From: Burkholderiaceae bacterium | GTDB taxonomy: Bacteria > Pseudomonadota > Gammaproteobacteria > Burkholderiales > Burkholderiaceae_F | DNA: 64,000 nt | Direction: 5' to 3' | NCBI GenBank assembly: GCA_022843955.1 | Contig: JALHMQ010000006.1 | Location: 1-64,000, forward strand | In this document: positions 1 through 64,000 of the stretch, piece after piece | How the letters are laid out: each line of letters opens with the position of its first letter | Position numbering within the stretch: position 1 is the stretch's first letter | Translations under genes and position numbers: made by a program | Notes under the pieces: generated by a model | The model's database searches: none | What the model saw: only the letters and a program-made list of their open reading frames with translations | What the model was told of the DNA's origin: nothing

Positions 1-479
1 TCCAGATCCGTATCCGCCCGATGCATCCGGCCGCGTTTGAGCAGCGGCCCGTCGGTGCGCGTGAAGGCCATGTACTTGCCGGAGTCCGGGTACTCGCACA
101 CTTCCGGAAACTCCTGCGTGCTCAGTGACAGATACTTCAATGGCGCGTCCGAGGCGTTGATGATCTGGTGCGGGTAGTCGGGGCCGGGCGGGATCGAGAT
201 CACGTCGCCGGCCTTGATCGGCAGCATCTCGCCTGCCACGCGCAGCGTGCCCGTGCCGTCGAGCACGATGAACACCTCTTCCTGCGCGTAGTGGAAGTGA
301 TAGGGGCAGGAACGTTTGCCCGGGGGCACGATGTCGATGCCGCAGCCGATGCGACGCCCCGGCATCTGCCGCGCGCCGATCACGCTGCCGCTCTGGCTGC
401 CGTCGTACAGCGGCGCACGCTCGGCGGTTTCGAGCGGTACCTCGTCGAAGTTGCGGATCAGCGCGGCGCGCAGGTCCAT
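1..479 (-). CDS. Cupin-domain protein, 3' end outside the window
   Basis: The reading frame starts at ATG 479 and runs off the left edge after about 159 codons, so the C-terminus is not seen. The visible part is a single cupin barrel: the metal-site motif HFHYAQEEVF lies near residue 62, followed by LDGTGTLRVAGE and the second-motif region PPGPDYPHQIINAS with its histidine. Cupins with this arrangement bind a metal ion, but their reactions vary widely, and nothing here fixes the substrate. It sits 37 bp downstream of metW on the same strand and may be read through from it. The phrase about spacing of HxH and E in motif 1 is seen directly; a dioxygenase or sugar-epimerase role would be a guess. 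Confidence 0.75.
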   Translation of the reverse strand, partial: MDLRAALIRNFDEVPLETAERAPLYDGSQSGSVIGARQMPGRRIGCGIDIVPPGKRSCPYHFHYAQEEVFIVLDGTGTLRVAGEMLPIKAGDVISIPPGPDYPHQIINASDAPLKYLSLSTQEFPEVCEYPDSGKYMAFTRTDGPLLKRGRMHRADTDL

Positions 480-516
480 GGCGGCTCTCCTTGAAGTACG
501 GGGAGCAGCCCGGCGC

Positions 517-1101
517 TCACCGCGTCTCGAAACGGTACACCGCCAGCGTGGCGCGCAGCGACGGCAGCACGCCCACCGCCTCACCATCGGCCAGCAACGC
601 ACGGTGCGTGATGGTCAGCCCGAGCTTGGCGGCAAGGATCTCGAAGTCCTTCGGCGTGCACAGGTGGATGTTGGGCGTGTCGTACCACTGATAGGGAATC
701 TGCTTGGTCACCGGCATGCGGCCACCGAGCAGCGACAGCGCATGGCGCCAGTGGCCGAAGTTCGGGAAGCTGACGATGCCCTGCCGCCCGACGCGCGCCA
801 TCTCGCGCAGCACCGCCTCGACCTGATGCACTGCCTGCAGCGTCTGCGACAGCACCACGGTGTCGAACTTGTCGTCCGGGAACAGGCGCAGGCCGGCATC
901 GAGGTTGGCCTGCACCACGTTGACGCCGCGCTTGACGCACTCGAGCACGTAGGCGTCGGCGATCTCCACACCGTAGCCGGCGCACTGGCGCGCGTCGCGC
1001 AGGTGCGCCAGCAGCGAGCCGTCGCCACAACCGAGATCGAGCACCTGGGTGCGCGGCGTGATCCACTCGGCGATCAGCCGCAGGTCGGCACGCAGGCTCA
1101 T
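517..1101 (-). CDS. metW: Methionine biosynthesis protein MetW
   Basis: MetW is a small SAM-dependent-methyltransferase-fold protein that occurs with MetX in Proteobacteria and is required for, or stimulates, homoserine acylation in methionine synthesis. The 194-residue product has the SAM-binding motif I VLDLGCGDGSLL near residue 22, the acidic NLDAGLRLFPD segment and the MetW-typical SFPNFGHWRHAL block. The start at ATG 1101 gives the family N-terminus (MSLRADLRLIAEWI); a longer in-frame extension upstream is arginine-rich and overlaps the metX end, so it was not used. It follows metX by 85 bp on the same strand, the standard metX-metW order in Betaproteobacteria. Confidence 0.95.
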   Translation of the reverse strand: MSLRADLRLIAEWITPRTQVLDLGCGDGSLLAHLRDARQCAGYGVEIADAYVLECVKRGVNVVQANLDAGLRLFPDDKFDTVVLSQTLQAVHQVEAVLREMARVGRQGIVSFPNFGHWRHALSLLGGRMPVTKQIPYQWYDTPNIHLCTPKDFEILAAKLGLTITHRALLADGEAVGVLPSLRATLAVYRFETR

Positions 1102-1186
1102 CGGTCGACCCTCCGCGCCACGCGCTGCGGGAGGCGCGCCCGGCAGCGGCTTGGCGCGCTCGCCAGAAGACCTTTGCGCTGCGCAC

Positions 1187-2341
1187 TCATGCCCCCACCT
1201 CCTTCGCCACGTTGTCGAAGTACGCCGCGACCATCCGGTGGTAGCGGTCGTCGTCGAGCAGGAAGGCATCGTGGCCATGCGGCGCGTCGATCTCGGCGTA
1301 GGTGACGTCGCGCCCGTTGCGTACCAGCGCCTCGACGATTTCGCGGCTGCGCTCGGGACTAAAGCGCCAGTCGGTGGTGAACGAGGCCAGCAGGAACCGG
1401 CAGGTGGCGGGTGCCAAAGCGCGCGCCAGATCGCCGCCGTGATGACGCGCCGGGTCGAAGTAGTCGAGCGCTCGCGTGATCAGGAGGTAGGTGTTGGCAT
1501 CGAAGTACTCGGAGAACTTGTCGCCCTGATAGCGCAGGTAACTCTCCACCTCGAACTCGACGCCGTAGCCGAACGCGTAGGCATCGCCGGCGGCCTTGCC
1601 GCGCAGCGCGCGGCCGAACTTCTCCGCCATGTCGTCGCCCGACAGGTAGGTGATGTGGCCGATCATGCGCGCCACCCGCAGCCCGCGCTTGGGCACCACG
1701 CCCCACGCGTAGTAGTCGCCGCCATGGAAGTCGGGGTCGCTCTGGATCGCGGTGCGCGCGACATCGTTGAAGGCGATGTTCTGCGCGCTCAGGCGCGGCG
1801 TGGTGGCGATCGCCACGCAGTGCGCAATGCGCGCGGGGTAGCGCGTGGCCCAGGCGATCGCCTGCATGCCGCCGAGCGAGCCGCCCATGACCGCGGCAAA
1901 GCGCTCGATGCCCAGCGCGTCGGCCAGGCGCACCTGTGCCTCGACCCAGTCTTCCACCGTCACCACAGGAAAGCGCGCGCCGTAGGGCTTGCCGGTGGTC
2001 GGGTCGAGCGACATCGGCCCGGTGGAGCCGAAGCACGAGCCCAGGTTGTTGACGCCGATGACGAAGTAGCGGTTGGTGTCCAGCGGCTTGCCGGGCCCGA
2101 CCATGTTGTCCCACCAGCCGAAGTTCTTCGGATCATCGGCATATACGCCGGCCACGTGATGCGAGGCATTGAGTGCGTGGCACACCAGCACGGCATTGGA
2201 ACGCGCCGCATTGAGCGTGCCGTAGGTCTCGTACATCAGGTGGTAGTCGGCCAGCGTGGCGCCGCTGGCGAGCACCAGCGGCTCGCGAAAGCGCAGCGAC
2301 TGAGGCGCGACGGTGCCGACCGACGCGGGCGGTGTGAGCAT
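1187..2341 (-). CDS. metX: Homoserine O-acyltransferase MetX
   Basis: This cytoplasmic alpha/beta-hydrolase-fold enzyme activates homoserine by transferring an acyl group from acyl-CoA, the first committed step of methionine synthesis. The 384 residues include the nucleophile elbow GGSLGGMQ near residue 150, the catalytic Asp in TTDWRFSPE and the catalytic His in PHGHDAFL near residue 355. The family splits into acetyl- and succinyl-CoA users (MetXA and MetXS); proteobacterial members are often succinyltransferases, and the motifs read here do not decide between them. ATG 2341 is preceded by a weak ribosome site and lies 22 bp after a strong intrinsic terminator in its own leader, which suggests transcription attenuation. 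Confidence 0.95.
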
Positions 2342-2362
2342 GGAGTTCTGTCCGCAAACAAA

Positions 2363-2394
2363 AAACCCGACAGCCTCGCCGGCTTGTCGGGTTT
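2363..2394 (-). terminator. Intrinsic terminator inside the metX leader
   Basis: Ten-base arms AAACCCGACA (2363-2372) and TGTCGGGTTT (2385-2394), extended by an inner GCC/GGC, form a hairpin. On the minus strand it is followed by a T-rich tract (complement of 2357-2365). It ends about 20 nt before the metX start codon, so any promoter for metX upstream of it must read through. It could terminate ptsI transcripts, but ptsI stops about 170 nt earlier, so an attenuator role for metX is more likely. Confidence 0.7.
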
Positions 2395-2448
2395 GACAGG
2401 CATGACGCGCAGTGCGTCACGGATCTCTTTAGCGGTTGAGGCCCTGTC
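2395..2448 (-). promoter_or_regulatory. Structured leader preceding the metX terminator
   Basis: GACAGG (2395-2400) can pair with CCTGTC (2443-2448), closing a junction that holds an inner hairpin TGACGC/GCGTCA (2403-2408 with 2414-2419, 5-nt loop). The closing helix directly abuts the terminator hairpin, so the two could be alternatives. I do not recognise the published SAM-II or SAH riboswitch consensus in it. It may be an unlisted methionine-related riboswitch or attenuator; that is inference from position and pairing alone. Confidence 0.4.
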
Positions 2449-2562
2449 GTGGATCGGCCTGCGCCCGCAATCGGATCAACAAATCGGCGAGAGGCGCGAA
2501 GGGTAGGCGGGCCGGCACGACGTGTCAACGCGGGACGGCGACGGCAGGCCGCGCGAAGGTGC

Positions 2563-4359
2563 CTAGGCGGTGCGTGCTGCCGCGCTGCGCGCGGCCGAGC
2601 GGTTGAGCGTCTTGCGGATCTCGATCGGATCGGCGGTGCGCATTACCCGGCTGGCGAGCTGGATGGCAGATCGACGCGAGGTCTCCAGCACGCGCTGCTT
2701 GACCGCGAGGATCTGCGACGGGTGCATCGAGAACTGCTTGAGGCCGAGCCCGAGCAGCAGCTCGGTGACCTCGGTCTCGCCCGCCATTTCGCCACAGATG
2801 CTGACCGGCACGCGAGACTTCTCGCCGGTCTTGATGGTGCGGCTGATCAGTTGCAGCACCGCCGGATGCAGGTGGTCGTACAGGTGCGAGACGCTGGAGT
2901 CGGCGCGATCGATTGCCAGCGTGTACTGGATCAGGTCGTTGGTGCCGATCGACAGGAACTTGAGCCGCTTGACGAACGCCGGCAGGCTCAATGCCGCGGC
3001 CGGCACTTCGATCATGCCGCCCATCGGCACGCGCGCATCGAACTTGTGCTTGCGCTCCTTCAGCTGCTCCTTGGCGCGAGCGACGAACGCCAGCGCCGAA
3101 TCGATCTCGTGCACGTGCGCGAGCATCGGCACCAGGATGCGCACCGTGCCCACGCTGGAGGCGCGCAGGATCGCGCGCAACTGCGTGAGGAACAGTTCGG
3201 GGTAGACGAGGCAATAGCGGATCGCGCGCAGGCCGAGCGCCGGGTTGGACTCCACCGTCGGCGCTCCGGCGGCAAAGCCGAGCGAGTCGCGCGCCACCGC
3301 GTTGAGCACCTTGTCGGCGCCAACGTCGAGCGTGCGGATCACCACCGGCTTGCCTTTCATCGCGCGCGCCACCTTGGCATATGCCTCGAACTGCTCGTCT
3401 TCGTCGGGCAGCTGGTCGCGGTTCATGAACAGGAACTCGGTGCGGAACAGGCCGATGCCGTCGGCGCCCGCCTCCAGCGCATCGCGCGCATCGCCCGGCA
3501 GCTCGATGTTGGCGAGCAGGTCGATCGCGATGCCATCTTTGGTGCGCGCGATCCGGCCCTTGAGCTTGCGCAGTTCGGCGCGCTCCTCGGCGCCCTTTTT
3601 CACGCGGTCCCGGTACGCCGCGAGTTCTTCGGCGCTGGGATCGATGATCAGCCGGCCCTGGTCGGCATCGACGATCACCAGATCGCCCTCCTGGGCGATG
3701 CTGCGCACGTCGGCCAGTCCAAGGACCGCCGGCACGCCCAGGCTGCGCGCAAGGATCGCGGTGTGCGACGTGGCGCCGCCCAGCTCGGTGACGAAGCCGG
3801 CCAGATCGAGGTCGGCACGGTCCTTCAGATGCAGGATGTCGGCCGGCGCCAGGTCGTGCGCGACCAGCACCACGCGCTCGCCGTCGGCCGGCTTGCGCAC
3901 CACCGGCATGGTGGCGGTTTCGCCACCGGCGAGCGCCTTGAGCACCCGCTCGACCACCTGCCGCACGTCCTGGCTGCGGCTGCGGAAGTACTCGTCGTCG
4001 ATCGCCTCGAACTGGTCGCACACGTGCTCGAGCTGGATCGTCAGCGCCCATTCCGCATTGATCAGCTTCTGGCGCACCAGATCGCGCGGCGCATCGCACA
4101 GCATCGAGTCGTCGAGGATCATGCGGTGCAGGTCGAGGAAGGCGCGCACTTCGCTCGGCGCATCGTTGCCGACCCCTCGATGCAGCGTGTCCAGTTCGGT
4201 GCGCACCAGGGAGAACGCGTTGTTCAGCCGCGCCACCTCGTGCAGCACGTTCTTGCGCTCGATCTGGTACTGACGGATATCGAGTTCGCTGGGCGCGAGC
4301 CGATGCACGCGACCGATGGCAATGCCGCGGGAGACGCCGATACCGTTGAGTTCACGCAT
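2563..4359 (-). CDS. ptsI: Phosphoenolpyruvate-protein phosphotransferase (PTS enzyme I)
   Basis: Enzyme I takes phosphate from phosphoenolpyruvate and passes it to HPr. The product of about 598 residues has the N-terminal HPr-binding region, the swivelling domain with the phosphorylated histidine in GGATSHTAILARSLG near residue 190, and the C-terminal PEP-binding barrel with FRTEFLFMNR, GTNDLIQYTLAIDRAD and the catalytic Cys in SICGEMAGE. ATG 4359 gives the usual family start (MRELNGIGVSRGIAIG); an in-frame TTG at 4410 is less likely. It is the last gene of EIIA-ptsH-ptsI. No sugar permease lies nearby, so this branch is probably regulatory, acting through a mannose-type EIIA, as in many Betaproteobacteria. 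Confidence 0.95.
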   Translation of the reverse strand: MRELNGIGVSRGIAIGRVHRLAPSELDIRQYQIERKNVLHEVARLNNAFSLVRTELDTLHRGVGNDAPSEVRAFLDLHRMILDDSMLCDAPRDLVRQKLINAEWALTIQLEHVCDQFEAIDDEYFRSRSQDVRQVVERVLKALAGGETATMPVVRKPADGERVVLVAHDLAPADILHLKDRADLDLAGFVTELGGATSHTAILARSLGVPAVLGLADVRSIAQEGDLVIVDADQGRLIIDPSAEELAAYRDRVKKGAEERAELRKLKGRIARTKDGIAIDLLANIELPGDARDALEAGADGIGLFRTEFLFMNRDQLPDEDEQFEAYAKVARAMKGKPVVIRTLDVGADKVLNAVARDSLGFAAGAPTVESNPALGLRAIRYCLVYPELFLTQLRAILRASSVGTVRILVPMLAHVHEIDSALAFVARAKEQLKERKHKFDARVPMGGMIEVPAAALSLPAFVKRLKFLSIGTNDLIQYTLAIDRADSSVSHLYDHLHPAVLQLISRTIKTGEKSRVPVSICGEMAGETEVTELLLGLGLKQFSMHPSQILAVKQRVLETSRRSAIQLASRVMRTADPIEIRKTLNRSAARSAAARTA

Positions 4360-4507
4360 ACCGGGCAAAGTGTACGCATGGGTCGTGCAGTCGCAGCACA
4401 CCGCCAACAAACATGGTCATCGCGAAGTAGGTAGCGGCCGGCGGCCGAGCAATGCGAGGCATCAATGCCGTGCGCACGGCGATGCGCATGACCTGCGTAG
4501 GGCGAAA

Positions 4508-4774
4508 TCAGTCTTCCCCGAAGCCGGACTGGATCAGTCGGGAAATCGCCTCGAGCGCGGCCGCTTCGTCAGGCCCATCGGTATCCACGGTCACCTGCGA
4601 CCCCTGGCCCGCGGCCAACATCATCACGCCCATGATGGACTTGGCGTTGACCCGTCGGCCAGCCTTGCTGATCCACACCTCGCTGGCAAAGCGCGAGGCT
4701 ACCTGCGTCAGCTGCGCAGAAGGACGCGCATGCAGGCCGAGCTTATTGCTGATGGTGAAGTCGCGCTGGATCAA
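4508..4774 (-). CDS. ptsH: Phosphocarrier protein HPr
   Basis: HPr carries phosphate from enzyme I to the EIIA protein. The 88-residue product has the active-site histidine in LGLHARPS near residue 15 and the regulatory-serine region NAKSIMGVMMLAAGQG near residue 46, so it matches the full family length. The start is taken at TTG 4774, 9 nt after a GGGA ribosome site, because this gives the standard LIQRDFTISNKLGLHA N-terminus; no ATG fits. The gene begins inside the 3' end of the EIIA gene (32-bp overlap), which suggests translational coupling. A regulatory serine site is present, but no HPr kinase gene lies in the window. Confidence 0.92.
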   Translation of the reverse strand: MIQRDFTISNKLGLHARPSAQLTQVASRFASEVWISKAGRRVNAKSIMGVMMLAAGQGSQVTVDTDGPDEAAALEAISRLIQSGFGED

Positions 4775-5210
4775 TCGTCGTCCCGGTCCGCAGTTGCTGG
4801 TTCTGCGGCGGGGTGGACGATACCTGCACCACACCCTGAGTGCCGCCGGCGAGCGCCTTGTCCACGGTGTCGGCCAGACGGCCGTCGCGATAGCACAACG
4901 CGCGCAGCAGCATCGGCAGGTTGACGCCGGCGATCACCGCCACCCGGCCGGTTTCGGCCAGTTGCGTGGCGATGTTTCCGGGAGTGGCGCCGAAGACGTC
5001 GGTCAGCACCAGCACGCCAGCGCCGGTGTCGGCCGCCTTCACCAGCGCCTGCGCATGCGCCACCGCAGTCACCGTGTCGGCGTCGGGCGGCACGTCGAAC
5101 ACGCGCACCTGGGCCTCGGCGCGTTCCGGCGCGCAGGTGTAGACGTGCACCGCACTCGATGCCAGCGCGCTGGCCAACGGGGCGTGGGCGATGAGGACGA
5201 GGCCGATCAT
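4743..5210 (-). CDS. PTS EIIA component, mannose (ManX) family
   Basis: The 155-residue product begins MIGLVLIAHAPLASAL, where the histidine of LIAHAPLA is the expected phosphorylation site of the mannose-family EIIA fold. TDVFGATPGN and AGVNLPMLLRAL are the other typical blocks. No EIIB, EIIC or EIID gene is near, and in Betaproteobacteria such lone EIIA proteins are thought to serve regulation rather than sugar uptake. ATG 5210 is only 2 bp from the first copy of the hairpin repeat at 5212-5355 and has no clear Shine-Dalgarno sequence, so the hairpin may affect its translation. Confidence 0.9.
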   Translation of the reverse strand: MIGLVLIAHAPLASALASSAVHVYTCAPERAEAQVRVFDVPPDADTVTAVAHAQALVKAADTGAGVLVLTDVFGATPGNIATQLAETGRVAVIAGVNLPMLLRALCYRDGRLADTVDKALAGGTQGVVQVSSTPPQNQQLRTGTTIDPARLHHQQ

Positions 5211-5211
5211 G

Positions 5212-5355
5212 GGACGGTGCACTTCGGGTGTACGCGTGGCTGCGCCGCGCACGTGCACCCGAAGTGACTAGCGACGCGCCCGAGGACGGTGCACTTCGGG
5301 TGTACGCGACGCTGCGCGTCGCACGTGCACCCGAAGTGACTGACTACGCGCCCGC
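5212..5355. repeat. Two tandem 72-bp palindromic repeats with covarying stems
   Basis: Copies at 5212-5283 and 5284-5355 are identical over most of their length. Each holds outer arms CACTTCGGGTG / CACCCGAAGTG, a TAC/GTG extension with a 2-nt bulge, and an inner seven-pair stem closed by a TGC loop. The inner stem is GCGTGGC/GCCGCGC in copy 1 and GCGACGC/GCGTCGC in copy 2: both partners changed together, so pairing is kept. The repeats fill most of the 301-bp space between gshB and the EIIA gene. The rest (5356-5511) shows no recognised feature. Confidence 0.85.
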
Positions 5356-5511
5356 GTTGCGGGCGCCTATGTGCCTTGCGTCGCTGGCGCGACGCGCGGG
5401 AAGGACGGTCAGGCGCCTGCGCTTCGGAGCGGCCGGGCGCTGCGGCGCTTTCAAAGGGCAACGAGGCGGCCGGGCGTCCGCCGGGCGCGGGGCGCGGAAG
5501 ACGGGGCGTGC

Positions 5512-6477
5512 TCATGCCGGCTCCCTCGCCAATGCGGCTTCGAGGGCGTCGGTGAACATCGCCGCGACGTTGAAGCCGGTCTGTTCGGTGATTTCGACGA
5601 AGCAGGTGGGACTGGTCACGTTGACCTCGGTCAGGTACTGGCCGATCACGTCGAGGCCGACCAGCAGCAGACCACGCCGGGCAAGCACGGGGCCCAGGCG
5701 CGCGGCGATGGCCCGGTCGGCGTCGGACAGTGGACGCGCCACCCCAGTGCCGCCGGCGGCGAGGTTGCCGCGCGCTTCGCCGGGCTTGGGGATGCGCGCC
5801 AGCACGTACGGCACCGGCTCGCCCGCGATCAGCAGCACGCGCTTGTCGCCTTCGCTGATCTGCGGGATGAAGCGCTGTGCCATCACGGTGCGCGTGCCCA
5901 GCTGCGTGATGGTCTCGATGATCACGTTCAGGTTCAGATCGTCCTGCCGCAGGCGGAACACACTGGTGCCACCCATGCCGTCGAGCGGCTTGACAACGAT
6001 GTCGCCGAATTCGGCATGGAACTCGCGCAGTGCCGCCGGCTCGCGCGTCACCAGCGTGGGGACGACGAACTCCGGGAACTCGGTGATCGCCAGTTTCTCG
6101 TTGTGGTCGCGCAAGGCGCGCGGCTCGTTGAACACCCGCGCGCCGGCGCGCTGCGCCGCTTCCAGCAGATGGGTGGCATACAGATACTCGGCGTCGAACG
6201 GCGGGTCCTTGCGCATCAGCACCGCATCGAACTGGGTCAGTTCATGGCTGCCGTCCTCGCGCACCGCGTACCAGGGCGCGTCACCCGGCAGCAAGTCGAG
6301 CAGCTGGGACAGCGCACGCACCTTGCCGTCGCGCCAGCGCAGGGCGGCCGCCTCGCAGGCCCAGACGTCATGGCCGCGGCGTGCCGCCTCGCGCATCATC
6401 GCGATGCTGGTGTCCTTGTAGGCCTTCAGGTCGTCGAGCGGATCGACGATGAACAGCAGCGACAACCCCTGCGCCAT
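5512..6477 (-). CDS. gshB: Glutathione synthetase
   Basis: GshB joins gamma-glutamylcysteine and glycine with ATP to make glutathione. The 321-residue product has the N-terminal FIVDPLDDLKAYKDTS motif, the MRKDPPFDAEYLYAT substrate region, the ATP-grasp segments VVKPLDGMGGTSVFRL and EGDKRVLLIAGEPVPY, and the C-terminal NVTSPTCFVEI block. The length equals that of the bacterial family. It starts 9 bp after the gshA stop on the same strand, so the two form a glutathione operon. The 3' side runs into the paired hairpin repeats before the EIIA gene. Confidence 0.96.
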   Translation of the reverse strand: MAQGLSLLFIVDPLDDLKAYKDTSIAMMREAARRGHDVWACEAAALRWRDGKVRALSQLLDLLPGDAPWYAVREDGSHELTQFDAVLMRKDPPFDAEYLYATHLLEAAQRAGARVFNEPRALRDHNEKLAITEFPEFVVPTLVTREPAALREFHAEFGDIVVKPLDGMGGTSVFRLRQDDLNLNVIIETITQLGTRTVMAQRFIPQISEGDKRVLLIAGEPVPYVLARIPKPGEARGNLAAGGTGVARPLSDADRAIAARLGPVLARRGLLLVGLDVIGQYLTEVNVTSPTCFVEITEQTGFNVAAMFTDALEAALAREPA

Positions 6478-6486
6478 GCGCTGCGC

Positions 6487-7830
6487 TCAGCCGACCGCTG
6501 CAACCGCAGGCAGCGCTGCCGCGCCGGCGGCGAGCGGCGCCGGCAGCAGGTGCGCGGTGCGATCGAGCTCGATCGATGCCGCCGCCAGCGCCAGCCGCGC
6601 CACCACGCCATAGCTGTAGAAGCGGTTGGGGGCGGCATCGGCCGGGGCGTTGCAGTCGGGCAGGTTGCAGCTGCTGGCAAAGGCAAGCGGCACGAAGTGC
6701 ATGCCCGGAGCATTGAGGTTCTCGTCGATCCCCCGCTCCTTGTTGACGCGATAGAAGCCACCGACCACATAGCGGTCGATCATGTAGACGACCGGCTCGG
6801 CGACCGCGTCTTCCACCGTCTCGCGCGTGGCCACGCCCTCCTGGATGATGACGTCGGAGACCTGCAGGCCCTCCTTGACGACCGCCATCTTGTTGCGCTG
6901 CTTGCGATTGAGGTCGCGCACCTCGCTCGCATCGCGCACCGTCATGATGCCCATGCCGTAGGTGCCGGCATCGGCCTTGACGATCACGAACGGCGCATCG
7001 GTGATGCCGTACTCCTTGTACTTGGCGCGGATGCGCGTGAGCACCAGGTCCACGCTCTCGCTCAGGCAGTCCTCGCCCTCGCGCGCCTGGAAGTCGACCG
7101 AGCTGCAGCGGGCGAAGTACGGATTGATCATCCACGGATCGATCGACAGCAGCTTGGCGAAGTCGTCGGCCACCTCGTCATAGGAGGCGAAGTGGTGCGA
7201 CTTGCGCCGGACCGTCCAGCCGGCGTGCAGCGGCGGCACCAGCACCTGGTCGTCGAGGTTGCGCAGGATCGCCGGGGTACCGGCAGACAGATCGTTGTTG
7301 AGCAGGATCGCGCACGGATCGAAGCCCGCGACGCCGACCCGGTTCTTGGCGCGCACCAGCGGTTCCAGGCGCAGCGTCTCGCCGGTAGGCAGTTCCAGCG
7401 TAGTGGGTTCGCGGATGTCATCCGACAGCGAGCCGATGCGCACTTCCAGCCCAGTCATGCCCAGGATCCGTGCAAGACGCGCCACGTTGGTGAGGTAATA
7501 GGTGTTGCGCGTGTGACGCTCGGGAATCAGCAGCAGGTTGCGCGCGTCCGGGCACAGATGTTCGATCGCCGCCTGCGCCGCCTGCACCGCGCAAGGCAGC
7601 ATCGCGTCGGACAGGTTGTTGAAGCCACCGGGGAACAGGTTCATGTCCACCGGCGCCAGCTTGAAGCCGGCGTTGCGCAGGTCGACCGAGCCATAGAACG
7701 GCGGCGTGTGGTCCTGCCAATACATCCGGAACCAGCGCTCGATGGCGGGCATCGAGTCGAGGATGCGCTGTTCAAGTTCGAGCAGCGGGCCGCTTTGGGC
7801 AGTGACCAGATGAGGGACGGGATGCGGCAT
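6487..7830 (-). CDS. gshA: Glutamate-cysteine ligase, GshA of the proteobacterial type
   Basis: This enzyme catalyses the first, rate-limiting step of glutathione synthesis (glutamate plus cysteine plus ATP). The 447-residue product belongs to the family found in Betaproteobacteria that is unrelated in sequence to E. coli GshA. Blocks include FYGSVDLRNAGFKLAPVD, NNDLSAGTPAIL, VIVKADAGTYGMGIMTVRD and VVGGFYRVNKERG. ATG 7830 follows the ribosome site AGAAGGA by 5 nt; the longer frame upstream lacks a ribosome site. It leads the gshA-gshB operon. A strong minus-strand terminator lies 105 bp before it, so it needs its own promoter between the two or a regulated read-through. Confidence 0.95.
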   Translation of the reverse strand: MPHPVPHLVTAQSGPLLELEQRILDSMPAIERWFRMYWQDHTPPFYGSVDLRNAGFKLAPVDMNLFPGGFNNLSDAMLPCAVQAAQAAIEHLCPDARNLLLIPERHTRNTYYLTNVARLARILGMTGLEVRIGSLSDDIREPTTLELPTGETLRLEPLVRAKNRVGVAGFDPCAILLNNDLSAGTPAILRNLDDQVLVPPLHAGWTVRRKSHHFASYDEVADDFAKLLSIDPWMINPYFARCSSVDFQAREGEDCLSESVDLVLTRIRAKYKEYGITDAPFVIVKADAGTYGMGIMTVRDASEVRDLNRKQRNKMAVVKEGLQVSDVIIQEGVATRETVEDAVAEPVVYMIDRYVVGGFYRVNKERGIDENLNAPGMHFVPLAFASSCNLPDCNAPADAAPNRFYSYGVVARLALAAASIELDRTAHLLPAPLAAGAAALPAVAAVG

Positions 7831-7934
7831 GACTGTCCTTCTGCCCTTCCGACGCTGGTTTGCCGGAAAAGGATGTCCTTGGGGCGGCGATTGTAGCCAA
7901 GCGCCCGCGCCGACCGGCGTCGGCGACATCCGCG

Positions 7935-7964
7935 AAAAAAAAGGGCACCCCGAAGGGTGCCCTT
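7935..7964 (-). terminator. Strong intrinsic terminator upstream of gshA
   Basis: Perfect arms AAGGGCACCC (7941-7950) and GGGTGCCCTT (7955-7964) with a CGAA loop are followed on the minus strand by eight T residues. It ends transcripts coming from the right. It lies 133 bp beyond the amtB terminator, so it probably serves a separate short transcript or a gshA leader. Confidence 0.8.
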
Positions 7965-8095
7965 AAAATCGCCTGGTTTGTCTGCGAGAGAGCGGGCAGA
8001 CAGGCGAGCTAGGGAGACACGCCATTAAGTCATGCAAGAGGTATGCCGGCTACGGGCCGTTTGAAGGAAAGAGTTCCGTCGCAAGCACGACCCCA
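7965..8095 (-). ncRNA. Candidate small RNA or gshA leader RNA
   Basis: This 131-bp stretch lies between two minus-strand terminators and contains no plausible gene. Just before the second terminator a hairpin can form between 7971-7985 and 7996-8005 (GCCTG...TCTGC with GCAGACAGGC, the left arm split by five unpaired bases). A structured element directly followed by a terminator with eight T residues is the usual layout of a small RNA. No convincing -35/-10 pair was found, so the 5' end and even transcription are uncertain. Confidence 0.25.
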
Positions 8096-8100
8096 GCACA

Positions 8101-8134
8101 AACGCCAAGGGCCGCTTGCGCGGCCCTTGGCGTT
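8101..8134 (-). terminator. amtB terminator hairpin
   Basis: Fifteen-base perfect arms AACGCCAAGGGCCGC (8101-8115) and GCGGCCCTTGGCGTT (8120-8134) enclose a four-base loop, 47 bp downstream of the amtB stop codon. The T tract is short on the minus strand, but the stem is very strong. Confidence 0.75.
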
Positions 8135-8180
8135 CGATCAGGCGGACCTCATGCGAAACGCATGGGATCCGCCGCTGACA

Positions 8181-9722
8181 TCAATACTTATAGGCTGTCT
8201 CTCCGTGCGACGCCGTGTCCAGGCCCTCGCGCTCGTCTTCCTCGGTCACGCGCAGACCGACGATCATGTCGACGATCTTCAGCGCGACGAACGTGACGAC
8301 CGCCGACAGGACGATTGCCACCATCACGCCCTGGAACTGGATCCACAACTGGGTGCCGATGCCGGGGAAGTCTGCCGGGTCACCGCACTTGTTGGTGATG
8401 TAGTTGCAGATGCCCAGGCCGCCCAGCGAAGGCGAGGCGAACACGCCGGTCAGCAGCGCCCCGAGGATGCCGCCGACGCCATGCACGCCAAAGACGTCGA
8501 GCGCATCGTCCGCGCCAAGCATCTTCTTCAGGCCGGTCACACCCCAGAAGCACAGCACGCCCGACAGCAGGCCGATGACCAGGCCGCCACCCACGCCGAC
8601 GAAGCCGCAGGCAGGCGTGATCGCCACCAGGCCAGCAACTGCGCCCGAGGCCGCGCCCAACATCGACGGCTTGCCCTTGACCATCCACTCGGCAAAGATC
8701 CAGGAGAGCACCGCCGCTGCAGTCGCCACCACGGTGTTGACGAAGGCGAGAGACGCGACCCCATTGGCTTCGAGGTTGGAGCCGGCGTTGAAGCCAAACC
8801 AGCCCACCCACAGCAGCGCGGCACCGACCATGGTCAGCGTCAGGCTGTGCGGCGCCATCGATTCCTTGCCGTAGCCGATCCGCTTGCCCAGCACATAGGC
8901 GGCCACCAGACCCGCAACACCGGCATTGATGTGCACTACCGTACCGCCGGCGAAGTCGAGCGCGCCCTTGGCCCACAGCCAGCCTGCACCCGCCACCACG
9001 GCGTCGAGCGTGGCCTGGTCCTTGATCGCATCCGGGCCGTCCCAGTACCAGACCATGTGCGCCATCGGCAGGTAGCTAAAGGTGAACCAGAGGACCATGA
9101 ACAGCAGCACCGCCGCGAACTTCATCCGCTCTGCATAGGCACCCACGATGAGGCAGCAGGTGATGGCGGCGAACGTGCCCTGGAAGGCGACGAAGCTCAG
9201 CTCGGGAATGTAGGTCTCCTTGCTGAACGTGGCGCCGAGCGACTCCGGCGTGACGCCCGACAGCAGCATCTTCGACAGTCCGCCGAAGAACGGCGTGCCA
9301 CCGGTGAACGCCAGCGAGTAGCCGTAGATCACCCACAGCACGCTGATCATCGAGAAAACGACGAAAACCTGCATCAACACGCTGAGCATGTTCTTCGATC
9401 GCACCAGGCCGCCGTAGAAGAGCGCCAGGCCCGGAATGGTCATCAGAATGACCATGATCGTCGCCGTGTACATGAACGCAGTGTCACCCTTGTTCACGTT
9501 CTGCACCGGTGCCGCCGGAGCAGCAGGGGCGGCGGCAGGTGCCGCAGCAGCCGGCGCCTCGGCGGGCGCAGCTGCCGGGGCCGCGGGCGCCTCGTCCTTC
9601 TTCACTTCCGCGGCGGGTGCGGCCTGCGCAAGCGCCGTTGTCGGTGCCATCGCACCGACGCTGCCCAACGCCAGCGCGCCAGCGGTGAGCAGCAAAGCAA
9701 GCATTTTCTTCATTTTGCTCAT
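8181..9722 (-). CDS. amtB: Ammonium transporter AmtB
   Basis: AmtB conducts ammonium across the inner membrane and is closed by binding of uridylyl-free GlnK. The 513-residue product has a cleavable-looking signal sequence (residues 1-33), an alanine/proline-rich linker of about 45 residues and then eleven expected membrane helices. The twin pore histidines are visible in GGTVVHINAG (near 264) and FGVHGVGG (near 412), and the phenylalanine-gate region WGKG-type equivalents follow normal order. It lies 11 bp after glnK. The start ATG 9722 has a weak ribosome site; an alternative ATG three codons later is possible. The linker makes the protein longer than E. coli AmtB, as in many Betaproteobacteria. 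Confidence 0.96.
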   Translation of the reverse strand: MSKMKKMLALLLTAGALALGSVGAMAPTTALAQAAPAAEVKKDEAPAAPAAAPAEAPAAAAPAAAPAAPAAPVQNVNKGDTAFMYTATIMVILMTIPGLALFYGGLVRSKNMLSVLMQVFVVFSMISVLWVIYGYSLAFTGGTPFFGGLSKMLLSGVTPESLGATFSKETYIPELSFVAFQGTFAAITCCLIVGAYAERMKFAAVLLFMVLWFTFSYLPMAHMVWYWDGPDAIKDQATLDAVVAGAGWLWAKGALDFAGGTVVHINAGVAGLVAAYVLGKRIGYGKESMAPHSLTLTMVGAALLWVGWFGFNAGSNLEANGVASLAFVNTVVATAAAVLSWIFAEWMVKGKPSMLGAASGAVAGLVAITPACGFVGVGGGLVIGLLSGVLCFWGVTGLKKMLGADDALDVFGVHGVGGILGALLTGVFASPSLGGLGICNYITNKCGDPADFPGIGTQLWIQFQGVMVAIVLSAVVTFVALKIVDMIVGLRVTEEDEREGLDTASHGETAYKY

Positions 9723-9733
9723 CCTGGGTGCGG

Positions 9734-10132
<399 letters not shown>

Positions 10133-10936
10133 TCAGAACGACTTCGATACATTGACGACGAGCGACGTCTTGCCGCTGTCTTTTGTAAGGCCGGATTCGG
10201 CGGTACGGAAGAAGCCTTTCTCGGTGGTGCCAATCACCGATGCGCCAAGGATCCAACCGCTGAGGTCATACGTGACGCCGAGCTTCCAGTCGCTGACGTT
10301 GTCCGTGTCGGCGAACACCAAGTCCTGCTGGAAGGCTGTCTTGCCGTTCTTTATGTACTGATAGCCGTAGTGGCCCACGACCGTGAGGCCTTCAGCGACC
10401 GGGAAAGCCGCATTGAGGTCGATGTAGTAGGAGCCCTTGGTGTCGAACTCAGGGCTACCGGCCGTCGGTCCTTTGCCCAGCGAGAAGAACTTGGTGGCGT
10501 TGTAGAAAAACTTCGCCGACACCGGCCCGTACGAACCACCGAAGTACAACTCGCCATTGCTGATCTTGGTGGTGTTTTGCGCGCCGGTCTTCGGATAGTA
10601 GTAATAGAGGAAGCCAACATCCAAGCCGATGTCACCGAGCGACATCTTGTAGCCGCCGTAGAAGTCCATTTCGAGCGAGGCGCCGTTGTACAAGCCTTGT
10701 TCGACGTTCGAGTTCCAATTGCCAAGGTAAAAGCCGCTCTTGTGCGCGAAGTCAACGCCCCCCTGAAAGGCGGGGCCGTAGCCAGTCTGCGTGAAACCTC
10801 GGAACCGGTAGTCGCTGAACAAGCTGGCGTTGCCAGAAATCGTGAACTCGGGCTCGGCCTTGGCGGCTTGAGCGCTGGCCAGCATCGGCAGCGAAATCAG
10901 GGCGGCGGCAAGGCCGGCGCGAACGGTGTTCTTCAT
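10133..10936 (-). CDS. TorF-family putative porin, first gene of the glnK-amtB operon
   Basis: The 267-residue product starts with a signal peptide (cut near ALA-like SAQA, residue 23) and ends in the outer-membrane signature Phe (VSKSF). Alternating hydrophobic strands and the block SLFSDYRFRGFTQTGYGPAFQ are typical of the TIGR02001/TorF family of predicted outer-membrane barrels. ATG 10936 follows a GGGGAAGAG ribosome site. It heads the torF-glnK-amtB transcript under a sigma54 promoter (11006-11020), so a role in passage of ammonium or other nitrogen compounds across the outer membrane is plausible but untested. A paralogue lies at 11598-12422. Confidence 0.85.
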   Translation of the reverse strand: MKNTVRAGLAAALISLPMLASAQAAKAEPEFTISGNASLFSDYRFRGFTQTGYGPAFQGGVDFAHKSGFYLGNWNSNVEQGLYNGASLEMDFYGGYKMSLGDIGLDVGFLYYYYPKTGAQNTTKISNGELYFGGSYGPVSAKFFYNATKFFSLGKGPTAGSPEFDTKGSYYIDLNAAFPVAEGLTVVGHYGYQYIKNGKTAFQQDLVFADTDNVSDWKLGVTYDLSGWILGASVIGTTEKGFFRTAESGLTKDSGKTSLVVNVSKSF

Positions 10937-11005
10937 GGTGACTCTTCCCCTTCAGGCTTTTTTGGAATGACGATCGGACCAGCAGACTGCAACGGGCGGT
11001 ATCTC

Positions 11006-11020
11006 GCAACGTTTGTGCCA
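11006..11020 (-). promoter_or_regulatory. Sigma54 (RpoN) promoter for torF-glnK-amtB
   Basis: On the minus strand the sequence TGGCAC-AAACG-TTGC matches the -24/-12 consensus, with GG and GC doublets at the correct ten-base distance. Transcription would start near 10994, about 58 nt before the torF ATG. Confidence 0.8.
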
Positions 11021-11027
11021 AGCGGCA

Positions 11028-11046
11028 TTGCACGCCACCGGTGCAA
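11028..11046 (-). promoter_or_regulatory. NtrC-like enhancer site
   Basis: TTGCAC-N7-GTGCAA is a perfect inverted repeat with the NtrC half-site sequence and the seven-base spacing. It sits directly upstream of the sigma54 -24 element, closer than most NtrC enhancers, so a second distal site may exist that I did not find. Confidence 0.65.
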
Positions 11047-11194
11047 CAACCGGCCATAAGGAGGGAGAGCCCCGCATCCAAACGGTGCCGGCCGACCCAC
11101 AAAGGTGCATTCAAGGTTCTTCGCACCGCGCTGAAGCGACTCGGTGCGCCAGCCGATAGACTTCGGCTCACACGCACCCTGGGGAGTTCGCGCG

Positions 11195-11470
11195 ATGGAC
11201 AAGACCGACGACCGCTTCGGGTTTCTCGACGAGTTGCAGAGCCGACTCCTGGCCCTGTTGCAGCAGACGCCGGCGGCGGACCTGCAGAAGAACCTCAAGG
11301 CGCTGCTCAACCAGCAGTTCGCCAAGATGGATCTCGTCACCCGCGACGAGTTCGACACGCAGATGCAGGTGCTCGCGCGCACGCGCGAGAAGCTGGAGGC
11401 GCTCGAACGGCGCCTCGCGCAGATGGAAAGCGCGGCGTCATCGCCGCCGTCGTCCAACTCACCGAGCTAG
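11195..11470 (+). CDS. ubiK: Ubiquinone biosynthesis accessory factor UbiK
   Basis: UbiK (YqiC family) is a small coiled-coil protein that supports the aerobic ubiquinone-synthesis complex with UbiJ. The 91-residue product has the family core FLDELQSRLLALLQQTPAADL and FAKMDLVTRDEFD, then a heptad-rich tail REKLEALERRLAQME. ATG 11195 follows the ribosome site GGGGAG by 8 nt; the longer frame upstream has none. It is a single-gene unit with its own strong terminator, divergent from torF, so the 258-bp space upstream holds both its promoter and the sigma54 promoter. Confidence 0.9.
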   Translation: MDKTDDRFGFLDELQSRLLALLQQTPAADLQKNLKALLNQQFAKMDLVTRDEFDTQMQVLARTREKLEALERRLAQMESAASSPPSSNSPS

Positions 11471-11480
11471 CCACGCGCAG

Positions 11481-11517
11481 AAACGAAAAGCGCCGCGATC
11501 CGCGGCGCTTTTCGTTT
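11481..11517. terminator. Bidirectional terminator between ubiK and the second torF
   Basis: Seventeen-base perfect arms (11481-11497 and 11501-11517, beginning AAACGAAAAGCGCCGCG) with a 3-nt loop end in TTTTCGTTT on the plus strand and the equivalent on the minus strand. It serves the convergent genes ubiK and torF2. Confidence 0.88.
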
Positions 11518-11597
11518 GGCTGGGCCCGGGGCCACCCGCTAGGCGGGCACGCCGGGCCAGCGCGACGGGCAGACCGAGAGGCGTGCCCGGGTGAACC

Positions 11598-12422
11598 TCA
11601 GAATGTCTTGCCGACCGACAGGATCACCGTGTCCTTGGCCACGACCTTGGCCACGCCATCACTGGCATTGAGGACGGTGTAGGCGTCGTCCTTGGCAGTG
11701 CTGCCGATATAGGCCAGGCCCCAGGTGACGCCCAGTGCTTCCGTGGTCGCGCCGAGTTTCCAGTCGGTGTTGTTGAGACGACTGAAGTTCTTCACCGACT
11801 GATAGCCGACGTGGGCGACCACATTGGTGGTCTTGCCGAGCGGATAGACGTAGCCCAGATCGACGTAATAGGCGCCGCTGGAGTCGACCAGCGAGAAGAA
11901 GTCGCTGATCGCGTAATTCGCCTTGGCGGTCAGGTTGCCGAACGCGGCACCGACGTAGAACTCGGTGGTATCGAAGCGGCGCAGGCTGATCGCGTCCTTG
12001 GCGCCCGGGTAGTAGTAGTAGATGACGCCGACGTCGAGCTCGATGTTGCGCGTGACTTCGAACCGGTAGCCGCCGTAGAAGTCCAGCTCCAGCGAGGCAC
12101 CGCCCTGGAAGGTGCCTGCGGTGGTGGTGGAGGGCTGCGTGCCGGCAGGCGAGCCGGCCGGGATGCGGCGATCGCGAACATTGGTCCCGACGCTCGATGC
12201 CCAGGTGCCGAAGTAGAAACCGGCGGTGTGCCCGAGGTCGAAGCCACCTTGCACGGCCGGCAGGTTGTAGGTCTGAGAGACACCGCGGAACCGGTAATCG
12301 CTGACCACACTGAAATTGCCGGAGCCAGACCAGGCTGATCGCTGCGCGGCCGCATCGCTCGGCATGATGAGCGCGCTGGCTGCCGCCATCGCCAGGAATG
12401 CAGCAAGGAAGGTGCGTTTCAC
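11598..12422 (-). CDS. TorF-family putative porin, second copy
   Basis: The 274-residue product has a signal peptide ending at DAAAQ (near residue 27), the same family block FSVVSDYRFRGVSQTYNLPAVQ as the paralogue at 10133, and the terminal outer-membrane signature VGKTF. GTG 12422 is chosen because the ribosome site GGAGG lies 8 nt before it; the longer frame upstream has no support. It differs from the first copy by an inserted proline/threonine-rich loop near residue 90. The gene is separate from the nitrogen operon and no sigma54 promoter was seen upstream, so the substrate is unknown. Confidence 0.82.
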   Translation of the reverse strand: MKRTFLAAFLAMAAASALIMPSDAAAQRSAWSGSGNFSVVSDYRFRGVSQTYNLPAVQGGFDLGHTAGFYFGTWASSVGTNVRDRRIPAGSPAGTQPSTTTAGTFQGGASLELDFYGGYRFEVTRNIELDVGVIYYYYPGAKDAISLRRFDTTEFYVGAAFGNLTAKANYAISDFFSLVDSSGAYYVDLGYVYPLGKTTNVVAHVGYQSVKNFSRLNNTDWKLGATTEALGVTWGLAYIGSTAKDDAYTVLNASDGVAKVVAKDTVILSVGKTF

Positions 12423-12702
12423 TCGGATACCTCCGTCGTTCGGGTCTTGTTGGGGAAGCTTGGCGGCGCGAATCGGCATGCCGACAGCGCACTGAGCCGC
12501 CGCACGTTGTCTTGCGCCGCGTGGATTGAAGGAGTCTAGTCGGCCGTCAGCACGGAACGCACCATCCGGGCGCATTAGCGGGCAGCAACGGCGCATTCGC
12601 GCCCTGCCGCAAGGCATTCGGGTTGTCGCGGATTGGCAGCGCACGCCGCGAACAAGAGCGTGCGGCCGAGCGTCAACGCATCGACCGGGCCACTGCGACC
12701 GC

Positions 12703-13734
12703 TCAACTCACCGTGATCGGCGCCGCGCTGCGCTTGCGCGCAACGGCAATGATCTTGGCCGCCACGCTGAAGTCGAGCTGGTCGAATTCGGCCGCCAGCG
12801 AGGTCCGGTCCATCAGCCGCACGCCTTTGCTCTTGAGCGCCGCGCCTTCGTCCGAACCGTCGTTGGCGACGATCAGGACGCGCAGCAGGCCGATCGAGCG
12901 CGCCTGCGTGCGCAGTTGCTGCACTCGGTCGGCAGTCACCCGCCCGCTCTCGACCACGAACGCGTAGGCGCGCGCGGGATCGTGACGGTGGCGCAGCACC
13001 TGTTCGATCGGACGCACAGCTGCCGAGGCCGGCGCGCTGCGATAGCCGCGCGCCTCGAACCAGGCCAGTGCCAGTTCACGCAGGGGAACGTCCTCGTTGC
13101 CGCGGCGAATCGGCGCCCCCCCGCCGGCAGGCACCGGCGCGACGGCAGCGCTGTCGCGGACAGCCGCCGGCGCGGGCAGCGGCGCCGGCGCGGCATGGCC
13201 GGGGTCACCCGGTACGCGCATGACGAGGGTCGGTGGACTCGGTTGCGGGGGGCGGGCGCCCGCAGGCGCAGCCGCTACAGGCGCAGGCACGGGTGCCGGG
13301 GTGCGGACCGGCATGGCCACGCCCGAGGGCACAGCAGGCGGCGCGGCGGGTGCAGGCTCTGCGGCGGGCACGGCACGTCGCGGCGGCAGCGTGTCGTCGC
13401 CGAGGATGATGTTGGTGGGCTCTTCGAGCGTGGCGCGGGCGCGACGCGCCACGCCCTGCGGCTCCCCGGCCAGCAGGGCCTCGATGTCGAACACCTCGTC
13501 GTGCTCGGAAACTTCCAGGCCGCGACGATCCGGGATGCGCGACGGCGTGCCCGCCTCGGCGAACACCGTCTCGCCATCGAGCGTGAACGGGGAGGCCCCC
13601 GCCCGCACGCGGGCCAGCGCCTCTTCCTCGCGGCGCGCGGCCTCGGCCCGGATCCGGCGCGACCGGGCAATCGCCCAGTACGCGGTTCCCCCGAGCAGCA
13701 GCAGCGCAACGACGATGATCAGCGGCGTGTACAT
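12703..13734 (-). CDS. Membrane-anchored protein with degenerate Mrr-like C-terminal domain
   Basis: Residues 3-22 form one membrane helix (YTPLIIVVALLLLGGTAYWA), then a basic/acidic coiled stretch, a long proline/alanine-rich linker (about 95-215), and a compact C-terminal domain (about 225-343). The end of that domain (RSIGLLRVLIVANDGSDEG, then KGVRLMDRTSLAAEFDQL) resembles the strand-helix order of Mrr/restriction-endonuclease-like folds, but the usual QxK catalytic strand is replaced by AYAFVVESG, so nuclease activity is unlikely. I do not recognise an experimentally studied homologue. ATG 13734 begins right before the helix. It is 97 bp downstream of the monoheme cytochrome gene. Confidence 0.7.
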   Translation of the reverse strand: MYTPLIIVVALLLLGGTAYWAIARSRRIRAEAARREEEALARVRAGASPFTLDGETVFAEAGTPSRIPDRRGLEVSEHDEVFDIEALLAGEPQGVARRARATLEEPTNIILGDDTLPPRRAVPAAEPAPAAPPAVPSGVAMPVRTPAPVPAPVAAAPAGARPPQPSPPTLVMRVPGDPGHAAPAPLPAPAAVRDSAAVAPVPAGGGAPIRRGNEDVPLRELALAWFEARGYRSAPASAAVRPIEQVLRHRHDPARAYAFVVESGRVTADRVQQLRTQARSIGLLRVLIVANDGSDEGAALKSKGVRLMDRTSLAAEFDQLDFSVAAKIIAVARKRSAAPITVS

Positions 13735-13831
13735 GGGGTGATGGGCGTCCTGGCGTGTGACCGACGGTGGCTGACGGGAGCGGGTGGCGATTTTCTCAGA
13801 GATCAACCAGAGCAACGACCCCCCGGGCGAA

Positions 13832-14638
13832 TCATTGAGTCCCGCGTTTCGGATCGGACGGCGCGGCGCTGCGCCGCGTACGCCGTGCCAGCAGGCCGGC
13901 CGGCAGCAACGCCGCCCACAGAGCGAAGGGTAAGGCACCGCCACCACCGTTGCTCGCGGGCGGAGGCGGGGGCGGCGCCGCTGAAATCGCGCCGGTGATC
14001 GCCAGCGTCGTGGTGTTGGCCGGCTCGCCGTTGTGCTCGATCGTCAGCGTGGTCTGGTGTTGCGTCGTCGGTGCAACTGTCGGTTGGTACGTGACTCGGA
14101 CCTGGCAGCTGCCGCCCGGCGCGAGCGTCTGCGCGAGGCAGCCCGATCCGACGCCGGCCACCAAGAACGGCGCTGTGCCCGACAGGCGCACGCCATTGTT
14201 GGTGGCGACGATGAGCGGCGCGCGACCAGTATTGAACAGCGTGATGACGGTGCTCGTGGACTGGTTCACGGCGCTGATCGACAGGGTGGCGCTCGGGTTG
14301 GCAGTCACGTTGCCCTCGGCGCGGATGTCGGCGACATAGGTCGCGACCTGGTCCTTCTGGGCATTGGAGAGAGCATTGAAGGTCACACCCATGCCGCTGA
14401 CACTGGTGGCAGCCGCCTGGATGCGTGTGCGCGTCTGCGCGACCGTCGAACCAGCGAACGTGGTGCGCATCGCCGTCAGCCGGGCGGCGTCGTGGCAATC
14501 GGCGCACCGGCCAGTGGGCGATTGCGTGTCCCACAGCGCCCTGCCCGCAGTCCAGTCGACCGCATGGGTCACCGGCGCGGCGAGCAGCACGATGGCGGCG
14601 GTGGACGCCTTGAACAGCAGTGAGTGGGTCGGTTGCAT
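13832..14638 (-). CDS. Monoheme cytochrome c with choice-of-anchor domain and C-terminal sorting-type tail
   Basis: The 268-residue product has a signal peptide (cut near THAV, residue 26), one heme c site GRCADCHDAAR near residue 45 with a later Met in SGMGVTF that may be the sixth ligand, then an immunoglobulin-like domain of the choice-of-anchor/ASPM-SPD2-Hydin type (about 110-215, with GSGCLAQTLAPGGSCQVRVTY), a proline run, GGGG, one hydrophobic helix and an Arg-rich end (LLARRTRRSA). That tail order (Gly-rich, helix, basic) is the pattern of GlyGly-CTERM type rhombosortase substrates. No sortase gene lies in the window. Electron partner unknown. Confidence 0.75.
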   Translation of the reverse strand: MQPTHSLLFKASTAAIVLLAAPVTHAVDWTAGRALWDTQSPTGRCADCHDAARLTAMRTTFAGSTVAQTRTRIQAAATSVSGMGVTFNALSNAQKDQVATYVADIRAEGNVTANPSATLSISAVNQSTSTVITLFNTGRAPLIVATNNGVRLSGTAPFLVAGVGSGCLAQTLAPGGSCQVRVTYQPTVAPTTQHQTTLTIEHNGEPANTTTLAITGAISAAPPPPPPASNGGGGALPFALWAALLPAGLLARRTRRSAAPSDPKRGTQ

Positions 14639-14937
14639 GAGGCGCCTTCCAGTCGCAGAGGGTCAGGGCGGGTGAGCATCGGTGCCGCTTTGGAACGCAG
14701 GCCAGCGCCAGCACCGATGCGGGCGAGGGTGCGATTGTGGTCAGCCCGGGCGTGCGCGCGCATCCGCTGTCCGGCCTAGCCGCGTGCTTTTCCGCGTAGG
14801 CGTGCGCGCGTGTGGGGGTGATTGCGGGCCAATCCCCCTGCAATCGTCCGGACCGTCCGCCAAAGACCCGCCCGTACAATCGCGCCCCGCTCGCCCTCCG
14901 GCCGAGCCCCCGTGCCGATCGTGAGCCACGCCCTGTC
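14639..14937. other. Intergenic region between divergent cytochrome and comM genes
   Basis: About 299 bp separate the two divergent starts. I see GC-rich imperfect repeats of GTGCGCGC type but no recognised operator, RNA gene or convincing promoter hexamers. Confidence 0.4.
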
Positions 14938-16470
14938 ATGACCCTCGCTGTCGTTCGTAGTCGCGGCCTGTCGGGCATGTTCGCACCCGAGGTCACGGTC
15001 GAGGCGCATCTGGCCAACGGGCTGCCGTCGTTCACCGTGGTCGGCTTGCCCGACATCGAGGTGAAGGAAGCACGCGAACGCGTGCGCGCGGCGATCCAGA
15101 ACGCCAAGTTCGAGTTCCCGATGCGGCGCATCACGGTCAACCTGGCGCCGGCCGACCTGCCGAAGGAATCGGGCCGCTTCGACCTGCCGATCGCGCTGGC
15201 GATCCTGGCTGCCAGCGATCAACTGACCGCGCGCATGCTCGATCGCTACGAGTTCGCCGGCGAGCTGTCGTTGTCGGGCGAGCTGCGCCCGGTGCGCGGC
15301 ACGCTGGCGATGACCTATGCGGTGTCCAAGGCGGCGACCGACATCAAACCGCCGCGCGGCTTCGTGCTGCCGGTGGACAACGCCGACGAGGCCTCGCTCG
15401 TCGCCGGCATGTCGATCTACGCCGCACGCAGCCTGCAGGAGGTGGTCGAGCATCTGGAGGCCGACGCCGGCAACGCCCAGGCGACGCGAATGCACCCGCA
15501 CATGGCCACGGTGCGGATGACACCGCCCACCTACCCCGACTTCTTTGACGTGCGCGGCCAGAAAGGCGCCAAGCGCGCGCTCGAGGTCGCTGCCGCCGGC
15601 GGCCACAGCGTGCTGATGGTGGGGCCGCCCGGCACCGGCAAGACCATGTTGGCGCAACGCTTCCCGAGCATCCTGCCGCCGATGACCACCGACGAGGCGC
15701 TGGAAAGCGCAGCGGTGCTGTCGCTGGTGGGCCAGTTCGCGCCGCAGCGCTGGGCCACGCGCATGTTCCGCGCGCCGCATCACACCGCCAGTGCGGTGGC
15801 GCTGGTGGGTGGCGGCAGCAATCCACTGCCTGGCGAGATCTCGCTCGCCCACCATGGCGTACTGTTCCTCGACGAACTGCCGGAGTTCGACCGCCGCGTG
15901 CTCGAGGTGATGCGCGAGCCGCTGGAATCGGGCCGCATCACGGTGGCGCGCGCCGCGCGCCATGTCGACTTTCCGGCGCGCTTCCAGCTGATCGCGGCAA
16001 TGAACCCCTGCCCCTGCGGCTACTTCGGTCACCGCACGATGACCTGCCGCTGCACGCCGGAAATGGTGGCGCGGTACCAGGATCGCATCAGCGGGCCGCT
16101 GCTCGACCGCATCGACATGCGGGTCGAAGTGGGCTCGCTGAGCGAGGATGAGCTGATGGACATGCCCGACGGCGAGCCCACCCGCTACATCGTCGACCGC
16201 GTGATGCGCGCGCACGACCGGGCGATGGCGCGTCAGGGCAAGGCCAACGACGAGCTGCAGTCGGGCGAGATCGAGCGCGTGTGCAAGCCCGAAGGGCCGG
16301 TCAAGCAGCTGATGCACGCCGCCAGCGTGCGGCTGGGCTGGTCGGCACGCGCCTATCACCGCGTACTCAAGGTGTCGCGCACCATCGCCGACCTCGACGG
16401 TGCCGACGAACTCGGCACCGGGCACGTGGCCGAGGCGATCCAGTATCGGCGCTCGCTGCGCGAGACCTGA
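14938..16470 (+). CDS. comM: ComM/YifB-family AAA+ protein (Mg-chelatase-like)
   Basis: ComM is a hexameric branch-migration helicase that promotes integration of DNA in natural transformation. The 510-residue product has the N-terminal Lon-substrate-like domain (LAVVRSRGLSGMFAPEVTVE, GLPDIEVKEARERVRAA), Walker A GPPGTGKTM near residue 240, Walker B GVLFLDELPEF near 310, the zinc-like cysteine set PCPCGYFG...CRCTPE, and the sensor/arginine finger helices at the C-terminus. ATG 14938 gives the family start MTLAVVRSRGL. The upstream extension of the frame is arginine/proline-rich and non-family. No other competence gene is near. Confidence 0.94.
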   Translation: MTLAVVRSRGLSGMFAPEVTVEAHLANGLPSFTVVGLPDIEVKEARERVRAAIQNAKFEFPMRRITVNLAPADLPKESGRFDLPIALAILAASDQLTARMLDRYEFAGELSLSGELRPVRGTLAMTYAVSKAATDIKPPRGFVLPVDNADEASLVAGMSIYAARSLQEVVEHLEADAGNAQATRMHPHMATVRMTPPTYPDFFDVRGQKGAKRALEVAAAGGHSVLMVGPPGTGKTMLAQRFPSILPPMTTDEALESAAVLSLVGQFAPQRWATRMFRAPHHTASAVALVGGGSNPLPGEISLAHHGVLFLDELPEFDRRVLEVMREPLESGRITVARAARHVDFPARFQLIAAMNPCPCGYFGHRTMTCRCTPEMVARYQDRISGPLLDRIDMRVEVGSLSEDELMDMPDGEPTRYIVDRVMRAHDRAMARQGKANDELQSGEIERVCKPEGPVKQLMHAASVRLGWSARAYHRVLKVSRTIADLDGADELGTGHVAEAIQYRRSLRET

Positions 16471-16750
16471 ACAGTCGCCGATCCAATCGCGCCGTCTCAC
16501 GCGCTCAATCGCTCAACAGTTCGCGGGTAGTCCCGACCAGGTAACTCACGGCCGGTCGCGTCACGACCGGTCGCGTGGATTGACTGTCGCATTCGAACCG
16601 GCACGTTGACTCGCTGCGCCGCGCGGCGCATCACGGGGCCCATCACCGGGCACATCCGGCGCGGAACTGCCATCAGTCCCCCTCTTCCTGTCGCGGGCCG
16701 ACTCACCACACCGCGATGCCGCGCAGCCCCTCGAAGTGATTACTCAGAGT
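16471..16750. other. Upstream part of the nap promoter region
   Basis: This 280-bp stretch after comM contains inverted GTCGCGT-type repeats near 16549-16580 but no gene and no clear terminator for comM. Regulatory sites for nap begin at 16751. Confidence 0.4.
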
Positions 16751-16766
16751 TACTCCGATAGAGGTA
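16751..16766 (+). promoter_or_regulatory. NarL/NarP-like 7-2-7 site upstream of nap
   Basis: TACTCCG-AT-AGAGGTA has the inverted heptamer layout TACYYMT-N2-AKRRGTA with one mismatch (the last base of the left heptamer). Its centre is about 29 bp upstream of the FNR palindrome. No NarXL or NarQP gene is present in the window. Confidence 0.5.
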
Positions 16767-16780
16767 GCGACCCGCACCGA

Positions 16781-16821
16781 TTGATAGTTATCAACCGAGG
16801 GATTGTTGCGGTGCAGATACT
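16781..16821 (+). promoter_or_regulatory. FNR-type promoter of the nap operon
   Basis: TTGATAGTTATCAA (16781-16794) is a perfect FNR palindrome. A -10-like GATACT (16816-16821) follows after 21 bp, which puts the palindrome centre at about -41 from the expected start near 16828, the class II activator position. The napD ATG is at 16866. Confidence 0.8.
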
Positions 16822-16865
16822 GCAGGCGTCATGGCCCACCGGGTCAGAGCAAAGGACGCCATCGC

Positions 16866-17222
16866 ATGAATCTGTCCGGCATCGTCGTCGTCGTCGACCG
16901 ACCCGAGAACATCGAGTCGGTCGCCCAGGCCGTGGCAGCGCTGCCCGGCATCGAGGTCGCGCAGGTCGACCGCTCCGGCTGCCGCCTGGTGCTGGTGCAG
17001 GAAGCCGCCACGGTTGACACCGAAGTCGAGGGCTTCCGCGCCGTCCAGCAAACGGCCGGGGTGGTCAACGTCGATCTTGTCTATCACTACTTCGGTGACC
17101 AGCCGGTGGTCGAACCTGACCTGCAAGCGGCGCTGGACTGCCTCCAACCCACCATCGATCCGACCGCGCGCGAGCACCACCGCGTGACGCACCACGACAT
17201 TCAAGCCAGGGGAACGCAATGA
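16866..17222 (+). CDS. napD: NapD, NapA signal-peptide chaperone
   Basis: NapD binds the twin-arginine signal of NapA and holds it until the molybdenum cofactor is in place. The 118-residue product begins MNLSGIVVVVDRPENIESVA, followed by LPGIEVAQVDRSGCRLVLV and the GVVNVDLVYHYF strand typical of the ferredoxin-like NapD fold, with a C-terminal extension of about 35 residues beyond the core. It starts 85 bp after the FNR palindrome. Its stop overlaps the napA start (ATGA). A second napD lies alone at 25905-26240. Confidence 0.92.
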   Translation: MNLSGIVVVVDRPENIESVAQAVAALPGIEVAQVDRSGCRLVLVQEAATVDTEVEGFRAVQQTAGVVNVDLVYHYFGDQPVVEPDLQAALDCLQPTIDPTAREHHRVTHHDIQARGTQ

Positions 17223-19978
17223 CCGACCTTCGTCGTCGTGAACTATTGAAGTCCAGCATCGCGGCCAGTACCGCCGCGGCCATCGGCCTGCCCATGTCCA
17301 ACGCCGCGGTCGCACAGGCTGCAGCGGCCGAGGCCGGCTGGCGGTGGGACAAGGGCGTGTGCCGGATGTGCGGCACCGGCTGCGGCATACAGGTCGCCAC
17401 CAAGGACGGCAAGGTGATGGCCACAAAGGGTGACCCGGATGCGCCGGTGAACCGCGGCCTGAACTGCATCAAGGGCTATTTCAACGGCAAGATGGCCTAC
17501 GGTGCCGATCGCCTGACGCAGCCACTGATGCGCATGAAGGACGGCAAGTTCGACAAGAACGGCGCCTTCACGCCGGTGAGTTGGAAGGTGGCGTTCGACG
17601 AGATGGAGCGCCAGTTTCGCCGTCATTACGAGAGCAAGGGGCCGAGCGGCGTGTCTTTCATCGGCTCCGGCCAGCACACCGTCGAAGAGGGATACGCCAG
17701 CGTCAAGCTGATGAAGGCGGGCTTCCGCTCCAACACGATCGACCCGAACTCGCGACTGTGCATGGCCGCGGCAGTGGCCGGCTTCCTGCAGACCTTCGGC
17801 GCCGACGAACCGGCGAATGTGTACGACGACATCGAGCTGGCCGACGCCGTCATCTTGTGCGGCGCCAACCCGGCCGAGGCACACCCGGTGCTGTGGTCGC
17901 GCGTGACCGACCGCAAGCTCGGTCACAAGGCGATGAAGATCTTCAACATCACCACCTACCAGAACATGTCGTCCGACATCTCGGACGCGACCGTGGTGAT
18001 CAAGCCCAATGGTGACCTCGCGCTGCTCAACTACCTGGCGCGCGAGATCGTCGAACGCAACGCGGTCAACTGGGACTTCGTCAACAAGCACTGCGTGTTC
18101 GCCGCCGGCGCGGTCGACATCGGCTACGGCATGCGCAACACGAGCAAGTTCGCGTTCGATGCCGAGCGCGACGTGCTTGCCAAGGAACTGGAGATCACGC
18201 TCGACAAGCACGAGGCCATCGGCCAGCGCCGCCAGCCTGGCGCCAAGGCGGCGCAGAAGGACCGCGGCGGCGCCGGCCGTCACTGGCAGATCAGCTTCGA
18301 CGAGTACAAGAAGGGCCTGGCGCCGTACACGCTCGACTTCGTCGCCGAGGTCAGCAAGGGCGACCCGGACGAGTCGCTCGACGCATTCAAGGCCAAGCTG
18401 CGCGCGCTGGCGGACGTCTACTGCGACAAGAGCCGCAACATCCTGACGTTCTGGACCATGGGCGTGAACCAGCACCAGCGCGGAACTTGGGTCAACAGCC
18501 AGCTGTATGCGCTGCATCTGCTGATCGGCAAGCACGGCATCCCCGGCAATGGCGGGATCTCGCTGACCGGGCAGCCCTCGGCCTGCGGCACTGCGCGCGA
18601 GGTCGGCACGTTCGCGCACCGCCTGCCGGCGGGCATGGTGGTCGACAACCCGGCGCACCGCGCACGTGCCGAGAAGCTCTGGAACCTGCCGTCGAAGACC
18701 TTGAATCCGAAGATCGGGCAGGACCAGATGGCGATCCTGCAGGGGCTCGAAGACGGTTCGGTGGGTTTCTGCTGGATCCAGGTGACCAATCCGTTCCAGT
18801 CCACACCCAACCTCAATCACTGGCTCAAGGCGGCACGCGAGAAGGACTGCTTCATCGCGGTGGCGGACATCTATCCCACCATCTCCGGTAAGGTGGCTGA
18901 TCTCATCCTGCCGGCCGCCTACATGCTCGAGAAGTGGGGCATGTACGGCAACGCTGAGCGCCGCACGCAGGCCTGGCGCGCGCAGGTCAACCCGCCGGGC
19001 GAGGCGCGCACCGACCTGTGGATGCTGATGGAGTTCTCCAAGCGCTTCCGCCTGAAGGAGGTGTGGGGCGAGAAGACGATCCCCGGCTTGAAGACCGACG
19101 GGTTCGTCGACAACCAGCTTCCCGATGTGCTGGGCGAGGCGGTGAAAATGGGCTACACGCCCGACAGCACGCTGTACGAAGTGCTGTTCGCACGGCCCGA
19201 GCACCGCAAGGTGGCCTGGCCGGACCCGATCGCCAAGCGTCATCCGAACCCCACGGTGGCGGCCCTCGGCGAGAACTGGTTCCCCGAGAAAGCATTGTTC
19301 AACGAGTACCGGCAGTTCACCGTCAACTACCAGTATGACCTGGCGGACTTCGACGCCTATCACGCCGACGCCGTGCGCGGGCTGCGCTGGCCGGTGATCA
19401 AGGCGGCCGATGGCAAGTGGCAGGAGACCAAGTGGCGCTTCTCCGAGGGCAACGACCCGTACGTGAAGAAGGGCGAGGGCTTCAATTTCTACGGACCGGC
19501 GTTCAAGGCCGTGCCGGTCGGCACCATCGATGGCCCAAGCGATCCGAAGCCGGTGCCTTTGCCCGGCAAGGCAAAGATCTTCTTCCGACCGTATGCAGCG
19601 CCCGTCGAGCAGCCCGATGCCAACTACGACCTGTGGCTATGCACCGGCCGCATCCTCGAACACTGGCACACCGGCTCGATGACGCGGCGCGTGCATGAGC
19701 TTCACCGCGCGCAGCCGTCGGTGGTTATGTACATGCACGCCGCGGATGCAGCCAAGCGCGGCCTCAAGCGCAACGATGTCGCGTGGGTCGAGTCGCGCCG
19801 CGGCAAGATCAAGATCCTGGTCGAGACCACCGGCCGCAACCGCATGCCACGCGGGTCGGTGTCGGTGGCGTTCTTCGATGAGGCAGTGCTGGTCAACAAG
19901 CTGGTGATCGACGCCCTGGACCCGATCTCGCGCGAGCCCGACTACAAGAAGTCGGCGGTCAAGGTCTACAAGGTCTGA
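17219..19978 (+). CDS. napA: Periplasmic nitrate reductase catalytic subunit NapA
   Basis: NapA reduces nitrate to nitrite in the periplasm with a bis-MGD molybdenum centre and one 4Fe-4S cluster. The 919-residue product has a twin-arginine signal (RRRELLKSS), the cluster motif CRMCGTGCG with the fourth Cys in GLNCIKGY, the molybdenum-ligand Cys in NSRLCMAA near residue 180, and the MPT-binding blocks GANPAEAHPV, GQPSACGTAREVGTFAHR and CTGRILEHWHTG. It is about 90 residues longer than the E. coli-type NapA (about 830) and closer to the long epsilonproteobacterial form; the extra part includes residues near 335-365 (RRQPGAKAAQKDRGGAG). It is the second gene of napDAGHB. Confidence 0.96.
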   Translation: MTDLRRRELLKSSIAASTAAAIGLPMSNAAVAQAAAAEAGWRWDKGVCRMCGTGCGIQVATKDGKVMATKGDPDAPVNRGLNCIKGYFNGKMAYGADRLTQPLMRMKDGKFDKNGAFTPVSWKVAFDEMERQFRRHYESKGPSGVSFIGSGQHTVEEGYASVKLMKAGFRSNTIDPNSRLCMAAAVAGFLQTFGADEPANVYDDIELADAVILCGANPAEAHPVLWSRVTDRKLGHKAMKIFNITTYQNMSSDISDATVVIKPNGDLALLNYLAREIVERNAVNWDFVNKHCVFAAGAVDIGYGMRNTSKFAFDAERDVLAKELEITLDKHEAIGQRRQPGAKAAQKDRGGAGRHWQISFDEYKKGLAPYTLDFVAEVSKGDPDESLDAFKAKLRALADVYCDKSRNILTFWTMGVNQHQRGTWVNSQLYALHLLIGKHGIPGNGGISLTGQPSACGTAREVGTFAHRLPAGMVVDNPAHRARAEKLWNLPSKTLNPKIGQDQMAILQGLEDGSVGFCWIQVTNPFQSTPNLNHWLKAAREKDCFIAVADIYPTISGKVADLILPAAYMLEKWGMYGNAERRTQAWRAQVNPPGEARTDLWMLMEFSKRFRLKEVWGEKTIPGLKTDGFVDNQLPDVLGEAVKMGYTPDSTLYEVLFARPEHRKVAWPDPIAKRHPNPTVAALGENWFPEKALFNEYRQFTVNYQYDLADFDAYHADAVRGLRWPVIKAADGKWQETKWRFSEGNDPYVKKGEGFNFYGPAFKAVPVGTIDGPSDPKPVPLPGKAKIFFRPYAAPVEQPDANYDLWLCTGRILEHWHTGSMTRRVHELHRAQPSVVMYMHAADAAKRGLKRNDVAWVESRRGKIKILVETTGRNRMPRGSVSVAFFDEAVLVNKLVIDALDPISREPDYKKSAVKVYKV

Positions 19979-20015
19979 GGGCGGATGCAGGATCCAGAGC
20001 TGCTGCGCTGACGCT

Positions 20016-20036
20016 CTCCCCGCCCGGCGGGGAGGG
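20016..20036 (+). promoter_or_regulatory. Hairpin covering the napG ribosome-binding site
   Basis: CTCCCCG (20016-20022) pairs with CGGGGAG (20028-20034) in the 63-bp napA-napG gap. The right arm includes the beginning of GGAGGG (20031-20036), the Shine-Dalgarno sequence 5 nt before GTG 20042, so folding would mask it and lower napG translation relative to napA. Confidence 0.45.
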
Positions 20037-20041
20037 CTCGC

Positions 20042-20830
20042 GTGCGAGACATGGCCACCGACCGTCGCGATTTCATCAAGCGCGCTGCGCAGACCACGGC
20101 GGTGGCCGGCTGCGGCGGACTGCTGTGGAACGCGCTGCTGGCGCAGCAGGCGGCCGCAGCCAGCGCGCCGCTGCGGCCGCCGGGCGCCCTGGTCGAACAC
20201 GACTTCGGCGCCGCCTGCATCAAATGCGGCCAGTGCGTGCAGGCGTGTCCATACAAGACGCTGGTCCTGGCGCGGCCGGGCGAGCCGGTGGTCACCGGCA
20301 CCCCCACGTTCATGCCGCGCGCAATCCCCTGCTTCATGTGCGAGGACGTCCCCTGCATCAAGGCCTGCCCGACCGGCGCGCTGGACGCCGGAATGAAAGA
20401 CATCCGCGCCGCAAGAATGGGGCTGGCGGTCGTCGACCCCGCGAGCTGCCTGTCATGGCAGGGGCTGCGCTGCGAGGTCTGTTACCGCGCCTGTCCGGTG
20501 CAGGGCAAGGCAATCACCGTGCAAGCACATCCGCGCCAGATTTCGCGGCATGCGCTGTTCGTGCCGGTGGTGCACGCGGATGCCTGCACCGGCTGCGGGA
20601 TCTGCGAAAAGCGCTGCCCGACCGAAGAGGCCGCGATCCGGATCGTTGACCCGAAGATGGTGCAGGGAAAGATCGGTGCGCACTACCGGATGCAGTGGAA
20701 CGAGCAGGCGCCCATCAGTGGTGGCCCCGGACCGGCCGAGCCGCGCACGCCGGCCGCCGGCGAGCCGCCGGTCGCGCTGCCGCCCGCGCAGCGCGGACTC
20801 GACTGGCTGAACCAAAAGGGGACGCCTTGA
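20042..20830 (+). CDS. napG: NapG, periplasmic ferredoxin of the NapGH quinol dehydrogenase
   Basis: NapG carries four 4Fe-4S clusters and passes electrons from the membrane protein NapH to NapA/NapB. The 262-residue product has a twin-arginine signal (DRRDFIKRAA), and cluster motifs CIKCGQCVQACP, CFMCEDVPCIKACP, CEVCYRACP and CTGCGICEKRCP in the expected order. GTG 20042 is preferred because GGAGGG lies 5 nt upstream; ATG 20051 is an alternative that shortens it by three residues. The C-terminal tail (GPAEPRTPAAGEPP) is proline-rich. The stop overlaps the napH start. Confidence 0.93.
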   Translation: MRDMATDRRDFIKRAAQTTAVAGCGGLLWNALLAQQAAAASAPLRPPGALVEHDFGAACIKCGQCVQACPYKTLVLARPGEPVVTGTPTFMPRAIPCFMCEDVPCIKACPTGALDAGMKDIRAARMGLAVVDPASCLSWQGLRCEVCYRACPVQGKAITVQAHPRQISRHALFVPVVHADACTGCGICEKRCPTEEAAIRIVDPKMVQGKIGAHYRMQWNEQAPISGGPGPAEPRTPAAGEPPVALPPAQRGLDWLNQKGTP

Positions 20831-21738
20831 GCACGAACGCGGCGCCGCGACCCGTGCGTCACTTCGTGCCGCCCACGTCGCTCGGCGGGAAGCTGCACGT
20901 GCTGCGCTTCGACCTGGCGCGGCGCGCGGTTCAGTTCGGTGTGCTGCTGATGTTCTACGGCACGCTGCACTGGGGCTGGACGTTGGCTGGCGCGCCGCTG
21001 CTGGCTGGCAACCTGTCGGCCTCGACGCTGCTCGGTGTCGTTCCGCTGGCCGATCCGTTCGCGGTGCTGCAGATCCTCATGTCGCGACACTGGCTGGCAG
21101 CCGAGGTGCTGATCGGCGCGGCGCTGACGCTCGGCCTGTACTTGCTGGCGGGCGGCCGCGTGTTCTGCGCCTGGGTGTGCCCGATGAACGTGGTGACCGA
21201 TACCGCGCACTGGGTGCGGCGCAAGCTCGGCATCGGCGCCGACCTCGTGCATGTCAATCCGCGCTCGCGCTACGTGCTGCTGGGCATGGCTCTGGCGTTG
21301 TCGATCGCGTTCGGTGCGGCCGCCTTCGATTGGCTGAGTCCGATCGGCATGCTGCATCGGGAACTGATCTTCGGCGCGGGGCTGGGACTGACAGCGGCGA
21401 TCGGCATCTTCTTGTTCGATGCCTTCGTCGTGAAGCACGGCTGGTGCGGCCACCTGTGCCCGCTCGGCGCGTTCTGGTCGCTGGTGGGCCGGGCCGGCCA
21501 GGTGCGGGTGGCGTTCGACGATGCATCTTGCACGCGCTGCGGCGACTGCGTGAAGGCCTGCCCCGAGCCGCGCGTTCTCAACTTTCCTCAGGCCGCGGCG
21601 CGCGGGATGGTCAGCGGCGGCGAGTGCACCAATTGCGGCCGCTGCGTGGCGATCTGCCCCGAGTCGAGCCTTGCCTTCAACCTGCGGCTGCGCATCCGGC
21701 CGGTGCCGACGCAGCGCAGCCACGATCAACCGACATGA
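20827..21738 (+). CDS. napH: NapH, membrane quinol dehydrogenase subunit
   Basis: NapH is an inner-membrane protein with four helices and two cytoplasmic 4Fe-4S clusters that oxidises menaquinol or ubiquinol. The 303-residue product shows helices near 35-60, 90-115, 140-165 and 180-200, the paired CxxxCP motifs (CAWVCPM, CGHLCPLG) after helices 2 and 4, and C-terminal clusters CTRCGDCVKACP and CTNCGRCVAICP. The start is TTG 20827, which overlaps the napG stop as TTGA; no ATG fits. With no napC in the operon, NapGH is the only obvious electron entry. Confidence 0.92.
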   Translation: MSTNAAPRPVRHFVPPTSLGGKLHVLRFDLARRAVQFGVLLMFYGTLHWGWTLAGAPLLAGNLSASTLLGVVPLADPFAVLQILMSRHWLAAEVLIGAALTLGLYLLAGGRVFCAWVCPMNVVTDTAHWVRRKLGIGADLVHVNPRSRYVLLGMALALSIAFGAAAFDWLSPIGMLHRELIFGAGLGLTAAIGIFLFDAFVVKHGWCGHLCPLGAFWSLVGRAGQVRVAFDDASCTRCGDCVKACPEPRVLNFPQAAARGMVSGGECTNCGRCVAICPESSLAFNLRLRIRPVPTQRSHDQPT

Positions 21739-21758
21739 CCCCTCTAGGAGAGGACACA

Positions 21759-22229
21759 ATGACCCGCACCTTGTATTCGTCGACCTCGCACCGACTGCTG
21801 GGCGCGCTCGCGCTCGCCGCCTTTGCGGTCGGCTGCGCCACGACTGCGGCAATCAGCGACAGTGACTTCAGCTTCAAGAAGGGCAGCGTCTTCGATGCGA
21901 CGACCCCGGTGCCGTTCGCCTTCGAGGAGGATGCATCGGCAACGCTGGTCCGTCCGCTGCCGGGTTCAGGCATGCCGCCGATGATCTCGCACACCGTCGA
22001 CGAGTTCCTGCCGCTGACGATCGCCAAGAACGAGTGCCGCGATTGCCATGACAAGCCGGCCAATATTGGGAAACCGGTGACGAAGAGCAAGGCGATGCCG
22101 GCATCGACAAGCCACTACATCAAGGACGCAACAGGCAAGTTGCAGCTGTCGGGCATGGCCTTCAACTGCCTCGCGTGCCATGCGCCGCAGGCCGGCGTCG
22201 TGCCGCTGGTGATCAACACCTCCCGCTAG
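21759..22229 (+). CDS. napB: NapB, diheme cytochrome c subunit of nitrate reductase
   Basis: NapB hands electrons to NapA. The 156-residue product has two heme c sites, CRDCH and CLACH, in the typical context ECRDCHDKPANIGKP and FNCLACHAPQ, with the distal histidines in ISHTVDEFLP and SHYIKD. The N-terminus (LAAFAVGCATTA) reads as a possible lipobox rather than a plain signal peptide, so it may be lipid-anchored, which is unusual for NapB. ATG 21759 follows the ribosome site AGGAGAGG. It is the last gene of the operon; no terminator was found in the 284 bp after it. Confidence 0.92.
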   Translation: MTRTLYSSTSHRLLGALALAAFAVGCATTAAISDSDFSFKKGSVFDATTPVPFAFEEDASATLVRPLPGSGMPPMISHTVDEFLPLTIAKNECRDCHDKPANIGKPVTKSKAMPASTSHYIKDATGKLQLSGMAFNCLACHAPQAGVVPLVINTSR

Positions 22230-22513
22230 ACGGTGGATCGCGCGCGACTTGGCAGCGTCCGCGTGATCGAGGCTCTGCGCTCGCCGAGCCTCGCAGGGGC
22301 ACGCCTGCGGCGGCACCGTGCTGCCGCACCGTACTGCACTAGCGCAGCCAGCACAAAGGGGCGCCGGCGCGTCGCTGGAGCGTTTGGCAACAGCGCAGAC
22401 AAGACGCGGGAAGACGAGCGACGCACGACGTAGAACCGGCAGCAGGTCACCTCGTTTGACCGGGCGGCACCGAAACTGCTCGACAAGCCCCTCTGCTGCG
22501 AGGAGCTTGCACC

Positions 22514-23296
22514 ATGCCACCTGCTGCCTTTGCCGTCGTCGACGCCGACGACGCACTACCGGCCATCGCTGCCGCCAAATCTGTCGCACCCGCCTCGATC
22601 GAGATCACGCCCAGCGCGGCGACGGGGGTGCTCGCCACCGGCGCGGTGCTGCTGGTGGTGGCGCACATCGTGGCGGTGGGCTTCGGGCCAGGCAGCGACA
22701 TTGACAGCGCCACCGGACTGGGTCGCGTGCTCCACCTGAACGGCGAGCGCAACGCGCCGGCGCTTTTCTCCACTGCGCTGCTGCTGCTGGCGGCGCTGTG
22801 TTTCGCGCTGTGGGCGCGTGCCGCCATCGCCGGTCCAGGCGGCAGGCGCATGTGGCGACTGCTGGCGGTGCTGTTTGTCTTTCTCGCCGTGGACGAGTAC
22901 TTCTCCGTGCATGAGCGCCTGTCGGCGCCGCTGCGCGCGCTGTTCGATCTGCACGGCACGGTGCTGCATTACGCCTGGATCGTGCCGTACGCGCTCGGCG
23001 TGGCGGTCTTGGCCGCGCTCTTTCTGCCGATCTACCTGCGGCTGCCGCGCCGGCTGCAGGTGCGCTTGGGGCTGGCTGCGGCGCTTTACCTGGGGGGCGT
23101 GTTCGGCATGCAGGGGGTGGGCGCGCTGATGCTGGGGACGGATGGGGAAGACAGCACCGGTTACGCCATTGCCTCGACGGTGGAAGAAGCGCTGGAGCTG
23201 GCTGGGCTCGTGCTGCTGATCGACACGCAGTTGCGCCACCTGGCGACGTTGCCGCACGGCGCCCGGCTGCAACTGGCGCCGGAGCCGCGCCGCTGA
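22514..23296 (+). CDS. Conserved polytopic membrane protein of unknown function
   Basis: The 260-residue product has about six hydrophobic segments (near 41-58, 85-105, 118-132, 155-178, 190-210, 228-240). Charged residues in or beside helices, FLAVDEYFSVHERL and STVEEALELAGLVLLI, are likely functional because acidic/His residues are rare in such positions. I do not recognise the family, and the neighbours (napB upstream, beta-helix gene on the other strand) do not indicate a pathway. ATG 22514 follows GGAG. Low-complexity N-terminus (residues 1-40) without signal peptide. Confidence 0.75.
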   Translation: MPPAAFAVVDADDALPAIAAAKSVAPASIEITPSAATGVLATGAVLLVVAHIVAVGFGPGSDIDSATGLGRVLHLNGERNAPALFSTALLLLAALCFALWARAAIAGPGGRRMWRLLAVLFVFLAVDEYFSVHERLSAPLRALFDLHGTVLHYAWIVPYALGVAVLAALFLPIYLRLPRRLQVRLGLAAALYLGGVFGMQGVGALMLGTDGEDSTGYAIASTVEEALELAGLVLLIDTQLRHLATLPHGARLQLAPEPRR

Positions 23297-23305
23297 AGCC
23301 TTCCG

Positions 23306-24916
23306 TCAGCGACAGTCGATCGCAGCACCTGCCGTCTCGGGAATCATGGCGGACGGTGTCGCGCCCGGCGTATCGGCGGTCGCCGAGCGCTGGGCCTGCG
23401 CACCAGCCAGTCCGGGCAGGCAGGCTTCCTCGGCGGCGGCGCCGCGCGGATCGCGGTTGCCGCGGCAGACCAGTCGCAGCGCGCTGCTGCCACCAAGACG
23501 GCCGACCGCCGCCGCCCCGAGCTGCGCGAAGTGATTGTCGCGAACGACGACATCGCGCACCACGCCGCCCAGGCTCTCGCGCTCGATCGTTTCGCCGCGG
23601 CGGCCGCCGCCCAGATCGCGCGCGGCGCGCTGCACCCGACCCTCCTCGCTGCCGTCGTTGATGCGCACACCCATGCCGCGCACGCGCTGGACGCGGTTGC
23701 CGACCACCGCCACCCGCTCGACCGTGAGCGCCTCGCGCAGGGCCGCAATCGCCGCCTCGTCGGCAAAGATGCGGGCGCCGATCTCGATCGCGCCGTGACC
23801 GGTCTTGCGCAGGCGCTGCGGCAGCGGCAGCGGGTTGTACGGCGCCGCGTCGGTCTGCACGCGCTCGATGTAGTTGCCCTCGATCCGTACGTCGCGCACG
23901 CCAAAGGTGACGTACACCTGCTCGCGCGTCACGTAGACCGCCGCCGCATGGGCGGTGTTGGCGATGCGGTTGGCGCGGATCGTCACCTGCTCGCCGCCGA
24001 CCACGCTGATGCCGCGGCCCCAGTATTGGCCCTCGACGTCGTTGTCGGCGATCAGCACGTTGCGCACCAGTTTGTCTTCGCGCCGCGCCGGCAGCGTGGC
24101 GGCCAGTTCATCGGTCTGGCCGCGCGTCCACATGCCGTCGCCGAGGTACGAGACCACCGCGATCATGTCGTCACCGGTTTCGCGCACCGTGTTGCCGAGC
24201 ACGCGACCGTCGCGCGCGCCGCCGGTGATGTGGATGCCATCGGACAGCGAGCGCACCACGGTGTTGCCGGCGACGATGAAGTCGCGCACCCCGCTGATGA
24301 AGATTGCGGCCGAGGCCGAGCTGTTGGGGTCCTCGGCGGTGGGCACCAGGCGGTTGTCGCGGATCACCACGCCCGCCAGCAGCCCTGCACTGCGCCGTTC
24401 TGCGGCCGGCCGCCACACCGCGATGCGCGACTCCCAGGGCGCCGTGCGCCGATGATCGGTTGCCGCGGTGAGGGTGAAGCCGAGGATCTGCACCGCGTCG
24501 GCCTGCACCAGCAATGCCATGTCGCCCGGGCTGGTCGCGTGCAGCGTGGCGCCGCGGCCATCGAGCACCACATCGCGCGTGCGCAGCGGCAGGCGGCGAT
24601 CATGCAGGTAGCGGCCGGGCGGAAACACCAGCCATTGGCCCGGGCGCAGAGCAGCCAGCGCGCGCAGGATGGCAGCGGTGTCGTCGCGGTCGTCGTCGCC
24701 ACGGGCACCGAAGTCGGTGACGCGCAGCGCGCCGGCGGGCACGGCAGGCAGGGCGGGCAGCAGCGCGCACAGCGACGGCGGGCGGGGACGATCCGGCACG
24801 GCGCGGGACAATTCGGCGGCTGGACGCGCTGTGTCATCGGCCATCAGCGGCGCTGCCGCCAGCAGCGCGCACGGGATCAGCCATCGCGCGGCACGGCGCC
24901 TGGAGATTCGGCACAT
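23306..24916 (-). CDS. Secreted right-handed parallel beta-helix protein
   Basis: The 536-residue product has a signal peptide (cut near LMADD, residue 26), then the entry motif TDFGARGDDDRDDTAAILRAL characteristic of pectate-lyase-3/GH28-like beta helices, followed by repeating short strands with Asn/Asp turns (VVIRDNRLV, FIVAGNTVV, GRVLGNTV, VLIADNDVEG, VTIRANRIAN, VRIEGNYIE, VAVVGNRVQ, VVVRDNHFA). This fold is used by polysaccharide lyases, hydrolases and epimerases as well as by binding proteins; no catalytic set could be assigned. It stands alone between an unrelated gene on the opposite strand and a small barrel gene 215 bp upstream. Confidence 0.8.
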   Translation of the reverse strand: MCRISRRRAARWLIPCALLAAAPLMADDTARPAAELSRAVPDRPRPPSLCALLPALPAVPAGALRVTDFGARGDDDRDDTAAILRALAALRPGQWLVFPPGRYLHDRRLPLRTRDVVLDGRGATLHATSPGDMALLVQADAVQILGFTLTAATDHRRTAPWESRIAVWRPAAERRSAGLLAGVVIRDNRLVPTAEDPNSSASAAIFISGVRDFIVAGNTVVRSLSDGIHITGGARDGRVLGNTVRETGDDMIAVVSYLGDGMWTRGQTDELAATLPARREDKLVRNVLIADNDVEGQYWGRGISVVGGEQVTIRANRIANTAHAAAVYVTREQVYVTFGVRDVRIEGNYIERVQTDAAPYNPLPLPQRLRKTGHGAIEIGARIFADEAAIAALREALTVERVAVVGNRVQRVRGMGVRINDGSEEGRVQRAARDLGGGRRGETIERESLGGVVRDVVVRDNHFAQLGAAAVGRLGGSSALRLVCRGNRDPRGAAAEEACLPGLAGAQAQRSATADTPGATPSAMIPETAGAAIDCR

Positions 24917-25131
24917 GGTGGCAACCGGCCGGCGGCGACGCCGGCCGCAAGTGGCGGGGAGCGCAGTGTTCGGCAGGCCGCATGCCCGGCGCAGCGGGAT
25001 GGCCGTACGGTGACGACCCGCCGACCAGATGTCGGCGCATGCGGGCGGCGCGGGCGGGCGCCCTGCGCGATCGCCAGGTCAGCGCTGGACCGGGGTCAGC
25101 GCAGCACGTATCAGGATCGCGCCCGCCGGCG

Positions 25132-25755
25132 CTAGAACATCCACACCACGTTGACGCCAGCCGATCGCGCGGACGACTTGCCGGTCGGCGTGACGATGAA
25201 GCTGTTGAAGCTCTCCGCCTCGTACGACTCGTCGATGTAGCGCAGGTTGATCCAGCCACGCAGCCCGAGGCGGAAACCGGCTTCGATGACGAAGCCGGTG
25301 GTGTCCTTGAACGTCACCGTATCGGTGAAGCCATTGACATCGCTTTCCAGCTTGGCGCCGTTGACGAAGCGCGCGCCAGCACCCAGGCGCCAGTTCGGCA
25401 CGCCGTGCCAGTAGCCGAGCACCTCGATCGGCCAGCGGTAAAAGGTGACATCGCCATTGCGCGCGCTGATCGCATCGGCGTGCCAGCCGACCGTGGCCTG
25501 CACCGACAGCGGCAACTGCGGTGATTGCCACACCACGCCCGCCGCCAGATGCACCAGGCCGCCGGCGCGAATCGACTCGCGGTCGCCGTTCGAGTAGTTG
25601 ACCTCGGCGAGTCGGTCCCCGCCTCCGGTCGCGCCGCCAAACAGGGCGAAGTAGAAGTTGCGGTCGTCGACCGCCGGCGCCTGGGCAGATGCCGGTGCAG
25701 CGATTGCGGTCAGGGCGATGCCGGTGGCGAACAGGACGTTGGACAAAGCGCTCAT
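25132..25755 (-). CDS. Predicted small outer-membrane beta-barrel protein
   Basis: The 207-residue product has a signal peptide (cut at ASAQA, residue 25), amphipathic strands throughout (VVWQSPQLPLSVQATVGW, GFRLGLRGWINLRYID) and ends in the barrel signature VNVVWMF. The strand count suggests an eight-stranded barrel. I do not recognise the family; it could be an OmpW/OmpA-barrel-type protein or a lipid A-modifying barrel. ATG 25755 begins the signal peptide. No partner gene is evident. Confidence 0.7.
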   Translation of the reverse strand: MSALSNVLFATGIALTAIAAPASAQAPAVDDRNFYFALFGGATGGGDRLAEVNYSNGDRESIRAGGLVHLAAGVVWQSPQLPLSVQATVGWHADAISARNGDVTFYRWPIEVLGYWHGVPNWRLGAGARFVNGAKLESDVNGFTDTVTFKDTTGFVIEAGFRLGLRGWINLRYIDESYEAESFNSFIVTPTGKSSARSAGVNVVWMF

Positions 25756-25904
25756 CGCGGACTCCGAAAGTGGTCGTCAGTGCCGCCAGTATCGACCGCA
25801 GCCCACGCGCCGACCACGCAGGCGCCGTGGGGGCGTGGCGCAGATGCGACGTCGCCTGACCCGCCCTGCTCCCGTCCGGGCGGCGCCAAGCGCATTTGCG
25901 CGAG

Positions 25905-26240
25905 CTAGCGCTCGATGGACTCCGCCTCGCTGATGCTGTGCACGTGGACGTCACGCTCGGCTGCGAGGCTGGGCAGAATTGCGCTCACGTCCGGCGCGCA
26001 CTCCGGCCGATCGTGGAAAACATGGCTGACCAGGTCAAGCTTCACCACGCCGTGCGTGCGCTGGATCGCGCGCAGGCCGGCGGCCTCCTGCGCCATGCAG
26101 TCTGCTGTTAAGACCAGCGCGATGCGCGCACCGCGACGATCGAGCCGCGCCAGGGCGATGCCCGGCAGTGCCGTCACCTGCGCGGCAACCGTCTCCAGCG
26201 TCTGCGGCGTGGCCACGACAACGATTCCGGACAAGTTCAT
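25905..26240 (-). CDS. napD: Orphan second NapD-like chaperone
   Basis: The 111-residue product starts MNLSGIVVVATPQTLETVAAQ, the same N-terminus as the napD at 16866, followed by LPGIALARLDRRGARIALVL and GVVKLDLVSHVFHD, so it has the complete NapD fold. Identity with the first copy is moderate and the C-terminus differs. It is not beside any napA-type gene; its own FNR/Dnr-type promoter lies just upstream. It could be a backup chaperone for NapA or serve another molybdoenzyme elsewhere in the genome. Confidence 0.85.
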   Translation of the reverse strand: MNLSGIVVVATPQTLETVAAQVTALPGIALARLDRRGARIALVLTADCMAQEAAGLRAIQRTHGVVKLDLVSHVFHDRPECAPDVSAILPSLAAERDVHVHSISEAESIER

Positions 26241-26299
26241 GGTGGCAGGAGCGTACAAGTGAACGCAGTCGCGCCGCACTGACGCGGCCGGCCCTGCGC

Positions 26300-26341
26300 A
26301 GTATCGGAATCCGGCCGCCGACGCTGCTTGACAGTGGTCAA
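26300..26341 (-). promoter_or_regulatory. FNR/Dnr-type promoter of the orphan napD
   Basis: TTGACAGTGGTCAA (26328-26341) is a perfect palindrome of the CRP/FNR superfamily in its Dnr/Nnr form (GTCAA half-sites). On the minus strand a -10-like GATACT (26305-26300) follows after 22 bp, the same hexamer and spacing as at the nap operon. Confidence 0.7.
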
Positions 26342-26488
26342 CCGCAACGCGCACGTGCCGCCTTTCTGGGCAAACCCCGCTAATCGTCGGGCAGGCCTGC
26401 GCAGTGCGGGCGATCGTTTGATGCCGCGCATGCGGCGCCCGGGCGGCGTAGCGTCTGATGCTCGTTGTCTGATCAGAGTGAGCCAAGC

Positions 26489-27916
26489 ATGGAGCGCGAG
26501 GATGCCGATGTGATCGTGGTGGGCGCCGGCTTGACCGGACTCACGGCAGCGTTTCAGCTGACGCTGCGCGGCCTGACCGTCGAGGTGCTGGAGTCGCATC
26601 TGCACGCTGGCGGCGTCATTGGCACGCACCGGCACGCGGTCGAGGGCGGCGACGCCCTGTACGAAGTCGGCCCGAACAGCGGCATGGACACTACGCCGCT
26701 GATCAACTCGCTGCTCGGCGACCTCGGCATCCGCGACCAGCGCATCGACGCGCAGGCTGCGGCCGCCAAGCGCTACGTGCTGCGCGGCGGCCAGTTGCGG
26801 GCCGTGCCTTCGTCGCTGTTCGGCTTCATCCGCACCCCGCTGTTCAGTGCCGGCGCCAAGCTGCGGCTGCTGCGCGAACCGTTCATCGCGGCACGCAAGT
26901 ATGCCGGGGCGCCGGAGGAAAGCGTGGGCTCGTTCGTGCGCCGACGCCTGGGGCCGGAGGTTCTCGACTACGCAGTCGAACCGTTCGTCGGTGGCGTCTA
27001 CGCGGGCGATGCCGACCTGCTGTCGCTGCCGGCCGCGTTCCCGCGCCTGGCCGAGTGGGAACGCGACTACGGCGGTCTGGTGCGCGGCGCGATCTTCGGC
27101 GCACGGCAGCGTCGGCGCGAGGCGGCGCTCAAAGGCGAGCGCGCCAAGACGGCCGCCCCGAGCTTCAATTTCAAGGGCGGCATGCAGACGCTGATCGATG
27201 CGCTGGCGCGGCACCTGCCGCGCCTGGTGTGCTCGGCGCGCGTGCTCTCCGTGCAGCGCGACACCGGCGGCGGCTTCGCGGTCGAGATCGAGCGGCGGGG
27301 CGAGCGCCTGGTGCGCCGCGCGCGCGCGGTGGTGCTGGCGGTGCCGGCGTTTGAGGCAGCGCCGCTGGTGGCCCCACTCGGGCAGGCCGGCGAGTACGCA
27401 GCGCGAGCGCTCGAAGGGATCCACTATCCGCCGGTGGCCACGGTATCGGTCCTTTATCACCGCAAGGACGTGTCGCACCCGCTCGACGGCTTCGGCTTTC
27501 TCGCGCCGAAGGTGGAGGACCCGCCGGTACTGGGCACGCTGTTCGTGAGTTCAATGTTTGCGCAGCGGGCACCTGCCGGCGTGGTGGTGCTGACGAGCTT
27601 CGTCGGCGGTCGGCGCAATGCGCAGGCAGCGCTGGCGCCGGACGAACACATCGCCGCCGACGTGGTGCGCTCCAACGCCCATCTGCTGGGTACCGGCGCG
27701 CCGATGTTCAGCGCGGTGCGCCGCTGGCCGCGCGCAATTCCGCAGTACGACCTTGGCCACCTGCAACGGCTGGCGGCCGTGGTGGCACTGGAGACGCAGG
27801 CGCCGGGGCTGACGTTGTGCGGCAACTGGCGCGGCGGCGTGTCGGTGGCGGACTGCATCAAGGCCGGGCACGAGCAGGCGGACCTGGTGATGGCGCGGCT
27901 GGCCTCGGCGCGCTGA
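26489..27916 (+). CDS. hemY: Protoporphyrinogen oxidase (HemY/PPO type)
   Basis: This FAD enzyme oxidises protoporphyrinogen IX to protoporphyrin IX, the penultimate step of heme synthesis. The 475-residue product starts with the FAD-binding motif VIVVGAGLTGLTAAF and VEVLESHLHAGG, has GPNSGMDTTPLINSLL, the middle region GSFVRRRLGPEVLDYAVEPFVGGVYAGD and the C-terminal FAD loop CGNWRGGVSVADCIKAG, all in family order. ATG 26489 is used; a TTG eight codons upstream is possible. Its position among 12 cytochrome genes fits a heavy heme demand. The FNR/Dnr palindrome 150 bp upstream could also act on it. Confidence 0.9.
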   Translation: MEREDADVIVVGAGLTGLTAAFQLTLRGLTVEVLESHLHAGGVIGTHRHAVEGGDALYEVGPNSGMDTTPLINSLLGDLGIRDQRIDAQAAAAKRYVLRGGQLRAVPSSLFGFIRTPLFSAGAKLRLLREPFIAARKYAGAPEESVGSFVRRRLGPEVLDYAVEPFVGGVYAGDADLLSLPAAFPRLAEWERDYGGLVRGAIFGARQRRREAALKGERAKTAAPSFNFKGGMQTLIDALARHLPRLVCSARVLSVQRDTGGGFAVEIERRGERLVRRARAVVLAVPAFEAAPLVAPLGQAGEYAARALEGIHYPPVATVSVLYHRKDVSHPLDGFGFLAPKVEDPPVLGTLFVSSMFAQRAPAGVVVLTSFVGGRRNAQAALAPDEHIAADVVRSNAHLLGTGAPMFSAVRRWPRAIPQYDLGHLQRLAAVVALETQAPGLTLCGNWRGGVSVADCIKAGHEQADLVMARLASAR

Positions 27917-28101
27917 GCGGCGTCGACAGCCGCACGAGGAGCGCAACTTGAGCGCGCAGTAGGAGCGGGCAACTCGGGGCGTAACGACGGCGCGGGCGAG
28001 GTGCGCGCCAGTACGCACTGGCATGCCCCGCACATGCGACACGGCGGCGACCCCTGCCGGGATCGCCGCCGCTGCGGTGGAACCGTGTCGGCTGCTGTCG
28101 G

Positions 28102-29616
28102 CTACTTCCTTGCCGGTGCCGGTGCCGGTGCGGGCGCTGACGGTGCGGGCGCCGCCGCCAGCTTCGCCCTGGGCGTTTTCCAAGTCACCGCTGCCAGCTC
28201 TCCCTGGCGCGCGTAGTCGAGCGCCTCGCCCAGGATGCGGGCCGCTTCCTGCGGCGCATGGAAGCCCATCGAGTTCTCGGCCGCGATGAAGTCAAGCCGC
28301 CACTGCGCCTTGCGCTGCAGTTCGAGTGCATCGGTCAGCTGCTCGGGCGTAGCTCCTTCCTTCTTGGCGGCGTTGATGGCTTCGATCTGGGCGACGATCG
28401 CCTTGCCGCCCCGCTGCAACAGATCCTGGTTGCGCGACTGGATCAGATCCACGCGCGTCTTGATCTCTTCTTCAGACTGCTTGTGGCAGGACTGGCAGGC
28501 GCGGCTGATGTTCAGCAGCGGACTGCGCACCCAGTGATCGGAGACCTTGGTGGCACCGTCACGGCCATAAGGCATGTGGCAGTCGGCGCACGAGACACCC
28601 GAGCGAGCATGCACGCCCTGGCTCCACAGCTCGAACTCGGGGTGCTGTGCCTTCAGGATCGGCGCGCCGGTTTCCGCATGCTTGTAGTCGAAGAAGCGGT
28701 CGCCGTTGGGGAACTTCATCTCGTTCCAGAAGGCCTCCTGCTGCTCCATTTTCAGGCCCTTGCCCCACGGCAGCGTCAGCGGCATCTGTGACGAGCAGTA
28801 GTACTCGACGTGGCACTGCGCGCAGACGTACGAACGCATCTCGGTGCGGGTCGCGTCCTTGTTGGGGTCGTAGGGCTTGGACTTGTCGGTCTGGCGCCAG
28901 CGCTCGATGGAGGGCGCGTACGGCGCCAGCGCATCGGACTTGGCGACCGCCTGGATGCCTTGGATGAAGCCGGGGCGCGTAACGATCAGTTGCATCGTCT
29001 TCGGATCGTGGCAGTCGGCGCAGGTGACTGAATGCCCATGGCCCATGTCGTGCAGCTTCTTGTTCAGGTCCTTGTACGAGTACTTGTAGCTGGCCTCGAA
29101 GCCTTTCATCGCGTCACCGCCGCCAAGTTCGCGGTACAGCGGCATCACCGCGGCGTGGCAGTGCAGGCAGGACCCGGTCTGCGGCTTGGTCATCCGCTCC
29201 GTCTGCTCCTGATCGACCAGCATGTAGGCGTGGCCGCGGCGGTCGCGGTAGTCGATCGAGAACGCGTAGCCGAGGAACATCTTCTTGAGCCACGGATCCT
29301 TCTCGATCTTCTGGTCCGGCAGCGCCTCGCTGCCGCCGTGGCCGCCGAAGCGCGTGCGCGTGGGCTGCGCAGTCAGCAAGTACGAGTCGTACTGCTTGGG
29401 CCAGTTGATGCCCCACTTGGCGGGATCGGTGGTGTTCTCGTCCACCTCGACCAGGCGGGTAAACGGTGCGGCGGCCTCCTGCTTGCGCTCGAAGATGTTG
29501 GTGAGCAGGCCGGTCACCGCGGCGGAGACCACCGCAACGACGGCGATGAGCAGCAACAGGACGGCGGTCGATACGCCGCGCTGGGCTGCACCGATCGTGC
29601 TGGATCTGAAATTCAC
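28102..29616 (-). CDS. nrfA: Pentaheme cytochrome c nitrite reductase NrfA, copy 1
   Basis: NrfA reduces nitrite to ammonium with six electrons in the periplasm. The 504-residue product has an N-terminal membrane helix ([18 protein letters not shown]), then five heme sites CLHCH, CADCH, CAQCH, CADCH and CQSCH. Active-site residues match E. coli NrfA: the Arg region [10 protein letters not shown], the Tyr in CHVEYY and the His in LKAQHPEFE. The first site is CXXCH in place of the usual CXXCK, so heme 1 should have a histidine proximal ligand. GTG 29616 follows GGAGG by 5 nt; ATG 29628 is the alternative. The C-terminal Ala/Pro tail is extra. It follows nrfH1 by 14 bp. Confidence 0.93.
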
Positions 29617-29630
29617 TGAAACCTCCATGG

Positions 29631-30143
29631 TCAAGGACGCGGACCGCCGAGACCGGCGCGTTCGCCGTGCCCGACCGACTGATGGCAATGCACACACTTC
29701 ATTTCTTCGCTGCGCCCGGTTCCGGCCGCCGCCAGATGAACCAACTCGCCATGACAGGCGAGGCAGTTGTCTTGCAGGATGCGACTGTTGTCGCCCTTGA
29801 TCGTGATCGGCTCAGCGAAGTCCTGTGTCGTGAAGGCCTTCGAGTGGTGCCAGCCGTTGATCGCCTTCGCCAGGTACTTGCCGACGAAGCTGTGCGGCAG
29901 ATGGCATTCATTGCAGCCAGCGACCGCGTGATGGCTCGACTTCTGCCATGAGTCGTACTGCGGTTGCATGATGTGGCAGTTGACGCAGACCTTCGGATCC
30001 GAACTCATGTACGACAGGCCTTCGGCGTACACGAACGTGTAGCTGCCTATGCCGAGCCCGGCACCGACCAGCACGGCGAGCGTGACGAACAACGCAGCGC
30101 TGCCTGCGATTCCCCGCTGCCAAAGTGCAGATGCCCTGCGCAC
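29631..30143 (-). CDS. nrfH: Tetraheme quinol dehydrogenase NrfH, copy 1
   Basis: NrfH anchors NrfA to the membrane and oxidises menaquinol. The 170-residue product has one N-terminal helix ([20 protein letters not shown]) and heme sites CVNCH (with the Met ligand in [11 protein letters not shown]), CNECH, CLACH and CVHCH. GTG 30143 is the start because a GGGGGAAG ribosome site lies just upstream; the longer frame is non-family. It starts 82 bp downstream of an FNR-type palindrome and pairs with nrfA1. Confidence 0.92.
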
Positions 30144-30197
30144 GTGCTTCCCCCTAGAGACGTTGCTGACAGCGGCGCGCTGCAGCCGCAGGCACGC

Positions 30198-30238
30198 ACT
30201 GTCTGCGGTCAGGCCGCCGCGCAGTTGATGCAGAGCAA
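30198..30238 (-). promoter_or_regulatory. FNR-type promoter of nrfH1-nrfA1
   Basis: On the minus strand TTGCTCTGCATCAA (30238-30225) matches the FNR consensus with one good half-site (ATCAA) and one variant (TTGCT). A -10-like GACAGT (30203-30198) follows after 21 bp. The same site form, hexamer and spacing recur upstream of nrfH2. Confidence 0.65.
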
Positions 30239-30653
30239 CCGGGTTATCGAGCTGTTTCCTTTGCGTCGACACGCCACCCAGGAGGGGGTAATGCCTCGTA
30301 CTCCCGTCATGCAATGGCAGGTAGCGAGCGAGCGACGACCGGCAGTCCCGGCGCTTGTGCGGGTTGGCACGACCATCGTGTCTGTTGCGCTAACGCAGGC
30401 AGAAATCGCGGAGCGCCGCGCGAAAGCGCTATCGGCGCACGTCGGAGCCCTCGGCAGCCGCGCGCATGGCGCGCGGCTGCGCGCGGGCCACGCATGGGCG
30501 AGCGATGACGTGACTTTCGCTCACGCTCAAGACGGTCCACAGCGACCATCTCTTGCGTGATCGCTGATGCGGATACCGAAGTGCAGGTCCTGGAGACGCG
30601 CGCGCCCCACCAATCAATCTGGGCCGACGGGACCGTGACAGACCAAAAAGAAA
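30239..30653. other. Spacer between the two nrfHA units
   Basis: About 415 bp between the nrfA2 terminator and the nrfH1 promoter. It contains no convincing gene; the open frames are arginine-rich and lack ribosome sites. A GC-rich direct-repeat region around 30440-30500 (CGCGCATGG/GCGCGCGGC) is the only structure noted. Confidence 0.45.
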
Positions 30654-30674
30654 AAGCGGGCATTGCGCCCGCTT
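30654..30674 (-). terminator. nrfA2 terminator
   Basis: Arms AAGCGGGC (30654-30661) and GCCCGCTT (30667-30674) with a 5-nt loop are followed on the minus strand by TTTCTTTTTGG. It lies 18 bp beyond the nrfA2 stop and isolates it from the nrfH1 promoter. Confidence 0.88.
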
Positions 30675-30691
30675 GGTTCTCCTAAATCAAC

Positions 30692-32077
30692 CTACTTCTT
30701 AACTGCAGGTTGAGAAGCCGTGCTTGCAGTGACGGCAGAGGCCGTGCCGGACTTGAGCTTCATTGCCTCGATCTCCGCCTGCCTTGCAAAGTCGATGGCT
30801 TTACCCAGAATGCGCGCGGATTCTTGTGGCGCGTGGAAGCCGATCGAATTGTCCATCGCGATGTAGTCCCAGAAGTACGTGCCTTTGCGCTGCAACTCGA
30901 AGGTTGCGGCCAACTGGGCTTCGGTGGCGCCGCCGGCCTTGGCTGCGTTGATCGCATCGATCGCCGAGACCAGCGCCTTTTCTGCCACGCGCAGCAGTTC
31001 CTTGTTCTTGGTCTGGATGTCGACCACGCGCTCGTAGATCTTGGCTTCGCTCTGGCCGCGATGGCACTGCATGCAGGTGCCGTTGATGTTGTCCAGCGGC
31101 GTGCGTACCCAGTGGTCGGTAACCTTGATGTTGCCGTCGCGCATGTAGGGCATATGGCAATCGGCGCAGGACACACCGCTCTGGGCATGCAGTCCGAACG
31201 CATTCAACTCAAATTCCGGGTGTTGCGCCTTCAGCATCGGGGCACCGGTCTCGCCGTGCTTGAAGTCCGAGAAGTTAATCTTTTGATAGTACTCGTACTG
31301 GTTTTCGATCTTCATGCCTTCAACCAGATTCTTGCCATTCGCCCAAGGGAAGACCACGCTCCTGTTGTCGCCCTGGAAGTAGTACTCCACATGGCACTGT
31401 GCGCAGACCAGCGAACGCATTTCGTTGCGCGAGGCCTTTTTCCAGTCGACGCCTTGACTTTCCAATGCGTTAACTAGACCCGGACGGGTAATGCGCAGAT
31501 CATTGGTCTTGGGGTCATGGCAATCGGCGCACACCACACCTTTCTTGCTGATCTTGCCGGTGTCGTAGAGCTCCTTGTAGGGAGTCTTCGTCACGTTATC
31601 GACCCCGATCTCTGCGACCAGCTTGTTCCAGTCACCCGTGTGGCAGTGGGCGCAGGCCCCGGGCTGCTTGAAGGGCGGCTGGTTCCGTTTGGTTTCTATC
31701 GCCTGGTCGATCATCGCGTAGTGGTGGCCGCGTGCGGAGGCGTAGTCGACCGCAAAGGGCATCTTGCCGCCCCAGATGCGCACGTAATCCGGATACTTTT
31801 TCAGCTTGTCTTCGCGTGCATTGCCGCCGAACGGCGTCTTGATCGTGCCGGTCTGCTGGGTCTTGGCAAAGGACGCGTACTGGCGCGGGTAGTTCTTGGC
31901 CCAATGCTCGGGGTCATTGGTCTGTTCGGTGATCTCCACGTACTTGGCGGTATATATGCCCGAGACGTCTTTGTTGCCCTTGATGTTGGTCAGCAAGTAT
32001 GCCAAACCGCCCATGAGAGCAAGGCCGACCGCGAAAGCGATGAATACTATGGTCTTGCTTGACTTGGCTTCAGCCAT
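30692..32077 (-). CDS. nrfA: Pentaheme cytochrome c nitrite reductase NrfA, copy 2
   Basis: The 461-residue product has one N-terminal helix (IVFIAFAVGLALMGGLAYLL) and five heme sites CAHCH, CADCH, CAQCH, CADCH and CMQCH. As in copy 1 the active-site heme has CXXCH, not CXXCK. The Arg region ARGHHYAMID, Tyr in CHVEYYFQG and His in LKAQHPEFE are kept. It lacks the long Ala/Pro tail of copy 1 and is lower in GC than its neighbours. ATG 32077 follows AGGAG. It comes 47 bp after nrfH2. The two NrfA copies differ at many positions, so they are old paralogues or separate acquisitions, not a recent duplication. Confidence 0.94.
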   Translation of the reverse strand: MAEAKSSKTIVFIAFAVGLALMGGLAYLLTNIKGNKDVSGIYTAKYVEITEQTNDPEHWAKNYPRQYASFAKTQQTGTIKTPFGGNAREDKLKKYPDYVRIWGGKMPFAVDYASARGHHYAMIDQAIETKRNQPPFKQPGACAHCHTGDWNKLVAEIGVDNVTKTPYKELYDTGKISKKGVVCADCHDPKTNDLRITRPGLVNALESQGVDWKKASRNEMRSLVCAQCHVEYYFQGDNRSVVFPWANGKNLVEGMKIENQYEYYQKINFSDFKHGETGAPMLKAQHPEFELNAFGLHAQSGVSCADCHMPYMRDGNIKVTDHWVRTPLDNINGTCMQCHRGQSEAKIYERVVDIQTKNKELLRVAEKALVSAIDAINAAKAGGATEAQLAATFELQRKGTYFWDYIAMDNSIGFHAPQESARILGKAIDFARQAEIEAMKLKSGTASAVTASTASQPAVKK

Positions 32078-32124
32078 GTTGGCTCCTGATTAACGCGAAT
32101 CCGAGTTAAAGAAACTGCTTGAAG

Positions 32125-32586
32125 TTAATGCCCTACACCCCGATGGCAACTCAGGCAGTCGGCTTGGTCGGCAGTGCCGACTTTCGCCATGCTTGAAACA
32201 ACGCCTTCATGGCAGCGAACACAATTGAGCAAAGTGACATCGCGATTAAAGTTTGTAATCGTCAATGTGTCGGGATAGTCGCCGATGGTAAAAGCGGAGG
32301 CATGCATGAATCCGTTATAGGATTTCGCCGCATACTTGGCGAAAAACGAGTTGTTAGGCATATGACAGTCATTGCAGTTGGCGACATGCTTATGCCCCGA
32401 TTTGTTCCAGTTTTCGTATTGGGTATGCATCACATGGCAATTAGCGCAGGCTTGCGGGTTGTCGGAGAGGTACGAAGCTCCATTGGCATAAACAAAGGTG
32501 TATGCCCCTAGCCCGACGATGGCGCCCAACATCAGGAAGAAGGCGGTCAACTGCCTGGCCGAGAACGATCGAAAAACTGTAGTCAC
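32125..32586 (-). CDS. nrfH: Tetraheme quinol dehydrogenase NrfH, copy 2
   Basis: The 153-residue product has an N-terminal helix (LTAFFLMLGAIVGLGAYTFVY begins near residue 13) and heme sites CANCH (CHVMHTQYENW, with Met ligand), CNDCH, CVRCH and CLSCH. GTG 32586 is taken because GGAG lies 6 nt upstream; a TTG at 32598 is possible. Base composition is clearly lower in GC than the rest of the window (many AAC, TTT, AAA codons), which suggests separate origin. It leads nrfH2-nrfA2. Confidence 0.92.
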   Translation of the reverse strand: MTTVFRSFSARQLTAFFLMLGAIVGLGAYTFVYANGASYLSDNPQACANCHVMHTQYENWNKSGHKHVANCNDCHMPNNSFFAKYAAKSYNGFMHASAFTIGDYPDTLTITNFNRDVTLLNCVRCHEGVVSSMAKVGTADQADCLSCHRGVGH

Positions 32587-32807
32587 CGATATCTCCAAAG
32601 TAGCGCTGGGCTAGCAACCAGCCTTCGCCATCTCAAAGCAAAGCCGGGCGCCCAGCACATTGCCAAAGCGGGCGCGCAGGCGAGTCGTGATGGGCATAGC
32701 ACTGGAACTGCGTGAAGCGACGGCGCGCACACTTGTTGTTCGCCTCCTTCCCACCCGACCTCAGGTGTGGAGATCGCCGGTCGCACCGCAACCATCCGCA
32801 TGTGTGA

Positions 32808-32848
32808 ACTGTCTACGCTGGGACGATCGCGGAATTGATGCGAAGCAA
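32808..32848 (-). promoter_or_regulatory. FNR-type promoter of nrfH2-nrfA2
   Basis: On the minus strand TTGCTTCGCATCAA (32848-32835) is followed after 21 bp by GACAGT (32813-32808), repeating the nrfH1 promoter layout. The expected leader is long (about 215 nt). Next to it, 32849-32869 has CGGGGTA...TACCCCT, which may be paired NarL/NarP heptamers or simply a hairpin. Confidence 0.62.
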
Positions 32849-32869
32849 CGGGGTACCCGCAGTACCCCT

Positions 32870-33149
32870 TCTGATAGCTCGTGCTACTCAAATAGGAGTA
32901 AGTGGTTGCGAGCACTCGCACGGGGCTGCGTTGCTTGCCGGAGACATAGCGCCTTGAGGCGCGACTTAGACGGTCAAATCAGGAGGCGTGACCACCATCG
33001 AAGGCGTGAAGAGCGCCACACGTTGACGCGCTTTCTCGTTCCCCACAGCACGAGACTGCCTCCACGGCGGCCTCGTTGCCATGCACGGCGGCACGGCGCA
33101 CGAGTTCGAGCTCGAGCTCGAGCGAACAGCGCGGCGTGATGAAACGAAA
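32870..33149. other. Gene-free region between ccm terminator and nrfH2 promoter
   Basis: This 280-bp stretch has no supported gene. Near 33104-33124 there is a short GAGCTC-type repeat (TTCGAGCTCGAGCTCGAGCG). No RNA gene was recognised. Confidence 0.4.
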
Positions 33150-33171
33150 GCGGCCGCAACGAGGCGGCCGC
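33150..33171 (-). terminator. ccm operon terminator
   Basis: Arms GCGGCCGC (33150-33157) and GCGGCCGC (33164-33171) with a 6-nt loop are followed on the minus strand by TTTCGTTTC, 39 bp after the ccmI stop. Confidence 0.7.
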
Positions 33172-33209
33172 CAGGGGCTCAAGAAACGCGCGCGGCGGCG
33201 CGCGCCTAC

Positions 33210-34598
33210 CTACGGTCGCACGTTGCTGATGGTGACCTTGGCTCCACTGGAGCCAACCTTGACCGGTGAGGACAGCCCTTCGAGGTCGCCGCTGTTAGGC
33301 ATCGGACTGCCGGACTTGGACACGCGTGCGCCGACGATCACCTCGGTCTGACCGGACAAGGCCATGCCGGGTGACATCGCCTGCGAGTCGTCGAGCGTGA
33401 ACTTGGCAGGCAGATCCTTCACCTGCACCGACGTCAGCGCCACCGGCATCCGCGAACCACCGGAGGGCCGGGCGAAGATGAACACCATGTCGGTTGGCGA
33501 TACCTTGGCCTTGAGTTCGGGCGACAGGTCGACCGTGCCGGAGACGGTGCTGCCATTGGCCGCCTTGCCGGCGGCAGCAGGCGCGGGGCTCGGAGCAGCA
33601 GGTGCGGCCGCCATCGGACCCTGTCCTGCCGCGCCGCCCGGAGCGGCACGCTTGTGGACATCATCCTGCGGCATCGGGCCGCTCGGCGCGGCAGGCTTGG
33701 CCTGCGCCACCGGCGCATCCATGCGCGGCGGCGCTGCTGCGACTTCAGGCGGCATGCCGGCGCGCTGGCGTGCCTCGGCGATGGAGCTGACGATGTTCTG
33801 CGCGATCGGCGCTTCAGGCGGCAACTGGGCTCGCAACTTTTCCCAGTGCGCGATCGCCTGCCGGTAATTGCCCTGGTCGAAAGCGTCGGTACCCGCCATG
33901 GCCAGCGCCTTCCACTGCGCCGGATCGAGCTTGAGCGCGCGCGCCACCAGTTCGCGCGGCTTGCCATCGAAGCGCCTGCCCTGCGCCATCGCGGCGGCGT
34001 CGGCATAGTCGGCCAGTACGCTGGCATCGTCGGACACCATTTCGACCAGCTTCTCGTAGGCCTTGGCTGCTTCGTCGAACTTGCGCATCTGGTACAGCGT
34101 GCGCGCCAGCGTCAGCCAACCATTGGCGTTGTCCGGCTCTTTCTCCAGGCGCTGGCGCAGCGAAGTCACCATCTGCTCGAGCTGCTCGCCGGACATGTGG
34201 CCATCAGCCGGATCCTGGTTGGCAGCTCGCAGGTTCGGGTCGAGCGCACTTGGATCGCCAAACTGCAGATACATGCCGACAGAGGCCAGAGGAACCATCA
34301 CGGCCAAAACGATCGCGGGCCAGCGTGACGGGCGCTTGCCTCGATGCACCGGTGTCTCGACGTGCACATCCTCGATCACGCGTCGCTCGAGCTCCGCCTT
34401 GATATCGGCGTACTGCTCGTCGCCCACGATGCCGCGCGCATGGTCGGATTCCAGTTCGGCCAGCTGGTCCTTCAGCACGCCGAGGTTGGCACGGGCGCGA
34501 TCGACATCCTCGCGACTGCTGCGGCCGCGCAGCAGCGGCGGCAGGATGAAAACCAGACTCAGCGCGGCGAGCAGGGCCGCGATCAAGACGAACGACAT
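33210..34598 (-). CDS. ccmI: CcmI, apocytochrome c chaperone
   Basis: CcmI holds unfolded apocytochrome c for the CcmFH heme ligase. The 462-residue product has two N-terminal helices (residues 2-22 and 94-112) around a cytoplasmic coiled loop, then a periplasmic TPR region (NANGWLTLARTLYQMRKFDEAAKAYEKLV), an Ala/Pro linker (about 290-340) and a C-terminal domain with VSPTDMVFIFARPSGG. ATG 34598 overlaps the ccmH stop as TGATG. It is the last gene of the ccm operon. Confidence 0.93.
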   Translation of the reverse strand: MSFVLIAALLAALSLVFILPPLLRGRSSREDVDRARANLGVLKDQLAELESDHARGIVGDEQYADIKAELERRVIEDVHVETPVHRGKRPSRWPAIVLAVMVPLASVGMYLQFGDPSALDPNLRAANQDPADGHMSGEQLEQMVTSLRQRLEKEPDNANGWLTLARTLYQMRKFDEAAKAYEKLVEMVSDDASVLADYADAAAMAQGRRFDGKPRELVARALKLDPAQWKALAMAGTDAFDQGNYRQAIAHWEKLRAQLPPEAPIAQNIVSSIAEARQRAGMPPEVAAAPPRMDAPVAQAKPAAPSGPMPQDDVHKRAAPGGAAGQGPMAAAPAAPSPAPAAAGKAANGSTVSGTVDLSPELKAKVSPTDMVFIFARPSGGSRMPVALTSVQVKDLPAKFTLDDSQAMSPGMALSGQTEVIVGARVSKSGSPMPNSGDLEGLSSPVKVGSSGAKVTISNVRP

Positions 34599-35128
34599 CA
34601 CTTCAGTTTCCCCTTGCCTTTGAGCAGTTCCGCGGCCCGAGCGCGCTCGCTGTCACTGAGCGGCGCCTGAACCGGAATGGTCTTGCGCGCGCGCACGACG
34701 CGCCACGCGACGATCACACCGATCAGCAACAGCAGCATCGGCCCGTACCAGAGCAGCAGCGTGGAGGCCTTCACCGGCGGGCTGTACAGCACGAAGTCGC
34801 CGTAGCGCGTGGTCATGAAATCGATGATCTCGCGGTCCGACCTGCCTTCGGCCACCTGCTGGCGGACCTGGTTACGCAGGTCCACCGCGAGGCCGGCATC
34901 GGACTCGGCAATGGATTGGTTCTGGCACACGAGGCAGCGCAGCTTGAGCGACAGCTCATATTCCCGCTTGGACGCGATCGGATCGTCGAGCGTGGGTTGC
35001 GCCACCCCGGCAGCGGGTGCCGTGGCAGGGCTGGTCGGGCCGGCCGGCGCACCTTGCGGCAGGGCCGGCAACGCCAGCAGGACGCCCGTGATCAACAGGG
35101 CCGCATGAAGGATGGAACGGACGCTCAT
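34598..35128 (-). CDS. ccmH: CcmH, apocytochrome c thiol oxidoreductase
   Basis: CcmH keeps the CXXCH cysteines of apocytochrome c reduced for ligation. The 176-residue product has a signal peptide, the redox motif LRCLVCQNQSIAESDA near residue 64 and a C-terminal helix (LLLWYGPMLLLLIGVIVAW). Between signal and core there is a proline/alanine-rich insert (about 26-44). It overlaps ccmG by ATGA and ccmI by TGATG, so translation is coupled. Confidence 0.94.
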   Translation of the reverse strand: MSVRSILHAALLITGVLLALPALPQGAPAGPTSPATAPAAGVAQPTLDDPIASKREYELSLKLRCLVCQNQSIAESDAGLAVDLRNQVRQQVAEGRSDREIIDFMTTRYGDFVLYSPPVKASTLLLWYGPMLLLLIGVIVAWRVVRARKTIPVQAPLSDSERARAAELLKGKGKLK

Positions 35129-35661
35129 GATTTCGCCTGCAGTTCGCGCACCAGCGGAATGATCTTCTTCTGCATGGCTTCGGGCGTGACCGGGCCGATG
35201 TGCTTGTGGCGGATGACGCCCTGCTTGTCGATGATGAACGTCTCCGGCACGCCGTACACGCCGAAATCGAGCCCGACGCGGCCGTCGCCGTCGACCACGG
35301 TGAACTGGTAAGGATCGCCCAGTTCACCCAACCAGCGCCGCGCGTTGGTTGGCTCATCCTTGTAGTTGAGGCCGATGATCGGGACGATCTTCTGTTTTGC
35401 CAGCTGGTTGAACAGCGGATGCTCGACGCGACACGGCGTGCACCAGCTGGCCCAGACATTGAACACCCACACCTGCCCGAGCATGTCCTTGCTCGAGAAG
35501 GCAACGTCCGATTGAAGCTTCTGCAGTTCGAACTGCGGTGCCGGCTTGCCGATCAGCGGCGACGGCACCTCGCGAGGATTCAGGAACAGACCGCGATACA
35601 GGAACACCGCCAGCAGCAAGAAGGCGAACAGCGGCAGGAGGAACAGAACAATTCGTTTCAT
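35125..35661 (-). CDS. ccmG: CcmG/DsbE, periplasmic thioredoxin for cytochrome maturation
   Basis: CcmG reduces CcmH or apocytochrome. The 178-residue product has an uncleaved N-terminal helix (IVLFLLPLFAFLLLAVFLY), the thioredoxin active site ASWCTPCRVEHP near residue 73 and the cis-Pro motif YGVPETFII. ATG 35661 gives the family start MKRIVLFLLP. It follows ccmF by 82 bp. Confidence 0.95.
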   Translation of the reverse strand: MKRIVLFLLPLFAFLLLAVFLYRGLFLNPREVPSPLIGKPAPQFELQKLQSDVAFSSKDMLGQVWVFNVWASWCTPCRVEHPLFNQLAKQKIVPIIGLNYKDEPTNARRWLGELGDPYQFTVVDGDGRVGLDFGVYGVPETFIIDKQGVIRHKHIGPVTPEAMQKKIIPLVRELQAKS

Positions 35662-35743
35662 GTCAGTCCGGAGGATCGGGGCTCGATTCGAGTGGCGGCC
35701 TGCTGTCAGCAGGCCGCCGCCTCGGCGGGCGCGGCAAAGACGA

Positions 35744-37753
35744 TCACGCCGCCGCCTGCTTGGGACCGCGACTGGCGTCGCCGAGTTCTTCCCTGCGCGC
35801 CAACGCCCGGTAGCGGCGGTCAGACATCGCGACAAAACCACCGAGCGCCATCAGCACGCAGCCACCCCAGATCCAGGTCACAAACGGCTTGTAGTAGATG
35901 CGCGCCGTCCAGGCACCGCCGCCCACCGGCTCGCCCAGTGACACATAGACGTCGCCGGTGATGCTGCTGCGGATCGCGGCCTCGGTCATCGGCATCTCCG
36001 ATGCACGCGCGAAGAAGACGCGCTTTTCCGGCTCGAGCGTGTCGATCACGCGCCCCCTGTGCGACAGCGTGAAATTGCCCTGCGCAGCGCGATAGTTGGG
36101 GCCCTCGATTTCCGTGACGCCGTTGAACTTGAAGGTGTACTCGTCGACGGTGATTACCTCGCCCGGGGAGATCTTCACGTCGCGTTCCACCTCGTAGCTG
36201 CGTACCGAGGTGACGCCGACGATGAACACCGCGATCCCCAGGTGCGCGAGGATCATCCCCCACCAGCCGCGCGGCTGCGCCTGTAGCTTCGCCGCCATGC
36301 TCCCTGGCGCATGGCGGATCTGGCGCCGGATCATCTCGAGCGTGGTGACAGCGATCCACGCCGCCATCCAGTAGCCAAAGGCGGCCATCGGCGTCCAGCT
36401 CAGTCGCTCGGGGTCATCGGCCACGGCCACGAACGGCAGCGTCACACCCAGGATCAACGAGATCGCCAGCGCCCACTTGAGCCGCGTCCACAGATCGGGC
36501 AGTTCGGCGCTCTTCCAGCGGGCGATCGGCCCCACACCCATCAGGAACACCAATGGCGCCATCACCGGCACGAACACCGCATCGAAGTACGGCGGACCCA
36601 CCGAGATCTTGCCCATGCCGAGCGCATCGAGGAACAGCGGATACAGCGTGCCGAGCAGCACCGTGCCGGTCGCCACCGCGAACAGCACATTGTTGCCGAG
36701 CAGTAGCGATTCACGCGACAGGCCCTCGAAGCGGCCACCGAGACCGATGCTCGGGGCGCGCCAGGCGAACAGCGCCAGCGACGAGCCGATCACCAGCACC
36801 AGGAAGATCAGGATGAACACGCCGCGCGCCGGATCGGTGGCAAACGCGTGCACGCTGGTCAGCACACCCGAGCGGACCAGGAAGGTGCCCAGCAGCGACG
36901 TCGAGAAGGCGAAGATCGCCAACAGCACCGTCCAGGCCTTGAAGGTGCCACGCTTTTCTGTCACGGCGAGCGAATGAATCAGCGCGGTGCCGATCAGCCA
37001 GGGTACGAAGGACGCGTTCTCGACCGGATCCCAGAACCACCAGCCGCCCCAGCCGAGTTCGTAGTACGCCCACCAGGAGCCCAGCGCGATACCCAGCGTC
37101 AGGAAGCACCAGGCCACCGTGGTCCACGGCCGCGACCAGCGCGCCCAGGCGGCGTCGAGCTTGCCGCCGAGCAGCGCGGCAATGGCGAAGGAGAAAGCGA
37201 CCGAGAAGCCGACATAGCCCATGTAGAGCAACGGCGGGTGGAACACCATGCCCGGGTCCTGCAGCAGCGGGTTCAGGTCCTGCCCCTCGACGGCTGCCGG
37301 GAACATGCGGTCGAACGGGTCGGAGGTGGCCAGCATGAAGGTGATGAAACCGATGGACACCAGCCCCATCACACCGAGCACGCGCGCCACCATTTCCTCA
37401 GGCAGATGGCGACTGAAGATTGCCACCGCCAGGCCCCAGCCCGCCAGCATCAGGACCCACAGCAGCAGCGAGCCTTCGTGCGAGCCCCAGGAGGCGGCGA
37501 CCTTGTACTGCACAGGGAGCAAGGTGTTGCTGTTGGTCGCCACGTTGATCACCGAGAAGTCACTGGTGACGAACGAATAGACCAGGCAGCCCCAGGCGAA
37601 AGCAACGAAGAACGCCTGGCCGAACGCGGCGGGTCGCGCCACCGCCATCCATTCACGCCTTCCCTTGGCGGCGCCGATGATCGGCAGCGTGCCCTGCACG
37701 ACTGCCAGCAGCAGCGCCAGGATCATGGCGAAGTGACCGAGTTCTGGAATCAT
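35744..37753 (-). CDS. ccmF: CcmF, cytochrome c heme ligase core
   Basis: CcmF accepts heme from holo-CcmE and attaches it to apocytochrome c. The 669-residue membrane protein has about fifteen helices, the tryptophan-rich motif GWGGWWFWDPVENASF near residue 235 and the P-His regions (SHEGSLLLWV, FHPPLLYMGYVG). Length equals the family. The 203-bp gap to ccmE upstream shows nothing recognised. Confidence 0.96.
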   Translation of the reverse strand: MIPELGHFAMILALLLAVVQGTLPIIGAAKGRREWMAVARPAAFGQAFFVAFAWGCLVYSFVTSDFSVINVATNSNTLLPVQYKVAASWGSHEGSLLLWVLMLAGWGLAVAIFSRHLPEEMVARVLGVMGLVSIGFITFMLATSDPFDRMFPAAVEGQDLNPLLQDPGMVFHPPLLYMGYVGFSVAFSFAIAALLGGKLDAAWARWSRPWTTVAWCFLTLGIALGSWWAYYELGWGGWWFWDPVENASFVPWLIGTALIHSLAVTEKRGTFKAWTVLLAIFAFSTSLLGTFLVRSGVLTSVHAFATDPARGVFILIFLVLVIGSSLALFAWRAPSIGLGGRFEGLSRESLLLGNNVLFAVATGTVLLGTLYPLFLDALGMGKISVGPPYFDAVFVPVMAPLVFLMGVGPIARWKSAELPDLWTRLKWALAISLILGVTLPFVAVADDPERLSWTPMAAFGYWMAAWIAVTTLEMIRRQIRHAPGSMAAKLQAQPRGWWGMILAHLGIAVFIVGVTSVRSYEVERDVKISPGEVITVDEYTFKFNGVTEIEGPNYRAAQGNFTLSHRGRVIDTLEPEKRVFFARASEMPMTEAAIRSSITGDVYVSLGEPVGGGAWTARIYYKPFVTWIWGGCVLMALGGFVAMSDRRYRALARREELGDASRGPKQAAA

Positions 37754-37956
37754 CGAAGGGTGCTTTCCGTAGACGTGGTTGATGCACTTGATAGACGCCG
37801 CCGGTCAGTGGACCGACGTCTCACAAAACGCTCAGCGCGAATCGAGCGGAGCGAAGCCTCGTCTCGCTCATGCGAGACCGCTCGCCCGCCCTTGCACTTG
37901 GCCGACGGCGCAACACGGAACAATCGAGTCGTCATGCGCCCCAGCCAACGCGCCGA

Positions 37957-38442
37957 TCAGTTGCTCGTCGGCTTGCCGGTGACCTGCGCATTGGCCGGCA
38001 CCTGCAGCGTCTTGCCCGCCTTGTGCGCCTGCTCGACCGCGTGCGCAGCCTCGGGCGGCATGTAGTTCTCGTCGTGCTTGGCCAGCACCTCGGACGCGCG
38101 GAAGACACCGTCTTGGCCGAGTTTGCCGTTGGCAACCACCCCCTGGCCCTCGCGGAACAGGTCGGGCAGGATGCCTTGGTAGCTGACGTTGATGACATGC
38201 GCGGTGTCGGTGACCTTGAAGCTCACCATCACGCCGTCGCGCTTGACGCTGCCTTCCTCCACCAGTCCGCCGATGCGGAACGTGCGGTCCTTGGGCGCCT
38301 TGGCGGCCGCCACATCGGACGGCGAAAAGAAGAACACCAGGTTCTCCTGAAACGCGGACAGGATGAGCGTCGTGGCCACGCCGAGAACGGCGACGCCGCC
38401 GACGATCAGGGCCAGGCGCTTGTGACGCGGTTTCATTGCCAT
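37957..38442 (-). CDS. ccmE: CcmE, periplasmic heme chaperone
   Basis: CcmE binds heme covalently through a histidine and passes it to CcmF. The 161-residue product has an N-terminal helix ([19 protein letters not shown]) and the heme-binding motif [13 protein letters not shown] near residue 122. ATG 38442 follows GGGAG; a second ATG two codons later is possible. It starts 1 bp after the ccmD stop. Confidence 0.95.
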
Positions 38443-38443
38443 T

Positions 38444-38626
38444 TCAGACTCCCTTGCTGACGCCGCGATCGGCGAAATTGCGTGCCTCGGCAAGCGCACG
38501 GCGACGACGGCCGCGCACGAGCACGATCTCGGCCACGATCACCGCGGCACACACCAGGTACGCCCCCCACACAAAGAAGCCGTAGCCACCCATGTTGAGG
38601 AAATTCTCGACACTACCCCATTGCAT
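38444..38626 (-). CDS. ccmD: CcmD, heme exporter small subunit
   Basis: The 60-residue product has one helix ([20 protein letters not shown]) and a basic tail ([13 protein letters not shown]). It matches CcmD, which helps release holo-CcmE from CcmABC. It lies between ccmC and ccmE in the standard order. Confidence 0.92.
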
Positions 38627-38656
38627 CTTGCTTACCTCGAGGAACCGGATTTCGTT

Positions 38657-39418
38657 TCAGCCGCGCGGTGCGCGTACCAGGTCGGTGACCCACTGTGCGC
38701 GCTTCTCGCGCTCGAGGATCAGGGCACGCACCCGCAGCAGCACCATGCCAATCGCATACGCCCAGAACGCGAACACCATGACCATCAAGCCGGTGAGCAT
38801 GATGTCGGCCATTGATGAGCCGCCGGGCTTGATGCTGGCGCCCTGGTGCAGCGTGTTCCACCACTTGACCGAAAAATAGATGATCGGCACGTTGACCACG
38901 CCGACCAGCGCCAGCACGGCGGAGGCCTTGTCGGCCCGGCGCGGATCGTCGATGGCGGCCTGCAATGCCATGTAGCCGAAGTAGAGGAACAGCAGGATCA
39001 GCGTCGACGTCAGCCGTGCATCCCACACCCAGTAGGCGCCCCAGGTCGGCCGGCCCCACAGGGCACCGGTCCACAGCGAAACGAACGCCATGATCGCCCC
39101 GGTCGGCGCAATTGCGCTGGCCATGATCGATGACAGCCGCGTGTTGAACGCCAGGCCGATGCCTGCCCAGAACGCCATGACGAGATACAGGAACATCGCC
39201 ATCCAAGCCGATGGCACGTGGATGAAGATGATCCGGTACGAGTCACCCTGCTGCGCATCGACCGGCGCAACGAAGAAACCGATATACAGGCCGATCGCGG
39301 CCAGCAGGCCGCCGATCGCCAGAAACCAGGGCGCGAGCTTGCCCGCGAGCGGGTAGAACAGGTGCGGCGCGCTGTAGCGGAACAGGCTGAAGCCCGCGGG
39401 TGCGGCGACGGAGTTCAT
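38657..39418 (-). CDS. ccmC: CcmC, heme-handling membrane protein
   Basis: CcmC loads heme onto CcmE. The 253-residue product has six helices, the tryptophan-rich motif WGAYWVWDARLTS near residue 128 and flanking periplasmic histidines (FIHVPSAWMAM, WWNTLHQGASI). Upstream, the 241-bp gap to ccmB holds three degenerate repeats of CGGTTG type (39437-39475) but no gene. Confidence 0.95.
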   Translation of the reverse strand: MNSVAAPAGFSLFRYSAPHLFYPLAGKLAPWFLAIGGLLAAIGLYIGFFVAPVDAQQGDSYRIIFIHVPSAWMAMFLYLVMAFWAGIGLAFNTRLSSIMASAIAPTGAIMAFVSLWTGALWGRPTWGAYWVWDARLTSTLILLFLYFGYMALQAAIDDPRRADKASAVLALVGVVNVPIIYFSVKWWNTLHQGASIKPGGSSMADIMLTGLMVMVFAFWAYAIGMVLLRVRALILEREKRAQWVTDLVRAPRG

Positions 39419-39660
39419 GGGTCAGGGTGCAGTCGAGAGTCGGTTGCAAAGACGGTTGTGAGAGCGGTTGCGAATGTCGCGTCCGGGCCGGATTGTCCTC
39501 GTTGGCGCGGGACTGTAACGGCGTCCGTTACCGGATCCTTGACTTCTGTCAGCCCCGCCTGCTCAACCCGGGGAAGTACGAGGGAAACGCTGTGCCCTCC
39601 GCGCGGCGCCAACGGGCCGACCTTGGACCCGCCTCGGCACGAAACATTCCGCGACCCGGG

Positions 39661-40338
39661 TTACTCCATTGAAATTCGCAGTGCAGCGCCCACGGCCCAG
39701 GGCGCCAGCACCGCCGCTCCGAGCGACAAGGCGCCCAGTAGCAGCAGATGGCCTTGCGGCGAGATGCCGCCGGCCGTCGCCTCGACGGCGCCAGCTCCAA
39801 AAATCAGCACCGGCACGTAAAGCGGCAAGACCAGCAGGGTTATCAGCACGCCGCCGCCGCGCAAGCCCAGCGTCAGCGCCGCGCCCACTGCGCCGATCAG
39901 CGACAGCGCGGGCGTGCCCAGAAGCAGCGACACCACCATGATGCCGATGCTGTCGGCATGCAGGTCGAACATGATCCCGAGCAGCACCGACATGACGGTG
40001 ATGGGCAGGCCGGTCACCAGCCAATGCGACGCGCACTTGGCCAGCACGATCAGCACCAGCGGTTCGCCGGTCAGCAGCATCTGCTCGAGGGTGCCGTCGG
40101 CATGGTCATTGGCGAACAGACGCCCGAAGGACAGCAGGGCCGCCAGCAGCGCGGCCACCCAGATGATGCCGGGGGCAATGCGGCGCAGGGTGTCGGTTTC
40201 CGGTCCGACGCCGAGCGGCACCATGGTGACGACCACCAGGAAGAACAGCAGCGTATTGGTCACGTCGGCGCGCTGCCGCGCCGCCAACAGCAGGTCGCGC
40301 CGAAGCACGGTGCCGATGGTCCCGATCATGCCGCTCAC
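39661..40338 (-). CDS. ccmB: CcmB, heme exporter permease
   Basis: The 225-residue membrane protein with six helices matches CcmB (LLLAARQRADVTNTLLFFLVVV, LFANDHADGTLEQ, LAKCASHWLVTGLP). The start is taken at GTG 40338, overlapping the ccmA stop as GTGA; ATG 40329 is possible. With CcmA it forms the ABC unit that powers release of heme-loaded CcmE. Confidence 0.94.
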   Translation of the reverse strand: MSGMIGTIGTVLRRDLLLAARQRADVTNTLLFFLVVVTMVPLGVGPETDTLRRIAPGIIWVAALLAALLSFGRLFANDHADGTLEQMLLTGEPLVLIVLAKCASHWLVTGLPITVMSVLLGIMFDLHADSIGIMVVSLLLGTPALSLIGAVGAALTLGLRGGGVLITLLVLPLYVPVLIFGAGAVEATAGGISPQGHLLLLGALSLGAAVLAPWAVGAALRISME

Positions 40339-40967
40339 GCCGTCGCCTCCACGGCCTTCAGATCGAGCCGCTTGACCGAGCCTGGCAAGGGGACATCCTG
40401 ATGGGTGGTCAGCACGACGATGCCATCGCGCTTGAGATGGTCGCCGATCAAGCCCGACAGCACGCCCACGCCGCGCACGTCCAACGCGGTGAACGGTTCA
40501 TCGAGGATCCATAGCGGCGCCTCCTTGGCGAAGAACAGGCGCGCCAGGGCGACGCGCCGCTTCTGCCCCTGGGAGAGCGACCGTGCCAGAGACGACTCGA
40601 AGCCGCCGAGGCCAAGTGCTGCCAGCGCCGCCGCCGCTTCGGCCAGTGACCCGCTACGGCCGGCGATACCAGCGGCAAAGTGCACGTTCTCCAGCGCCGA
40701 CAGATCGTCCTTGACGCCGTTCAGGTGGCCCACGTAGGCGAGCGCCGACCAGAACTCCTCGCGCAGTGTGCGGGTGCTGGTGCCTTTCCAGCGAACGTCG
40801 CCGGCGGTCGGGCTCATCAGGCCGCACAGGATGCGCAGCAGGCTCGTCTTGCCGGCGCCATTTTCGCCGGCGATATGCAGGCAGGTGCCGGCATCGACGC
40901 GGAACGTGAGGCCGCGAAACAGCAGCCTTTCGCCACGAACGCACTCCAGATCGATCGTTTCGAACAT
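40335..40967 (-). CDS. ccmA: CcmA, cytochrome c maturation ATPase
   Basis: The 210-residue ABC ATPase has Walker A GENGAGKTSLL near residue 35, signature SLSQGQKRRVALAR near 130 and Walker B LWILDEPFTALD near 152. It leads the nine-gene ccm operon. The 300-bp space between it and the mtrB stop must contain the ccm promoter; no FNR palindrome was found there. Confidence 0.95.
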   Translation of the reverse strand: MFETIDLECVRGERLLFRGLTFRVDAGTCLHIAGENGAGKTSLLRILCGLMSPTAGDVRWKGTSTRTLREEFWSALAYVGHLNGVKDDLSALENVHFAAGIAGRSGSLAEAAAALAALGLGGFESSLARSLSQGQKRRVALARLFFAKEAPLWILDEPFTALDVRGVGVLSGLIGDHLKRDGIVVLTTHQDVPLPGSVKRLDLKAVEATA

Positions 40968-41267
40968 CGGACGAGAAGCGCGCTAGCGCGCGGTAAGCAA
41001 TCAGTGATGCCGGGCGAAAGGCATGGGGTGGTGACGCGAGGCCGCGTTCAGCGAGGCCTGCTTCAAAGCCACGCGCCAGGCAGACGCGGCAGCCCGTGTC
41101 AGAGCGGCGTACCTCGCGTGATCCCTGCCGCTCCCGTCAGCGGGCGCGGAAGGGTAAGCGAGGACTCCATCGATCGCAAGTTGCTGTTGCGGCGGCGTCT
41201 GCCCAGACTCGCAGCAGTCGGGCAGCGAGCCGCGCGCCCGCTGCCGGGCGCGCTCACCCATGCGCGC

Positions 41268-43457
41268 TCAACGCCAAGTGTAGGTGTACGTGATGCCGAG
41301 GAAGGTGACGTTCTGCAGCTGAAGTTGCGAGACCGTCGAGTTGTCGCTGTAGAGGAACGGCACGCCGCCGTAGCCGTAGCTCCAGTCGTCGTACTTGGCG
41401 CGCTGGTGAATCGCATCCAGCCGCAGCGCCGAGTTGTCGCTCAACGCATAGCGCCCATACAGGCGCAGCTCGGTGCGACGGAAGACGATGTCGGGCAACC
41501 CACCGCTGGCGGCCAGCAGCGCCGCGGAACTGGCGCCGGCACCCGGATCGAGCGATTGCGCGTAGACGTTCTTGTCGTTGATGAACGACAGGCCGCCGCC
41601 GACATCGATCGTCTCCGACGGCTTGCCGACGACGCCGAAACCTGCGCTCGTGCTCTTGTTGTCGAACGCCAGCACGTAGCCCGCCGGGCGCGCCTGGTTG
41701 AGCTTCTGGTTGCCCTGCGACAGGTAGCCGTTGAGGCTCCATTCTTCAGACAACACGTAGTTGGCATCGAGGCTGTAGAAACTCACCTTGGTGTCGCGCA
41801 GCGCATAGGCGGTCGGCGCGGTGTACTCGTCCTTGCCCTGCTCGGCGCTGATCTGCAGCGAGAAGCTCTCGGTCGCCTGCCAATTGCCGTTCAGGCGGAT
41901 CTTGTCGCGCTGACGGTCCATTTGCGTCGGCATGAATATCTCGTCACCGACAAATGGCGTGACGACCTCGATCACGCCGCGGCCCGTGTTCGACGGCCGC
42001 AGCCAGGCCGAGCCGTCGCGCTTGGCGCTGATGTAGGCGATCGAGCCGCTGAAATTGGTTGTCATCTGGCGGCGCAACTCGGCACGCCACGCGGTCTCGT
42101 CGGTGTCCTGTCGCAAGGCGCTGACGCCGCGCGAGGCGCTGGTGGCGGTGTACGACCCGCGGTCGATCGACTCCTGGTCGAAGCCCACGGTGGCCGCGTA
42201 GCTGCGGGCGAATCGATACGTGCCCTGCAGCTTGTTGCGCACGCGCACGTAGTCGAAGGCACGATTGGTGAAGAGCGCGGTGCCTTCGACGCCATAGTTG
42301 GCCAGCGGCGTCTTGTCTTCGCGGTCTTCGAACTTCGATTCGGCGATCACCGTCAGCTGCGGCAGCGGACGGGCCGACAGACCCAGTTGCGCAGTGGTCG
42401 TATTGACCTTGCCGTTCAGATTGGTCACACCGGCGGGGGCGCCGGTCAGGCCGGCGCCGGCGAAGTCCTGGTCCTGGCTGGCACGCGCATGCGCAACCTT
42501 GAAGGTGGCGCGAGAAGTCGGCGTGATGACGAAGTTGCCGCCCACATCGAATTGATGCACCTGGTTGTCCGGCGGCAGTGCGACCGGCTGCGTGAGGATG
42601 GTCTGCAGTCCGGCACTGAGCGGCAACGGCGCGCCGACCGGATTGTTGAGCGTGGCCGGCACACCCGGATTGAGCGAGCCGTTCGAGTTGCTGTAGAACG
42701 AGCCGTAGTAGCCGCCATTGAGCCGTAGGCGCGCGCCGGCGTAGGTCAGGCGAGTTTCGACCTGGCTGTGGTTGGAGTTGATCGGCTCGGGAACCGCGAG
42801 CACGGCAAAGCCGGTACTGGTCGCGGTGGTCGGCCCGCAGGCCGGAGCGACCGTCGACGGACAGGTGATGCCGAGGCCGAACAGGCGCGAGCCGTCCTTG
42901 TTCTCGCTCTTGGCGTCGAGCGACAGTTCGAGCGTGGAGGTGATCCACTTGGCTGCGCCGAGACCGATCGCCTTGCGCTTGGTCTCGAGGTCGAAGTTGG
43001 GACCGGTGCCGGGCACGCCGCCCCAGTATTGCAGCTGCGGGGTCGTGGTCCCGAGGCCGATGCCGACACTGTTGAGCGTGTAGGGATCGCGTCGTACCAG
43101 TTCGCCATAGCTAGCCGCCAGCCGCCAGTTGCCCTGCTTGGCCCAGAGCAGTCCCAGCTCGCGCGTATCCATTGCGAGATTGCTGCCGTAGAACTCCACC
43201 AGCGACCCGGTGGCGTTGTTGCGGCGGATGTAGTCGACGCCGAGCAGGCCATAGGCCTTGCTGTCGCGCATGCCGTTGTACTGGCCGAAGAGCGCGCGAT
43301 CTGCGGCGTCTCCAGTGACGCCGGCGGCACCGGCAGTCACCGAAATCTCGGCGATCTGCGCTTCTTCGTCTTCAGCCTGAGCCGGGCCGAAGGCCGAGAG
43401 AACCGCGACAGCAACAGCGGTCGGGGCAAAACGGAACTGCCGAACAAACGAGTTCAT
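41268..43457 (-). CDS. mtrB: MtrB/PioB-family decaheme-associated outer-membrane barrel
   Basis: MtrB-type proteins form a 26-strand barrel that sheathes a decaheme cytochrome and so carries electrons through the outer membrane. The 729-residue product has a signal peptide (cut at AQAED, residue 28), strand-rich sequence throughout and the C-terminal signature ITYTYTW-R. Typical blocks are YNGMRDSKAYGLLGVDYIRR and ELGLLWAKQGNWRLAASYGEL. The N-terminal CXXC found in Shewanella MtrB is absent; the only cysteines are CPSTVAPAC near residue 203. It follows the decaheme gene by 15 bp. Confidence 0.92.
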   Translation of the reverse strand: MNSFVRQFRFAPTAVAVAVLSAFGPAQAEDEEAQIAEISVTAGAAGVTGDAADRALFGQYNGMRDSKAYGLLGVDYIRRNNATGSLVEFYGSNLAMDTRELGLLWAKQGNWRLAASYGELVRRDPYTLNSVGIGLGTTTPQLQYWGGVPGTGPNFDLETKRKAIGLGAAKWITSTLELSLDAKSENKDGSRLFGLGITCPSTVAPACGPTTATSTGFAVLAVPEPINSNHSQVETRLTYAGARLRLNGGYYGSFYSNSNGSLNPGVPATLNNPVGAPLPLSAGLQTILTQPVALPPDNQVHQFDVGGNFVITPTSRATFKVAHARASQDQDFAGAGLTGAPAGVTNLNGKVNTTTAQLGLSARPLPQLTVIAESKFEDREDKTPLANYGVEGTALFTNRAFDYVRVRNKLQGTYRFARSYAATVGFDQESIDRGSYTATSASRGVSALRQDTDETAWRAELRRQMTTNFSGSIAYISAKRDGSAWLRPSNTGRGVIEVVTPFVGDEIFMPTQMDRQRDKIRLNGNWQATESFSLQISAEQGKDEYTAPTAYALRDTKVSFYSLDANYVLSEEWSLNGYLSQGNQKLNQARPAGYVLAFDNKSTSAGFGVVGKPSETIDVGGGLSFINDKNVYAQSLDPGAGASSAALLAASGGLPDIVFRRTELRLYGRYALSDNSALRLDAIHQRAKYDDWSYGYGGVPFLYSDNSTVSQLQLQNVTFLGITYTYTWR

Positions 43458-43472
43458 TGTCGCGCTCCAGTC

Positions 43473-44429
43473 TCAGCGGAACAGGTAATGGGGCGTCGGA
43501 TTGGAGGCCGCCGGGTTGTTCGAGCCGTGGACCTGCGTATGGCAGTTCATGCAGCTGCGACCCTGCCAGATGTTGACGGTGTTCTTGCCCGACGACGTGC
43601 CCGTGACGGCAGAAGAGCCCTGACCGGCCGCAGCGGGCGGGAACACGCCGGGCCGGCCACCCAGCGCACCAATCTCGCCGGCGACATGGGGCGTATGGCA
43701 CTGGTTGCATAGGATCGGCGCACGCGCCTTGAGCATGCCCGGCACGACGCTGCCATGCGGGTTGTGGCAGATCGCGCAGTCCTCGGTGACGGGCTCGTGG
43801 GCGTGAACGAACGGGCCGCGCTTTTCGGCGTGGCAGGTGAAGCAGGTGTCGTTGGTCGAGTCGCGCTTGGCAAGCTTGGGTCCGATCGAGCCATGCGCGT
43901 TATGGCAGTCCGAACAGCTCATCTTGCCTTCGGCCAGCGGATGGCGCGACGGCCGGTTGGCCTCGGTACGCTGCTGCTTGTGGCAGGCATAGCAGACATC
44001 GGCCTCGGTCGCCTTCGCGAGCACCTTGTCTTTGTTGACGTGGATCTGGTGACAGCCGCCGCAGGAGACATCCGAGGCCGGATGCGCGCTGGTGGCCCAG
44101 TGACTGCGCTTGGCGTCCTTCTCGTGGCAGCTCAGGCATACGCCGCTGGCCGCGCTGGCCTCCAGCGCCTGCTCGCCCTCGAAGCTGCGGTCGACCTTGG
44201 CGGCGCGCGGCTTGGCGGCATGGGCGGTACTCGGACCATGACAAGACACGCAGGTCGGCGCCCGAGCATCGCCGGCCACGGCATGCGCGGTCCGGTTCAT
44301 CTTTTCCAGATCCTCTTCATGGCACTTCATGCACCGCTTGGACGCCTCGGCATCCATCGCCGCCGACGCACTGCCCAGCAACCCGAACAGGCCAAGACAG
44401 ATGGCCGCCAATGCACGCTTGATCCGCAT
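43473..44429 (-). CDS. mtrA: Periplasmic decaheme cytochrome c, MtrA/DmsE family
   Basis: This family inserts into the MtrB barrel and relays electrons between periplasm and cell surface. The 318-residue product has a signal peptide (cut at ASAAM, residue 24) and ten heme sites: CMKCH, CVSCH, CLSCH, CGGCH, CYACH, CSDCH, CFTCH, CAICH, CNQCH and CMNCH. Length and spacing match MtrA/MtoA/PioA/DmsE. ATG 44429 follows a GGGG ribosome site. The direction of electron flow (metal reduction or iron oxidation) cannot be read from the sequence. Confidence 0.94.
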   Translation of the reverse strand: MRIKRALAAICLGLFGLLGSASAAMDAEASKRCMKCHEEDLEKMNRTAHAVAGDARAPTCVSCHGPSTAHAAKPRAAKVDRSFEGEQALEASAASGVCLSCHEKDAKRSHWATSAHPASDVSCGGCHQIHVNKDKVLAKATEADVCYACHKQQRTEANRPSRHPLAEGKMSCSDCHNAHGSIGPKLAKRDSTNDTCFTCHAEKRGPFVHAHEPVTEDCAICHNPHGSVVPGMLKARAPILCNQCHTPHVAGEIGALGGRPGVFPPAAAGQGSSAVTGTSSGKNTVNIWQGRSCMNCHTQVHGSNNPAASNPTPHYLFR

Positions 44430-44627
44430 TCGAATCCCCTCAAGAGCCTGACTTCGACAAGATCAAGCCACCGCAAGCGCGGCGCAGACCCCATCCGTGG
44501 CAATGATCGTTGTCGACAAGTTCGCTACCAGCCTGCACGCGCCTCGCGGCACACGGCCTGCTCCGGCACGTTCCTCAACCCAGCCGGTCCGGGGCGGTGA
44601 TCGCCGCCCCGTGCCTTGCTGGTCCAT

Positions 44628-47183
44628 CTATCTTTGTCCGTGCGCCACGTCCACGCCCTTGAAGTTGCCGGGTGCGTGGCAGTCATCGCACGTCTCGCGC
44701 GGCGCACTGAACAGCTGCCCCTGCGTGATGGTGCCGAACGACGAGCCGCCGAAATTGATCACGTGGTCGATCGCCTGCTTGCTGTCGTGGCAGGCCGTGC
44801 AGGTCGCCGCTTTGGGCGAGATGACGCGCCAGTCAAGCGGGTCCGTCCCGGCACGCAGCGGCGTGGCCGTGCCCACCAGCGGCTTGGTCACGACAGAGCC
44901 GAGCTGGCCGAGGTCGCGCTTCCACGAGTCGTTCACATGGCAGCCGTTGCAGGTCAGGCCCACCGACGGATAGGCGACTTCGGCAGCGTAGTTCTCGACC
45001 CCCGCCCCGAACGGCGTTCCAGCCAGCACCTGCGTCACGGTGGCGAACGGCAACTGCAGCGTACCCAGCGGCGCCGCGGCGGCGGTGCCGGATGCGAATC
45101 CATTGGCGAGGAGCAGGCCAGTCTTGATGTCGAACTCGCCGATCACGGTGTTGCCGTGCGTGAACGGATAAGTCCGTCGCGAGTTGCCGTGGATGCCGTG
45201 GATCATCCGCTTGAACGAGTAGTTTTCGCTCAGCGCCATACCATTGGTCATCACCGTCGACGAGAACCTGTTCTGGTCGTGGCACAGGGCGCAGGACTCG
45301 ACCGTGTTGCGGGCGCCCCCGTGGAACGCGTTCGCCAGCGTGTTGGAGCCGGACGTCGTGCCGAGCGCACCGTGGCACACATTGCACTTCTCGTTCGAGA
45401 CCACCTGGCGGCGCGGGTTCAGTTCACCGCTCAAGGCCACGTCGGCGAACGTGTGCTGCACCACCGTGTTGACCAGCACCGTCGGCACGATCGGCGGGCG
45501 CGGATCGGTCGCGGACCGCACGTCGAGCTTGGCCTCCTTGATTTGCCCGATGCTGATTACGCGCGCCGTGCCCTTGGCGATGGCCGTGGCGGTATCGGCG
45601 GGAATCGGGATCGTCAGCGTGTAGCGGTTGCTGCCGTCATTGGCACCTCTGTATGCAAAGGCGTTGGCGCCGCTGCCGCCGTTGTTGAATGCCGAGAACT
45701 CGGTGATGCGGTCAGGCTGGCCGATGACGTTGGCGTAGGCGACGTAGAAACGCAGGTTGCCGAATCGCGTGCTGTTGCTGCACGTCAGCGTCGCCCCGGC
45801 ACCGGTGCAGTCGGGCGTGACGAGGTTGTAGACCGCGTTGCCGTTGGTCGGATCCGACAGGGAGTACTGCACCGTCACTGCGCGCGCCGTTGCGTCGTAC
45901 GACGTGCGCTCGATGTTCATCTTGTACTTGGCGGCGTTCTCTTCGGTCTGGTTCCAGTGCACGCGGTCGGGTGCCAGGCCGGTACCGGGGCGATGGCAGG
46001 CGGCGCAGTCGCGATTCGGAATGTCGGCGATGACGGCGGTCGGTCCGATCAGACCCTGTGCGATCAGCGTGTGGCTGACGTAGAAGCTCGAGCCTGGCTT
46101 GTCCGAGTGGCAGGTGGCGCAGGCCTCCTTCGACGCACTGGTCTTCCACAAGTCGCCCTGCGGCGTGTTGGGGTTGGCGGCCGTGTGGCAGACACTGCAA
46201 TTGCGCAGGTCCTGCGGGTAGCCGACTTCGGTGTAGTCGTGCAAGGAATTCCTGAAACCCCAGATCTTGTACTCCTCGCCGCCCTGGCCGGCATCGAACT
46301 GCGACTTGAGCAGGCGACCGGCGTGAATCTTGTGCGTCATGGTCGACATCGTCAGCACGTTGCCGCTGTTGGCGTCGAAGGTGGACGGGTTGTGACACAT
46401 CACGCAGTACTGCACGTCGACCCGGCCGCCGCCGTGAATTGCCAGCTTGTCGTGGCAGCCGTTACAGGAAGCGGTGTCGGCCATGACGCGGGTCTTGGCC
46501 TGATCCGTCACCGGCACCGACCTGCCGTTGGCATCGAACGTCACATCGAAGTACGGATTCACCAGGATCTGCTCACCCGCCCGGTTCGTGTACGACAGCT
46601 GGATCGCAATCCGATGGGTGCGGTTGGGTTCGAACACCACGCCGCTGGTACTTGCGGGATTGGTGATATTGGTACTGAAGGTATAGGTGTAGTAGCCGTC
46701 CGGGTTGAACACCAGCTGGTTGGACAAGCCGGCCGGCTTCGGATCGTTGGTCGCCTGTAGCGCGGTCGGCAAGACCGGGTTGCCGCCCGGACCCACGCCT
46801 GCGGTGGCGGTTTCCGTGCGGTAGACGTAGCTGACCCAGCGATCGATATCGCCGTTGGCGCCCGGCACCAGTTTCGCGATCGCGAAACTCACGTTGCTCA
46901 GCACGAGGTCGCGCTTGGCCAAGCCATCGGAGAACACCGCGAAGTTCACCACCGGCGCGCCGTTGACGATCACCGCCGGCACGCCCGCGCCTTGCAGGAC
47001 CTTGAACGCCGAACTCGAATTGGTGGCGGTGTCATTGGCAGGGAGTGCCGCAGCAGCCGCAATCGTCTGCCCGACCGGCGTGGTCGCAGGCGGCGGTGCT
47101 GATGGGTCGCTCCCGCCACCGCACCCGGTCACGGTTGCCAGGACCAGGGCCGCAGCCCCCAACCACTTCATCGAAGAGTTCAT
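44628..47183 (-). CDS. OmcA/MtrC-family decaheme surface lipoprotein
   Basis: OmcA and MtrC sit on the cell surface and pass electrons to minerals or shuttles. The 851-residue product has a lipoprotein signal (LATVTGCGGGSD, lipid Cys near residue 21), Ig-like strand domains, and ten heme sites in two groups of five: CNGCH, CVMCH, CSVCH, CATCH, CAACH, then after about 190 residues CNVCH, CALCH, CNGCH, CTACH, CDDCH. ATG 47183 is chosen because GGAG lies 6 nt upstream and the lipobox follows at normal distance. It leads omcA-mtrA-mtrB; the 198-bp gap to mtrA shows nothing recognised. Confidence 0.92.
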   Translation of the reverse strand: MNSSMKWLGAAALVLATVTGCGGGSDPSAPPPATTPVGQTIAAAAALPANDTATNSSSAFKVLQGAGVPAVIVNGAPVVNFAVFSDGLAKRDLVLSNVSFAIAKLVPGANGDIDRWVSYVYRTETATAGVGPGGNPVLPTALQATNDPKPAGLSNQLVFNPDGYYTYTFSTNITNPASTSGVVFEPNRTHRIAIQLSYTNRAGEQILVNPYFDVTFDANGRSVPVTDQAKTRVMADTASCNGCHDKLAIHGGGRVDVQYCVMCHNPSTFDANSGNVLTMSTMTHKIHAGRLLKSQFDAGQGGEEYKIWGFRNSLHDYTEVGYPQDLRNCSVCHTAANPNTPQGDLWKTSASKEACATCHSDKPGSSFYVSHTLIAQGLIGPTAVIADIPNRDCAACHRPGTGLAPDRVHWNQTEENAAKYKMNIERTSYDATARAVTVQYSLSDPTNGNAVYNLVTPDCTGAGATLTCSNSTRFGNLRFYVAYANVIGQPDRITEFSAFNNGGSGANAFAYRGANDGSNRYTLTIPIPADTATAIAKGTARVISIGQIKEAKLDVRSATDPRPPIVPTVLVNTVVQHTFADVALSGELNPRRQVVSNEKCNVCHGALGTTSGSNTLANAFHGGARNTVESCALCHDQNRFSSTVMTNGMALSENYSFKRMIHGIHGNSRRTYPFTHGNTVIGEFDIKTGLLLANGFASGTAAAAPLGTLQLPFATVTQVLAGTPFGAGVENYAAEVAYPSVGLTCNGCHVNDSWKRDLGQLGSVVTKPLVGTATPLRAGTDPLDWRVISPKAATCTACHDSKQAIDHVINFGGSSFGTITQGQLFSAPRETCDDCHAPGNFKGVDVAHGQR

Positions 47184-47194
47184 GCAAGGCTCCA

Positions 47195-47593
47195 TCACTT
47201 CTTTGCCGCCGGTAGTGCGGCCTTCTGGACTGCAACGATCTTGTTCGCGATCGACTGGTGGACGCGCGCCGACGGGATCGTCCCGGCCGCAAGATCCGCT
47301 TTTCTTTTCGAATCCGTCCAACTGGCACGGGCAAAAATCGAACTCGATCGAATAGGTGGGCGTGCAGTTCGTCCGACGGACGAGTTACCGCCGGCCTGGT
47401 GTTGCCCGCGTTGCGACGGTACGTTGCGGAGCCCTCCCGGCCGTCCCCGTGGCGAACGAAGCAGGGTTCGCGCATCGGCACTGCCCAGTCCCACGGGCAC
47501 ACATCGATCGCCGAGCAACAACTTAAGCTCCCCAAGACCCAAGAAACGCACTCCCAGCGTGGCCACGGCGTCCGCAACTTTGACCGGTCGCAT
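47195..47593 (-). CDS. Possible small protein upstream of the OmcA gene
   Basis: A 132-codon frame starts at ATG 47593, 5 nt after a GAGG ribosome site, and stops 11 bp before the omcA start. The product (MRPVKVADAVATLGVRFLG...) is basic, has no signal peptide or heme site and resembles nothing I know. Codon use is less biased to GC than in neighbouring genes. It may instead be untranslated leader of omcA. Low confidence. Confidence 0.25.
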   Translation of the reverse strand: MRPVKVADAVATLGVRFLGLGELKLLLGDRCVPVGLGSADARTLLRSPRGRPGGLRNVPSQRGQHQAGGNSSVGRTARPPIRSSSIFARASWTDSKRKADLAAGTIPSARVHQSIANKIVAVQKAALPAAKK

Positions 47594-47658
47594 TGCGCCT
47601 CGTGTGACAGCAGGCACACTCCGCGGGGGGAGCGTGCCTGCGACTGATGCTGGCGCAG

Positions 47659-47672
47659 TTGATCAAGCGCAA
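47659..47672 (-). promoter_or_regulatory. Weak FNR-like site upstream of the OmcA region
   Basis: On the minus strand TTGCGCTTGATCAA has one perfect half-site (ATCAA) and the TTGC variant seen at both nrfH promoters. No good -10 follows at 21-22 bp, so it is a weaker candidate. A hairpin (AGGCAC/GTGCCT type, 47613-47640) follows it. Confidence 0.35.
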
Positions 47673-47757
47673 GTCATCAGCCGAGTGTGAGAACTAATCG
47701 CAACAGAGCGTCTGAATTACGACGCGACGTCATTGCGACGCAGCATCAAGGGCAAAA

Positions 47758-47785
47758 AGAAAGCCGGGCCACGGCCCGGCTTTCT
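47758..47785 (-). terminator. Terminator of the small cytochrome gene
   Basis: Arms AGAAAGCCGGGCC (47758-47770) and GGCCCGGCTTTCT (47773-47785) are followed on the minus strand by TTTTTGCCC, 65 bp after the cytochrome stop. It separates this gene from the omcA transcript. Confidence 0.85.
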
Positions 47786-47850
47786 CACCCTGAGAACCAG
47801 CGCCAATCAACCCGCTGGTGGCGCTCGTCCCGCTCCTGGCGCGGTCTGCG

Positions 47851-48147
47851 CTATTGGGTGAGCACCCAGGCCATGATTGCCTTCATGTCGGCGTCGCTCT
47901 TCACGCCCTTGAGGTCGTCCGCCTCATGCGCCTCTTTCATCTTTGCGACCGCCTTGTCGCCACTGAGACCGGCCTTCTTGAAGTCGGCGGCCGACGTCTT
48001 GAACGCCGGTCCCTTCTTCTTCTTGTCGACGGTGTGGCACTTCAAGCAGCCAGCATCCTTCGCCAGTGCCTGACCGTCCTGTGCCTGCGCCATGCCCGTC
48101 AGAGAAATCAAGCTGGCAGCCAGCGTGGTGATCATCAGTTTCTTCAC
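47851..48147 (-). CDS. Small periplasmic class I cytochrome c
   Basis: The 98-residue product has a signal peptide (cut at AQAQD, residue 22), one heme site GCLKCHTVDKKKKGPAFK and the class I C-terminal helix DADMKAIMAWVLTQ, with Met in that region as likely axial ligand. GTG 48147 follows GGAGG by 4 nt. It shares CLKCHxxDKKKKG with the cytochrome at 60452, so the two are paralogues. The location between the omcA cluster and an FNR-type site suggests a soluble electron carrier for anaerobic pathways. Confidence 0.9.
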   Translation of the reverse strand: MKKLMITTLAASLISLTGMAQAQDGQALAKDAGCLKCHTVDKKKKGPAFKTSAADFKKAGLSGDKAVAKMKEAHEADDLKGVKSDADMKAIMAWVLTQ

Positions 48148-48270
48148 AAGTCCTCCAGGTCCACGCTGGACGCGTGGGGTAGTTAACAAAATAGACGCTG
48201 TCGCGCCGCGCCGCTCGCCTTGGTCTCCACGATCCGGCGGCGGCGATGCTCGCACGAATCAAACGCCCGT

Positions 48271-48314
48271 GTTAACGAGAGGTTGACCCACGGGTCGCCC
48301 TTGATAGGGGTCAA
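48271..48314 (-). promoter_or_regulatory. FNR-type promoter of the small cytochrome gene
   Basis: TTGATAGGGGTCAA (48301-48314; minus strand TTGACCCCTATCAA) is one base from the FNR consensus. GTTAAC (minus strand, 48276-48271) lies 24 bp downstream as a loose -10. The cytochrome start is at 48147. The site could also act on the ATPase genes that start at 48440 on the other strand. Confidence 0.55.
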
Positions 48315-48439
48315 GCCACGTCCGCGCGCCCCGCTCACCATAGCCTTGTCGCGTCGGTGCGAGCCGCACGATGTTGCGAAGTTGCCAGTGTGCATCGCAA
48401 CAATTCCATGCGCGGGCGCGAGCCCGCGGCAGATGCGCA

Positions 48440-48850
48440 ATGCCTCGGTCCGTCACGCTCCCCCGGACCGGCTCGGTCAGCGCCGCAGCCGACAGGGCGA
48501 TTGCGTGCGTGCTGCAGGCCGAACGCGATGCGCGTGTCGCCGTACGGGCCTGCGAACAGCAAAGCGAAAGCGAAGTGCAGGCTGCGCGCGAGCGCGCGCG
48601 CGTGATCGCCGAACGGGCCGCCGTGCGTGTCACGCGCGTCCACCGCGCGGTCGAAGCGCGACTTGACGCGGCCCTTGCGCGCATCGATGCCCAACGCACC
48701 GTACTGGCGACGGTCGTCAACGACGCGCCCGCCGATCCGGCCCGCCTGGCCGCCGCCGTGCAAGCGCTGGCGCATGAGTTGACGCACGAACCGGGAGCCT
48801 TGGCGCAGGTCGCCCGGGCGCCGACCCCGATCACCGAGGCCGCGACATGA
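48440..48850 (+). CDS. V/A-type ATPase peripheral-stalk coiled-coil subunit
   Basis: The 136-residue product is mostly one charged helix (LQAERDARVAVRACEQQSES, then EVQAARERARVIAERAAVRV), the form of the G/H stalk subunit that pairs with subunit E in V/A-type ATPases. Identification rests on shape and position as first gene of the cluster; sequence alone is too low in complexity. ATG 48440 is taken from the start of the conserved-looking frame. The stop overlaps the next start (ATGA). Confidence 0.65.
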   Translation: MPRSVTLPRTGSVSAAADRAIACVLQAERDARVAVRACEQQSESEVQAARERARVIAERAAVRVTRVHRAVEARLDAALARIDAQRTVLATVVNDAPADPARLAAAVQALAHELTHEPGALAQVARAPTPITEAAT

Positions 48851-49698
48851 TCGACGGACTCACGCTCGACTACGCGGGCAGCCGCGCGATGGCGCGTCTG
48901 GCCTGGCGCCCGGATCAACGCCTGTGGCAGCGCCTGCATGCCGCCAGCAGCCTGCACGCGCTGCTGGAGCGCGCCCGCAGTGCCGCCGTCGGCAACTACC
49001 TGAGCGGCGTCGCGCGCATCGCGGGCTGCGACGATGTGGACGCCGCCTTTCGCGCGCAGTGGCGGGCTCGCGTGGCCGAACTTGCCGGCTGGTCGCCGGC
49101 GCCATGGCGGGCCGCCGTCCGCTGGAGCGCGCACCTTGCCGACGTGAGCGGTGTGGCCCACCTGTGGATCGCCGCACCACTGCGCTGGATGCGCACCGAC
49201 GCGGTGTTCGCCCGCTACGCCGACGGCAACACGGCGATGCGTCGCGTCGCGCTGGCGGCCGGCCCACTGGCACCGCTCGGTCAGGCGCTTGCATCGCTCG
49301 CCGTGAGCGACAGCAATGTCGCCGATGGCGGCGACGTGCGGACGGTGATGCGCACCCCTGGGGCCGAGGTGCAGCCGCGCGCGCTCGCGGCGTGGCTCGC
49401 TCACTGGCGCGCGCTGTGGCCGGCCACGCGTGCCGTCGAACGGGCCGATCTGGACGACCTGGTCGCCCTGACACGCGCGCATCGCCAGCGCTTTGCCGCG
49501 TTGCCGGTGGCCGATACCGGCGCCGCCCGCGAAGCCTTCGCCGAGCGCGTCACCGCGCGACTGCGCGCCGATCCGTCGCGCCCGGTGGCGCTGTTCGCCT
49601 ATCTGATGCTGGTGGCACTCGACCTCGAACGCCTGCGCGCCGAATGCCTGCTGCGCGTGGTCGACGACGGGACCTCGAGACCCGATGAGGCGCCATGA
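48847..49698 (+). CDS. ntpC: V/A-type ATPase subunit C (d-type)
   Basis: The 283-residue alpha-helical product lies between the stalk subunit and subunit I and matches the size and helical, Arg/Ala-rich nature of the C (ac39/d-like) subunit, which links the central rotor to the membrane ring. Motifs are few (MARLAWRPDQRLWQRLH, FAYLMLVALDLERLR), so the call depends largely on context. A 116-bp gap follows it. Confidence 0.65.
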   Translation: MIDGLTLDYAGSRAMARLAWRPDQRLWQRLHAASSLHALLERARSAAVGNYLSGVARIAGCDDVDAAFRAQWRARVAELAGWSPAPWRAAVRWSAHLADVSGVAHLWIAAPLRWMRTDAVFARYADGNTAMRRVALAAGPLAPLGQALASLAVSDSNVADGGDVRTVMRTPGAEVQPRALAAWLAHWRALWPATRAVERADLDDLVALTRAHRQRFAALPVADTGAAREAFAERVTARLRADPSRPVALFAYLMLVALDLERLRAECLLRVVDDGTSRPDEAP

Positions 49699-49814
49699 AC
49701 GCGCGCGGCCGTCATAAGAGCGAATCCCTGAGCGCGCAGCGCGGGCCGTTCGGTTCGCGCGCCGGGCCGCTCACAAGCGCGTCCTGCGCAGCGCGTCGCG
49801 CGGAGGGTCGTTAG

Positions 49815-51740
49815 ATGAGCCTGCGTCCCCGTGCCGCCTGCTGGTTCGAGGTGATCGGCGCGCGCGAGGACGCCTATCTCGCGCTGGAGGCGCTTGCCAA
49901 TGCCGGCTGCGTCGAGATCGAATGGCATGCGACCGATGGCGTGGCCGCCAAGGCGCCCGGCAACGTCGCCGCGCTGCTGAAGGACTACACGCAACTGGCG
50001 CGCCGCCACGGCCGCTACTGGCCGGCTGCGCAACTGCACCTGGGCACCGATGCGCGCTCGCCAGCTGACGCGCTGGCCGCCGGCATCGAGGCGCTTACCG
50101 CCTGGGCGCGTGACGCCGCGCCGCTGATCGCGCAACTGCAGCAGATCGAGGCGACCCGCGCCGATCTCGTGCTCGCCGACCGCGCGCTCGCTGCGCTGGC
50201 CGACAGCGCGATCGATTTCTCGCTGCTCAACCACGGTGATGGTGCCGTCGGTGTGCAGCCGGCCCTGTTCGCGCTGCCCGCCCAGGCCGAAGTGCCGGTG
50301 CCCGACGATGTGCTGACACGCTTCGCGCCGGTGGGCGATGAAACCCTGCTGCTGGCGGTCGGCCCGCCGGCAGCGATCGACGCGCTGGCCGCGTCAGTGG
50401 CCGAAGCCAACGGCCGGCGCGCGCGCTTTCCCGACTGGTTGCAACCCAGCGCGCAGGCCAGCCGGGCGCAGATCGCCGAGCGCAACGCGACGATGGATCT
50501 GCGCGCCAGCGACCTGCGCGCGCAACTGGCGGCACTGAACGAGACCCACCAGGTCGCCGGCGCGCTGGGCGATGTGGCGCGCGCCACCTGGTGCTTCGAG
50601 CACGGCGGCGCGATCAGCCTGGGCGACCGCGAGCACGGCGACGTCTTCGCGCGCCTGACTGGCTGGGCCACCGATCCCGACCGCCTGGTGGCGGCGATCG
50701 AGGCCAGCCCCGGCCGCGCGCTGGTGAACTTTCCGCCGCCGCCGCGCGGTGCGCGGGCGCCACTGGTGCTGGCCAACCCGTGGTGGGTGCGGCCGTTCGA
50801 ATTGTTCCCGCGGCTGGTGGGCATGCCCGGTGCCAGCGGCGCCGATCCGAGCATGCTGCTCGCCTTCGCCGTGCCACTGATGTTCGGCTACATGTTCGGC
50901 GACATCGGCCAGGGCCTGGTACTGGCCGCGGTCGGCCTCGCGCTGTCGCGCCGGCTGCCGGTGCTGCGCCTGCTGGTCCCCTGCGGGCTGTGCGCAGCGT
51001 TCTTCGGACTGGTGTTCGGCAGCGTGTTCTCGATCGAACACCTGTTCGAGCCGTTGTGGCTGCACCCGCTCGCCCATCCGCTGCCGGTGCTGGTGGTGCC
51101 GGTGATCGCCGGCGCCGCGCTGCTCACGCTCGGCCTGCTGCTCGGCCTGCTGCAGGCCTGGTGGCAGCACCAGACGCAGCACTGGTTGCGCGACGAGTTT
51201 CCGGTGCTGGTGGTCTTTCTCGGTGTGCTGCTGGGCGTGGTCAACCCGCTTGGCTGGATCTTGGCAGCGGTCGGGGTAGCACTCGCACTGGCGCTGGGCG
51301 CGTGGCCACCCCTGCCCGCAAGCACGGACGCCTCTGTCGGCGGCCCGACCCTCCTGCGCGCCCCTGAACGGCACCGGCCACTGGCCGCCGCACTCAAGGC
51401 GCTGGGGGCGCTGGTCGAGCACACGCTGCAGGTGCTGATCAACACGCTGAGCTTTGCGCGCGTCGGCGCGTTCGCGCTGGCACACGCCGGCCTGTCATCG
51501 GCGGTGGTGTCGCTCGCGGCCGCCGTCGACAGCCGCTTCGGCTACGTGCTGATCCTCGTGCTCGGCAACCTGCTGATCATCGCCATCGAAGGGCTGGTGG
51601 TGTCGATCCAGACCACGCGCCTCGTGCTGTTCGAGTTTTTTACCCGGTTTTTCAAGGCGGAGGGACGCGAGTTCCGGCCGCTCGTTCCGCCGCCGTCGAC
51701 GCTCGCGTCGGCCGACGCCGGATTCACCCAGGAGAAATAG
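49815..51740 (+). CDS. ntpI: V/A-type ATPase subunit I (a-type)
   Basis: Subunit I holds the ion half-channels. The 641-residue product has a long cytoplasmic N-terminal half with coiled coils (residues 1-310) and seven or eight C-terminal helices, with the family block FAVPLMFGYMFGDIGQGLVL near residue 355 and the essential-Arg/His region NTLSFARVGAFALAHAGLSS near 545. ATG 49815 follows GGAGGG. It is immediately followed by subunit K. Confidence 0.92.
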   Translation: MSLRPRAACWFEVIGAREDAYLALEALANAGCVEIEWHATDGVAAKAPGNVAALLKDYTQLARRHGRYWPAAQLHLGTDARSPADALAAGIEALTAWARDAAPLIAQLQQIEATRADLVLADRALAALADSAIDFSLLNHGDGAVGVQPALFALPAQAEVPVPDDVLTRFAPVGDETLLLAVGPPAAIDALAASVAEANGRRARFPDWLQPSAQASRAQIAERNATMDLRASDLRAQLAALNETHQVAGALGDVARATWCFEHGGAISLGDREHGDVFARLTGWATDPDRLVAAIEASPGRALVNFPPPPRGARAPLVLANPWWVRPFELFPRLVGMPGASGADPSMLLAFAVPLMFGYMFGDIGQGLVLAAVGLALSRRLPVLRLLVPCGLCAAFFGLVFGSVFSIEHLFEPLWLHPLAHPLPVLVVPVIAGAALLTLGLLLGLLQAWWQHQTQHWLRDEFPVLVVFLGVLLGVVNPLGWILAAVGVALALALGAWPPLPASTDASVGGPTLLRAPERHRPLAAALKALGALVEHTLQVLINTLSFARVGAFALAHAGLSSAVVSLAAAVDSRFGYVLILVLGNLLIIAIEGLVVSIQTTRLVLFEFFTRFFKAEGREFRPLVPPPSTLASADAGFTQEK

Positions 51741-52109
51741 ATGCGCCGCCCATCGTTGTCGGTCTTGCTGCCCGCCGGTCTGATCGCCCTGTCCGCGCTG
51801 CTCGCGCTCGGCGGCACGGTGTTCCTGCTCGGCATGTTCCCCACCAGCGCGGGCGCGCAGGCGCCTGCGGCGGCAGCCAGCGTGCCGGCCGAGGCCTGGG
51901 GCTGGGGCCTGATGGCCGCGGCGCTGTCGACCGGGTTGTCGTCGCTGGCCGGCGGCTATGCGGTGGCGCGCCTGGGCACCGCCGCGGTCGGCGCGATGGC
52001 CGAGAAGCCCGAGCTGTTCGGTCGCCTGCTGATCTTCGTCGGCCTGGCCGAGGGCATTGCGATCTACGGCGTGATCATCTCAATCCTGATCCTCAACCGG
52101 CTCGGCTGA
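51741..52109 (+). CDS. ntpK: V/A-type ATPase subunit K (c-ring proteolipid)
   Basis: The 122-residue product has an extra N-terminal hydrophobic segment (LSVLLPAGLIALSALLALGG), a small linker and the two-helix hairpin. The ion-binding carboxylate is the Glu of VGLAEGIAIYG near residue 104. The residue after it is Gly rather than Ser/Thr, which lacks the common Na+-ring signature and points to protons; this is inference. It begins directly after the subunit I stop. Confidence 0.9.
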   Translation: MRRPSLSVLLPAGLIALSALLALGGTVFLLGMFPTSAGAQAPAAAASVPAEAWGWGLMAAALSTGLSSLAGGYAVARLGTAAVGAMAEKPELFGRLLIFVGLAEGIAIYGVIISILILNRLG

Positions 52110-52111
52110 TC

Positions 52112-52453
52112 ATGAAGACGAGCCACGCACTGGCCTTTCTCGGCAACCTGCAGGACGCGGCCGGCTGGCGGCTGGCAGGCGCCTGCGCGGTGACGCCGGA
52201 CCCGGGCGGTGAGGCGCACGCACTGGCGACGCTGCTGGGCACCGCGTCGGTGGTGCTGATGAGCGCCGAGGTCGCCAGCACGCTGCCGCCCGATGTGCTT
52301 GAGCCGGCGCTGACCGCGCTGCATCCACTCGTGCTGGTGCTGCCGGACCACGGCGGCGGGCTGACCGCGGCGATCGATCCCGCCGAGCGCGTGCGACGCC
52401 AGCTCGGCCTCGAGCAGGAACCGGCCGACGTCCAATCGGAAGGCGCACCATGA
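52112..52453 (+). CDS. ntpF: V/A-type ATPase subunit F
   Basis: The 113-residue product has the Rossmann-like pattern of subunit F: ALAFLGNLQDAAGWRLAG at the start, VVLMSAEVASTLPPDV and a C-terminal AIDPAERVRRQLGLE helix. Subunit F binds D in the central rotor. It starts 2 bp after subunit K and overlaps subunit E by ATGA. Confidence 0.82.
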   Translation: MKTSHALAFLGNLQDAAGWRLAGACAVTPDPGGEAHALATLLGTASVVLMSAEVASTLPPDVLEPALTALHPLVLVLPDHGGGLTAAIDPAERVRRQLGLEQEPADVQSEGAP

Positions 52454-53085
52454 ACCTCGAACAGCGCACGGACGCCCTGCTCGCGGTGGTGGAGGCGTAC
52501 CGCCAGGAGCGCTGTGCCGCGCTGCTCGATCCGGCGCGGGCGCAGGCGCGCGCCCAGGTCGCCGCCGCGCTGCGCGAGGCGCGCCGTCGCGTGCGCACGG
52601 CAATCGGCGAGGAACGCAGGCGACTTGCGGCTGTGCTGGCGGCGGCCGAGGCCCAGCTGGCCACCGAGCGGCGACTCACGCTGCAGCGGCGCGCAGCCAC
52701 GCACCTGAAGCACGGCTGGGCGGCGTTGCGCACAGCGCTGCAGGCGCAATGGGACAGCCCCCCCGCGCGCGCGCAGTGGATCGCTGCGCAGTTGTCGCGC
52801 GTGCGCACCGTGCTGCGGCCAACGCAAGACGCAACGCGCGATGACGCCGATCCCTGGGTGCTGATCTGCCCCGCCGGTTGGGCCGTGGCCGAGCGCGAGC
52901 GTGTGGCCGCCACGCTGCTGATGCACGGCGCCCACGCGGTGCACATGATCGACGACCCGCAACTTTCCGCCGGCTTTCGCGTGCAAGCCGGCCACAACGT
53001 GCTGGACGCCACCCTGGACGGCCTGCTGGCCGACCGCGACGCGGTGCAGGGTCGCCTGCTGCAACTGATTGAGGAGCCTGCGTGA
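52450..53085 (+). CDS. ntpE: V/A-type ATPase subunit E (peripheral stalk)
   Basis: The 211-residue product has a long N-terminal helix rich in Arg/Ala/Glu (about 1-85) and a small C-terminal globular domain with GFRVQAGHNVLDATLDGLL near residue 178, which matches the subunit E signature (GG-x-D-like ending). It couples to subunit A by a TGATG junction. Confidence 0.82.
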   Translation: MNLEQRTDALLAVVEAYRQERCAALLDPARAQARAQVAAALREARRRVRTAIGEERRRLAAVLAAAEAQLATERRLTLQRRAATHLKHGWAALRTALQAQWDSPPARAQWIAAQLSRVRTVLRPTQDATRDDADPWVLICPAGWAVAERERVAATLLMHGAHAVHMIDDPQLSAGFRVQAGHNVLDATLDGLLADRDAVQGRLLQLIEEPA

Positions 53086-54977
53086 TGGACGACGCCAGCC
53101 CGCGGTCGAACCGGCCCGTCGCCCGCACCGGCCACGGCGCGACCATCCGCTGGATCAGCGGACCGGTGATGCGCGCCACCGTGCTGCCCGGCGCCGCGTT
53201 CCGGTTGCGCGAGGCGATCCGGGTCGGGCCGCAGCAGTTGCTCGGCGAGGTAATCCGCGTGCAGCAGGACGAGATCGTCGCGCAGGTCTACGAAGACACC
53301 ACCGGCCTGCGCCCCGGCGTGACCATCGAAGGCAGCGGCGAGCTGCTCGGCATTGCCGTCGGGCCGCACCTGCTGGGTGACATCTTCGATGGCCTGCTGC
53401 GGCCGCTGCGCGCCATGGATGCGCAGGGCCAGGCGTTGCCGCACGCGCAGGCGGCGCGCCACGTGCTGCCCGGCCCGCCGGCGGCGAGTGCGCTGCGCAT
53501 GCGCTTCACCCCCGCGGTCGAGGTCGGCGCCACCCTGGCCGGCGGTGCCGTGTTCGGCACGGTCACGCGCCGGGATGGCCACGGCCGCACCCAGAGCGCG
53601 CTGGTGCCACCGCTGCTTGCCGGTCGCGTCGCGCACATCGCCGCCGCCGGCGAGGTCACTGTCAACGAGCCCTTGCTGCAGTTGGTCGATGCGCAGCAGA
53701 AGACGCACGACATCGCACTCGCCCACTTCTGGCCGGTACGCACACCGCGTCCGGTGCAGGCGCGCCTGCCGAGCGACGAGCCGCTGATCACCGGCCAGCG
53801 CATCCTCGACTCGCTGTTCCCGGTGGCGCGCGGCGGCAAGGGCGCGATCCCGGGCGGCTTTGGTACCGGCAAGACAATCCTGCTCGAATCGCTCGCCAAG
53901 GGCTGCAATGCCGACGTCATCGTCTATCTCGGCTGCGGCGAACGCGGCAACGAGATGGCCGGCGTGCTGGAGGAGTTCCCGACGCTGGAGGACCCGCGCA
54001 CCGGCCGCCCGCTGATGGAGCGCACCGTCATCATCGCCAACACCAGCAACATGCCGGTGGCCGCGCGCGAGGCGAGCATCTACTGCGCGGCCACCGTGGC
54101 CGAGTACTTCCGCGACCAGGGTCTGCACGTAGCGCTGATGGCCGACTCCACCTCGCGCTGGGCCGAGGCGCTGCGCGAGGTGTCCGGCCGCTTTGGCGAA
54201 CTGCCGGGCGAGGGCGGCTACCCGACCTATCTCGCCAGCCGGCTGGCCGACTTCTACGAGCGTGCCGCCAAGGTGCGCACGCTGGCCGGCGCGGTCGGCT
54301 CGGTCACGCTGCTCGGGTCGATCTCGCCGCCGTCGGGCGACTTTTCCGAGCCGGTGACGAGTCACACCAAACGCTATGTGCGCAGCTTCTGGGCGCTCGA
54401 TGCCAAGCGCGCACAGGCGCGCTTCTACCCCGCCGTCAACCCGCTGCAAAGCTACAGCGAAGACTCGCTCGACATGGCGGTGTGGTGGCAGGATATCTAC
54501 GCCGGCGTGACCACCGCGCGCGGGCGCGCCGCCAGCGGCGAGAACGAATGGCTGGAGCTGCGCCGCCGCGTGCTGACCCTGCTCGACGAGCAGGCGACGC
54601 TGGAACGCATGGCCCGCATCATCGGCAAGGACGCGCTGCCGGCGCGCCAGCGGCTGGCGCTGTCGTGCGCGGAGCTGTTCAACGAGGCGTTCCTGCGGCA
54701 GTCGGCGTTCAGCGCGGTCGATCGCAGCGCCAGCCCGCAGCGGCAGGCCTGCATGCTGCGGTTGCTCACGCACTTCATCGAGCAGGCGCAGCGCGCGCAG
54801 GAGGCCGGCAGCACGCCGGAGGCCATCTTCGCGCTCGACATCGTGCGGCCGCTGCAACGCATGGGCGAGGAGATCGGCGACGCGCAGCTCGAGCGCTTTG
54901 CGGCTCTTGCGCAGCGCATCGACACCGCCTTTGAAGCGCTTGCAGCCGCCGCGCCGCCGGCCACCGCCGCCGCTTGA
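53085..54977 (+). CDS. ntpA: V/A-type ATPase catalytic subunit A
   Basis: The 630-residue product has the A-type beta-barrel N-terminus (IRWISGPVMRATVLPGAAF), the non-homologous insert, the P-loop PGGFGTGKTILLES near residue 262, the catalytic Glu region GCGERGNEMAGVLEEFP and MADSTSRWAEALREVSGR, all typical of subunit A. ATG 53085 is used; a GTG one codon earlier is possible. The V/A class is clear; F-type ATPase lacks the insert. The 192-bp gap to subunit B shows no gene. Confidence 0.95.
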   Translation: MDDASPRSNRPVARTGHGATIRWISGPVMRATVLPGAAFRLREAIRVGPQQLLGEVIRVQQDEIVAQVYEDTTGLRPGVTIEGSGELLGIAVGPHLLGDIFDGLLRPLRAMDAQGQALPHAQAARHVLPGPPAASALRMRFTPAVEVGATLAGGAVFGTVTRRDGHGRTQSALVPPLLAGRVAHIAAAGEVTVNEPLLQLVDAQQKTHDIALAHFWPVRTPRPVQARLPSDEPLITGQRILDSLFPVARGGKGAIPGGFGTGKTILLESLAKGCNADVIVYLGCGERGNEMAGVLEEFPTLEDPRTGRPLMERTVIIANTSNMPVAAREASIYCAATVAEYFRDQGLHVALMADSTSRWAEALREVSGRFGELPGEGGYPTYLASRLADFYERAAKVRTLAGAVGSVTLLGSISPPSGDFSEPVTSHTKRYVRSFWALDAKRAQARFYPAVNPLQSYSEDSLDMAVWWQDIYAGVTTARGRAASGENEWLELRRRVLTLLDEQATLERMARIIGKDALPARQRLALSCAELFNEAFLRQSAFSAVDRSASPQRQACMLRLLTHFIEQAQRAQEAGSTPEAIFALDIVRPLQRMGEEIGDAQLERFAALAQRIDTAFEALAAAAPPATAAA

Positions 54978-55169
54978 GACGATGAACCCGCCGCGCCTTT
55001 CACCATTCGCGCCGCTGTGCGGCCGCTTCGGTACGGGCGGCCAGACCTTGAGCTGCGCGGCCCGCGCCGACGCGGCACGCGGCCGCAGCCGTCGCGGGGC
55101 TTCGGCGCCCACGCGCCACCCGCCCGCGCCGCGGAGCACGCCGACAGATTGAGCCGTCCGGGAGACGCC

Positions 55170-56582
55170 ATGCCACCCCGTGTCACCGTCCACGATGCCG
55201 CCCTCAAGCTCGACGGCCCGCTGCTGTTCGTGCGCCGCACGCTCGATGTCGGCTTGAACGAGGCGGTCGAGGTGATCGACCGTAACGGCCATCCGCGCCT
55301 GGGCCGCGTCGCCGCGCTTGACGAAGAGGCGGTGACGATCGAGATGCTCGAGCCCAGCGCCGGGCTCGGCCTGGCCGACACCGTGGTGCGCTTTCTGGGC
55401 ACGCCGATCGAGTTCGGCGTCGGCCCCGGGCTGCTCGGCCGCGTGTTCAACGGCGTGGGGCAGGTGATCGATGGCGGCCCGCCGATCGCCGTGAAGAAGC
55501 GTCTGCGCGTCGACGGCCTGCCGCTGAACCCGGTGGCGCGCGCCACACCGCGCGCGTTCATCGAGACCGGCATCAGCTCGGTCGACCTGATGAACTCGCT
55601 GGTGCGCGGGCAGAAGCTGCCGATCTTCTCCGGCGGCGGCCTGCCGCACGACCGCATCGCGGTGGAGATCGCCGGCCACGCGCGCCTGCTCACGCACGCT
55701 GCCGGTGAGCACGAGGAGTTCGCCATCGTGTTCTGCGGCATCGGCGTGCCGTACACCACCGCCGACTTTTTCCGCCGCTCGCTGGAGCAAAGCGGCGCGC
55801 TCGAACGCAGCGCGCTGTTCCTCAACCTGGCCAGCGATTCGAGCACGCAGCGGCTGCTCACGCCGCGCTTTGCGCTGACCGCCGCCGAGTACCTCGCCTT
55901 CGAGGAAGGCAAGCACGTGCTCGCGATCGTCACCGACCTCACCAACTACTGCGAGGCGCTGCGCGAGGTGGCCGGCGCCAAAGGCGAGGTGCCAGGGCGC
56001 AAGGGCTTTCCGGGCTACATGTACTCTGATCTCGCCACGCTGTACGAGCGCGCCGGCTGCGTGCACGGCTCGGCCGGCACCCTGACGCAACTGCCGATCC
56101 TCACCATGCCGAACGACGACATCGGCCACCCGATCCCCGACCTGTCGGGTTACATCACCGAAGGCCAGATCGTGCTGTCACGCGAGCTGGACCGGGCCGG
56201 CGTCTATCCGCCGGTCAACGTGCTGCCGAGCCTGTCGCGCCTGATGAAGGACGGCACCGGCGCCGGCTACACGCACGCCGACCACCCGGCACTGGCGAGT
56301 CAGCTCTATGCGGCGTATGCGCGCGCCACTCAGGCGCGCCTGCTTGCCAGCGTGGTCGGCGAGGAAGGGCTGTCCGAAAACGACCGCGGCTACCTTGCGC
56401 TGGGCACGGCGTTCGAGCGACAGCTCGTCAACCAGTCCGGCGCGCGCACGCTGGCGCACAGCATGGAGGCTGGCTGGCAACTGCTGCGGGGCTTGCCGCG
56501 CAGCGAACTGGCACGCCTGTCGGATGCGCAGATCGAGGCGCACCTCGGCGCCGCGACTCGCGCCGACGCCGTGCCGGCATGA
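55170..56582 (+). CDS. ntpB: V/A-type ATPase subunit B
   Basis: The 470-residue nucleotide-binding but non-catalytic subunit has a degenerate P-loop (IFSGGGLPHDRIAVEIA), the blocks GISSVDLMNSLVRGQKLP and GFPGYMYSDLATLYERAG, and TMPNDDIGHPIPDLSGYITEG read in order. ATG 55170 follows GGGAGACGCC. Length matches V/A-type B subunits. Confidence 0.95.
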   Translation: MPPRVTVHDAALKLDGPLLFVRRTLDVGLNEAVEVIDRNGHPRLGRVAALDEEAVTIEMLEPSAGLGLADTVVRFLGTPIEFGVGPGLLGRVFNGVGQVIDGGPPIAVKKRLRVDGLPLNPVARATPRAFIETGISSVDLMNSLVRGQKLPIFSGGGLPHDRIAVEIAGHARLLTHAAGEHEEFAIVFCGIGVPYTTADFFRRSLEQSGALERSALFLNLASDSSTQRLLTPRFALTAAEYLAFEEGKHVLAIVTDLTNYCEALREVAGAKGEVPGRKGFPGYMYSDLATLYERAGCVHGSAGTLTQLPILTMPNDDIGHPIPDLSGYITEGQIVLSRELDRAGVYPPVNVLPSLSRLMKDGTGAGYTHADHPALASQLYAAYARATQARLLASVVGEEGLSENDRGYLALGTAFERQLVNQSGARTLAHSMEAGWQLLRGLPRSELARLSDAQIEAHLGAATRADAVPA

Positions 56583-56606
56583 CACTGCACCACTGAGGGG
56601 CGCGCC

Positions 56607-57218
56607 ATGGCGGAGTTCACCCCCACCCGCAGCCTCGCCATCGCCCTTCAGGACGAGCGGCGCACGATGCGCGAGGGCTATGCGTTCCTCGACGAGAAGT
56701 GCCTGCTGCTGGCGGGCGAAATGCTGCGCGCCGTGCGGCTGTGGCGCGAGCACAGACGCACGTGGCGCGCCGCCTGGCGCGTGGCACGCAGTGCGCTGCG
56801 CGCGGCGATCGCGCGCCATGGCTTGCAGGGGCTGCAGCTGTATCCGGCCGTCGAGCTGACGGCCACGCTCAGTACGCAGCGGCGCACGTTGCTGGGGGTG
56901 ACGCTGCAATCGGCAACGCTGGTCGCTGCACCGCCACCCACCGCGATGGAAGCGGCGGCCAATCCGTCGCCGGAGGCCGAGGCCTGCCGGCGTGCGTTCG
57001 CGAGCCTGCTGCCGCTGGCCACCGAGATGGCCGCGCTGTCAGGCGACCTGGCGCGCCTGCATGCGGAGTACCGCCGCACCGTGCGCCGCGTTCGCGCGTT
57101 GCAGGACGTGCTGCTGCCGGAGATCGAAACCACGTTGGCCGAGATCGAGACCAGCCTGGAAGAATTGGAACAGGACGAGGCCGCGGTGCTGCGCCGGGTG
57201 GCGCTCCAGCGCGAGTAG
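56607..57218 (+). CDS. ntpD: V/A-type ATPase subunit D (central rotor)
   Basis: The 203-residue product is two long helices around a short loop, as in subunit D: PTRSLAIALQDERRTMREGY near the N-terminus (the usual PTK..L..LK pattern) and RRTVRRVRALQDVLLPEIET near residue 155. ATG 56607 follows GAGGGG. It closes the nine-gene cluster; chrA follows on the other strand. Confidence 0.92.
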   Translation: MAEFTPTRSLAIALQDERRTMREGYAFLDEKCLLLAGEMLRAVRLWREHRRTWRAAWRVARSALRAAIARHGLQGLQLYPAVELTATLSTQRRTLLGVTLQSATLVAAPPPTAMEAAANPSPEAEACRRAFASLLPLATEMAALSGDLARLHAEYRRTVRRVRALQDVLLPEIETTLAEIETSLEELEQDEAAVLRRVALQRE

Positions 57219-57241
57219 GTGTTCCCGCGGCGCCAGCGGCT

Positions 57242-58606
57242 TCAGCGCTGCAGCAGGTGCCAGGCCAGGCCAACCAAGGCGCAGGCAGCGATCACGCTGA
57301 TCACGCCGAGCTTGAAGCGCAGCAGCGCCACCAGTGCGACGAGGGCCAGCGCCACCGCGAAAACATCCACCGCGCCCTGCGCCCAGAACACATGACCGGC
57401 GAAGAACACGGCGAGGTTGACGATCACGCCCACCACCGCCGCGGTGATCGCCGTCAGCGGTGCGGTGAAGCGCAGGTCGCCATGGGTCGATTCGACCAGC
57501 GGCCCACCGGCGAAGATGAACACGAAGCTCGGCAGGAAGGTGAAGAAGGTGACGGTGCAGGCGGCTAGCACGGCGCTGGCGAGCATCGACTCCGCACCGA
57601 ACAGCGGCGCCTGCCAGCCGCCGACGAAGCCGACAAACGCCACCACCATGATCAGCGGCCCGGGGGTGGTCTCGCCGAGCGCGAGCCCGGCAATCATCTG
57701 CGGCCCGGTCAGCCAGCCATAGTGCTCGACCGCACCCTGGTAGACGTAGGGCAGCACGGCATAGGCACCACCGAAAGTCAGCAGCGCCGCCTTGGTGAAG
57801 AACCAGCCCATCGTGGCAAGCAGACCGTCCTTGCCGCCCGGGCCGAGGACGAGCAGCGCCATCGCCGCCAGCCACAAGCCGAGACCGGTCAATGCGATCA
57901 GCAGCAGGTGCGCACGCGACGCCCGCGCGTGCGCTGGTGTCGGCGTGTCGTCGTCTATCACCGCCGGTGCTGCGCGCGTCGACGTCACCGAGCCCGGCGC
58001 GGCACCGCCCAGGGCGAAGTACCGCGGCGTCAGACGACCGCCGACGATGCCGATCAGCGCCGCCGCCAGCACGATGGCGGGAAACGGCACCCGCAGCGCG
58101 AACAGGGCGATGAAGGCCGCCGCCGCGATCGCCCACAGCCACGCGTTCTTCAGCGTGCGCTGACCAATGCGCCAGGCGGCATGCAGCACGATCGCCACCA
58201 CCGCCGGCTTGATGCCGTAGAACAGACCCGCCACCACGGGCAGGTCACCCAAGGCGACGTACAACCACGACAGCAGGATCAGCACCAGCAGCGACGGCAG
58301 GACGAACAGCCCGCCCGCGACCAGGCCACCCCAGGTGCGATGCAACAGCCAGCCGATATAGGTCGCCAGCTGCTGCGCCTCAGGGCCGGGCAGCAGCATG
58401 CAGTAGTTGAGCGCATGCAGGAACCGCCGCTCGCTGATCCAGCGGCGCCGCTCAACGAGTTCGGCATGCATGATCGCGATCTGGCCGGCAGGACCGCCAA
58501 AGCTGATGCAGCCCAGCTTCAGCCAGAAGCGCAGCGCAGTGGCGAAGGTCGGGGCGGGCGGGCGATCAGAAGGCGGACGCGCGGTCACTGCGGCTGGAGA
58601 AAACAA
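57242..58606 (-). CDS. chrA: Chromate transporter (CHR family, two-domain form)
   Basis: ChrA exports chromate from the cytoplasm. The 454-residue product has two homologous CHR domains: the first with FGGPAGQIAIMHAELVERR and NYCMLLPGPEAQQLATYIGW near 35-85, the second with FGGAYAVLPYVYQGAVEHYG and ALGETTPGPLIMVVAFVGF near 275-330, and about ten helices. The start is uncertain: TTG 58606 or GTG 58588. It is convergent with the ATPase cluster. The 215 bp between it and the octaheme gene hold nothing recognised. Confidence 0.93.
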   Translation of the reverse strand: MFSPAAVTARPPSDRPPAPTFATALRFWLKLGCISFGGPAGQIAIMHAELVERRRWISERRFLHALNYCMLLPGPEAQQLATYIGWLLHRTWGGLVAGGLFVLPSLLVLILLSWLYVALGDLPVVAGLFYGIKPAVVAIVLHAAWRIGQRTLKNAWLWAIAAAAFIALFALRVPFPAIVLAAALIGIVGGRLTPRYFALGGAAPGSVTSTRAAPAVIDDDTPTPAHARASRAHLLLIALTGLGLWLAAMALLVLGPGGKDGLLATMGWFFTKAALLTFGGAYAVLPYVYQGAVEHYGWLTGPQMIAGLALGETTPGPLIMVVAFVGFVGGWQAPLFGAESMLASAVLAACTVTFFTFLPSFVFIFAGGPLVESTHGDLRFTAPLTAITAAVVGVIVNLAVFFAGHVFWAQGAVDVFAVALALVALVALLRFKLGVISVIAACALVGLAWHLLQR

Positions 58607-58821
58607 AGTCTCTGTGCGCCGCAGCTTAGGCGGTTTGACGGCGCAATTGCCGGGTCAGCCGCGCGCCAGCCAGGGGTCGCTTCGCCGCCCATGCGGCCAT
58701 GCGCCGCGATAGAGCGGGGCGGAAGTCACCCCTGTCCACAACAGAGGCGGCGTTCACGTGGAGCCGAACCACAGCAGGTCGACTTGATACCGATCTGCCT
58801 GGTCCGAGCGTGACTACGCTC

Positions 58822-60177
58822 CTACTTCTTCGGCGCCTTGACGGAAAGATCGACCTCCGGCCACTTCCTGCCATGGCACGCCGGGTTCGAACAGAAATTG
58901 CCGCCCTCCGAGCCCTGCTTGGTATCGCCATGGCACGACTCGCACCGTGCGGTCACCTGATCGCGGTGATCGTGCATGAAATTGGGCTTGGAATGGCTGG
59001 ACGGCGGCGCGTTGCCCTCCTTGCCGGCGACCAGCGATGGAACCGAACCTTCGCCGACCTCGCGCACCACCTGCGGCAGGTCATGACACAACGTGCACTG
59101 CAGGCGGATCGAGTCGCCCGTCTCGCTCAAGTGCTTGCCGTTGTGGCAGCGGAAGCAGCCGGCGGAGTCCTTGTGGCCCGAATGATCGGCGAACGACTTC
59201 CAACTCAGTCCCTCATGGGAGAACGACGACTGCACGAGGATGCGCGTCATCTCGGTCGCAAACTTTTTCTCGAGCGCGCGCGTCTCGTCGTCCATCTTGC
59301 CTGCGGGCGCCGACTGCGCGACCAGCTTCTCGATCTGCGGCCGCAACTCCTTCTCCGGGCCCGTCATCGTCGAGGCCTTTTCGATCAGCGCCACGGCCCG
59401 CGCCTTGGCCGACGGTAGTGCGCGATCGATCTTTCCTTCAGAGATGGCGCGATCGACCATGTCCTCCGGGTTCTCGAACGGATGGCCGACGGCGTTATGG
59501 CAGTCGAAGCACTCCATGCGCCGCACCGGGTGCTTCTTGATCTCGTCAGCGGACAGCTTGGTGGTCGCGTCGACGTACGTCGTGACCGTGCCGTCGGCTT
59601 TCGTCACCTGGACCCAGGGAATGTCGCGACGCTGCGGGTCGGTAGAGATGAAGTTGACTTCGTTCTCGATGTGCCAATGGATGCCCTTGACGTCCTTGTC
59701 GCGAGCGGCGCCCACGCCCGTATGCAGCATCAGGCGGTAGATGGTCTCGCTGCTTTCTTCGTCGGTCGCATAACGCTTCTTCAGCGACAGGCTGTCGCGG
59801 TGCACGGCTGACGGCCAGTGGCAACTCTCGCAGTGGTCGCGCGACGGCCGCAGCGTGTGCGACGTCAGCGGACGCTCGTAGCCGACGATCATTCCCCACA
59901 GTTCGCGCCAGTGGGTCGTCTTCAGTCCTATCAGGTGCAGGGTGGAGAGCCGCCCCATGTGGCACTCCACGCAGTCGACCCGGGCATGAGAGGACTCGGC
60001 ATGGGCTCGCGGTTCCTCCGGATGCACCTCGTGGCACATGTTGGCGCAGAACGCGTTGCTGTTGGAGTACTCCCAGCCGACGATGGTGCCTGCGCCGAGC
60101 ACGGCGAAGGCGATCAACCCAAGGACGACACTGGTCGCCATCCCTGCCATCGTCGCGCGCTTGAAGTTGATTTTCAT
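58822..60177 (-). CDS. Octaheme NapC/NirT-type membrane-anchored cytochrome c
   Basis: The 451-residue product has an N-terminal helix (SVVLGLIAFAVLGAGTIVGW) and starts like NapC/NirT quinol dehydrogenases, but is much longer. Heme sites are CANMCH (CX3CH), CVECH, CESCH, CFDCH, CFRCH, CTLCH, CESCH and CSNPACH (CX4CH): eight in all, two with unusual spacing. ATG 60177 gives the helix at normal distance. It closes the operon that begins with the 11-heme cytochrome. Likely a quinol-facing or periplasmic relay; exact reaction unknown. Confidence 0.85.
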   Translation of the reverse strand: MKINFKRATMAGMATSVVLGLIAFAVLGAGTIVGWEYSNSNAFCANMCHEVHPEEPRAHAESSHARVDCVECHMGRLSTLHLIGLKTTHWRELWGMIVGYERPLTSHTLRPSRDHCESCHWPSAVHRDSLSLKKRYATDEESSETIYRLMLHTGVGAARDKDVKGIHWHIENEVNFISTDPQRRDIPWVQVTKADGTVTTYVDATTKLSADEIKKHPVRRMECFDCHNAVGHPFENPEDMVDRAISEGKIDRALPSAKARAVALIEKASTMTGPEKELRPQIEKLVAQSAPAGKMDDETRALEKKFATEMTRILVQSSFSHEGLSWKSFADHSGHKDSAGCFRCHNGKHLSETGDSIRLQCTLCHDLPQVVREVGEGSVPSLVAGKEGNAPPSSHSKPNFMHDHRDQVTARCESCHGDTKQGSEGGNFCSNPACHGRKWPEVDLSVKAPKK

Positions 60178-60403
60178 GGGATATCTCGCTGTCTTGGGCT
60201 GAACGGGAACTGGCTCGCCACAGCGGGACACTCGCCGCTGAAAGGCAACTCTGTGGATGCTAGCTGTTCAGGCAAACCATGAACCACGAAAATGCTTGGA
60301 AAAGCGCGAGGACGCAGACACCCCGACACTTCTCATTGTTATGACACCGTCGGCGCTCATGGACAGGCGGCGCGCTGCGCGTGGCGATTGCCAACGCAAT
60401 AAC

Positions 60404-60430
60404 CGAACGGGCCAGCGACTGGCCCGTTCG
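60404..60430 (-). terminator. Hairpin after the second small cytochrome gene
   Basis: Arms CGAACGGGCCAG (60404-60415) and CTGGCCCGTTCG (60419-60430) with a 3-nt loop lie 22 bp after the cytochrome stop. The following minus-strand sequence (GTTATTG) is only partly T-rich, so it may reduce rather than end transcription before the octaheme gene. Confidence 0.6.
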
Positions 60431-60451
60431 TCCATCCACTGCAAGTACCAG

Positions 60452-60733
60452 TTACTGCGCGACCATCCAGGTCAGCGCCGCCTTCAGATCGGCATCGCTC
60501 ATCTTGGGCTTCGGATGATCGTCCTTCTCGGCCTTCAGGTCAGCGGCCAGCTTGTCCAGATCCTTGCCCTTGAACTTGGCGCCCAGCGTCTTCACTGACT
60601 CGCCCTTCTTCTTCTTGTCCATGTCGTGACACTTGAGACAGCCGCCGTCCTTCCAGAGCTTGTCCGAAGCCAGGGCCGGACCGGCCGCCAGCACGCCAAA
60701 CGCCACCACGCCTGCAACAATCATCGACTTCAT
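60452..60733 (-). CDS. Small periplasmic class I cytochrome c, second copy
   Basis: The 93-residue product has a signal peptide (cut at ALASD, residue 23), heme site GCLKCHDMDKKKKGESVK and the C-terminal helix DADLKAALTWMVAQ with a Met ligand candidate. ATG 60733 follows GGAGG. It is paralogous to 47851-48147 through CLKCHxxDKKKKG. It sits between the cytochrome b gene (101 bp upstream) and the octaheme gene, so it probably shuttles electrons for this module. Confidence 0.92.
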   Translation of the reverse strand: MKSMIVAGVVAFGVLAAGPALASDKLWKDGGCLKCHDMDKKKKGESVKTLGAKFKGKDLDKLAADLKAEKDDHPKPKMSDADLKAALTWMVAQ

Positions 60734-60834
60734 ACGCTCTTCCTCCAAAAGTTGAACTGCATGCGGCATCAATGCGCGGAACCTTCCCGCGGATGACACC
60801 GGCGATAGGTTATGTGATCCAGTGACTGTTCCCG

Positions 60835-61707
60835 CTAGTGCGACAGCAGGCTGTAAATCATCAGCACGATGGTGAGCAGGCCGAGGATCAGGCCGGCGCC
60901 GCCCACTACCCAGGCAAGCATCAGCTTGCTGGCGCTCGGCGCTTCCGCCTCGAGCGACTTCAACTGGCCCGTCTGCTGCATGCGCTCGTACTCGAGCGGG
61001 CGCTCTTCCTTGAACTCGTGTTCCGAGATCGTGCCAGTGAAGACCACCGTATCCATCGGGAACTTCTCGGCCCGCAAGTGACCGTTGAAGAAGTGGATGG
61101 TGAAGATGAAGCCGATGGCCAGCAACGCCTCGTGGCCATGCACCAGGGTCGCAACGTTGAAGACCCAGCCAGGCAGGATGCCGGACAGCTCTTCGAAGAA
61201 CCAAAGTATCAGGCCCGAGCCGCCGATGATGAACATCCCCCAGAAGACCGCCATGTAGTCGAACTTCTCCCAGTACGTGTAGCGGTCGAACTTCGGCCGC
61301 GGCCCCATACCCAGGAAGAACTTCATGTGCTGATACAGATCGACCGCGTCCTTGGGCTGCGGGACCATCGACTCCGGCCCCCACAACACGGTCAGGATGC
61401 TCTTGCTCGCCAGCCCCTTCCAGAGGAACTGGAAGATGTGGACGAAGAACACCACCCCCATCAGCACCGCACTGGCGCGATGAACGAACGCCGCGCCTTC
61501 AAAGCCGCCCATCACACCAGCCACGGCCTGTCCCCAGGCGGCGTACGGGAACAACAGCGGCAGGCCGCTGAGCGAGCAGCCGATGAACGCAAACATCATG
61601 GCGGCATGCAGCCAGCGTTCGAGCACGCCGAAGCGCCGGTAGTGGCGCCCAGTGTGCGCGTGCGCACCGACCATCGGGCCCGTACCGGTCCCCACTGAAG
61701 CAGACAT
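60835..61707 (-). CDS. Five-helix cytochrome b (formate dehydrogenase gamma/hydrogenase b type)
   Basis: The 290-residue product has five helices with the histidine pattern of FdnI/HydC-type di-heme b subunits: RWLHAAMMFAFIGC near 30, FVHRASAVLMGVVFFVHIFQF near 75, and ATLVHGHEALLAIGFIFTIH near 190. The cytoplasmic-side loop GTISEHEFKEERPLEYERM and a final helix follow. ATG 61707 follows AAGGAG. It starts 10 bp after the 11-heme gene, so both are co-translated: a membrane quinone reaction site with a multiheme partner. Confidence 0.9.
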   Translation of the reverse strand: MSASVGTGTGPMVGAHAHTGRHYRRFGVLERWLHAAMMFAFIGCSLSGLPLLFPYAAWGQAVAGVMGGFEGAAFVHRASAVLMGVVFFVHIFQFLWKGLASKSILTVLWGPESMVPQPKDAVDLYQHMKFFLGMGPRPKFDRYTYWEKFDYMAVFWGMFIIGGSGLILWFFEELSGILPGWVFNVATLVHGHEALLAIGFIFTIHFFNGHLRAEKFPMDTVVFTGTISEHEFKEERPLEYERMQQTGQLKSLEAEAPSASKLMLAWVVGGAGLILGLLTIVLMIYSLLSH

Positions 61708-61717
61708 CTGTAACTCC

Positions 61718-62950
61718 TTAGCGATTCGACCCGCCACCACGGCGGCGCCGGATGGCGTCACCGAAGGAGCGATAGGCCCACAGGACCGTGTGCAGTCCGA
61801 AGAACGCAAACACGCCGATCAGCAGCCCGTTCATGCCGACGTTCGCCCAGTAAAGAACGACACTGCGCTCGCTGTCAGAGGGCCGCGGGTGCGGATCCCA
61901 GCTCATCAACTGCACGGAGGCCTGCTTGTGGCACTGCTGGCAGGTCGTGAGCCGCTGCTCGGCCGATACCGGCGACAGCGGGTCGGAAGCGGGGCGGATG
62001 TCGTGCGCACCGTGGCACGACGCACAGGTCGCCATGTCGGCATAGCCGAGGTTGGTGACCTTGCCGTGATACGTCAGGTGGTAGCTCTCGACGTAATCGT
62101 CATGGCAATTGCCGCACTGACCGATTGCCGCCACCTGCCAGTTGTCGGAGGCGGCGTCCTGAATGCCGTGCGCGCTATGGCAGTCGGTGCAGGTGGGCGC
62201 GGTCTTGTCGCCACCCTGCTGCAACTGGCCGTGCTTGCCGCTGTTGTAGGTGACCAGCGCACGCTGATGGCAGCTGCCGCACATCGCCGGCTGGTTGGCA
62301 TGCGACAGCTTGCTGCCCACCTCCTTCTTGCTCTGGATGCTGTGTGCGCCATGGCAGGTCGTGCAGGTCGGCGCCTGCGCCTTGAAGTCGCTGCCGTCAC
62401 GTACCAGTCGTCCGTGAATGCTGTCGTGGAACGCGGCCTGCACGTTTCCGCCGGGCAGCTTGCGCTGTGCCACCACCTTGTCGTTGCCATGGCAACTGCC
62501 GCAGGCGGCCTCCATGTTGACGTAGTTGGTCAGCGACTTCGGGTCATCCTTCGCCAGCATCTCGTGTGGCGAACCGTGGCAACCGACGCAGGTGGACGCC
62601 GCTTTGTCGCCGTCCACCGGCTTTCCGTGGACCGTCTTCGTTACCTCGGCGACTTCGTCCTCGTGACAGCTGGCGCAATCGACCGGCTTGAGTTTCTTCG
62701 GGTGATCCTTGCCGTCTGCCGTTTCAGCGTCGTCGTGACATTCGATGCACTGGCCTTTTTTGCCGCCGTGCACCGACATGCGGAACTTGGCTGGATCCGT
62801 CAGCGCCATGTTTGGACCCGATTCCCGCTTGACCGTGGGGTCGGTGTGGCATTTGAGGCAGGCGTCGTTCGAGCCAGCGGCGATCACGACGGGCGCGGCA
62901 CCGAGCAGGAGGAGGGCGATGAGCGTACGGAGTACGGGGCCAGAGTTCAT
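61718..62950 (-). CDS. 11-heme periplasmic cytochrome c with C-terminal membrane anchor
   Basis: The 410-residue product has a signal peptide (cut at VIAAG, residue 25), eleven heme sites (CLKCH, CIECH, CASCH, CVGCH, CGSCH, CTTCH, CGSCH, CTDCH, CGNCH, CASCH, CQQCH) and one C-terminal helix (LLIGVFAFFGLHTVLWAYR) with a basic end. A repeated SxHG motif (SVHGG, TVHGK, SIHGR, KHGQ, TYHGK) supplies distal histidines. ATG 62950 is the start. It leads the operon and is co-translated with the cytochrome b. I do not recognise a studied family. Confidence 0.9.
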   Translation of the reverse strand: MNSGPVLRTLIALLLLGAAPVVIAAGSNDACLKCHTDPTVKRESGPNMALTDPAKFRMSVHGGKKGQCIECHDDAETADGKDHPKKLKPVDCASCHEDEVAEVTKTVHGKPVDGDKAASTCVGCHGSPHEMLAKDDPKSLTNYVNMEAACGSCHGNDKVVAQRKLPGGNVQAAFHDSIHGRLVRDGSDFKAQAPTCTTCHGAHSIQSKKEVGSKLSHANQPAMCGSCHQRALVTYNSGKHGQLQQGGDKTAPTCTDCHSAHGIQDAASDNWQVAAIGQCGNCHDDYVESYHLTYHGKVTNLGYADMATCASCHGAHDIRPASDPLSPVSAEQRLTTCQQCHKQASVQLMSWDPHPRPSDSERSVVLYWANVGMNGLLIGVFAFFGLHTVLWAYRSFGDAIRRRRGGGSNR

Positions 62951-63309
62951 AGGAACCAGTGTTGCTGCGAAGCGCTGACTCATGTGGCGCCCACCACCGT
63001 GGGCGACGCCGGATCATGTTTCGATCGCACAGCGCGGGATCGCAAAGTGACACGCATCACGCTGGCCGCCGTTGATGCGGATCAACGAGCCCTACCCCCT
63101 TCGAGTAAGTGCTCTCGGCGCGTGGTGGCGCGCGCAGTCCATGTCCAACGCCGTAACGCAGTCAGTTACACGCAAACAGCGGTCATCGACGCGTCATGCC
63201 ACTGCGGCGGACGCGGTTTCGATGACGAAAACGGCCGCCTTCTGCGCGGCGCAACGCGAAGCCGCAGCTGAACCAAAGGCGCGGGACGACTGGGGTGAAC
63301 CCCAAAAGA
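62951..63309. other. Upstream region of the 11-heme operon
   Basis: About 360 bp without a supported gene. It contains the perfect FNR palindrome at 63072-63085. An open frame at 63166-63519 on the minus strand overlaps bfr and the terminator and was not accepted. Confidence 0.5.
63045..63085 (-). promoter_or_regulatory. FNR palindrome upstream of the 11-heme operon
   Basis: TTGATGCGGATCAA (63072-63085) is a perfect FNR palindrome. Its centre is 128 bp from the ATG at 62950. The -10 at the expected place (minus strand TCACTT, 63050-63045) is poor, so the exact start is uncertain. Confidence 0.7.
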
Positions 63310-63343
63310 AAAGCGGTCCGATGCTGCCGCATCGGACCGCTTT
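63310..63343 (-). terminator. bfr terminator
   Basis: Fourteen-base arms AAAGCGGTCCGATG (63310-63323) and CATCGGACCGCTTT (63330-63343) are followed on the minus strand by TTCTTTTGGG, 20 bp after the bfr stop. Confidence 0.88.
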
Positions 63344-63362
63344 GTCGCGCGCGGCGCGCAAC

Positions 63363-63839
63363 TCAGTCGTGACCGTCCATTTGCGACTGCAGATAGTTTT
63401 GCAGACCAATTTGATCGATCAGGCCGAGTTGGGTCTCCAGATAGTCGATGTGCTCCTCGGTGTCGTCGAGGATGTCGACCAGCAGATCGCGCGACACATA
63501 GTCCTGCACGCTTTCGCACTGGGCCACACCGGCTTTGATGACGGCCTGTGCGCTCGTTTCGAGCTGCAGGTCGCTCTTGAGGACCTCCGGCACGTCGGTG
63601 CCGATGCCGAGTCGGCCGAGGTCCTGCAGGTTGGGCAGCCCGTCGAGCATGAGGATGCGCTCGATCAGCTTGTCGGCATGCTTCATCTCGCCGATCGACT
63701 CTTCGTACTCGTGCTTGCCCAGTCGCCCGAACCCCCAGTGGCGCAGCATGCGCGAGTGCAGGAAGTACTGGTTGATCGCCGTGAGCTCGTTCTTGAGCTG
63801 CGCATTGAGGTGCGCGATGACTGTCTTGTCGCCTTGCAT
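63363..63839 (-). CDS. bfr: Bacterioferritin
   Basis: Bacterioferritin stores iron in a 24-subunit shell with a di-iron ferroxidase site and b-type heme at subunit pairs. The 158-residue product starts [20 protein letters not shown], with ferroxidase ligands Glu18, Glu51 and His54 ([13 protein letters not shown]), Glu94, Glu127 and His130 ([11 protein letters not shown]) and the heme-ligand Met52. It lies 58 bp after bfd, the standard pairing. Confidence 0.95.
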
Positions 63840-63897
63840 CAGGACTCCGTGGTAGGGATGCCGCGCCACGCGCGCAGCGGCAGCTTGATTGTGCCCT

Positions 63898-64000
63898 CTA
63901 CGCGGTGGCGGCCTGGCGCATCTGTGCGAAGGCGCATCCCTGGCCGCATCCTGCCTCGATCAACACCTGCTGGGCAGCCTCGCGGCAGCACCCGCAACCG
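63898..64000 (-). CDS. bfd: Bacterioferritin-associated ferredoxin, 5' end outside the window
   Basis: The last 34 codons of a frame entering from the right read [14 protein letters not shown], the cluster-binding end of the 2Fe-2S Bfd family (E. coli CGKCVRAAREVM), then [18 protein letters not shown]. Bfd reduces bacterioferritin to release iron. Position before bfr supports this. The two further cysteines near the end are extra to the family. Confidence 0.8.

Follow-up and report, generated by a model that had tools for sequence, protein, structure and literature searches.

The window analysed here, namely, the whole stretch of 64,000 nucleotides that opens contig JALHMQ010000006.1 of a Burkholderiaceae bacterium (assembly GCA_022843955.1; G000 below), contains three adjacent minus-strand genes for a putative outer-membrane electron conduit, along with genes for cytochrome maturation, further cytochromes and an ATPase. 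The relevant features are as follows:

33210–40967, minus strand: ccm cytochrome c maturation genes, ccmA onward (homologues follow mtrB in five relatives)
41268–43457, minus strand: mtrB, an MtrB/PioB outer-membrane barrel of 729 aa (TIGR03509, PF11854, AlphaFold2 model)
43473–44429, minus strand: mtrA, a DmsE/MtrA-family periplasmic decaheme cytochrome of 318 aa (TIGR03508, CXXCH count)
44628–47183, minus strand: mtrC, a decaheme lipoprotein of the OmcA/MtrC family, predicted to lie at the surface, 851 aa with the ATG at 47183 as start (TIGR03507, lipobox, fold)
47851–48147, minus strand: MtoD-like monoheme cytochrome c, with a likely GTG start, the start being uncertain (best PDB match 4xxl)
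48371–57218, plus strand: operon for a V/A-type ATPase, with genes for subunits I, K, A, B and D among its members (PF00137, PF00006 and PF01813 above cut-off)
58822–60177, minus strand: NapC/NirT-type multiheme cytochrome, ImcH-like (PF03264, 30.3 bits, cut-off 24.1)
60452–60733, minus strand: second MtoD-like monoheme cytochrome c, 93 aa (homologues near the same redox module in relatives)
60835–61707, minus strand: cytochrome b (matches the C-terminal half of fused CbcL/MtoC-type proteins)
61718–62983, minus strand: 11-heme cytochrome c with 11 CXXCH (matches the N-terminal half of fused CbcL/MtoC-type proteins)

The original prediction of a three-gene conduit on the minus strand is borne out by the family assignments. 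MtrB scores 379.5 bits against TIGR03509 (cut-off 240) and 404 bits against PF11854, MtrA scores 284 bits against TIGR03508 (cut-off 192), and MtrC scores 550 bits against TIGR03507 (cut-off 209), with 10 CXXCH motifs in each of the two cytochromes; three adjacent genes, all above the curated cut-offs, place the trio in the MtrCAB class. In a phmmer search of the PDB, MtrA matched chain 6r2q_A at E 1e-60, an entry titled Structure of the Mtr complex, despite which the molecule name given for this chain differs from MtrA; the PDB sequence matches of MtrC are OmcA, MtrF and UndA. Given the ATG start at 47183, MtrC has a lipoprotein signal, with the lipobox VTGC at residues 18–21 and Cys21, and we infer that the protein is placed at the cell surface; it also contains a CX8C pair (459/468) separate from the heme motifs. 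G000 encodes one MtrB-family protein, one MtrA/DmsE protein above the cut-off, and, on a different contig, a second OmcA/MtrC-family protein above the cut-off. The gene for the latter (L027:7848-10349, contig 27) also encodes a decaheme protein; the surrounding 19 kb that were read contain no match to MtrA or MtrB, and it groups at 100% support with the accessory MtrC copies of G001 and G002 (L038, L067). These nearest kin of the contig 27 protein lie within the mtr cluster of two same-genus genomes.

Single-chain models were obtained for MtrB, with AlphaFold2, and for MtrC. The MtrB model (pLDDT 84, pTM 0.79) has 26 long strands, counted manually from the strand listing, and 26 is the number expected of an MtrB barrel, such that the single-chain model is a 26-strand barrel. 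A fold search with this model gave 6r2q_B as the best solved match (TM 0.75/0.84, E 6e-32; runner-up 1e-10), a chain that phmmer did not recover, yielding no PDB match for MtrB at 0.001. The MtrC model is moderate (pLDDT 68, pTM 0.54) and matches OmcA (4lmh), UndA (3ucp) and MtrC (6qyc), all eight chains at E of at most 0.001 being OmcA, UndA or MtrC. Shewanella-type MtrB proteins carry a CXXC near the N-terminus. The window MtrB lacks this motif, as had been noticed originally; it contains no CXXC at all, its sole cysteines being residues 199 and 207. The absence is, however, no special trait of this protein. A CXXC anywhere in the protein is found in only 3 of the 39 aligned MtrB rows, each time at residue 20, within the region of the signal peptide, and, in a wider set, 4 of 57 MtrB proteins have one among the first 160 residues counted from the start of the reading frame. 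The absence being clade-wide, we rejected it as a clue to function.

Five relatives from the window's genus or family (G001, G002, G004, G011, G013) share the order mtrC-mtrA-mtrB-ccmA, and this conservation, together with the family scores, excludes chance. For phylogenetic analysis, a genome scan with MtrA yielded 95 loci of relatives, the best 80 of which were used; 59 of these (L036–L094), each with at least 252 bits to the MtrA profile, form the in-group, and nine of the remaining 21 (L095–L115, at most 230 bits, among the best 80 of 95) served as the outgroup of the MtrA tree. Three loci without a long MtrB are absent from the MtrB tree, and the MtrC tree, built with FastTree, omits open reading frames shorter than 600 aa or encoding less than 7 heme motifs as well as L001–L009, L016–L022, L028–L032 and L101 (most of these duplicate other rows; L008, L009 and L017 do not). 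In the MtrC tree, L061, a Ramlibacter MtrC that precedes an MtrA, is labelled accessory under a 400-base rule. In all three trees, which comprise no named Shewanella MtrCAB, Sideroxydans MtoAB, PioAB or DmsEF sequences, the window groups with L036, L038, L039, L040 and L067, with supports (SH-type, not bootstrap) of 98, 99 and 99% for MtrA, MtrB and MtrC, respectively. The three genes thus do not fall into unrelated branches but share the same six-row clade, and on this point the original prediction stands. Judging from their sequences, they are members of the MtrA, MtrB and MtrC families with one shared history.

In the MtrA and MtrB trees, the window is surrounded by rows that have MtrC, in a group that includes none of the 16 rows labelled as lacking it. 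Across the 60 MtrA rows (the window and the 59 in-group loci), a core MtrC is present in 37 (in two via a contig-edge fragment), only a divergent one in 5, none within the stretch covered in 16, and 2 are cut off; when the rows are scored for all three proteins, a long MtrB is found in 57, a core MtrC in 35 and the complete set in 32, with several of the misses at contig ends. The occurrence of MtrC beside such MtrA and MtrB genes is, accordingly, not rare. These observations bear directly on the notion that an MtoAB or PioAB pair has an unrelated decaheme lipoprotein as its neighbour by chance, to which the MtoD-like neighbour and the MtrB without CXXC lend some appeal. An MtoAB pair consists of MtrAB homologues without MtrC, whereas here mtrC adjoins the pair, shares the six-row clade with mtrA and mtrB, and has counterparts in the rows with the complete set; the tree placement, too, argues against such a pair, and we consider this explanation very improbable. 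Even less probable, in our estimate, is a DmsEF-type conduit that serves an extracellular molybdoenzyme such as DMSO reductase. The best score of MtrA is indeed to the model named DmsE family, which, we presume, also covers MtrA; but an OmcA/MtrC protein is present, and the sole molybdopterin enzyme among the scanned window proteins is NapA (1214 bits), 21 kb away. With DMSO reductase genes absent from the subset of window open reading frames that was scanned, and NapA alone found, a DmsEFAB assignment was rejected.

The neighbourhood, too, is as originally described, with ccmA adjoining mtrB and nrfHA pairs 8.7 kb away, and a nap cluster is present in addition. The ccmA gene (40335–40967) is the next after mtrB, and further ccm genes extend to about 33.2 kb, with homologues arranged in the same order in relatives; the subunit names are presumed from position. 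The two nrfHA pairs occupy 28102–32598, and the nap cluster lies at 16.8–21.7 kb, with NapA, NapG and NapH above and NapD below cut-off. The active-site heme of NrfA is usually bound by CXXCK; both NrfA proteins in the window have five CXXCH and no CXXCK, and both fall far under the NCBIfam NrfA cut-offs, the first, which is the one scanned with Pfam, scoring 410 bits against PF02335. Upstream of mtrC, the small monoheme protein encoded at 47851–48147 has 4xxl, which we take to be MtoD, as its best PDB match (E 3.3e-7) and is, like MtoD, a small monoheme class I cytochrome c encoded beside conduit genes. Its homologues adjoin mtr genes in G013 and G002 and lie farther upstream in G001.

The second group of redox genes begins about 11 kb from mtrCAB, as a separate gene group, and in G011 the two are about 0.7 Mb apart. 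The 11-heme cytochrome, with hydrophobic segments at both its N-terminal and C-terminal ends, and the cytochrome b, which matched formate dehydrogenase gamma models and PF01292 weakly, below cut-off, match side by side and collinearly one fused frame with 8–9 CXXCH in 19 of the 59 loci L036–L094. By architecture, these fused proteins appear to fit the CbcL/MtoC/MtrH family (PMC6295460, in excerpt), the comparison having been made without a named CbcL or MtoC sequence. CbcL and MtoC combine a multiheme c domain and a cytochrome b in one chain; in the window, these are two genes, and the same split state, an 11-heme frame beside a cytochrome b, was found in 10 of 10 genomes of the family that were read. 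Separately, eight MtrA-like loci of Zixibacteria, Calditrichota, Elusimicrobiota and others (L095, L099, L103, L105–L107, L110, L112) encode, near a decaheme gene, cytochromes that resemble the 11-heme one (at least 11 CXXCH in frame), some of them with ImcH-like or cytochrome b matches.

The cytochrome b and MtrB tend to occur in the same genomes. Among 61 relatives, MtrB is present in 11 of the 12 genomes that have the cytochrome b, compared with 4 of the 49 others (both 11, cytochrome b alone 1, MtrB alone 4, neither 45; Fisher 3.6e-8), and, at the level of the order, in 16 of 24 versus 28 of 375 among 399 genomes (16, 8, 28 and 347 in the same categories; Fisher 1.2e-11), P values that overstate the association because the genomes are related and not independent. 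The cytochrome b was counted only above 200 bits, which dropped 3 of 15 genomes among the relatives and 24 of 48 in the order (two of these at 148 and 160 bits), and MtrB was counted at E of at most 0.001, including some matches below cut-off (above it in 13 of 15 and 37 of 44 genomes, respectively). The converse cases are 8 of the 24 cytochrome b genomes in the order, without an MtrB match, and 4 of the 15 MtrB-bearing relatives, without a strong cytochrome b.

The NapC-type protein that accompanies the split module has one transmembrane helix, six CX2CH, one CX3CH and one CX4CH motifs, and no NCBIfam family at 1e-5; it is 32, 33 and 26% identical to proteins of G061, G065 and G064, respectively, that have three transmembrane segments and one CX3CH. 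ImcH combines three transmembrane helices with an atypical CX3CH, and the window protein, judged without a verified ImcH sequence, has the one CX3CH and a single helix; two ImcH homologues with a single transmembrane segment are named in the excerpted text of PMC6295460. At full strength, the NapC-type gene was detected in 6 of the 61 genomes (two of eight matches, which were weak, having been dropped), all six with the cytochrome b and each with a copy beside it (in G004, the neighbouring cytochrome b is partial and lies at the end of a contig), and G013 has a second copy elsewhere; the 61-genome search did not find the gene in G001, G011, G014 or G035. The profile used for the loci was one sequence entered twice. 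A full-length NapC-type gene elsewhere in G000, at C5:273623, could serve instead. The layout of the split pair resembles, we presume, Geobacter CbcBA more than the fused CbcL. CbcBA is reported to act near -0.2 V in Geobacter (PMC12307469, in excerpt).

Between mtrCAB with its MtoD-like gene and this redox module, on the opposite strand, sits the V/A-type ATPase operon. Of its products, A and B score above the NCBIfam V-type cut-offs and D, I and K below, with PF01496 (I) just below cut-off, and the smaller subunits are named by position only. A gene of the chromate-transporter family (57242–58606) lies between the operon and the redox module, and homologues of it, 74% identical, are found near the module or the mtr cluster in G002 and G001. 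Subunit D is above cut-off in 8 of the 61 genomes (one weak match of nine having been dropped), 7 of which have the cytochrome b (Fisher 1.3e-5) and 7 an MtrB match (Fisher 1.0e-4). Of the 7 family genomes that have subunit D, 6 carry ATPase genes in the vicinity of a gene of this system for a multiheme cytochrome or cytochrome b (a partial match in G035); on a short contig of G004, the ATPase is accompanied by two MtoD-like genes only. ATPase genes and a conduit-type gene diverge at close range in G000, G013, G008 and G011, with a similar divergence in G002 between the MtoD-like gene and an ATPase subunit gene at the end of a contig. The layout is nearly repeated in G008, from another genus (85% complete), which has ccmA, an MtrB that falls under the cut-off at 182 bits, an MtrA with 35% identity, all nine ATPase genes, MtoD-like genes (placed differently), and NapC-type, cytochrome b and 11-heme genes, with no chrA match; its best OmcA/MtrC-family match is on a different contig, at E 3.5e-4.

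The association has its exceptions. No subunit D was detected in G001, G002 or G014, despite the presence of MtrB and the split module there; G025 (77% complete) has the split module and the ATPase with no MtrB match, and G046 the ATPase and MtrB with no cytochrome b. In the flanks of at most 10 kb around the best 80 of 95 scan loci, ATPase genes occur in L036 and L067 only, the link not being seen outside the family. We read the proximity of the ATPase and the conduit as a real local association. A bolder proposal, which we regard as unlikely, is that, in this family, a V/A-type ATPase is dedicated to the conduit and joined with it in a single energetic unit. The two gene groups would be co-expressed, in several genomes from a divergent region that they have in common. 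The ATPase would then either synthesize ATP at the low proton-motive force to which a split, CbcBA-like quinol dehydrogenase gives rise close to the energetic limit, or spend ATP on raising external electrons to the level of quinone.

Taken together, these observations make it probable that the locus encodes an MtrCAB-type conduit belonging to the MtrC-bearing clade of Betaproteobacteria, together with the genes for its maturation and for a likely route to the quinone pool. In the proposed arrangement, MtrA would sit inside MtrB, and MtrC would cap the barrel at the cell surface. The electron path would link quinone with a mineral, an electrode or a partner outside the cell by way of either the split CbcL-type complex or the ImcH-like protein, and of the MtoD-like carriers, MtrA and MtrC.

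The direction of this flow is not readable from the sequence: according to the excerpted PMC6295460, the CbcL/MtoC/MtrH family occurs in iron reducers and oxidisers alike. The original argument that a third, OmcA-type subunit implies export does not hold up. One Ramlibacter that carries mtrCAB has been implicated in oxidative electron transfer (PMC8805035, in part), G008 shows the layout without a clear MtrC, and a core MtrC occurs in 37 of 60 rows, so MtrC was rejected as a sign of direction. Uptake, in which electrons from Fe(II), Mn(II), a cathode or a partner cell would enter the quinone pool and pass to nap/nrf or oxygen, is a possibility that we take seriously but hold to be distinctly less than even. 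The MtoD-like carriers and the CbcL/MtoC-type module are consistent with it, as are this Ramlibacter and G008; nap and nrf acceptor systems are nearby, and the V/A-type ATPase could conceivably drive uphill transfer. It is disfavoured by the presence of MtrC and a second MtrC-family gene, by the report of ImcH homologues from reducers only (PMC6295460, in excerpt), the window protein being ImcH-like at best, and by the statement that this Ramlibacter would leave Mn(II) unoxidised when on its own (PMC9040806, in excerpt). Further, RuBisCO proper was not found in G000, where there are RuBisCO-like matches only, the best of which, with 168 bits to DK-MTP-1-P enolase, falls short of the cut-off for that enzyme. 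The two RuBisCO-like proteins (L116 and L117, on contigs 14 and 17) have identical scores for each model, well under the RuBisCO and DK-MTP-1-P enolase cut-offs, and RuBisCO was rejected as an indication of autotrophy. Mainly on account of the failure to find RuBisCO proper and of the ImcH-like character of one inner-membrane candidate, we mildly prefer net export, which seems somewhat likelier than uptake, with a smaller share left to truly two-way flow; the MtoD-like carriers, the occurrence of the CbcL/MtoC family in reducers and oxidisers, the Ramlibacter case and the similar layout without a clear MtrC in G008 count against export.

Betaproteobacterial mtrCAB clusters are already known, accompanied by mtoC and mtoD, with ccmA-I adjoining six of the clusters and with duplications of mtrC (PMC8805035, in part); the trio itself is, therefore, a further member, which widens the known distribution of mtrCAB. 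What looks new lies outside 41268–47183, namely, the split partner, the adjacent ImcH-like cytochrome, and the V/A-type ATPase between this module and mtrCAB, an arrangement the parts of which recur in relatives and the whole in G008. In the open-licence papers searched, to the extent of their excerpted text, we found no mention of the split partner, the ImcH-like gene or the link to the V/A-type ATPase, nor anything that joins a V-type ATPase to Mtr. The wider locus offers a near-complete candidate chain that reaches from quinone to the cell surface, in a family of Betaproteobacteria of which the closest named representatives here are metagenome assemblies, and the split CbcL-type complex could be purified subunit by subunit. 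Should the link to the V/A-type ATPase prove functional, the energetics of extracellular respiration would be tied to a particular ATPase, and the question of direction would become testable.

Compared with Shewanella MtrCAB, the window has three subunits of the same families, a lipoprotein MtrC and the same MtrB fold; it differs in its MtrB without the N-terminal CXXC and in having no full-length CymA-type gene beside the trio, the NapC-type matches in the window being NrfH and the ImcH-like protein. With MtoAB of Sideroxydans and Gallionella, it shares an MtoD-like carrier and a CbcL/MtoC-type partner, whereas MtrC is present here, and the trees, with no named MtoAB among their sequences, set the window with the MtrC-bearing rows, away from the 16 rows labelled as lacking MtrC. 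Both halves of the split module match fused proteins of the architecture of the CbcL/MtoC/MtrH family (PMC6295460, in excerpt) but are encoded by two genes, with 11 hemes in the c part. The ImcH-like protein has the NapC/NirT-like start and the CX3CH motif of ImcH but one transmembrane helix instead of three, and the published ImcH genes, according to the same excerpted paper, were not found beside mtrAB. The window also resembles the clusters of Groups 3 and 4 of PMC8805035, as described in the available part of that paper, in which mtrC, mtrA, mtrB, an mtoD-like gene and ccm genes lie side by side as they do here, with accessory mtrC genes in relatives of the window; compared with those clusters, the inner-membrane partner in the window is split and is joined by an ImcH-like cytochrome and a V/A-type ATPase.
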